The position numbers and the translations under genes were made by a program. A stretch of 64,000 nucleotides of DNA from Crossaster papposus (Eukaryota; Echinodermata; Asteroidea; Velatida; Solasteridae): contig JBAIAA010000780.1 in assembly GCA_037893245.1 (NCBI GenBank), forward strand, positions 310,001-374,000. Reading direction: 5' to 3'. Below, piece after piece: positions 1 through 64,000 of this stretch (position 1 is the stretch's first letter; every line of letters starts with the position of its first letter). The notes beneath the pieces are model-generated. The model was not told the origin of the DNA, did not search any database, and worked only from the letters and a program-made list of their open reading frames with translations.

Positions 1-411
1 CCAAAAGGGTGACAAAGGGCTATAAAGTCGAAATGTTCATTTGTTGGTATATTTTCGTATATTTTAGGAAAATAATACATGTACATCATCAGCTTTAAAA
101 TAATGCCAGACTTGCATGGATTCACAGGGTCAGTACTCTACAAGTAGCTCAACTTGTGAAATGTGTACGCGAATTTTGTAAAGTATTGTTAGATTTGTAC
201 GGATTTCGAAACTGATTGCTCCCAGAAAAAAACATAAATTTCTAAAAACAATAATACAAAATGAACAACCAACTGATTTTTCTAAAGTTTGGTACCTCCT
301 ACAAACTTTACAGCCTGTTTGTTGTGAACAGTCACACATGCTATGGTCTACTGTTCCTTTACCACTAAAGCTGAAACAGAATGCTTACCCAGAACTTATC
401 CTCAGTAATAT

Positions 412-834
412 TGTGACCTGTCACTACAAAATGAGAGTAAAGTCGCACGATGTGATTTGGAGATATGGCCATCCAAAGTCCAAATATGAAGGGGTGGTCA
501 ATTTTGAGATTTTGCGTAATTTGGATAGCCCAAGTCCTCCTCTACATATTCCTATTTTTCGGGTAAGATCAGATGATCGAAAACCTTTTAAATTACGCGA
601 TTTTGCGTAGTGTTTGCATAGTTAGTGTTTGGTTTAAGATGTTTAAAGTAAGTTTTCTCACAAACACGTTTTGTGAAACCCACGACTTTCTAGAGCGCTG
701 TAAACAGTATTTATCACAAACCCCCAAGTGTTATATACCATTGGAAAGCTCTCTTTCTGCAGAATTTGAAAATACCAATATCTCAATTTTCAGTATTTTC
801 GATTTTACACTTATTTTGTGATGACAGGTCACAT
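412..834. mobile_element. MITE-like TIR element (GTGACCTGTCA ends)
   Basis: The ends TGTGACCTGTCACTACAAAA and its near reverse complement at 815-834 form terminal inverted repeats around 420 bp of AT-rich non-coding DNA. It resembles the elements at 17031 and 6056, which also start with TGTGRCCTG. Confidence 0.7.
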
Positions 835-1111
835 ATGCTGTTGCAGCGTTTGTTTTTGCATCTCTCAGTGATGACTTTTATAGACAGATGACACAAGCAG
901 TTTCCTAACTCTGGAAAGCCTGCAAAAGGCTGGCTTTTTAAAATTTATGCTTGAAAGGCTGTAGAAGGAATTGAACAAAAAATTGAACACTAACTTTTTC
1001 AGATTATACATGTCAGGATCTTTTAACTTTGTGGTTCCTACTCTCCTTAGAGCTAATATTAATTTACTCATTTTCTGCAATTGTTTCACCTGTTTTTTTC
1101 TACCTGTGTAG

Positions 1112-26106
<24,995 letters not shown>

Positions 26107-26935
26107 CGAGTAACGTCATAACTCGCTACATCATCAATGGCAACATCATCGAGCACGGCTCACCTGGGAACCTGATAGGCAAGGAGGACTGCGTGTTTGC
26201 ATCGTTGGCATCGTTGGCAAGGGGGAATGAGTAGCGAATCACGTCATAACTCCCTACATCATCAATGGCAAGATCATGAAAACTGCTCAACCGGATAGGC
26301 AAGGAGGGCAGCGTGTTTGCATCGTTGGCAAGGGGGAATGAGAGTCGCGTCATAACTCGCTACATCATCAATGGCAAGATCATGAAAACTGCTCAACCGG
26401 ATAGGCAAGGAGGGCAGCGTGTTTGCATCGTTGGCAAGGGGGAATGAGAGTCGCGTCATAACTCGCTACATCATCAATGGCAAGATCATGAAAACTGCTC
26501 AACCGGATAGGCAAGGAGGGCAGCGTGTTTGCATCGTTGGCAAGGGGGAATGAGAGTCACGTCATAACTCGCTACATCATCAATGGCAAGATCATGAAAA
26601 CTGCTCAACCGGATAGGCAAGGAGGGCAGCGTGTTTGCATCGTTGGCACGGGGGAATGAGTAGCGAGTCACGTCATAACTCGCTACATCATAAACAGCAG
26701 GATCATCGAGCATGGCTCGCTGTGAACCTGATCAGATAGGCAAGGGAGACAACATATGCTTGCATCTTTAGCAAGGGAGAATGAGTCGTGAGTTATGTCA
26801 TAACTCGCTGCATCATCAATGGCAAGATCATCGAGCACGGCTCACCTGGAAACCGGATAGGCAAGGAGGGCAGCATGTTTGCATCGTTGGCAAGGGAACG
26901 AGTAGCGAGTTATGTCATAATTGCTACATTATCAT
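26107..26935 (+). repeat. Tandem array of decayed copies of the SUR-like last-exon end
   Basis: Starting from the exon's own AACGGCAAGATCAT at 26017, copies begin at 26136, 26264, 26370, 26476, 26582, 26693 and 26818, with spacing of 106-128 bp. Each carries versions of GATCAT-GAGCACGGCTC, GGCAAGGAGGACAGCGT, TTTGCATCGTTGGCAAGGGG and GAATGAGTAGCGAG. The middle copies share a common deletion (ATCATGAAAACTGCTCAACC) and are near-identical at a 106-bp period, so they spread most recently. Frames do not continue from copy to copy. All lie after the gene's stop codon. Confidence 0.9.
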
Positions 26936-26949
26936 AACTTTACTGCTTT

Positions 26950-27796
26950 ACTTGTCACAGGTAGTGAGTATAGCAACAAATCGAGTCGACAAGCTCAGTG
27001 AAACTGACCGGGTTCGTTATAATACAGAGTTAAAAAAAGAAAGAATGCAGACTTGTACCAATATCCAGGAACGTAAACCATTGATATGTATTGTTAGAAG
27101 GGAAATGATACCAAGAACTGCTGATTCGGTTCAGTCGTTGTGTATACCAAGGTCAGATGTTATTTGGTATTGGATGTTCACTGTGTGTGCTAACCGTAAT
27201 TAGATTCCTTGGTATTGAGGTTATGCCTACTGCATGTGACATGTGACAGGTGGGGTACATGTGACAGATGGGTACACCACCCCACTTGTCTCTATACCTT
27301 ACACATACTCCAGACTATTGCCTATAACCAGAAGAATTCCTGAGATTGTAGTAACACAATGACAACACTGAAAAGGTGGTGGTTCCCCAGTCTGCCATAT
27401 CACACTTTATGAGTCCTACGAATAAAAACTAGCAAAGGCTGGGAAGTTTAAGCAAAGAGTAAAAGCATTTACTTTGGAGTAAAAACATTAATGAAGCAAA
27501 TGCTTGAATTTGTATGAATAAAAGTTAACTTTTCATTTGCAAACTGAAATGGTAGTAAATGCTTCATACTTGCATTTGATTGCACAGCCGACTGATTTGA
27601 TAAACAGTAGTCAGTGCTGGCCCTTTCCATCCCCAGAATGTTTTTTAAAATGGTCGGCTATCGGTCCTCGTTTCATTTCTATCCCGAAACCTGGTACACC
27701 TGCCTGTATTTTGATCCTAGACACTTAAAGACTTCAGGCGCAAAAGTTACTAAACGCCACTTGCATAAAATGAGATAACGATATCAAGTGAGATAA
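26950..27796. other. Downstream flank of the SUR-like gene, no gene seen
   Basis: No coding exon or clear element was recognised. AATAAA-type signals occur at about 27421 and 27516 and could serve polyadenylation. A piece at about 27085-27165 (AAATGATACCAAGAACTGCT) resembles 49877-49930, so it is a dispersed repeat. Confidence 0.4.
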
Positions 27797-30710
27797 GTAG
27801 CAAATATTTTCGATATCTGCAAATAGTGTATCCTATTATTGAACAATCTTACTAGGCGAAAACTTTACATATTATCATCGTGTACTAGGCACCGAGAGCT
27901 TTCATTCGCTATCGTTCTCATTTTTTCATGGAAGTTGCGTTTAGCGGCTTTAGGGAAAACGGGCAATTTTCACAATTTTCTAAATTTCTACCTACATTAT
28001 TTGTTCAAAGGACAAGTCTGCGATAGCCCTACAGCCAAATATCTTTCTCATAACATACTCCGACTGTCTGCCAAATGTCATGCTTTTATCATCAATTCAA
28101 CAATTCTATCTATTTGCAACAATCTGCCCGACGAACTCCCTTTTCCATGTCTATACTTTTTCCTGCCTAACCACATTATAATATGACGATCAACAGGAAA
28201 TTAGTGTAGTACAGATTGTTCATGTATTGTAGAAAAACGGTTTAAAGTTGCTTTCTATACAAAAGGAAGTAGACTTGCACCGGAAATGACGTATTTGCTA
28301 AAAACTCCTTCCCAGAAGTCATGGCGGCTGTAAAAAATCACAATAAAATAAAAAAAACAGATGTGCTTAACTCCAACAAGTGACCTAAATACCCCTAACA
28401 CACCATTGTAGACTGTCCCATATAAAAGCTTATATTTGTTCTTTTTAAGTTTGTCTAAGATGTTGTCGGAAGGAATATTCAGAGATCAAATTCGTCTTAT
28501 ATCGATCAAATTCAAACGTGTGCTAAGTAAATTAATCTGTTGTGTGATTGAGTCAAGCACACATCATACAATAAATATGCACAAGAGAAAAAGTCAGTGT
28601 TGGCTAATTTACATCCGGGCAGGATGATCGCCATCTTGATCACCATCCAACTAATGGGGAGTTCACTGGCACTGTTGGTCGGAGCAAAAGAAGTACGTTT
28701 CTGTTATAAAAGCTATAGATTTGCTCAAAACTATATATTCGTCCCTGCTTACGAAATACACGTGGAGCCATAGGCCCTACACAGTTGTAACGAGTCACTG
28801 ATTTTGTCACTCGAGTTGAGTCATTTTGAAGAAGTGACTCGAGTCTAGTCATTAGGCCAAGAAGGTCGAGTCGAGTCGAGTCGAGTCGAGTCACAAATAT
28901 TTGAACACAGTACAATAAATAAGCACAAGAGAAAAGTCACAGTGTTGGCTTTTTGTAATTTACATCCGGGCAGGATGATCGCCATCTTGATCACCATCCA
29001 ACTATAATGCCGGGTGCATGCAAACCAAGGGGTGCATGTAGCCGTGGTTTGACTTCAGGAAAACCAAGTCTCAGAGATACTTATCATCAAGTCGAATCCA
29101 GGGCCCGGTTAAGGGTTGCAACAAAATGTCTTAAGTGTTGTTGTTAACGAAAAAGGGGTGCACCATCGATGTCCAAAAAAATACATTAGACAAGTTTTCG
29201 TAATTCGAAAACGCGAAATTCGTGTTAAAAACGATTAGCCAATAAGTTATCAAGAAATCCTTAAAGTTTGTGTGTTCGTGCTTTTAGGGGGATGCACCCT
29301 GAAAAAAAAAATTCAAATTAAATTGATAATTTTCTAGCATTGTATTTGTTATGAGCTTTCGAATAAGACATCCCACGAAAAAAAATCTGGCAACGGCGAG
29401 TAATTAAATAATTAAACTCAAATTTTAATTTAGGAGCGTTCCCTTCTAATTCGTGGGGGGTCAAAGTATGCGCAACTGAACTGGAGCGTGCAACAATAAA
29501 ACCCACTTTTAACAATGTGTAAAGGCCTTCCAATGTTTATATCCTACTTTTAAATGATCTTTCTAAAGGCCCAGTCCCACTGCACTTGCGCACGAATTAC
29601 TCATGAATTGCGCATAAAATTTTCTTTGTGCGTGATTCGTCAGTGATGTGCGTAAATCCCACGTGATTCACACGTGGAGCATCAGTTTTTGTAAGTGATT
29701 GTACGCGGAGACGGGTTTGTGCGCGATCGCCGGTTTTGAACGGTTCAAAATTTTTTCCACGCACAACGTGCGCGATTATACGCAGTTTATGCGCAGTTTA
29801 TGCGCAATGTACGTAGTTTGGACGTGGAAGGTGCGTGATATGTGCGTGATATGTGCGTGTTCTGTCAGTGCGCCCTTCATCAGTGATACATGCGTGCTCC
29901 ATGCGCGGACCGTACGTGATTCATCAGTGCTCGTGCGCTGTTCATGCGTGATCCATACGTGTTACATTCGCTATACATGCGTCGATTGAACGTCAGAAAT
30001 TGTATCGGGTTTGGGCTTGTGCGCTGTTGTGCGTGGAATGTTCGTTCTTTGTCAGTGATTGTAAGTGATACATGCGCAGTTTATACGCGATTCATCGGTG
30101 ATTCTGACCACGCACAACCCCAGAAAATGACCAATTTCTCCACGAACAATCACGCACAAACCAATTTTATGCGCGATTTATGCGTGATTTATGCGTCATT
30201 GGCAATGGGACTGGGCCTTAATGAACATCGTTTAGTTCAAAACGCGTTTTGTAGCCCAATTGGACGATTCCAGGACATAGTGTGACTTTAAAGTCAATAA
30301 CCAATACCAGGAAATAATGATTGTGAAATCGTGGTGTAGTATCCCTCGTGCCTATACGGCATTGCTTCTGTAGGTTTCACGCTCTTGTCACATCCACTCG
30401 TTTTACACTCTAGATCTGCTCTTCAAGTGAAACCTTACGCTCTCATCATAGACTGGGGTCTTCTGGTAACTACCCGTGTCTATTTCTTCTGAGTGAGCTT
30501 TGTGTTGATCTACTTAATAATGGGAATGTTACTCGCAAATTCCGAGACTCATAACTGAGTTAGATGCTAGATCCAAAAACCAGAGCTACCATCAACTAAT
30601 GCGGAGTCCAGTCACCGCTCGAGTACATATACCGACTGACGACAGGTGAGTCACGAACATTTAAGTCACACCAATTCATTGAATAAAAAAAACACATACT
30701 GTCGTGATTC
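27797..30710. repeat. Long dispersed repeat, copy 1
   Basis: Matches 33033-34985 and the 36335-38935 copy over most of its length, for example TACTAGGCACCGAGAGCTTT, CATCCGGGCAGGATGATCGC and GACTGACGACAGGTGAGTC. Copies 1 and 2 both start with the same MITE family A remnant (GATATCTGCAAATAGTGTAT), so duplication came after that MITE inserted. It carries a (TCGAG)n tract at about 28862-28890 and the 29567-30218 insertion. No open coding frame. Confidence 0.85.
29567..30218. mobile_element. PIF/Harbinger-like TIR element with internal reiterations
   Basis: Inverted ends AGGCCCAGTCCCACTGC and GCAATGGGACTGGGCCT, flanked by TAA on both sides (29564-29566 and 30219-30221). The sister copy at about 38404 reads TTTCTAATGAACATCG with one TAA, the empty site. 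A 3-bp TWA duplication is typical of PIF/Harbinger. The 650-bp interior is a run of short degenerate motifs (GTGCGTGAT, ATGCGCAGTTTA, GATTCATCAGTG) with no transposase. Confidence 0.85.
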
Positions 30711-30749
30711 GCGACTTGTAACCAGGTGCGAATCTCGATTTGTTTTAGA

Positions 30750-31440
30750 TGGGGGCACACCCAAAACTTGAAAATGCGAGTGCGAAGCCTCTACGACGTG
30801 GGGTCCGGGGCCCGCTTAAAGGCCCCGGGAAATTTTGGATTCTTTATGCTTTGTGGTACAATCTGAGGCGATTTCTGGCCTCTTTCCTCCGATTGTTTTA
30901 GCAAAAGTTTTTAAAATGATATGGATACAAAATAAAGAATTATGGACATTTTTTTGGAGAATATATATATAAATAAATATATACTATATATAAATTTATA
31001 TATGAATGTGGGGCACACCCACAAATGGAAAATGCGAGCGCGAAGCGAGGGGTCTGGGGTCCGCTTAAGGGCCCCGAAAATTTTAGGATTCTATATGCTT
31101 TGTGGTGCAATCTGAGGCTATTTCTGGCCAATTTTCTCAGAGTTTTTAAGCAAAAATGTAAAATAAGTATATGAAGATAAAATGGAGAATTAATAAGATT
31201 ATAATAGAAAATATATATAAATATATATTACGTATACATTTATTGATGAATGAGGGCACACCCCAATTTGAAAAATGTGAGCCCGGTGCGCGAAGCCTTT
31301 ACGGCGTGGGGTCAGGGGGCCGCTTAAGGGCCCCGGGAAATGTTGGATTCTATATGCTTTGTGGTGCAATCTGAGGCGATTCCTTGGAGATAAAATGGAG
31401 AATTACGGAGATTATAATGGAGAATATATATAAATACATA
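30750..31440 (+). repeat. Tandem repeat of about 250 bp, about 2.7 copies
   Basis: Units start at about 30752, 31011 and 31253, each with GGGCACACCC, a GCGAAGC segment, GGGCCGCTTAAGGGCCCCG-like text, GATTCTATATGCTTTGTGGT and an AT-rich end rich in ATATATAAATA. The start of another unit lies at about 32540-32575. Confidence 0.85.
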
Positions 31441-32365
31441 TTCATAAATACCTGGGATAGTTTAGGCATTCCTATTGGTCGAGAGCCCGTCACGTGGCCG
31501 GTATTAAACGGACGATAAAGACATGGCTGGAAGTGTTTAAACCCAGTTGGCAACAAAAGTGGCCTCCGCACATGAACAACATTATTCCTATCTCGGCGTT
31601 GCGCGACTGGTTGCGCGACTGGTTGCGCGTCATTCCGTATTTGGAGTGACGTCACATTTTCGATAAATATTTATTTTAATCAAAGAAGCTAAATTGTTGC
31701 CCCGACAGTGGGTGGGTTATAAAGCTCAGGAGAATTTGGGGTAAAGATAATAATTATGTTTAAACCCTTTTTTAAATGAGTTGTAATTTAAATCCATACA
31801 AGATGGTTTAATAAATATAATCTTCTTGGCAAAGCCTGAAAAGTTGATGTAAAAATATCGTCTGCTTTCTCGGCGCTATTTTTGTTGTGATGTCATAATT
31901 TCTAGAGTTATTTACTTTTGTGAAAGAAGTTAAATAGTTCCCCCCCCCCTCAAAAAAAAAAAAAAAAAGGTGGGTTTCGGAGATCAGAAAATCTGGGATG
32001 AGAAAATAATTATATTTAAAACTATTTTTAAATAAATTGTAATTTTAAACCATTGGAAAAAAAGCAATAAATGCAAACCTCTTGACCGAGCCTGAAAAGT
32101 TCATGTGAAAATAGAGTACAGCTCGACACTCTGGGAACGAGGTTGCCAATGCAGTGATGGCCATTTAGTCTGGTTCATAGTAAAGACGCTTTATTGCATG
32201 TATTGTGTAGAGCGACAGAGGCGGAAACATGTCATTTGACAATGGACCGTGAACATGGATAGGGGAAAACACACAGAATGGCGAAACACCGAAATTTACT
32301 TGCGACAATTTTCCGTGATTTTGGGGGCTTTTTGGCTGAATTTTACAAAAAAGATATTTATGAAT
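31440..32365. other. Non-coding stretch
   Basis: AT-rich, no coding exon recognised. Contains a tandem GCGCGACTGGTT at 31595-31628, and two related blocks (about 31730-31860 and 31975-32110: AAAATAATTATATTTAAA and GCCTGAAAAGTT) that appear to be an old duplication. Confidence 0.5.
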
Positions 32366-32530
32366 GGGAATAAATGTGTGTTCGGTCAGTATTAATCACT
32401 CTGTTTAATACCGCTTGGAGTCTGGGTCCTGATAATTACCCTCGCCTTCGGCTCGGGTAATTATCAGCACCCAGACTCCAAGCGGTATTAAACAGAGTGA
32501 TTAAAACCTCTCGAACACACATTTATTCCC
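32366..32530. repeat. Near-perfect 165-bp palindrome
   Basis: GGGAATAAATGTGTGTTCG at the left pairs with CGAACACACATTTATTCCC at the right; inside, TTAATCACTCTGTTTAATAC and CGCTTGGAGTCTGGGT and CTGATAATTACCC pair with their complements. The loop is about 13 nt (TCGCCTTCGGCTC). Arms about 75-80 bp. Confidence 0.92.
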
Positions 32531-32827
32531 TTAATATAATATATACAAGTTTATATATGAATGTGGGCCACACCCAAAATCTGCTGCGTGCGTACCCGCG
32601 TGCATGGCATCTTTTTGGGGGGGTTGCCGAATGTTCGTCACGAACAGCGCCACCATTTGTCAGTGTTTGAACATGTTAATGAGGGGGCCAATTACATTTA
32701 CGGTGATTAACCCCAATTAATGTAATTTTATACCATTTTACCACCCCTGGTTTTGTTACTTACACACCAAGGCACATTTTAAATTATTAAACAGCAATTC
32801 TCCTCGAAAGGTCTGCGTAGAACCTTT

Positions 32828-33077
32828 AAAGGTAGAATACACTATTGGTAATTGCTTGAATTATCAGTGTTTTTTTTTTTGTTTTTTTTTGTTGGGGGGT
32901 TGTATTTCATCGCAAATTTTGTGATATAAAATTTCATTTTTCAGAATTACAGGATATCTAGCGCAATCATTTTGCTGGATGCCTAGAATCATTATTTACT
33001 TTGAAACAAGTAAGATATTTCTTAATAATTAAGTAGCAAATATTTTCGATATCCGCAAATAGTGTATCCTACCTTTT
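32828..33077 (-). mobile_element. MITE family A copy, reversed, internally deleted
   Basis: TTTAAAGGTAGAATACACTA start and AGTGTATCCTACCTTTTA end; keeps TTTTGCTGGATGCCTAGAAT. Lies at the head of repeat copy 2. Confidence 0.85.
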
Positions 33078-34985
33078 ATTGAACATCTTACTAGGCGAAA
33101 ACTTGACATATTATCATCATATACTAGGCACTGAGAGCTTTCATTCGCTATTGTTCTCATTTTTCTTCATGGAAGTGGCGTTTAGCGGCTTTAGGAAAAA
33201 CAGGCAATTTTCACAATTTTCTAAATTTCTACCTACATTATTTGTTCAAAGGACAAGTCTGCGATAGCCCTACAGCCAAATATCTTTCTCATGACATACT
33301 CTGACTGTCTGCCAAATGTCAGGCTTTTATCATCAATTCAGCAATTCTATCTATTTGCAACAATCTGCCCGACGAACTCCCTTTTCCATGTCTATACTTT
33401 TTCCTGCCTAACCACATTATAATATGACGATCAACAGGAAAGGAGTGTATTAGAGATTGTTCATGTATTATAGAAAAACGGGTTAAAGTTGCTTCCTTCC
33501 GGAAATGACGTATTTGCTAAAAACTCCTTCCCAGAAGTCATGGCGGCTGTAAAAAATTCACAATAAAATAACCAGATGTGCTTAACTCCAACAAGTGACC
33601 TAAATACCCCTAACACACCATTGTAGACTGTCCCATATAAAAGCTTATATTTTTTCTTTTTAAGTTTGTCTAAGATGTTGTAGGAAGGAATATTCAGAGA
33701 TCAAATTCGTCTTATATCGATCAAATTCAAACGTGTGCTAAGTAAATTAATCTGTTGTGTGATTGAGTCAAGCACACATTATACAATAAATATGCACAAG
33801 AGAAAAAGTCAGTGTTGGCTAATTTACATCCGGGCAGGATGATCGCCATCTTGATCACCATCCAACTAAAGGGGAGTTCATTGGCACTGTTGGTCGGAGC
33901 AAAAGAAGTACGTTTCTGTTATAAAAGCTATAGATTTGCTCAAAACTATATATTCGTCCCTGCTTACGAAATACACGTGGAACCATAGGCCCTACACAGT
34001 TGTAACGAGTCACTGATTTTGTGACTCGAATCGAGTCATTTTGAAGAAGTGAATTTAATGAGTCTAGTCATTAGGTCAAGAAGGCCGAGTCGAGTCGAGT
34101 CGAGTCGAGTCAAATATTTGAACACAGTACAATAAATAAGCACAAGAGAAAAGTTACAGTTTTGGCTTTTTGTAATTTACTTCTGGGCAGGATGATCGCC
34201 ATCTTGATCACCATCCAACTATAATGGGGGTTCACTGGCACTGTTCAAACCAAGGGGTGCATTCAACCGTGGTTTGACTTCAGAAAAACAAAGTCTGATC
34301 GATACTTATCATCAAGTCGAGTCCAGGGTCCGGTTAAGGGTTGCACCAAATGTCTTAAGTGCTGTAATAAGTTATTAATTTGTGGGGGTCCCAGTATGCG
34401 CAACTGAACTGGAGCGCGCAATGATAAAAACCACTTTTAACAATGTGTAAAGGCTTTCCAATGTAAATGGTCTTTTCGATGAACATCGTTTAGTTCAAAA
34501 CCGTTTTGTAGCCCAATTAGACGATTCCAGGACATAGTGTGACTTTAAGGTCAATAACCAATACCAGGAAATAATGATTGTGAAATCGTGGTGTAGTATC
34601 CCTTGTGCCTATACGGCATTGCTTCTGTACGTATCACGCTCTTGTCACATCCACTCGTCACTCTAGATCTGCTCTTCAAGCGAAACCTTACGCTCTTATC
34701 ATAGACTGGGGTATTCTGGTAACTATCCGTGTCTATTCCTTCTGAGTGAGCTTTGTGTTGATCTACTTAATAATAAAAATGCGACTCAAATTCCGAGACT
34801 CAAAAGTACTGAGTTAGATGATCGATCCCAAAACCAGAGCTTCCATCCACAAATGCGGAGTCCAGTCACCGCTCGAGTACATATACCGACTGACGACAGG
34901 TGAGTCGCGAACATTTAAGTCACACAAATTCATTGAATAAAAAAAAACACCTACTGTCGTGATTCGTGACTTATAACTTGCTAAT
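33033..34985. repeat. Long dispersed repeat, copy 2
   Basis: Same text as copy 1 without the Harbinger-like insertion and with smaller deletions; (TCGAG)n tract at about 34085-34110. Confidence 0.85.
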
Positions 34986-35124
34986 CATTGTTACCAGTTT
35001 GGCGTCATGTAATTACTTCTTTATTAGAAGTATTTAGCAGTATTTTTCGCCGTTTTGGAATCTTGTGATGTCATAATAATGTCCATCTATAACGTGTCCC
35101 TGCCGATATGTACACATACACAGT

Positions 35125-35390
35125 TCCATTTATTTATTCCATTTCTTTACCCAGGGTGTGCCCAAATAGTTTAAAAACTGGTTTTCATTGGGGCCCTGCA
35201 TACATCATTAAATAAAATAACAGTACATATAAATACAACAACATTTACAGACGTACAAGGATATTTACAGGAATACAAAACATTGATACTAATTCTGATT
35301 TACGAGATGGGCGAAAATGGGGGGGGGGAATTCCCATCTGGCTCCACACTATAGTGGCAACCAAGTTATAACTCCGTAGATCAGGACAAT
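35125..35390 (-). mobile_element. 3' end of a CR1/L2-type retrotransposon, reversed
   Basis: The complement of 43000-43275 (shared CCAGGGTGTGCCCAAA, AAAACTGGTTTTCATTGGGG, GGCTCCACACTATAGTGGCA). A 5'-truncated copy carrying only the 3' untranslated tail, ending at an ATTTATTTA-rich edge. Confidence 0.8.
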
Positions 35391-36334
35391 ATTTTTTTTT
35401 GGCATACCGTTTTGTAATTTCATTTTGTTATTGCGTAATTTCATTTTACAACCTTGGGGCCGAATCTTAGTTTTAACTAAAGGGGGGGGGGGGGGGGGTT
35501 ACCTGGGGTGATTGGTCTACAAACCCCAGCGTGGGGCACGCCTTGCTAGGGGGCCGGGGCATTAAACCAATAAAGCATCCCCGGACAATTTTGAAATCTA
35601 GATGTTTTCTCCTTCCATCTTTCAGAGAATTTGGGGTTCGAATGAAGCAATTTCAGGCAATATTTCCATATGGATATAAGTCACAATTGGCTTGTTGACA
35701 AAACCATCAGTTTATTACATGAACATGTTGCCGGCACTAGGACTAGGTCTGCTATAGGGTCATGGAAGGGGTAATTCTTAACACCCGGCAATGTTTTGGG
35801 GCTTTCTTTTTTTCTAAGCACATCGCGATTTTACTGTTTATTGCGGGAATTACCGGTCCCTCAGGGTACATTTTTGTAGGTCAGCTCGACTACCTCCCTC
35901 CGCTTAGTGTCGGGAGGTAGTCGAGCTGACCGACACCTCATGACCAGTCATTCTCACAACTTCCTCTCAAACCATGCTGTATTTGTATGCTACATGATTG
36001 TGTTCAAAATGTCTGCAGTTTTTGCAAGGAGTGCGGTTGACACTGGAACCTCTTGTGGTACCTGTTGTGTTTTGCTGCAGAACTACTGCAGAATCTTGCA
36101 GACTTTATTGGACATTCTTAGAGTTCTTTCTCTTGTCTTGTTGTCCCCCAAATAAAATCCATTTTACATCAGCTTCATTTGCATCTGATGACATGCTCTC
36201 AGAAATCTGCATTATGTATATAGCCTAATAATGGCAATGTATATAATAATGGCAGGTTTTTTCGATCCGCAATTTGGGTATAACAAATTCGCAAGTGCAA
36301 TAGAATACAAACAATGAATGTTTGTGAGTGCGAT
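35391..36334. other. Non-coding repeat block with foldback hairpin
   Basis: 35980-36320 matches 25210-25560 (ACCATGCTGTATTTGTAT, AAATGTCTGCAGTTTTTGCA). The hairpin GGTCAGCTCGACTACCTCCC pairs with its complement at 35912-35931. A poly-G run lies at about 35483-35498. No coding exon recognised. Confidence 0.6.
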
Positions 36335-38935
36335 GCTTTTATCATCAATTCAACAATTCTATCATATAAATATGTTCAACAATCAGCCTGACTAAACTCC
36401 CTTTTCTATGTCTATACTTTTTCATGCCTAACCACATAATTATAATGTGACAGTCAACAGGAAAGGAGTGTATTAGAGCCTTTGTTCATGTATTGTAGAA
36501 AAACGGGGTTAAAGTTGCTTCCTATACAAAAGGAAGTAGACCTGCACCGGAAATGACGTATTTGCTAATAACTCCTTCCCAGAAAGTCATGGCGACTGTA
36601 ACATTTCATTCAATTTCAAACTTATGCCAAGTTAATCTGATGTGTGAACCAGTTCGCGCCGGGATTATTTTAACATCGCCGAGCCGACGGGCGGGATTAT
36701 TTTTAACGAAACTCGATCCGAAGCGTGTTTAGGCCGATAGTGCTGGGTAGCACACCCACGCATTTCCGGCCTTGCGCGCTGCTGACATACATTTCCGAAC
36801 TTGAACTTGGCGTGTTTATTCGTCATCCGTTTTGAATTTGGGGAAATTTTTGCGTTTATATACGTCATCCGGCGCGAACTGGTTAAGTCAAGCACACATC
36901 AGAAGTACTCTTCCACAACTTGGAGATAAATGAGTACTCACTTCTTGCCGACTCGTTTATTTTGAAGCATGTGTTGCCTCGGTACAAGTATGAGTCGCAA
37001 GTTATGATCTCGTAATCAATATAATTGCACTGAAATGTCCTTACACTTTTTACAGTGTGTCACCCAAGTATATAATTAGACAAAAACCCTCTGTAAGCCA
37101 AAATAGTGTGTAGGGAATTTTAGCAACAGGTTGTGGGTGTTAAATACATATTGTTATGATATGATTAATAATCAAATATACAATAGAAAGAATATCTTTG
37201 AAACTTATTTTCCTTTAATTTAAATTAAAACAGCGATAGTATGTTACTATAAAGATGGCATGTATTATTACTGCCAACGATGTAAATGTATCGATCCATT
37301 TAATATTAACTTTTGCGATAGATGTAAACAAATTGGATAAGTATAAAAGTGGTAACGAGACTTTCAGAAGTATATGTGAACAATCCCTCAATTTTGGCAG
37401 AATGAACAGTTCAAATAACAGAAAAAAGAAGGAAAATCACTCTTTTGAATAATATATGTGGCAATGGAATGTGCCGACTTTTAGACGAAGAGTTTATTAA
37501 ATAAAATCGCAGCAAAAGAAGTACGTTTCTGTTATAAAAGCTATAGATTTGCTCAAAGCTATACATTCGTCCCTGCTTACGAAATATACGTGGAACCATA
37601 TAGGCCCTACACAGTTGTAACGAGTCACTGATTTTGTCACTCGAGTTGAGTCATGTTGATGAAGTGACTCGAGTCGAGTCGAGTCTAGTCATTAGGTCAT
37701 AAGGCCGAGTCGAATCGAGTCGAGTCGAGTCACACACAAAATTTGAACACAGTACAATAAATAAGCACAAGAGAAAAGTCAGTGTTGGCTTTTTGTAATT
37801 TACATCCGGGCAGAATGATCGCCATCTTGATCACCATCCAACTATAATGCCGGGTGCATGCAAACCAAGGGGTGCATGTAGCCGTGGTTTGACTTCAGGA
37901 AAACCAAGTCTCAGAGATACTTGTCATCAAGTCGAATCCAGGGCCCGGTTAAGGGTTGCAACAAATGTCTTAAGTGTTGTTGTTAACACACAAAAAAGGC
38001 GTGCACCACCGATGTCAAAAAAATACATTAGACAAGTTTTCGTAATTCGAAAACGCGAAATTCGTGTTAAAAACGATTAGCCAATAAGTTATCAAAAAAT
38101 CCTTAAAGTTTGTGTGTTCGTGCTTTTAGGGGGATGCACCCTGAAAAATAAATTTTCAAATTAAATTGATAATTTTCTAGCATTGTATTTGTTATGAGCT
38201 TTCGAATAAGACATCCCATGAAAAAAAGATCTGCCAACGGCGAGTAATTAAATAATTAAACTCAAATTTTAAATTAGGAGCGTTCCCTTCTAATTCGTTG
38301 GGGGTCCAAATATGCGCAACTGAACTGGAGCGTGCAACAATAAAAACCACTTTTAACAATGTGTAAAGGCCTTCCAATGTTTATATCCTACTTTTAAATG
38401 ATCTTTCTAATGAACATCGTTTAGTTCAAAACGCGTTTTGTAGCCCAATTGGACGATTCCAGGACATAGTGTGACCTTAATGTCAATAACCAAAACCAGG
38501 AAATAATGATTGTGAAATCGTGGTGTAGTATCCCTCGTGCCTATACGACATGGCTTCTGTACGTTTCACGCTCTTGTCACATCCACTCGTTTTACACTCT
38601 AGATCTGCTCTTCAACTTCAAGTGAAACCTTACGTTCTCATCATAGACTGGGGTCTTCTGGTAACTATCCGTGTCTATTCCTTCTGATTGAGCTTTGTGT
38701 TGATCTACTTAATAATGGGAATGCGACTCGCAAATTCCGAGACTTATAACTGAGTTAGATGCTAGATCCCAAAACCAGAGCTTCCATCCACAAATGCGGA
38801 GTCCAGTCACCGCTCGAGTACATATACCGACTGACGACAGGTGAGTCACGAACATTTAAGTCACACAAATTCATTGAGTAAAAATATGGTCGTGATTCGT
38901 GACTTATAACTCGCCCATTATTATGTTACCGGTTT
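36335..38935. repeat. Long dispersed repeat, copy 3
   Basis: Parts 36335-36640 and 37505-38935 match copies 1 and 2; the middle holds a MITE (36645-36886) and about 600 bp of unmatched AT-rich DNA. (TCGAG)n at about 37670-37730. It supplies the empty site for the 29567 element. Confidence 0.82.
36645..36886 (+). mobile_element. MITE family B copy
   Basis: TGAACCAGTTCGCGCCGGGA start and CCGGCGCGAACTGGTTAA end; near-identical in mirror image to the copy at 24200, so a recent pair. Confidence 0.9.
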
Positions 38936-38955
38936 GTCGTCTTGTAATTGTGATG

Positions 38956-39378
38956 TCATGATATACATAGACATGAATTCCATTCAACAACTGGCATTGT
39001 ATTAGGCATGTTAGAAGGCGAATTTTCTGTATGCATAAAATGCAACTCGTCATTGCGAGTGCATCCAATACGAGGGCCTGGGTTAACAGAAAAATCCATA
39101 AATATTGTTATATCATGTGGAGGGTCATAACCAGAAATAACTAGAGTAGTTTGGTCATGTTTGGACCATTTGACTAATGGAACTTTTGAGAAACTAAATC
39201 CAGTACGGCACAGCTGTAATGCTACCCCACGACAGGGCGTGATTGGCACAACAAAATTAGTCTGACACATGTACTGATCTGAAGACACAAAATACTCATT
39301 TCTGACAGTCTCAGCATCAGCAAAGAATTGAACCCGTTGTGACTTATGTATGATCAAAACCAGACGTAAAAACACCAA
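38956..39378 (-). pseudogene. Possible non-LTR retrotransposon N-terminal fragment
   Basis: A 140-residue minus-strand frame with SGYDPPHDITIFMDFSVNPG and PR. A hydrophobic/acidic run ending in xNPGP is common just before the endonuclease of CR1/L2/Crack-type elements, which suggests a fragment of one. No endonuclease follows downstream on this strand, so the call is weak. Confidence 0.35.
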
Positions 39379-39379
39379 C

Positions 39380-41530
39380 AGACGAACATGGGCACTAATG
39401 GCAACAGCCGTGGTGAATACACGTTACAAAATAGTGAACTCGACCAAAGATAATAAAAACACATAAAAAACATCAAAATAACAAGCAATTCGTTTCGGAT
39501 AAAGCACCAAAATATATCACAAAGAAGCACAGAAAGCTTACCAAACACGTCAACAATAAATAAAAAGACGATGCCAAAAAACTCAGCAAAGATAAAAACG
39601 GAAAAAATAAGCAATCACAGCTGGTATTGAAAAATAAACCCAATCCCACTGACAAAATCAAGATCCTGCAGCAGCAACGGCAAGCCCTGCCAAGTGACCC
39701 CTTATAATGCGTCGAGGACCTCACCGGCCAAACTCGATCTTAATGAAAAGAGGAAGTAATCAACGCAAGTCTCGGCAGCGTACAAGGATGAAGGGAAGTA
39801 CCGGTTTGTGGGTGGTAAGTCGAGAGGCGCAGGAGGTTCACTATAGCCCCCTTCTATCATCAAGCCCGTTAACATCAGCCTGCATGCTTCCATCTCTTAA
39901 AAATTGCTTCAGCTATGAATTGATTTTATATCCCAATACATATTTGATTTCGAGAATTATTAGGTAACTATATGGTTTTGTTTATTTTACGTCCTTGTTG
40001 CTATTGATCACTCGTTTTTTTGCTTCATTTATCCGTCTATTTGGTACAAGCTTGTAGCTGGAGTGTTGATTCGGCATTATTGTGTGCGGCCGGTGGTCTT
40101 TCTTAAGTTTGAGGGTTGGGATTCGGTGCTTTGCCAGGGAACTCAACATTCAAAGTGTTGAGTTTGTCAGTTTGATACTTTGGGTCCGACCCGTTAAGGG
40201 GCCTTTGGGAAGTGGTCGCTGGCCGTATACGTTTGTGATGTTGATTTGGCACTTTAGTTTTAAGCGTGTATTTGCATTTTCGGTGCTTAGTTTTCTATTA
40301 TATTCTTTTTTCGTGTTCTTTATTTTTTTCCCGAAAATGTTGCGTTTTTAACCTTGATTTTTGTCTTTTTTATTAAACATTTTGCATGATATTAATGTTT
40401 TTTGTTTACCTGTTATTTCATTACGCATCATCGTTGTGTTTTATTTTCTTGATCTTGTAGCTGTAGATGGATTTTTCTTTGATAAAATAAGCCCATGCCC
40501 TTACCCGTGCATACCCGTACCCACGCCCCTACCCGTTCCCCTACCCGTGCCCGTACCCATACCCGTACCCCTATTCCTACCCCTACCCCTGCCTGGTCTC
40601 ATGCTGCCGCTACTATTGAAAGTGCTTCTCTGATTGAAGGAGTCGTTGCTGTCTTTCCCTTTCCCCTCACCCAACGCTGACCTATTAATGTTGTTTTTCT
40701 TTGGACTGTTGGCGTTCTTGCAGGAATACACAAAAAAATTATCTTCTCTGATTAATCCAAGGGTGGAGACCAGAGCCCACTTTCATAAAACATGCAAGCA
40801 CATTGCTGAGAATGACAATTGTTTTATTTTATTTTATTGTTTTATTTTCTTGATCTTGAAGCTGTAGATGGATTTTTCTTTGATAAATAAGCCCAGTTAG
40901 GTTTTTTAAAAAGAAAAGAGTAATTTTTCTCTGGTGCAACGACGCGTTTTTTGTTGTTTGTTGGGTTTTGTTTAAGTTGGATTCTACAGACAAGGTGAGT
41001 AGGCCTACTGTTTTTCTGTTTTGTGTGTCATATACATTGCACTTATTTCACTGGGTATTGTTTAATGACTGGTATGTATATCAAAAGTTAACTTACACTC
41101 ACATTTCTGTTGCTTTTGTTGTTGCAATATGGAAATAAATGTTGACTTGAATTGAATATACCTTGGTGTTCTCCACCATTTGCCTTGGTGCCCTTTCCCA
41201 TTACTTGCTGCACCTATTTTGCCGTCTAGCAAACAGCTCCCGCCACTAGACAGAGTTCCATTGCACACAGATTCGTACACACAAAGAAGAGTTACCGAGC
41301 CGTAACATGACAGAATACCAAACAGTTTTAGAGTTTTTACTCCGCTAACAACAGACATTGAAAAATTGTCACGCTGTCATGACTTGCGTCTAGTATCAAT
41401 TGCTCACATCACGTTAACGTACGCCCCCGCGTGTGCATAGTTTGACCGCGATCAGCGGAAAACAACCTCGTCCCATCGTTCGTAAACATCAACTGCGTCC
41501 TGATTTATCACACCGGAACGAGGTTGATGG
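39380..41530. other. Non-coding region with short tandem repeats
   Basis: No supported gene. 40494-40590 is a (CCCGTA)-like short tandem repeat (ACCCGTACCC, CCTACCCGT). A 45-bp direct repeat (CTGTAGATGGATTTTTCTTT) occurs at about 40448-40495 and 40851-40897, bracketing about 400 bp. Confidence 0.5.
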
Positions 41531-41538
41531 CCTTTTTC

Positions 41539-41644
41539 GGCCGTTTTCAAACCCCGGCTTCGTCTTTGTTCAGGCTTCATTCGTATAGTTTGGCAATGGG
41601 GATGGACGCAAAGACGAACCCAAGCTGGGGTTTGGAAAACGGCC
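41539..41644. repeat. Short foldback repeat (GGCCGTTTTC)
   Basis: GGCCGTTTTCAAACCCCGGC at the left, with the near complement (AGCTGGGGTTTGGAAAACGG) at the right. One arm of the same family (GCCGGGGTTTAGAAAACGGC) is at 51778-51798. Confidence 0.65.
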
Positions 41645-41686
41645 TTTGTTGGTTGGAACTTTTTGCCATTTCACCTATTTTGATAC

Positions 41687-43290
41687 AGTTCAGCAGTGTT
41701 GTAGCATATTGTCTCTAAGATTTTAGAAAGATGGGTGCACTCATCGGTATATAGATACCTTGATGAAAACAATCTGATTCCTAGTTGCCAGTCAGGATTT
41801 AGACCCCTGCACTCAACTGAAAGCACCCTACATGACTTAACAAACAAGTGTTTTGCGGCCATGGAGAATGGACAAGTCAGTGTGTTTATAGACCTCAGTA
41901 AAGCATTTGATTGTGTTGATCATGACATCTTACTAAAGAAACTAGAAAGGATGAACATGTCATCTTCTGTAATTAATTGGTTTAAGTCGTACCTAAGTGA
42001 ACGTAGTCAGTCTGTAAATATTGGCGGCACCATATCAAAGGTCCTGTCCGTAAACACTGGTGTTCCGCAGGGGTCGATACTAGGTCCACTTTTATTCATT
42101 GTTTATACTAGTGATCTTCCATTTTGTATTGCCCCAAACTGCAACTTATTTATGTATGCAGATGACTCCACATTAACGTGTAGCTCCTCCAACATTAATA
42201 TAATAGAAAGTAGCTTAAATACAGCTCTTACTAGTTTTCACAACTGGTGCGGAAGAAACAAGCTAGCTTTAAATTCCACCAAAACCAAATGCATGCTTAT
42301 TGGTACTAGGCAGAAAATATCTAATGTTAATTTAAATGTATGCATTGCTGGTAGTCGTATTGAAAATGTATATATTAAGTCTTATAAATGTTTGGGTGTA
42401 ATTATTGATGAAGCATTAAGTTGGGGCCCACATGTCGAATACGTAAAAAAAAAGTGGTGTCTAAATTAGGTATACTAAGCAGAATCCGTGATTGTGTTCC
42501 TCAACACAGCTTGCACACACTATTTGTAAGTCTAGTTATGCCAACATTAGAGTATTGTTGTACTGTATGGTGAGGAAGGTACATATCTCACGATAATATG
42601 TTGAACAAATGTCTCAAAAGAGCCGCGCGGATAATCCTTAAATGTACCTTCCTCACCCCTTCAGAGGATATGTTTGCTCGTCTAAATTGGGCTCCTTTTT
42701 CAAAAAGAGTCAAGTCAAAAAAGGCTATTCTTGTCTTCAAAGGTATCAACAAAATGACTCCTTTGTACATGACAAATATTTTCAAACCACTTACAGTAAT
42801 TCGCGAAACAAGGCAATCAACCCACACGGCACTGAAAGTTTCTTTCGCCAAAAAAGAATGCTACGCCACAAGTTTCGCTGTGAGTGGTGCAAATATTTGG
42901 AATAATCTGCCCGAACAATTGCGAACATTGGACTCATTAAGCACATTTAAATCGGAGCTCCGACATGTCATCTGTTAGATATTATGCCAATTGCGCTGAT
43001 CTACGGAGTTAGAACTTGGTTGCCACTATAATGTGGAGCCGGATAGGAATTTCCCCTTCTTATTTTTTCCCCCAAATTTTTTTTTTTTTTTTGCGGGTTT
43101 TCGCCTATCTCGTAAATCAGAATTAGTATTAATGTTTTGAATTCCTGTAATATCCTTGTATTTATAATATGTACTGTTATTTTATTTAATGATGTATGCA
43201 GGGCCCCAATGAAAACCAGTTTTAAACTGTTTGGGCACACCCTGGGTAAAGAAATGGAATAAATAAATAAATAAATTGGCTGTAGCAACT
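41687..43290 (+). pseudogene. CR1/L2-type reverse transcriptase fragment with 3' tail
   Basis: 41687-42468 encodes SKILERWVHSSVYRYL, CQSGFRPLHSTESTLHD, FIDLSKAFDCVDHDILLKKL, GVPQGSILGPLLFIVYTSDL and FMYADDSTL: reverse transcriptase motifs with an FMYADD catalytic box. A frameshift in an A-run at about 42450 and a stop at 42572 follow; then 42598-42978 gives KRAARIIL, then FAVSGANIWNNLPEQLRTLD, the usual C-terminus. The 3' part ends in an AATAAATAAATAAATAAA tail at about 43258-43275. The endonuclease is missing. Inactive. Confidence 0.85.
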
Positions 43291-43690
43291 GATAATTTTA
43301 TAATTCTTTTTTTACAATTTGTGGAGAAATATTTTTTTTGGCCTTAACTCTGTTGTTTTTTCTCTCCCCATTGACATGCCCTCTTGTGTCATATTCTGGT
43401 TAATTTATTGTTTCTCCATACATCACAGTTAAGTTTGCCTGTATTGATTGCTGTATCTAATTCTGCTTGTTTTATCATTTTGCTCGTTTGATTATGTTTC
43501 TGTCGTTTACATTCAACTGTTCTTTTGTGACAATGACATTATATGATCTATTTACCCTAAGTTTTGTTTGTACTTAAGGCACTTCGGTTTTTTTTTACAG
43601 TTTGCCTCTTGTCCGTCAACAACTTTTTGTGTTTCTTTTTTTCCCAACTATTTATTTTACATGTCTTTTCATTAATCTTTGTGTGTGTAT
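43291..43690. other. Non-coding spacer
   Basis: T-rich sequence between two retrotransposon relics; nothing supported. Confidence 0.5.
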
Positions 43691-45480
43691 AATGTTGCCT
43701 GATTTTAATTTAGATGATAATGATGACACTGCCTGCCGAAACCTATTCACAGATAGCTTTAACATATCTTTTACATGAATTCCAGGAGCTTCTGTAGACA
43801 TTTCTATGACATCCAAGATTACCTTTCCTGTCTTTCTCAATCATTTACTGTTCTTGGTTTTACCGAAACTTGGTTCATAGAAAGTCCCCCTCCTTATGTC
43901 TACATGACCTGTTATGACCTAGTTCATTCCTCACGCTCTCATAAACTTGGAGGAGGATCCGCCTTGTTCATCGGTAAGTCACTTAGATACCATGTGCGTA
44001 CTGACATCATGCCTTCTTCGCCTGACTATGAATGCGTTTTCGTTGAGATCGAACGTACTAATTCTCGTAATGTAATCGTAGGTAATGTCTACAGGGCTCC
44101 TGGCACTCAACTTGACACATTTCCGCGTAACTTTAACCGTTGTCTTCATATTGTTTCTAGCGACAATAAGCTGTGCTTTTTGATGGATGATTTCAACCTT
44201 GATATTCGTAAAAATTTTGTACATCGGCCCATGGATGACTTTGTCAACATCTTTTTTCTGTTATGGTTTCCTTCCACTGATTAACCAGCCTACTCGGATC
44301 ACTCCCCACAGCAGCACCCTACTTGATAACATTCTGACTAACAACGACACCAATAGTAATATCATAGCAGGTATCTTGAATATTAATATCTCTGACCACC
44401 TTCCTCTGTATCAAATGAATTCTTCTTTCTTCGAAAGCTCCAAGCATACCCCGGACACCTACTTCAGACGGAACATCAATGCCGATACCCTACGCTCCTT
44501 CACCTCAGATATTGAAGCTGTGGATTGGGGCGAACTCTATCAGCACGCAGATACTGCCTATATAACACATTCCTTTCTCGTTTTTTTCTGATAATTATAA
44601 CCGGAACTTTCCTCTCATTTCATCGCATTGTAATAGGAAGAAGAGCAACCAACCTTGAATCACCCCGCCTATTATAACCTCCTGCAATCGTAAGAACAAG
44701 TTATACAGACGATATCTTCGTAGTCCATCAGAAGCTAACAGAGGCCTTTATAGTAGCTACCTGAATCGACTGACTGCTGTCCCCCGTCTTGCCAAGAAAA
44801 CCTACTATGCCAAGAAAATTGAAACCTGTAAAGGCAACATAAAAAACACATTTGGCGCAAAATTAACAAGATTCTAGGTAATGGTAGAAAGGCCGTCATT
44901 CAAGAAAACTGTTCTGTAGAAACGAAACTTTCTCCAACCCTGCCGATATCGCCGACTCCTTAAATTCTTACTTTACAAGCATCGGCTCATCACTCGCTCA
45001 TAAGATCCCATCCACTAACGCACATTTCATGGATTACCTGCACAAATCTAACACGACTTTTGCTTCTCTCTTTTTTTTTCTACCAACTGATTTTATTGAG
45101 ATAGTGGAGATTGGCAACAACTTGTGCGGGAATACAGTGTAGGATTTGACGGAATTAGCTCATCTGTTGTCAAATCTGTTATCTCTTAAATTTCTCACCA
45201 TTTAGCCTATATTTTTGTACTTGCTCCGTTCCTCTAAATCTTAAAGTTGCTAGGGTAACGCCCGTATTTACAAGTAGCGACTTTCACATTATAAACAACT
45301 ATAGTCCTATTTCAGTTCTTCTCTGTTTCTCCAAAATTCTTGAGAGAATCGTAAACAACCGACTCTCTAAATATCTTTCAAAGAACAACATCCTCTTTCC
45401 AGACCAATTTGGTTTTCGTCCCGGTCATTCCATGGATATGGCAATCATTAACCTTACTGACTGTATCTCTACTTCTCTTT
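43690..45480 (+). pseudogene. Second non-LTR retrotransposon relic (endonuclease plus RT start)
   Basis: 43775-44280 encodes an AP-endonuclease-like stretch: FTVLGFTETWFIE, GGGSALFIGKSLRYHV, NVIVGNVYRAPG, and LMDDFNLDI (usually GDFN). 44320-44400 continues with LDNILTN and NISDHLPLY in another frame. 45240-45475 encodes the RT start with VARVTPVF, NYSPISVL, SKILERIVNNRLSKYLSK and DQFGFRPGHSM. Many frameshifts; the palm domain with the YADD box is absent. The order EN then RT fits a CR1/L2/Crack-type element. Confidence 0.75.
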
Positions 45481-48148
45481 AAAAAAAATAGGCAGTCATA
45501 CTTTATTATATTATAGCATTTGTTTCCTGTTTGTCTATTCACGTCTTGTTTTTGTTTGTGTTGTTCACACATGGCAATATATTTAAGCCATTAGGTTCTG
45601 CCCATGCCATCATAATGCTGCTTTGTTAACTTATTATTTTTTTGATAAACCTAATATTATTGGATAAATACAATATTCATAATGACGTTTTAGACTTGTA
45701 GTTGTACGCTTCATACAAAATGTATTCTATTTGTTTTATATTTTATTTCATATTTTTCACTAAGTTTCTATATTAAATTTGTGTAAACTTGTAGCAGCAA
45801 TATGAAAATAATTGTATGATGAATGAAAACAAAATAATGAACAGCACAGAGATTGCTTGCCCAGAAGCCCTTCTTGGCGAGGGCTATTGACTCTGGAACA
45901 GAGCAGAGGCTGGAGACTCTAGAGGAAAATCTCAAAGAGCAGGTCAAGACCTTGAAATACATGTATGTGGCTGAGATGGTGATGTTATTGTTACCTAACC
46001 TGAAAAATCCAAAAATAATTCCTGAAAAACCACAACACTCCTCAAGCACAATGACCACAACAAAGGAGGGGGGGTCTCTCCGTGTCATATCTTGCTTCAT
46101 ATGCCCTACATGGGCACGATACGAGACAGATGTAATACCCTTTAGTCCCACATACCTATACACTGTCTAGACTATTGTTACCTAACTATTGTTAATGCCT
46201 AGATATTTGCATAGTCGATTCATGCAAAAACCTTGAACTCCGCGCTACATGTACATGCCAACAACTGTAACAGCGTGGAACAGGAAGCAAAATTTTCCCA
46301 GTGAAATTAGGCCTACAGATGTTGCAACAGCACACACAAAATTGTGTAATGTACTTGCGCAATAATATGCATGTAATAACTGCGAAACCTTTTTGCATTA
46401 ACCCCTGAACGCTTTAATAGAATATTGGTATTTCCCTTTTGTATTTCACCTACGGCTGCCCCAGATGATTTTTTTCTTTTTTTGTATTTTGTTAGAAGCA
46501 AAAACACAATGTAGGCCTATGCTCATCCAAAAGTACGGTGCGTTTAACCTGTTCCAGTGTGCGCCATAAACTGGTTAAGAGACTAGCCAAAAGCTTTTGT
46601 TGTCGTGCGGTTCGTGGAAGTTATTGGGATAGAGAGATTTTCGCCTCATATACATGTACGTTTTGAGAACAGCAGAGTTACAAATTCTGTTGTCAAACGC
46701 ATGTAAAACGTTGGCAGTATTTCGGAGAGTAGTGTGTACATGGGTTGAGTCTGACACGACGCTGTATAATTCTGCATTCAAGTCGTGCATCAAGCCTAAT
46801 TGTGGGGGAAATGCCCTCATTATCCTTTTTTCTTTTCTTATACTAATCCCTAAATTCAAATAAGGAAACGAAATCTATTCTACCAAACCTTTTACTCACA
46901 CGTGTCGGGTCGATGGCACATAAAAGGCGCCACTGGCAGCCGGCCTCTACGACGACCCATATCTGACCAGGAAGAAAAACCGTAGGGCCCAAAGAAAAAA
47001 ACCTCGTGGCACAGGAGAGAATCAACGACTAACTCTACTGACATTATTACTGTACGAACCGGGAATCAAACCCAGGCCACATTGGTGAGAGACGAGTGCT
47101 TTTTAACCACTTGCCACCAATGCTACCCATTTGGAGTCGCGTGTATTTCTTGTAATTATGCTCAAAAGACCGTGTGATCTCGCCTGTCGATGTTCACTTT
47201 TTCTGCGAGTGTCTTGGTACCAAACACCGACTAGTCTAGCCACAGACTCACATGTTTGAATGTATCTAACTGTTATCTGCGTGATCATTAAACGGAAGTT
47301 GAGGTCAACAAATTTAATTTTATAATATTCATACATTCGCAGTATTTTCAAAAAATGTTATAAATGGGAATGCTTTATTTCCTTTCAAACTACACATTAA
47401 TTGCCCTTGATCGGATGGGCCCAGTTATGATACAAAATAAATGCAAAAGGTAGGATGTTTGACACGTTGTAGATTATGGTGCCCGGATGTGTTGTATTCT
47501 CGTAAAATCTCGCACGATTTTGAAGTCAATTTACACGCTCTATACCAGACAATACAATCTCACGTATTTCCTAATGGAGTTATGATGGGTAGTGTCATCT
47601 GTTTTTCTTCTCTTCGTTTCTGAAAGCATCGCCAGATTGACAAGAAACAGTTAATGTTTCCCCCAGCTGATTAGTAATAGTCGTCTTGAAGTTGTACCAC
47701 TGATAAAGGCTTTCTCGTCATGGTTGTACTGTATTAAACCAAATCTAACTACGTTATTACAGTGTAGGGGCCTATGCCAACGTATAATGAGTATCTATAC
47801 TCATCATTTCAGGATTTCCAACGTCCCTTCCATTCTGCATATAGGTAGAATCTTGCCGCGATTATTGGCTTCCAGGGATTATACAGTTCCAGCGGTACAA
47901 CTTTTCGACTTTTGAGATCATTTTCATCCTGATCCGAGAATTACAATGGTAAGGACATTTCTACCGATCAAAAACAAAGTGTGTAAAATATTACTCAGTG
48001 TCAATAATTATAAGCATTGTGCGTTTTTCCTTCAATGTTTAAGGATTGAGGTGCGGGTTTTTACATCAAAGGTTTAATCAAGATAGTTGGTGGCACAAAC
48101 AATAACATAACTCTATCTGCCTTGCTTTCACTTGGATGTATAGAACTG
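45481..48148. other. Intergenic stretch with one SINE-like piece
   Basis: No supported exon. About 46880-47130 contains, on the minus strand, A-box-like (TGGCAAGTGG) and B-box-like (GGTTTGATTCC) motifs, so it looks like a tRNA-derived SINE. At 46547-46577 there is a fragment of the MITE family B end. At 47946-47951, ATG is followed by GTAAGG, which could be a first-exon donor for the gene downstream, but this is speculative. Confidence 0.45.
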
Positions 48149-48464
48149 TAGGCCTCTGTTACAACTGATAATAGTAACCAACGGATAAGGTATCACCGAC
48201 CGGTGATGTCGCACAAATTGGCCGATACTGTGTCGCCAACCGATAGTGTGACAGCATTTGACTGGTGTACTACATACACTATCGGGTAATTCTTATTACA
48301 TTATCGGTCCTAATCGATAATGTAACATAAATTGACCGATAGTGTAGTAACAGTTACTGCACTGTCGGTCATTTCGGATAGTGATACACTATCGGGTAAT
48401 TTGTGTGATATCGGTTGGTGATTATCCGTTGATTACTAATACTATATCAGTTGTAACAGGCCTG
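48149..48464. mobile_element. TIR element with internal CCGATAGTGT motifs
   Basis: Ends AGGCCTCTGTTACAACTGAT, continuing to CAACGGATAA, and the complement (TTATCCGTTGATTACTAATA ... CAGTTGTAACAGGCCT). The interior repeats CCGATAGTGT-, ACACTATCGG- and GATAATGTAAC-like motifs in both directions. It lies about 150 bp upstream of the first exon of the UBL gene. Confidence 0.8.
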
Positions 48465-48612
48465 TTTGCTTTTACACATTCAATGAACAAAATCGTGTAC
48501 CTTTGTCCTTTGAGAAATCCTTTGCAGACTCTGATGACTTAAAGAAACACACCTAAAAACAAAATGAAATTGAAGATGCTCTTGACTCATAATAATCTCT
48601 ATGTACTCCTAG

Positions 48613-48871
48613 ATGCTCAATTGGTATCTGTTTGTCTTAAGGGTGAATTCCTGGTACCTTTGATGACCCTCGCAGACTTGGAGGATGCCAAGATGGCAGC
48701 GCGGGTCATCAACGATCACTCGCTGGCTAAGATGGTCACACGAAAGAGAAATATTCCAACGTCTAGGAAGACGGTATTTATGTCTGTGCTTTCTTGGAAG
48801 AAGTTGGAGGATACGTCTTCATCACCACCGTGTAACCTGACAGAATTTTTACTTGAGGGAACTCAATGCAG
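48613..48871 (+). CDS. UBL-NLR gene, putative first exon seen
   Basis: Reads DAQLVSVCLKGEFLVPLMTL, MAARVINDHSLAKMVTRKRN and CNLTEFLLEGTQC, then donor CAG/GTAGTT in phase 2, which joins exactly to the UBL1 exon. I do not recognise the sequence. The start is uncertain: either the acceptor TCCTAG at 48607-48612 or an ATG at 48564 upstream. Confidence 0.5.
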
Positions 48872-51800
48872 GTAGTTATACAATAGCTTCTTGGTGTTTG
48901 GTATGATCCCGATATGACCCGAATTGTGGCAAATATATAAGTTACGCCCGACCTGCAAACATACAAAAGTGACACTAAAAGCTAATTATAATAGTGTCGA
49001 CTGTCGATAATTTCACAATCCCACCCTAACCCCAACTTCCTCAACTTTTATGGAGAAATCTATACAACTTAATTGCATAAACATATTGCTTCTTCATCTA
49101 CATGTATATTAAACGTGGCCCAGTTAAACAGGATATAGTGTGAATTGCCCCAGAGTCTTTAAGTAGAACCTCTTTAAACTGTCACATCAAGTCACTCTCT
49201 TTGAACCTCCTTGTTGCATTTTCATCACACAGTGAGATCCAGCTGTTCGTGAGAAGCTCTTTGAGATCCACACTGTGTCTGCAACTGCATCCATCCACCA
49301 CTGTCTCTGGCTTGAAAGGATTACTACAAGAACAACTGAAGATTGAACCAGAAAATCAACATCTGTTCACGAAGAGACACCGTGAGGTAATGCTAAACTT
49401 CGCACAATGTTCATTGTCATCTGTGTGCCCCCCCCCCCCCCCCCCCCGCCCCACCCTCACCCCCTTCCCTTAGTGTACTCTTCCATTGTGCCAGGGTTAC
49501 CCAGATGTATTTAATTGTTTTCACTAATAGTCCTGTGCACATTTTTACGAACAAACATCTCTATTTATTGCTAGCTTTGCGATGGAGCCTCACTAAAGGA
49601 CCACGGGATTGTTCAAGATTCAAAGGTAGACTTACGCCTAGCGTCTGAATTGATGGATGGAAGTGATCAACGCAAATCAACAGGTAAAGTCTGTGAATAG
49701 ATTCATGCCGTGCATATTATTAGGCCTGTACAGGTTGATTTGTTGAGCTGATCAACACACCAACAGATAAGTCTGTAGGCCTATACAGGTGGCCCCCAAT
49801 TAAACGGACAAGCGCACCTCCACCACCCGAGGCCAACAAATCTATACCAATAGATGGAGACTCCTTCTAGAAGAAAAATGATACCAAGAAATACCGATTC
49901 GGTCCAGTATATGTTTATCTTGGTAGTATTTTTATTCCAGAAAGATTCCCCATTCATTATACAATTTGTTTAGGCCGCCCTGTATAGATTTATGTACATT
50001 ACATCTGGGTTTTATAGGTGTAGTTGATTGTCTTACCTTTCACGACTCAATTTGTAGGAAACGAAAAAAGAAGACGAAAGAGAAAGGCAGGCTACAAATC
50101 GTCATCTGAAGAAGAAGACAAAACTCTTAATTTGAATCATAAAGATGACGTGAACTCCAATCACTCGGGGGGTCCTGCTACCTATTCAACAAGTGGAGTC
50201 TCGAACAGAAACCAATCAAAGGGTAAAACCCATATAGCCTTGATACATTTCCATTATGTACTCCATTTGTGTTTAACAATTTGGTTTATGCATGCTTCTG
50301 AGAGGATATATTTCAGCACTATATACACAGTTAGAGGAAAGAGAAAGGTTAGGACGGAAACAGAAATATGTTGACAGGAAACTGTCATCACCTGAAGGAG
50401 CTGAAGGAAAATCGAAGCTTGCTGATGGGGATTTCAAGAGAAATCAGATGATTCGACCGTCGAGCGATTCTAAAACACAATCATCACCAGCTGCAACACT
50501 CCAACATCCCATACCTATATATCGCTGTCGATTCTAAACCTCCCACAATCACCCTGAGCATATGTTCTCTTTGTTTGATTCCCACAATTCCCTCGTTACA
50601 GAAGACACTAAACTACATACATCTTCAGGTGGTGGAAGTCAAGATTCATCGGATGACTCGGGCTGCTCATCCACCTTTGTAGCTAAACACGGTAAACAAA
50701 ATACCTGTATTATGATTTGCCTGTTACGTTTCGTTTAAATTAAAAGCCCATCGGAAAGTACGTATTCATCTGGTTGTTTAAAAAGACCCAAACTCATCTC
50801 AGTGCATACCAAGTGAACTATAAACCTGCTCACTTTGTTACTTACTCTCTATAATTAATATCCGGCAGCTACAAAGAGAACAAGAAGAAGACGGAGAAAA
50901 GTAAGAGGAAAATCTCCATCTGACGAATCACATGGACAAACTTCCTCGAGTGATGAAAACAAATCGGAGAAGGGAGAGTTGTCTACCTCTTTAGGAGTGG
51001 AAGCCGCCAGTAATCAATCTAAGTCTGGTATTAACTCCAACTTTTCATTACATTTTAGTATCTGCATTTCGATCAATTATAGAATGACTTCGGTGATTGT
51101 TTAGCCTGATCTTGAAAATGAAACAGGTTTTGCTAGTCTTCTAAGTGGACAAACAAAACTGGCGGGAGCTGAATTTGAACTTGCGACCTCTGGAATACCA
51201 TACCAGCGCTCCCTGCCAACTGAGTTATCTTGCTCTATATTGGCGATCTCCCAAATTGTCAGTGTCTCTGCCCAGGGCCGCTATAGTCGGAGATCCTGTA
51301 ATAATGTGCATCTCAAGTTCCGATATTTAGGTAATAACAGTGCGAGAACCCGGTTATTACTGGGTGGTAATGACCGGGTTGGGGGATGACCGCTGGTAAT
51401 GGATCGAGCCGAAATTTATTTTAAACTCTATATATTTATATAAATTAATGAATACTTTATCAGAAATATAGGCTTGATTCGGGTTGGTTCTAGCGTGATA
51501 ATTTTTCATGTACGAAGCAGTTTATTACTCGATCCGGAATTGGTTAAACTGATCCGCAACTAGAAAAAGGGATGTCGGTATATTTGACGTCGTATTTTCA
51601 AATAAAGAAGAGCATAAATATCGAAACAAAAACTGTAGTTTTTCCATCACTCAAGGTAAACTACTAAACCTATTTCATTTAAATTTCGAGGATTAGACTT
51701 GCCGAAAACAGCCTGAATATTTGTTGCGATCCGGAACTAGGAAAACGTCTGTAATGTGGCCAGAATGCAGCCCAAAGCCGGGGTTTAGAAAACGGCCCTT

Positions 51801-54800
51801 GGAAAACCCATGATATTAATACATATAATGACCTGCACGTGATCGAGTCTCGGCCAATCAGAAGCCTTCAACTCTCCTAGGTATTTATTAAATGCTAAAT
51901 AATACGATCAAGCGAAGGCTTTTGGAATGTTGAAGTTGTTAAGGATTGTTGTTGTTTGTTCAGGGAGAAAAAGAAGAAGACGAAGAAAAGCTGCCAAGAA
52001 ATCCTCATCTAAAGAAGTAGAAGAAGAAGAAGTCCATGATAACACAAGCAGGATTGATAAAGAACTAGAGGTCTCGGATGACTCAAGCGATTCCGCTGCC
52101 TTCCCGTCACCCACTGTCATCGCAAAAGGTAACGTCTTCTCACTCTGATAGTCTAACTAACTTGGGTAAGTGGTGGGATGCCTTGATTGAGTACACTTCA
52201 TACAAAAATGATGAAAGCTAGTTGTATCACCGTTATTAAAATGTGTTACTTACTCTATATGTTTAATAATATCCGGCAGCTAAAAGGAGAACAAGGAGAA
52301 GACGACGAAAAGTAAGAGGAAAATCTCCGTCTGATGAATCACGTGGACAAACTCCCTCAAGTGATGAAGACAAAACGGAGACAAGAAAGTTGTTTACCTC
52401 TTCAGGAGTTGAAGCCGCCAGTAATCAATCTAAGTCTGGTATTAACTTCAACTTTTCATTACATATCAGTATCTGCATTTCGATCAATTATAAAATGACT
52501 TCGGTGATTGTTTAGCTTGATCTTAAAAAATAAAACAGGTTTTGATGATATAAGTGGACAAACAAAACTGGCAGGAGCTGGATTTGAACCTGCGACCTCT
52601 GGATTACCGTACCAGCGCTCCCTCCCAACTGAGTTATCTTGCTCTATGTTGGCGATCTCCCAAATTGTTAATGTCTCTGTTCAGGGCCACTATAGTCAGA
52701 AGGTTCTGATAATAATTTGCAGTCGAATTCGATGAATATGGTAAGCTGTCTTTAAAACACGGTTTGAGACATTAATGAATGGAGAGTTTTCAAGACAAAA
52801 ATATTTGAAGGTTTACAAATATGTATTCTAAAATAGGGGCTAGCGTGAAGCCAAATTTCATCCGGTATATTCCCGCGAATACGATCAAGCGAAGGCTTTT
52901 TGAATTTTGGGCTTTTTAAATATTGTTGTTGTTGTTTATTCAGGGAGAAAAAGAAAAAGACGTAGAAAAGCTGCCAAGAAATCCCCATCTAAGGAAAAAG
53001 AAAAAGAAGTTCATGATAACACAAGCAGGATTGATAAAGAACCAGAGGTCTCAGATGACTCAAGCGATTCTGCTGCCTTCTCGTCCCCCACTGTCATCAC
53101 AAAAGGTAACGTCTTCTCATTCTGATAGTATAACTAACTTGGATAAGTGGTGGGATGGATTGATTGAGTACCCTTCATGCAAAAATGATGAAAGCTATAG
53201 TTGTAACATCATTACTACAATTCTATAACCTTACTCTTCTTATTGGATTGTTAGGGAATTCGAGAGAATTCACTGGCAAGGAATCAAAGAAGAGGAGGAG
53301 GAGGAGTAAAACAGGACAAAGACAAGTTAACAAGAAAATAGATTCTGGGAGAAATAAAAGCCAGGATAACGAGATGCAAGATAAGTCAGGTGGCTGCGGT
53401 GATTCCGTCACCTTCTCGGGAGTTAACACATCTGATAGAACCTCGGCAGGGAAAATACAAACAACGAAAAAGGAAAAGGCACTGACAGACAAGAAGAACG
53501 CAGGGAGGACACAAAAACAAAAAGGGAAACGTTTCAAGAAATCTCAATCTGAAGCAGATATCAATGGTAGGACGAGTCTCGGTGTCGAAAAGCAATCTGT
53601 TGTTGTATACTTGGGCTTAGTTTGACAGTAGTCTTGTTTAATTGGTGAGAATCTTGATAAAAACTGTCTTCATTTCATTCCTCTTTAGAGAGAGGCCAAA
53701 GGTCAAGCAAGAAAGATAATGATTTGCTGTTGACAGGAAAAAGAAGTAGCATAGCTCTCAGAACATGCCCATTTGATGAGGCAGCATCGAATAGAAAGCC
53801 AAGCTTGGATGATAAAGAGCACGATAAGCTGGGTATAATCTGATTGATAGTTGCTGTAAAAATGATTATGATTCCAGAGTATTGGTGATTAAAAGTATTT
53901 TTTTATTTGTTTCGGTCGTAGGGAGAAGAAAAACAAAATCTGCAAGAAATGCCAGTCATGCATATTCAAGTGAGAAGCAAGCCAGCTGTCCTACTTCCCA
54001 GATTGATGGCAATCTGAGCTCGGATGATCGTAGGAACACCTCCAACTCCTTAGCAGTTAAGACTAGCGTTACTAAGCCACCAAAAACTGGTAAAAACTTT
54101 GTACTCTGGTTGATTTATTTTCAGTTGTTAAATTCGTTAATTGCATGCAGACCGGACTCACAACAAGTCCAATTTTGTATGTGTATTTACAGAAAGAAGA
54201 CGGAAGAGCTTGCCGAAAAAGGTTTCAAGAACAAGAAGGAAAGGAAGAAGACGAGCTGCCAAGAAATCTCGATTTGTTGATGCGGATCCAAGTCTATGTG
54301 ACGAAGATAACGTAAAGTCGAAAGATTCCTCTATCCCCGCGTCAAACGATGAACAATCCAAATCTGGTAAAATGTTGTTTTACTTGTAATTCCAAACAGA
54401 ATGACTATTTCCCTCTCAACGTTTAATATGAGTGCTTATTAGCTTGATTAATGGTGTCCCGTCTTAGGTCTCTTACACCATGTCAGACTCAACAACTTAC
54501 ACTTTCAATGATTTTTTCCCAAGATATATTTTCTTTTCTCAGTTACTTTAGGCCTATATTTGGAATGATAAGAGGGGTTGTACCATAAAGTCTACAATTT
54601 GACAATTTTAGAAGTTAATCCTACTAATAAAGCGTACAGATTAATTAGATTATCGTCCCCAAGTCTTTCAAAATGACGGGACTTAACGCAAGATTTTCTA
54701 ATACAAACAAACTTTGCTTTATTCTTTGCAACACTAGTCTGCACAACTATACCTCGCTGATTCCCAACAAACTAAAGCATAGCCAGACAAAAACAAAATA

Positions 54801-57800
54801 CATGTACTACACCCAGTCGCCTTGGAATCAAATTTGTAATCGAATCGCGTTAACCGAACAAAAGCCCACCCATCAGTGATCTATTTTAGGAAATCAATTG
54901 TCACCTCAACAATAAACTAGGCAAACGGAGCTCGAGAGCCAAAAGACTAACAAGATGTGGTGTAACATTGTTGTGGTGCCTTTTAGGATGCCATGCAGCC
55001 TCCCAAAGGCAGGTACCTAGCCAGGAGAAGGATTTTCCGGACAATCTTCAGCTGAAGAAACAGCAAGGGACGGATGATGAAGAGGAAATCAACAAACAAG
55101 ATACGACGACATCGAGTGATGAGAAACAGAGACTAACAGAAAAACAAGAAGGTTCTCGGCCAGAGATCTGCGAAGAACCAAGACAAGAGGCAGGGGCACA
55201 GCTACAGACTAATCATCCAGATCGGCCATCAAAGGGAAAACGACAAGTTCCATTAGGTTAATATACTTTGTGACATGTGACCAGTTCTAACAAAATCCAA
55301 CACTTGGGGTAAATTTTCAATATTGGGGTTTCGGTTTCATTGTATAATGTACAAACAACAAGCTTTCATTATACATGTAGGTATGTTTCAATAATAATAA
55401 TAATAATAATGCCAGTTCTTATATAGCGCTTTTAGTCTCCCACTATGTGGGTGTATCAAAGCGCTTTATTATTACCCCGGTCATTGGGCCCATGAAACAT
55501 TCCAAATACCATCTCAGCTCCCTGGGGAGTATACAGCTCGATGCTGCCATTTCGGCGCAAAGCAGCTAAATCAACCACAATAACCATCTCTGCCCTCACA
55601 GGTACCCATTTACTCCTGGGTGGGGAGAAGCAATGAGTGACAAAGTGCCTTGCCCAAGGGCACACGCACCATATTCCCAGGCCGGACTCGAACCCACAAC
55701 CTGTATCTTTACACACAGATTACAAATTCAATGCTCCAGACCACGAGACCACGACCACAAGAAGTATGGATAAAATCTGCCACGTTATGGCACATTAACT
55801 TTTAAGAATTGGTCTACCAACACAAGCTTTATAGCAACGCAATCGGCCAAAGGGAGTTGGGTCTTGAAACTATACGCACATGTATTCAGCACACTTAACG
55901 TAATTAGAAAAACAAATTTAATTAAAGTTGAATATTATTTGTATTCAAGGTAATGGGAAATGCTGAGAAGCGTCGATTAGGTTTTGTCGGAGCCGGTCAC
56001 ATAAATATTTTATATGGATGGCAATATTCGTATGGATCTATGCTTGAATTTGGAGCTTATCTGAAAGCACATTTTTAAGTTCATATTAAAGCTAGCTATC
56101 TTATCAATATTTGAAAATAATTATCTATGTTTATAGGAAGAACGAAGACAAGAAGAGAACGAACAGATTCCGAAACGAAGCCTGCATCTGAAAAAAATGG
56201 AGATCACCGAATCCAGCTGTTTGTTAATAGTACTTCGATGGGACCAATATGTTTGCAAATGCATCCTTCAACTTTTATCACCATCTTGAATGAAACACTT
56301 CAAAACCAACCTGGTGTTGAGTCTGAGAAGCAACAACGGGACCACGAGGTAAAGTAAACTAAAATTCATTTTCTCATAAGGTTGTATTTCTTTCTAGTAA
56401 TCACACGATTGTAGACTTAAACTCTTGAATGGATAGTCGATTCACTTGATTATTGTTGACATTTTCCCTGTCAAGCCTCGTGCTGAGACATCGCACAAGG
56501 ATTATCGGGTCGAGCAGGATGCTAACATAGAGATACACCTGATGTCTGGGTTGATGTGCAGAGCTGGTGATGAACCGAAATCAGCAGGTAAATCTGGATA
56601 CTAATCTTGTCGTTGCAATGATTGACAGACAACACGCGGGCAATGGGAAGTGTCGCAATTCCTAGCATTTCCAAATCGATAGATTATTATTATATTCTGA
56701 CTAATAATTTTTTTAGTAGTGAAGTTCACTCCAAGAAAACTCAAGCACATATACCTCTCTCCGCGACCCCTCTTTGTCTCAACTTGCAGAAAGAACACGA
56801 AAGACAAGCAGGGCGAAGAAGGTTAGAAGAAAGACTAGGCAAGCAAGAAGACCAACTACCAAGAAATTTGTTAATCCGGACTCATGTCTGCCTAATAAAG
56901 ATAAAGTGAAGTCAAAGGACTCGCCCATCTCCTCACCAATCGATGCCAACGCTACGAAGCAATCTAAATCAGGTAAAATGTTGTTTCCCTTGCATGCAGT
57001 TTCCTTAGGCTATTGTGGATTTTTGTTGGCAATAATTATCTGTTAAATGTCTTAAATGTACCGGTCTAAGTATCTCACAGCATGCCAGACGAAGCAAATT
57101 TATAATCTGTTTCCTTTTAGTTTTTTAAGACTGTATTTTTTAAGTTTTCTTTCTGGGGGAATGTAAGTAGTATTAAGCCAATTCATGCTCGATTCACAAT
57201 ATTTTAATGACATATTTTTGAAAATAAATTGAAGTTAATCGGGTTTTTTTAAAGGATGCCATGTGGTACCCTGTGACCAGGCGCCTGCAGGTCAGTTGAC
57301 GGATTTCAAGAAAAAGTTGAAGAAACAGCAAGACACAAACGGCAGAGAGGAAATAAACCAAGACGATAACATGAAGACATCGCGGGAGCAACATAGACCA
57401 ATAGATGAACAAGGCTGCAGTACCCAGACAAAATACTGCGAGATAACAGAGGTCAAAGATAAAAGCTCTCAACTAACATCCTACAAAGGACAAGGAAAGG
57501 ACACACACGGGCGTCAGAAGGAAAATGGGGAAATGCTAAAGGACAGCGGTGAAAGCTGTAAAGAAGTAGATACATCAGCACACGAGGTAGAGAAACACGG
57601 AGAGGAGCAGACTTGTCATTCAGACGGATATCAGGAAGACAAACAGCAAGGCGTGGTCAGGAAACAGATCCGTAAACCACATACGCAATCGTCGTCCAAG
57701 AAACAGAAATGGGATGGAGAAGACAACCTGGAACAGGTTGACGATCTCAGAAGATCCGAAACCGAGAGAGAACAGAGCTGCCTTAATCAAAGGCCCTCCT

Positions 57801-60800
57801 CTGGGAAAAAAGCACAGAAACAGAAGCAAGCTAATCATCAAGATCGTCTATCAAAGGATCTAGTACCGTCAGGTAAAGATACAAAGTGTGGGTTTGAAAG
57901 TTTCAAAGACCGTTTTGTTCCATTTGCTTGTGATAAAGGACCTATCATACATTGCCTCTGTACGGCCTTTGAATACATTCCTATTATCTAGTCATTCATT
58001 GAACTGGCAGCAGATTACTTCAAGTTTATCTCAAGAAATACTTTAGTTTTGTTTGTTCACAGTAACATGAAATATTTTCAAAGACATAATAAATCTAGTA
58101 TTTTTGCACATTATAGGAAGAACAAAGATGAGAAAAGAACGAGGATGCACTGCAAAGCAACCGTTCCGTGAAGATGAGGGAGAACGCCTAATCCAGCTTT
58201 TTGTGAATACTTTATCGAGTGGACCGATATGTCTTCAAATGCTTCCGTCGACTCCTGTCTTAGCTTTGAAAGAAAAACTTCAAGACCACCTTGGGATTGA
58301 ACCAGAGAAGCAGCGCCTCATCACCAGACAACGCCATGAGGTAATGACCGAGTAGCCTAATTCTAATGTTCCCTGACATAATCTAGCTAGCTGTCGAGAG
58401 GTTTCGCTCTTGAACAATCTTGAACGAATTGTAATTTACTTGAAGACACTGTTTCTTTTTTAGCTACGCGACGGGGTCCCCCTCCAAGATCAGGCCATTG
58501 AGCAAGATGCTAACATCGAGTTACGCCTCGTGCAAGGGTTGATGGGCGGAGCTGATGATGAACATAAATCAGCAGGTAAAGTCTATTGCTCTTACCAGTG
58601 CCAACGAGGAGCTTACGATCGGCTTATGTATACAATGGGGTTAAGTCAGGCGTTTCACTTGTTAGTTGGGAATATTGAAGTCAGCAGGCACAACTGTCTT
58701 CAAATTGATTGATGGACATTGTTCCACTGAATTTGTTCATTCAAAGTGGTCGGAATTTAGTTTAGCTTATAATCCTTTAGAAATGCAGAACCATTGTAAT
58801 AACAAACAAGTGATTTTTTAATCTCAAATACATCACACCTCGTTATATCGATGGCACGCTTCGTTTACCTGCTTTCCAATGGGAGCTTGGTGGATCTTAT
58901 CCCATCTGGCTGAGGCTGGCTCCCATAGCGTAACAAAGCGTTGCGTCATTATGCCTTAATTGAACCTACAGTAGCAGAAACTCCTGTGAACTGATCTAGA
59001 GTATAGACCAACCAGCTGCGTTCATACCTTTACCTTACCTCCAGGGAATTCACAAAAGGGGACCGACAAGGATCCAAAGACAAGAAAGGACAATGAACGG
59101 AAGGCCAGTGATCATCACGTACGTATTCCTAAGCAAGACACACAGACAACGGCAGGGGTCAGAAAGCATGACCAACAAAGTGTCCTGACGTTACCCGATG
59201 AGCAACAGAGATCGGTAGAGAAGCAGCTGGAGGATTTGAAACCCACCTCTGTCCGACCCAAGACTCGGTCAGCACATGAAGCAGGGCAACACAGCTCCCA
59301 AGAAGAGGTGGTATCATCAACTAACGAGCCAGAAAAACTGGCACAGAGGCAGGGTCAGGAACCTGAGAGAGTGGGCAAGGAGAATCGATCACAAGAAAAT
59401 AGCCAAGGTGAAGGCTCGTTCAGGAGTATAATCAATCGTAATGATTTGTTTAATTCGGCGGAGTGTAACATAGGTCCAGGTTAACAAACACCAAAACCAT
59501 TCTGTGTTTAAACGTGATTTGTTTCTATTCTCTAAAAGCACTGAATTCGTATCTCTTCACGTTCAAGTTGACACAATAGAGTGAGAGGCCAAATTATCAC
59601 CGAGTGTAAAGGTTTCCTATATCCAACACAAAACATGTTCTCTTTTTCCCTTTCAGCGACCTGTTTCATTTTCTGTGTGTATCTCCATAATTTTAATATG
59701 TCTGTATCTTTGCAATTACAATTTTGTTATCAATCCGTATATGCTATTCCCTGCATATAGTTCGAGATATGGTACCCGCAATGTTCCATCCAGCCATGCA
59801 ACATCCGTATACTGTGTGTACTCGTAATTCGTCTGGTTCCCTTCTTCAACCTGCTGGACCAATAAGAGACGTCACTGTCGATGGGATGTGCAATCCTATT
59901 TTTTTCGCTCCATCTACCGGGCACACTTTCAATTACAAATACACACAGAATGTGACCATCCAGGCAGCCACCCTAGGTAAAGTTGTTTCTGTTCTTGGTG
60001 TCCATAACAGTCAAGCCTATCGGAATATAAATCGAATAGAGGTATATACACTGCAAAAAATGCCAGACCATCTGGTGTTGAATTTGACCGGTGTTGTGTA
60101 AAACAAAATAACCCCCCCCCCCCCCCCCCCCTCCTAGAGGTGGGAGGAAAACCCCAGCAGAATTTTTAATTAATACCCACGAAATCAGGTAGGGACTGAA
60201 AACCCAATCCACATTGGTGGCCCAGGCTCACAGCGGAAAGAACCGCTACGCCAACCTGACCCCCATGACCAATTATTAAGGGTTTACTATTTGGAAACAA
60301 TTTAAACTTCGCTGAGATTTAGTAATGCAAATACCTTTAGATTTTGAGATCCTGCCGCGGATACCCTGAAATAGCAACATGAATTTAACATCAGATTTGG
60401 CATCGTTTTATTAATTAAACGCCGAGAACTATTGCGTTTTAATTTAAAATGTGACATTATCTTAGTTTTTCTCAAACTAACCTTTAACTTTTTGTAATAC
60501 TTTCCGGTCTTTTTCCAGGAATGACTTTCTGTATTATTTTGCTATCTCAACAGGAGGCATGATACACGATCAACCCTGTGCACAACCCACCCAACCTGAG
60601 ATACGTAGTGAATCGACAAGAAGCAGACAGGACACCAGACCAGCCACCGCTGCCGCAGCTCGAGAAGACAATGCAGCGGATCTGTGTGAAGAGGCGCTTA
60701 AGAAGATGTACTTGACCACTGGCAGTTACGTGCAAGCCAATCCGTGGATTGATGATGACATGATTGATATTGCGAAAATATACACGAATTTACGGTTAGT

Positions 60801-63800
60801 TAGTGATGATGATGATAATGGTGGTGGTGGTGATAATGGTGTTGGTGGTGGTGATAATGATGATGATGAACGAGGAAAGGGGTCGAACGATGGAAAGGGG
60901 AAGGAGGTATTGTATGAGGAAACCCTCGTGAAAAACAAAAATGGTTATGTTATCAATCGTATCATTTACAATGGATGGGCAGGTATGGGAAAAACAACAC
61001 TAATAGTTAAGATTGCGTACGACTGGGCCCTTGGTGCTTGCGAAACAACTAAGAAGTATAAACTTGTTTTTGTTCTAAAGATGAGCGAACTTGATCAAAA
61101 GTCGGAGTTTATTGACTCTCTTTTTGAACAACTTATTGACAAAAACGAGATCGACAAGGACCATCTTAAAACGTACATCTTCAAGAATGCTAAAAAGGTG
61201 CTTCTTCTTCTCGATGGTTTTGATGAATTGATGACAACCAACCTCGAGAGGAAATCATTCGGCTCGATCCTCAAAATCCTCAATCGGGATATCGGAGCAA
61301 ATATTGATGTCGTCATAACCACCCGCCCCTCCCATTTATCCACTTTGGTTAGCAAATCACTGATTACAAAACCTTACACACATGTAAAAGTCCTTGGGTT
61401 CTTTGAAAAGGACATAGAGGGTTTTGTGAGCAAATTCTTTCACAAGAAACCCAATGATGCTCAGGCCCTTTTCAAAAAAATTCAATCTTCAAACGTCTTG
61501 CTTGATTTTTCACGTAGCCCAATGTTGTTGCTCCTAATATGCTTATTATGGAGACAAGATTCCACACTGTCAGACACACTATCGCGATTGTACAGAAATG
61601 CTGTACGATATATATTCAAAAGAAAAGATGTACCGCATGAGGAAATCTCGGAGATTGTTGTAGCGATCGGAGAGGTTGCCTTAAGCGGGCTTATGTCTCC
61701 AGTACAGCGGCTTTCATTTCAAGAAAAAGAGTTTGAGAAGATTTCGCTGGATATAGCCTTGAAGGCTGGCATACTCACAAGGCAGCGAGTCATGAAAGCG
61801 TTAGACACTGATAACAGTACTGTACAGTTTATTCACAAAACAGTTCAAGAATTTTGTGCTTCTCGTTATCTCCAAAGCTTACACGATACAGATGCTAAGG
61901 AATTCAAGAAAATTCTTGATAAACTTAATGACCTCCGTAGGTTTCGCTACATTTTACGCTTTTGCTGTGGTGACAGTGAAGCATGCACGGAACATGTCTT
62001 AGCGATGTTGCAACATGACACTGTTATCGAAACTGCGCGGGGACAGGTAGCGAGTAGGAGTCGCGCTGGTTTATATTCGCACAAATTGATTCCCGCACCG
62101 AAAGTCGCAGAACTGAGGTCGTGTCCTCCTCTCTCATACACAAGGAACGACTGCGAGGTTCGCATAAACACGAAGACCGCCATAAGCAGCAGAAGGACGA
62201 AAGCGTTGAAACTTGCCCTGACATGTTACTTTGAAAGTCAGGCAAAAAACCTTTTATCGACATTTGTAAATTCGGTTGTTACTGGTTCAATTGATATAAC
62301 ATATTTCAGAAGTGACGACATCAACAATTTCGTTTGGTTTCTGAAGCATGTTGCTGACCAGTCCAAGTACATTAAAGATAAGCCACTCGCCAAAGTTAAG
62401 AAAATGAAATTTGAATCGTGTACCTTAAAGGAAGGGTGTTGTGAAGATTTAGTCAATGTTATGGCGACATTAACAAGTCTGACAGTTGTTCGGATGATCG
62501 GATGCTTCTTAACTACTAGCAGTACGAAGGTTATCATCTCACAATTAGGCAAGACCGCTAATCACGTGACTGAACTGCACCTATCAAAGTGTCATGGTTT
62601 AACGGATAATGTGCACTTGTGGATGCCGCTTGTGACTAAAACTCATCTACAGAAGCTAGATTTAGATAACTGTTGGTTAAATAACGACGATGTTAAGGGC
62701 ATTGCGCTATTACTGGGGGATATGCCCAATTTGGTACAATTAAACATCCAGGGTTGTCCAGGATTGAATATGGTCGTGGTGCATGGAGACACTACAAAGC
62801 TGCATTTGTGCCGCATGGTGTTATCTGCTTCAGAACTGATGCTTATTTTAAAGACAATGAGCAACAGAGGAAATTCATCGTTGTTGGGTCGTGTCATGAG
62901 TGAACTGTGTGTTGAAGGAATCAAGAGTCTGGGTGGCATGGCAGTCATATGGTCATCACAAGTCAAGGAACTCAAAGGCCTTGAGCAGTTGACAATACAC
63001 GACTGCTCATTACAGACGGCGGATGTTGAACACATTGCTGCTTCATTAGAAGACACGTCTTGCGTACGCAAACTGGATTTGTCTGGAAATGAATCTCTAG
63101 CAGGCTCAGACTGGTCTCCGTTACAGTGCCTGAAACAACTGAAGCAGCTTACACTAGATCGGTGTGGTTTAGGCATCAATGATGTGAAACACATTGCAGC
63201 ATCAGCTGGTTGTATGCACAATCTTGTACAGTGTAGTATTGATGATTTCTTCCAGATGGAAAAACCTGATAGAGGCGTCAAGATGACGCTCTCGATGCTG
63301 TTGGTCACTAGTTCCGATGTTGCAGATATTTTGAAGGCAATGGCTAATCGTAACGACTTAGTTGAAGTGTCACTTGAGAGTATTTCCGGTCTGAGCGGCA
63401 CAGCAGCTGAATGGTCACTTGCATTACGTGACCTGAAACATCTTGAAAAACTTTGTGTTACAAACTGCTCATTAATAGGCATAGACATTGAACATATTGC
63501 TGCATCGTTTAGTGACACGCCCACTTTGGTTGAACTGGATCTGTCTAGAAATGAATCTCTGCGCGACTCAGGTGCTTCATGGTCTCAGTTACAGCGGTTG
63601 AAACATCTAGAGAAGCTCACACTAGATAACTGTGGTTTAGGCATACATGATGTGAAACTCATTGCAGCATCAGCTGGATGTATGCACAGTCTTGTAGAGT
63701 GTAGTATTGATGATTTCTTCCAGATTGAAAAACTTGATAAAGGCATCAGGCTGTTGATCTCGGGGGCGCAGGTCACTGGTTTCATTGTGGCAGATATTTT

Positions 63801-64000
63801 AAAGGCCATGGCTAATCATAACGACATAGTTGAAGTGTTTTTTCTGTTCATTTTTGGTCTGAGCGGCACAGCAGCTGAATGGTCCTTTGCATTACGTGAC
63901 CTGAAACATCTTGAAACGTTTCGTGTTACATACTGCACATTAATAGGCACAGACATTGAGAACATTGCTGCATCGCTTAGTGACACGCCCACTTTGGTTG
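48613..64000 (+). CDS. Predicted UBL-rich NACHT-LRR (NLR) gene, 3' end off window
   Basis: Exons at 48613-48871, 49233-49386, 49575-49683, 50058-50222, (50317-about 50525 doubtful), 50602-50691, 50869-51027, 51964-52128, 52280-52438, 52944-53105, 53255-53566, 53689-53832, 53922-54089, 54193-54366, 54987-55256, 56137-56348, 56476-56587, 56790-56972, 57255-57872, 58117-58340, 58464-58575, 59045-59407, 59761-59976 and 60554 to the window end can be spliced in one frame. Order: unknown N-terminus; UBL1; about ten basic/acidic disordered exons; UBL2; basic exons; UBL3; linkers; NACHT; LRRs. NLRs are cytosolic nucleotide-dependent immune receptors; the UBLs would stand where CARD or Death domains normally do. 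Whether one transcript covers all exons is inferred from phase only. A UBL gene followed by a separate NLR gene is the alternative. Confidence 0.6.
49233..49386 (+). CDS. UBL1, first half
   Basis: Phase 2-0 exon. Encodes EIQLFVRSSLRSTLCLQLHP and LLQEQLKIEPENQHLFTKRH: the first beta hairpin, helix and third strand of a ubiquitin fold (ubiquitin: QIFVKTL, IT-LEV, KIQDKEGIPPDQQRLIF). Shorter between strands one and two than the family norm by no more than a residue. Confidence 0.8.
49575..49683 (+). CDS. UBL1, second half
   Basis: Phase 0-1 exon encoding LCDGASLKDHGIVQDSKVDL and RLASELMDG. It aligns with ubiquitin [23 protein letters not shown]. No terminal Gly-Gly exposed, so conjugation is unlikely. 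Confidence 0.8.
50058..50222 (+). CDS. Basic/acidic disordered exon 1
   Basis: Phase 1-1. Starts EKRRRKRKAGYKSSSEEEDK after the splice and ends in Ser/Asn-rich text with SNRNQSK. The KRRRKRK cluster looks like a nuclear-localisation or nucleic-acid-binding patch. Confidence 0.7.
50317..50525 (+). CDS. Doubtful exon of the UBL-NLR gene
   Basis: Open in phase 1 after TTTCAG, encoding LEERERLGRKQKYVDRKLSS and PEGAEGKSKLADGDFKRNQM. No acceptable donor is visible before a stop (only GTCGAT near 50526), so it may be a pseudo-exon skipped by 50058-50222 to 50602-50691. Confidence 0.35.
50602..50691 (+). CDS. Small Ser/Asp exon
   Basis: Phase 1-1, acceptor GTTACAG and donor GTAAAC. Encodes EDTKLHTSSGGGSQDSSDDS and GCSSTFVAKH. 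Low-complexity acidic linker. Confidence 0.6.
50869..51027 (+). CDS. Basic/acidic disordered exon (type B, copy 1)
   Basis: Phase 1-1. Encodes ATKRTRRRRRKVRGKSPSDE and EAASNQSKS. Nearly identical twin at 52280-52438, with the same ATATCCGGCAG acceptor. Confidence 0.7.
51125..51325 (-). mobile_element. tRNA-derived SINE, copy 1
   Basis: On the minus strand AAGATAACTCAGTTGGCAGG (A-box-like) and CGCAAGTTCAAATTCAGCTC (B-box) lie at tRNA spacing. Twin at 52525-52720, in the equivalent intron of the duplicated exon pair. Confidence 0.75.
51964..52128 (+). CDS. Basic/acidic disordered exon (type A, copy 1)
   Basis: Phase 1-1. Encodes RKRRRRRKAAKKSSSKEVEE and SRIDKELEVSDDSSDSAAFP. Twin at 52944-53105. 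Confidence 0.7.
52280..52438 (+). CDS. Basic/acidic disordered exon (type B, copy 2)
   Basis: Phase 1-1. Encodes AKRRTRRRRRKVRGKSPSDE and KLFTSSGVEAASNQSKS. Duplicate of 50869-51027 with its flanking intron. Confidence 0.7.
52525..52720 (-). mobile_element. tRNA-derived SINE, copy 2
   Basis: Minus strand: AACTCAGTTGGGAGGGAGCG and GTCGCAGGTTCAAATCCAGC, with a better B-box (GGTTCAAATCC) than copy 1. It was probably copied with the exon block. Confidence 0.78.
52944..53105 (+). CDS. Basic/acidic disordered exon (type A, copy 2)
   Basis: Phase 1-1. Encodes RKRKRRRKAAKKSPSKEKEK and SRIDKEPEVSDDSSDSAAFS. Duplicate of 51964-52128. Confidence 0.7.
53255..53566 (+). CDS. Long Lys-rich disordered exon
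   Basis: Phase 1-1, 104 residues. Includes KESKKRRRRSKTGQRQVNKK, CGDSVTFSGVNTSDRTSAG and KNAGRTQKQKGKRFKKSQSE. No folded domain recognised. Confidence 0.7.
53689..53832 (+). CDS. Disordered exon
   Basis: Phase 1-1, acceptor CTCTTTAG. Encodes RGQRSSKKDNDLLLTGKRSS and NRKPSLDDKEHDKL. Confidence 0.65.
53922..54089 (+). CDS. Disordered exon
   Basis: Phase 1-1. Encodes RRKTKSARNASHAYSSEKQA and SVTKPPKT. Begins with a basic cluster like its neighbours. Confidence 0.68.
54193..54366 (+). CDS. Basic disordered exon (type C, copy 1)
   Basis: Phase 1-1. Encodes RRRKSLPKKVSRTRRKGRRR and DEDNVKSKDSSIPASNDEQS-KS. Paralogue of 56790-56972 (KDKVKSKDSPISSPID). Confidence 0.7.
54987..55256 (+). CDS. GCH exon (type D, copy 1)
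   Basis: Phase 1-1, 90 residues, Gln/Lys/Glu-rich. Begins GCHAASQRQVPSQEKDF and includes LKKQQGTDDEEEINKQDTTT and SDEKQRLTEKQEGSRPEIC. Shares its opening and the LKKQQ-T block with 57255-57872. Confidence 0.7.
55400..55745 (-). mobile_element. Dispersed SINE-like repeat, copy 2
   Basis: (AAT)n at 55391-55411, then TTATATAGCGCTTTTAGTCT and the shared blocks listed for 21940-22250. On the minus strand the end carries a B-box-like GGTTCGAGTCC. Lies in an intron of the UBL-NLR gene. Confidence 0.75.
55978..56002. mobile_element. Solo end of the 17031 MITE family
   Basis: TAGGTTTTGTCGGAGCCGGT then CACA matches the right terminal repeat of 17031-17417. Confidence 0.55.
56137..56348 (+). CDS. UBL2, first half
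   Basis: Phase 1-0. Encodes a basic leader (RTKTRRERTD) then RIQLFVNSTSMGPICLQMHP and LNETLQNQPGVESEKQQ. The least ubiquitin-like of the three: strand three is shortened (QQRDHE). Confidence 0.75.
56476..56587 (+). CDS. UBL2, second half
   Basis: Phase 0-1. Encodes PRAETSHKDYRVEQDANIEI and HLMSGLM. The LEDG loop is replaced by PRAET, so this domain may be decaying. Confidence 0.72.
56790..56972 (+). CDS. Basic disordered exon (type C, copy 2)
   Basis: Phase 1-1. Encodes RTRKTSRAKKVRRKTRQARR and VKSKDSPISSPIDANATKQS. Paralogue of 54193-54366. Confidence 0.7.
57255..57872 (+). CDS. Long GCH exon (type D, copy 2)
   Basis: Phase 1-1, 206 residues, highly charged and Gln-rich. Begins GCHVVPCDQAPAGQLTDFKK and includes KKQQDTNGREEINQDDNMKT, a KQKWDGEDNLEQVDDLRRSE segment and KAQKQKQANHQDRLSKDLVP. 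No folded domain recognised. Longer paralogue of 54987-55256. Confidence 0.72.
58117..58340 (+). CDS. UBL3, first half
   Basis: Phase 1-0. Basic leader RTKMRKERG, then IQLFVNTLSSGPICLQMLPS and LKEKLQDHLGIEPEKQRLIT. Very close to ubiquitin in pattern (QIFVKTL, K-KIQD-GIPPDQQRLIF), the clearest of the three. Confidence 0.85.
58464..58575 (+). CDS. UBL3, second half
   Basis: Phase 0-1. Encodes LRDGVPLQDQAIEQDANIEL and RLVQGLMGG. It matches L-EDGRTL-x-D-x-I-x-T-L-LRL-x-GG. The GG is followed by more sequence (ADDEHKSAG), so it is not a free conjugation tail unless processed. Confidence 0.85.
59045..59407 (+). CDS. Charged linker exon
   Basis: Phase 1-1, 121 residues. Encodes NSQKGTDKDPKTRKDNERKA, DEQQRSVEKQLEDLKPTSVR and GQEPERVGKENRSQENSQ. 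Disordered, Gln/Glu/Lys-rich. Donor GTGAAG. Confidence 0.65.
59761..59976 (+). CDS. Pre-NACHT exon of unknown fold
   Basis: Phase 1-1, acceptor GCATATAG, donor GTAAAG. Encodes MVPAMFHPAMQHPYTVCTRN, DVTVDGMCNPIFFAPSTGHT and FNYKYTQNVTIQAATL. Less charged than earlier exons and with hydrophobic/aromatic pattern, so possibly a folded piece. Not recognised. Confidence 0.6.
60170..60262 (-). repeat. tRNA-like SINE fragment
   Basis: On the minus strand, GTTGGCGTAGCGGTTC (A-box-like) and GGATTGGGTTTTCAGTCCC (B-box-like) occur about 35 bp apart. A C-run (60113-60131) lies upstream. In the intron before the NACHT exon. Confidence 0.4.
60554..64000 (+). CDS. NACHT-LRR exon, open at window end
   Basis: Phase 1 exon after CTCAACAG with no stop for 3,447 nt. 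Domain order: Ala/Asp-rich leader; ALKKMYLTTGSYVQANPWID and IAKIYTNLRL, the segment that usually precedes NACHT in invertebrate NLRs; an Asp/Gly triplet-repeat insert (60801-60870); Walker A GWAGMGKT (60973-60996); Walker B LLLLDGFDEL (61201-61230); sensor VVITTRPSHL (about 61312); helical regions with SPMLLLLICLLWRQD and FIHKTVQEFCASRYL (about 61828); then LRRs from about 62380 with LQKLDLDNCWLNNDDVKGIA and KLDLSGNESLAGSDWS-type repeats. NACHT proteins oligomerise on ATP binding; the LRRs are the likely sensor. The C-terminus is outside the window. Confidence 0.9.

Follow-up and report, generated by a model that had tools for sequence, protein, structure and literature searches.

The window analysed here is a stretch of 64,000 nucleotides of Crossaster papposus DNA. 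Between 48.6 and 64 kb on its + strand we identified a chain of 23 exons (exons 1–4 and 6–24) that is stop-free across 2666 codons when read in the spliced frame, the first 33 codons being probably non-coding. The order along the chain is an N-terminal exon, two clear and one eroded ubiquitin-like domains (UBLs) with basic linkers, a pre-NACHT exon and a NACHT-LRR exon, and the gene extends past the window end (64000). A candidate exon with an acceptor at 50335 was excluded, because a matching donor was not found. The exon borders agree with the positions that the original prediction had given for the UBLs, the bridging exons and the NACHT exon. The features are the following:

48663..48871, + strand: exon 1, conserved N-terminal module 'TLADLEDAKMAARVINDHSLAKMVTRK...', donor phase 2
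49233..49683, + strand: UBL1, exons 2 (49233-49386) and 3 (49575-49683), phase-0 intron between the halves
50058-50222, + strand: linker exon 4, phase 1-1
50629-50691, 50869-51027, 51964-52128, + strand: linker exons 6, 7 and 8, phase 1-1
52280-52438, 52944-53105, 53255-53566, + strand: linker exons 9, 10 and 11, phase 1-1
53689-53832, 53922-54089, 54193-54366, + strand: linker exons 12, 13 and 14, phase 1-1
54987..55256, + strand: exon 15, linker, phase 1-1
56137..56587, + strand: UBL2, exons 16 (56137-56348) and 17 (56476-56587), eroded UBL
56790-56972, + strand: exon 18, strongly basic linker, phase 1-1
57255-57872, + strand: exon 19, linker, phase 1-1
58117..58575, + strand: UBL3, exons 20 (58117-58340) and 21 (58464-58575), ending ...GLMGG|ADDE
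59045..59407, + strand: exon 22, linker between UBL3 and the NACHT side, phase 1-1
59761..59976, + strand: exon 23, short pre-NACHT motif G.CNP.F....G.TF, phase 1-1
60554..64000, + strand: exon 24, NACHT-LRR, Pfam NACHT and LRR families, open to the window end

Exon 1 could be aligned with seven sea-star sequences, comprising UBL-NLR, UBL-only and UBL-SAMD9 proteins. It is uncertain whether the protein starts at the ATG at 48663 or in an upstream exon; among the duplicated copies described below, the sequence preceding exon 1 has a frameshift in copy U4 and a stop in copy U5. Thirteen linker exons lie between UBL1 and UBL3, not counting the two of UBL2, and most of them contain 20–33% Lys+Arg, including stretches like RKRRRRRK (exons 6, 15 and 19 are lower). 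Linker exons 4 and 6–14 (50058..54366), the majority of which are basic, were matched by the Patiria miniata protein P0034.

UBL1 and UBL3 scored 30.1 and 38.0 bits, respectively, against Pfam ubiquitin (PF00240), both above its cut-off of 25.4 bits. UBL2 gave no Pfam match and is assigned as a UBL by homology alone, its halves being 51% and 61% identical to the sibling UBL halves. The dN/dS values were 0.20 for UBL1, 0.23 for UBL3 and 1.05 for UBL2: the first two are under purifying selection and UBL2 is without constraint. Thus, two of the three split ubiquitin folds originally predicted stand as such, while the second is degenerate, and a set of three functional UBLs was rejected on these grounds. 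Since UBL2 is decaying, the number of UBLs is not critical. A profile scan of the whole spliced part before the NACHT (1486 aa) recovered two ubiquitin stretches; the families matched at E<=1 were of ubiquitin type only, with none of the death-fold families (CARD, Pyrin, Death, DED) that typically, though not obligatorily, head an NLR. Gly-Gly occupied the ubiquitin C-terminal position in 12 of 16 aligned UBLs. Among the three UBLs of the window this holds for UBL3 only, whose diglycine aligns with the ubiquitin C-terminus, and UBL1 has DG instead of the C-terminal GG. Read by eye from the alignment, the position of Arg72 is not Arg and the tail exceeds that of ubiquitin by two residues, and in UBL3 Val70 stands opposite Arg, Lys48 opposite His and Lys63 opposite Gln. 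Judged from these residues, the ubiquitin surface is kept in part only.

The NACHT-LRR exon predicted from 60554 onwards was recovered with a NACHT match of 91.5 bits (Pfam cut-off 26.7), located in a 1702-aa open frame of the assembly, and with matches to LRR_4 (31.3 bits, cut-off 27) and LRR_6 (28.3 bits, cut-off 23.4). The P-loop read by eye from the translation is intact (GWAGMGKTT). An ATG occupying bases 6 to 8 of exon 24 is present in all six copies, and therefore a UBL-less isoform is possible. Exon 23 can be aligned with other sea-star NLRs, and its profile matched 15 of the 56 collected proteins; five of these scored less than 20 bits, and eight had served to build the profile. Neither exon 23 nor its counterpart in P. 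miniata matched any Pfam family, RHIM and amyloid motifs included, at E<=1, a search in which profiles easily miss short motifs. The two exons proposed to bridge UBLs and NACHT (59045-59407 and 59761-59976) are indeed in phase 1 in and out, and the splice sites of exons 22–24 are kept in six out of six copies. Of the poly(A) signals that would speak against the joining, the interval 58575-60554 contains no AATAAA and a single ATTAAA (at 60414); sites exist further upstream.

The duplication takes in the whole unit, and the six copies compared keep splice sites and frame where they are covered. In all exons compared, net differences in length between copies are multiples of three, except for the 5' part of one copy's exon 1, and gap runs come in multiples of three in 44 of 53 cases in exons versus 31 of 128 in introns. 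Copy U2 has one in-frame stop (exon 10). The basic linkers had a dN/dS of 0.54. Chance alignment of exons was rejected because the copies agree in frame and splice sites, and a unique local oddity because copies occur elsewhere in the genome and relatives in other sea stars. Nine UBL3-NACHT pairs were found on two contigs. With 100 of the 422 NACHT candidates of the genome scored, 22 of the 43 listed split-UBL exons are followed within 15 kb on their own strand by a listed NACHT, compared with none of 32 other ubiquitin-family matches (Fisher p about 2e-7, for matches that are not independent because of tandem copies). For the remaining 21, none of the NACHTs listed from the same 100 scored candidates falls in the 20 kb that follow; in two of these cases, C518 and C714, the downstream DNA shows a NACHT exon in the same orientation. 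NACHT exons are numerous and clustered on some contigs, and one copy of the UBL module precedes a different NACHT class.

Outside this genome, the family profile detected 12 predicted proteins with UBL and NACHT in one chain, from four named species (P. miniata, Acanthaster planci, Asterias rubens and Asterias amurensis). Seven of these 12 had been used in building the UBL family profile; seven passed the Pfam ubiquitin cut-off, and the other five scored 18.6–23.5 bits, below it. The UBL profile matched 18 of the 56 collected relatives, many of which are without UBL in their models. In P. miniata the models overlap along the chain: P0049 covers exons 1–3, P0034 exon 4 to 22 and P0001 exons 22–24, whereas P0050 unites UBL, exon 23 and NACHT. 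Exon 22 was matched by both P0034 on the UBL side (54.5% identity) and P0001 on the NACHT side (32.6%, E 4e-6). Of the relatives, P0034 is closest to the UBL half; this UBL-only model ends inside exon 22, and its contig differs from those of the listed P. miniata NACHT relatives; P0049 is likewise UBL-only. The fused models and the duplication of the whole unit lend good support, at the level of predicted genes, to the proposed in-phase splicing of the UBLs to an NLR, and the layout is that of a sea-star family.

The UBL module was also found at the front of SAMD9-like sea-star proteins, and a UBL lies beside Death domains in related NLR loci; TRADD-N-like matches occurred at loci on C724 and C518 (the latter below cut-off). 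The linker sequence of the Asterias relatives looks different by eye. Homologue searches with positions 1-175 of P0053 and 1-620 of P0002 returned four and ten sea-star proteins, respectively, each including the query (for P0002, scoring covered the 7999 candidates with the most words in common), and relatives in other animals may lie beyond their reach. A single clade of UBL-NLRs was rejected, since the NACHT tree, built with 38 of the 51 collected rows after 13 short or distant rows were dropped, needs 5 label changes. This count is rough, because P0009 was left unlabelled though a UBL was later found in it, and other rows without a label, P0001 for example, may stand for truncated models.

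Descriptions of animal NLRs generally centre on their death-fold heads. The sea-star family resembles them, especially the echinoderm Death-NACHT receptors, in the NACHT with its P-loop, the LRR tail and the clustered NACHT exons, but differs in having UBLs instead of or beside death-fold domains and in its very long basic linkers. Tandem UBLs act in innate immunity in OASL and ISG15, and OASL is held to imitate polyubiquitin; both are without NACHT, and the likeness is one of analogy only. In the sponge Dysidea avara, a figure legend lists UBQ among the domains of NACHT-LRR genes named NLRX (PMC12909245); it is given there as an abbreviation only, and the likeness consists in a ubiquitin domain in NACHT-LRR genes. 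Starfish TRADD-N proteins have variable partner domains, Ub-system domains among them, and starfish as well as further marine animals show lineage-specific expansions (PMC8195603, Kaur et al. 2021); neither UBL-NACHT-LRR receptors nor the exon 1 module nor UBL-SAMD9 proteins are described in the available part of that study. The SAMD9 family comprises STAND-like NTPases of the antiviral response with variable N-termini, death-fold in fish and invertebrates (PMC5445408). The word 'ubiquitin' is absent from the available main text of that paper, whereas the sea-star SAMD9-like proteins start with the UBL module. Within the accessible portions of the open-licence PubMed Central literature we found no description of a UBL-NACHT-LRR family, nor the layout itself in those of PMC13133943, PMC5557828, PMC2575513 and PMC8913654. 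UBLs in NLRs do not go entirely unrecorded, and the novelty originally supposed for the layout is qualified by the UBQ listed among sponge NLR domains (PMC12909245).

The chain in the window is almost certainly a single gene of this sea-star NLR family. Its mature transcript would encode an N-terminal module, UBLs on long basic linkers that are presumably disordered, a short pre-NACHT motif, NACHT and LRR. Such an N-terminus may link the receptor to ubiquitin signalling or to nucleic acid, as the original prediction suggested. The LRR side would sense an intracellular cue and the NACHT would oligomerise, by analogy with known NLR biology; the oligomer would then display many clustered UBLs that imitate a polyubiquitin chain and could recruit ubiquitin-binding signalling proteins, where other NLRs show CARD, Pyrin or Death. 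The linkers would set the reach, exon 23 might help in nucleating assembly, and the putative role would be an immune one. We advance polyubiquitin mimicry as the signalling mechanism tentatively, at slightly short of an even chance. Against this reading stand the decay of UBL2, the partly kept ubiquitin surface, the UBL-only P0034 and P0049, the ATG of exon 24, the many relatives with no UBL in their models and the stop in copy U2. The presence of the module on SAMD9-like proteins and of UBLs beside Death domains is as expected of a signalling adaptor.

That same adaptor position speaks against a single gene whose UBLs serve turnover or autoinhibition, by docking to the proteasome or to a ubiquitin-binding partner that holds the receptor low or silent, and not signalling. 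The integral UBL domains of shuttle proteins do bind the proteasome, and a pair of conserved UBLs next to a third in decay suits docking as well as signalling; we consider this unlikely, but to be reckoned with. It is less probable still that the basic tracts are central, the N-terminus binding nucleic acid or directing the protein to the nucleus with the UBLs as spacers or regulators: the Lys+Arg content of most linker exons favours it, but the linkers are less constrained than UBL1 and UBL3 and, by eye, look different in sequence in the Asterias relatives. The frequent Gly-Gly could mean that the UBLs are cut free after the diglycine and used as conjugated modifiers, the receptor carrying its own tags, but the diglycine of UBL3 alone in the window, the longer tail and the missing Arg72 make this improbable. 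Equally improbable is the wider proposal of a portable UBL head on NACHT-LRR, other NACHT classes and SAMD9-like proteins, comparable to vertebrate CARD or Pyrin, that is released as conjugated tags upon activation in a diglycine-dependent way. Two adjoining genes duplicated together, one for UBLs and linkers with its end near exon 22 and one for the NLR with its start near exon 23 or 24, would suit the UBL-only P0034 and P0049, the separate contig of P0034 and the conserved ATG of exon 24, but are scarcely credible against the 12 fused models in four species, the P. miniata matches to exon 22 from either half and the splice sites of exons 22–24 kept in six copies.

Vertebrate pathways pass through adaptor and E3 ligase steps. 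If the single-gene reading with signalling UBLs is true, a sizeable set of UBL-headed sea-star NLRs, together with the SAMD9-like users, would have ubiquitin-type recruitment wired directly into the receptor and would bypass those steps. The UBL front shared by NLRs and other defence-type proteins would then be a new interchangeable signalling plug. The UBL module is a defined, testable unit for sea-star immunity, a subject that the mass mortality of sea stars makes important in practice.

On the plus strand, 23 exons spanning 48.6 kb to the end of the window could be spliced, with GT-AG borders and matching phases throughout, to give a single open frame of 2666 codons that remained unclosed at 64000. 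The linker exons, 13 of which lie between UBL1 and UBL3, had phase 1 on both sides, and a phase-0 intron split every ubiquitin-like (UBL) domain: UBL1 (exons 2 and 3), UBL2 (exons 16 and 17) and UBL3 (exons 20 and 21). UBL1 and UBL3 exceeded the Pfam ubiquitin cut-off, UBL2 did not, and the final exon (exon 24) contained NACHT and LRRs. A Pfam scan (E<=1) of the complete spliced part preceding NACHT detected solely ubiquitin-type families and no death fold. The original observation was confirmed, and its reading as UBLs joined in phase to an NLR was supported by this open, phase-matched chain, with which genomic copies and predicted proteins agreed, and the profile search of the spliced protein also placed ubiquitin-type matches before the NACHT. 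By eye, exons 7-8 and 9-10 (50869-53105) appeared to be a tandem duplication, with a tRNA-like stretch in the intron of both copies (about 51150-51250 and 52560-52640).

The UBL part and the NACHT-LRR exon appear to form a single gene, an architecture supported by four lines of sequence evidence: overlapping Patiria miniata models, the ordered repeat of the unit, conserved splice sites and frame, and fused proteins in four species. Sea-star proteins were the best named relatives of the window in the protein search. Among the P. miniata predicted proteins, P0049 matched exons 1-3 and P0034 gave 17 matches from UBL1 through to the linker exon 22, in window order apart from sibling repeats with common matches (exons 7/9, 8/10, 15/19, and UBL1). 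P0001 matched exons 23 and 24 and, weakly, exon 22; P0050 combined UBL, linkers, exon 23 and NACHT-LRR within one model. Against a single gene, P0034 and P0049 are UBL-only models, the contig of P0034 differs from that of the listed NACHT relatives, and P0010 and P0003 carry a low-quality flag from their source. The search for the same layout in other echinoderms, suggested with the original prediction, recovered UBL and NACHT together in 12 predicted proteins of four sea stars (P. miniata, Acanthaster planci, Asterias rubens and Asterias amurensis), using a UBL profile built partly from 7 of those 12.

Predicted sea-star proteins containing both UBL and NACHT
P0002, P0004, P0005, P0006, P0008, P0009, P0010, P0012, P0050, P0051, P0054, P0055

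Seven of them passed the Pfam ubiquitin cut-off (25.4), and P0004, P0008, P0009, P0012 and P0050 scored 18.6-23.5. Public databases give family members labels such as uncharacterized, titin-like, trichohyalin-like, NLRC-like or SAMD9-like.

Three copies of the unit on contig C780 and three on C248 were compared (the third C248 copy from exon 6 on) and repeated it in order; some of them may be alleles assigned to separate contigs. A UBL3-type exon lay 2.6-3.3 kb upstream of nine NACHT exons on the two contigs combined. Splice sites were kept across the six copies where covered (letter by letter in 6/6 for exons 22-24), and net exon length differences were divisible by three, with the 5' part of copy U4's exon 1 as the one exception. 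Copy U2 had a stop in exon 10, and the matches given for exons 2 and 3 of the truncated copy U6 are sibling UBLs. Over ten non-independent pairs from five copies, with small numbers, dN/dS was 0.20 for UBL1, 1.05 for UBL2 and 0.23 for UBL3. The other parts gave 0.54 (basic linkers), 0.52 (exons 15, 19 and 22 pooled), 0.58 (exon 23) and 0.60 (NACHT part). Selection contrasts plainly among the UBLs: of the three proposed domains, UBL1 and UBL3 stood by both Pfam score and dN/dS, and UBL2 by neither.

Across the own genome (a 1.02 Gb assembly; window at C780:310001-374000), at least 75 Pfam ubiquitin matches were listed, 43 of which stopped at profile position 42, a sign of a split UBL exon. In 22 of these 43, a listed NACHT exon followed on the same strand at a distance of no more than 15 kb; in one, the nearest listed NACHT lay 49.7 kb further downstream, again on the same strand, and 20 had none on their own contig among the matches listed. 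For the other 32, the matches listed included no same-strand NACHT in the 20 kb downstream. These counts are lower bounds, 150 of 248 ubiquitin and 100 of 422 NACHT candidates having been scored.

Variant loci carried other combinations. C362 showed, in order, a Death domain, UBL, exon 23-like motif and NACHT. C518:463501-472500 showed UBL, Death, motif, a TRADD-N-like match (under cut-off) and a NACHT (36.8 bits) without an evident P-loop by eye (AGPDDEQKS in place of GxxGxGKS/T); its predicted protein is possibly a decoy or regulator. At C714:617001-627000, a front end covering exons 19-23 and the next 400 bases shared 91-93% identity with the window, with an insertion of ~1 kb within the UBL3 intron. 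Identity stopped inside the intron after exon 23, and 1.1 kb further lay a candidate partner, a different NACHT class ~23-31% identical to the collected family. At C724:582001-592000, ~9 kb separated a UBL second half from a SAMD9-like exon further downstream, and a TRADD-N-like domain lay between them; repeated SAM-like exons and a short repeated motif reminiscent of amyloid signalling motifs (SIDID..GNQNRIEVEDD) were also seen there. The conserved exon 1 module and a UBL open the SAMD9-like proteins P0052 and P0056 (P. miniata) and P0053 (A. planci; ubiquitin match under the Pfam cut-off). P0044 (1681 aa, no source name) had six tandem UBL profile matches, then a region with a P-loop by eye (GPPGVGKT), maybe an independent UBL-NTPase pairing.

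Elsewhere in the window, we noted:
3822-4271 and 8726-9244: exons that by eye resemble the nucleotide-binding domain of an ABC transporter (a stretch of 14 protein letters, not shown) and perhaps belong to the upstream gene
17729-18758: minisatellite, several frames open on both strands
41705-45482: by eye, open frames resembling reverse transcriptase (41705-42469, 42574-42978), together with fragments of a further element of this kind

No description of sea-star UBL-NACHT-LRR receptors was found in the literature searched, as far as listings show. The layout had been put forward as perhaps undescribed, but a figure legend already lists UBQ among the NLR domains of the sponge Dysidea avara (PMC12909245). 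For marine animals, starfish among them, a passage on TRADD-N partners names ubiquitin-system domains (Kaur et al. 2021, PMC8195603). The main text available for PMC5445408, on the SAMD9 family, does not contain the word 'ubiquitin'.

Exon 23, a short exon preceding NACHT in several classes, had profile matches in 15 of the 56 collected proteins. By eye it is reminiscent of amyloid signalling motifs such as RHIM, a likeness that is only a lead since no Pfam family matches it.

Of four readings of the UBLs, polyubiquitin mimicry with recruitment of ubiquitin-binding signalling proteins seems the likeliest, at somewhat short of even chances. A role of the UBLs in turnover or autoinhibition ranks next, followed by nucleic acid binding through the basic tracts. 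Release of a UBL as a tag comes last; it stays viable because a diglycine stands at the ubiquitin end position in 12 of 16 aligned UBLs, although the residues beside it are unlike those of ubiquitin. Ligand-driven oligomerisation is the established mode of action of other NLRs. Under polyubiquitin mimicry, the sea-star protein would likewise oligomerise on ligand and display many UBLs on long linkers, and these clustered UBLs would mimic a polyubiquitin chain and draw in ubiquitin-binding signalling proteins.
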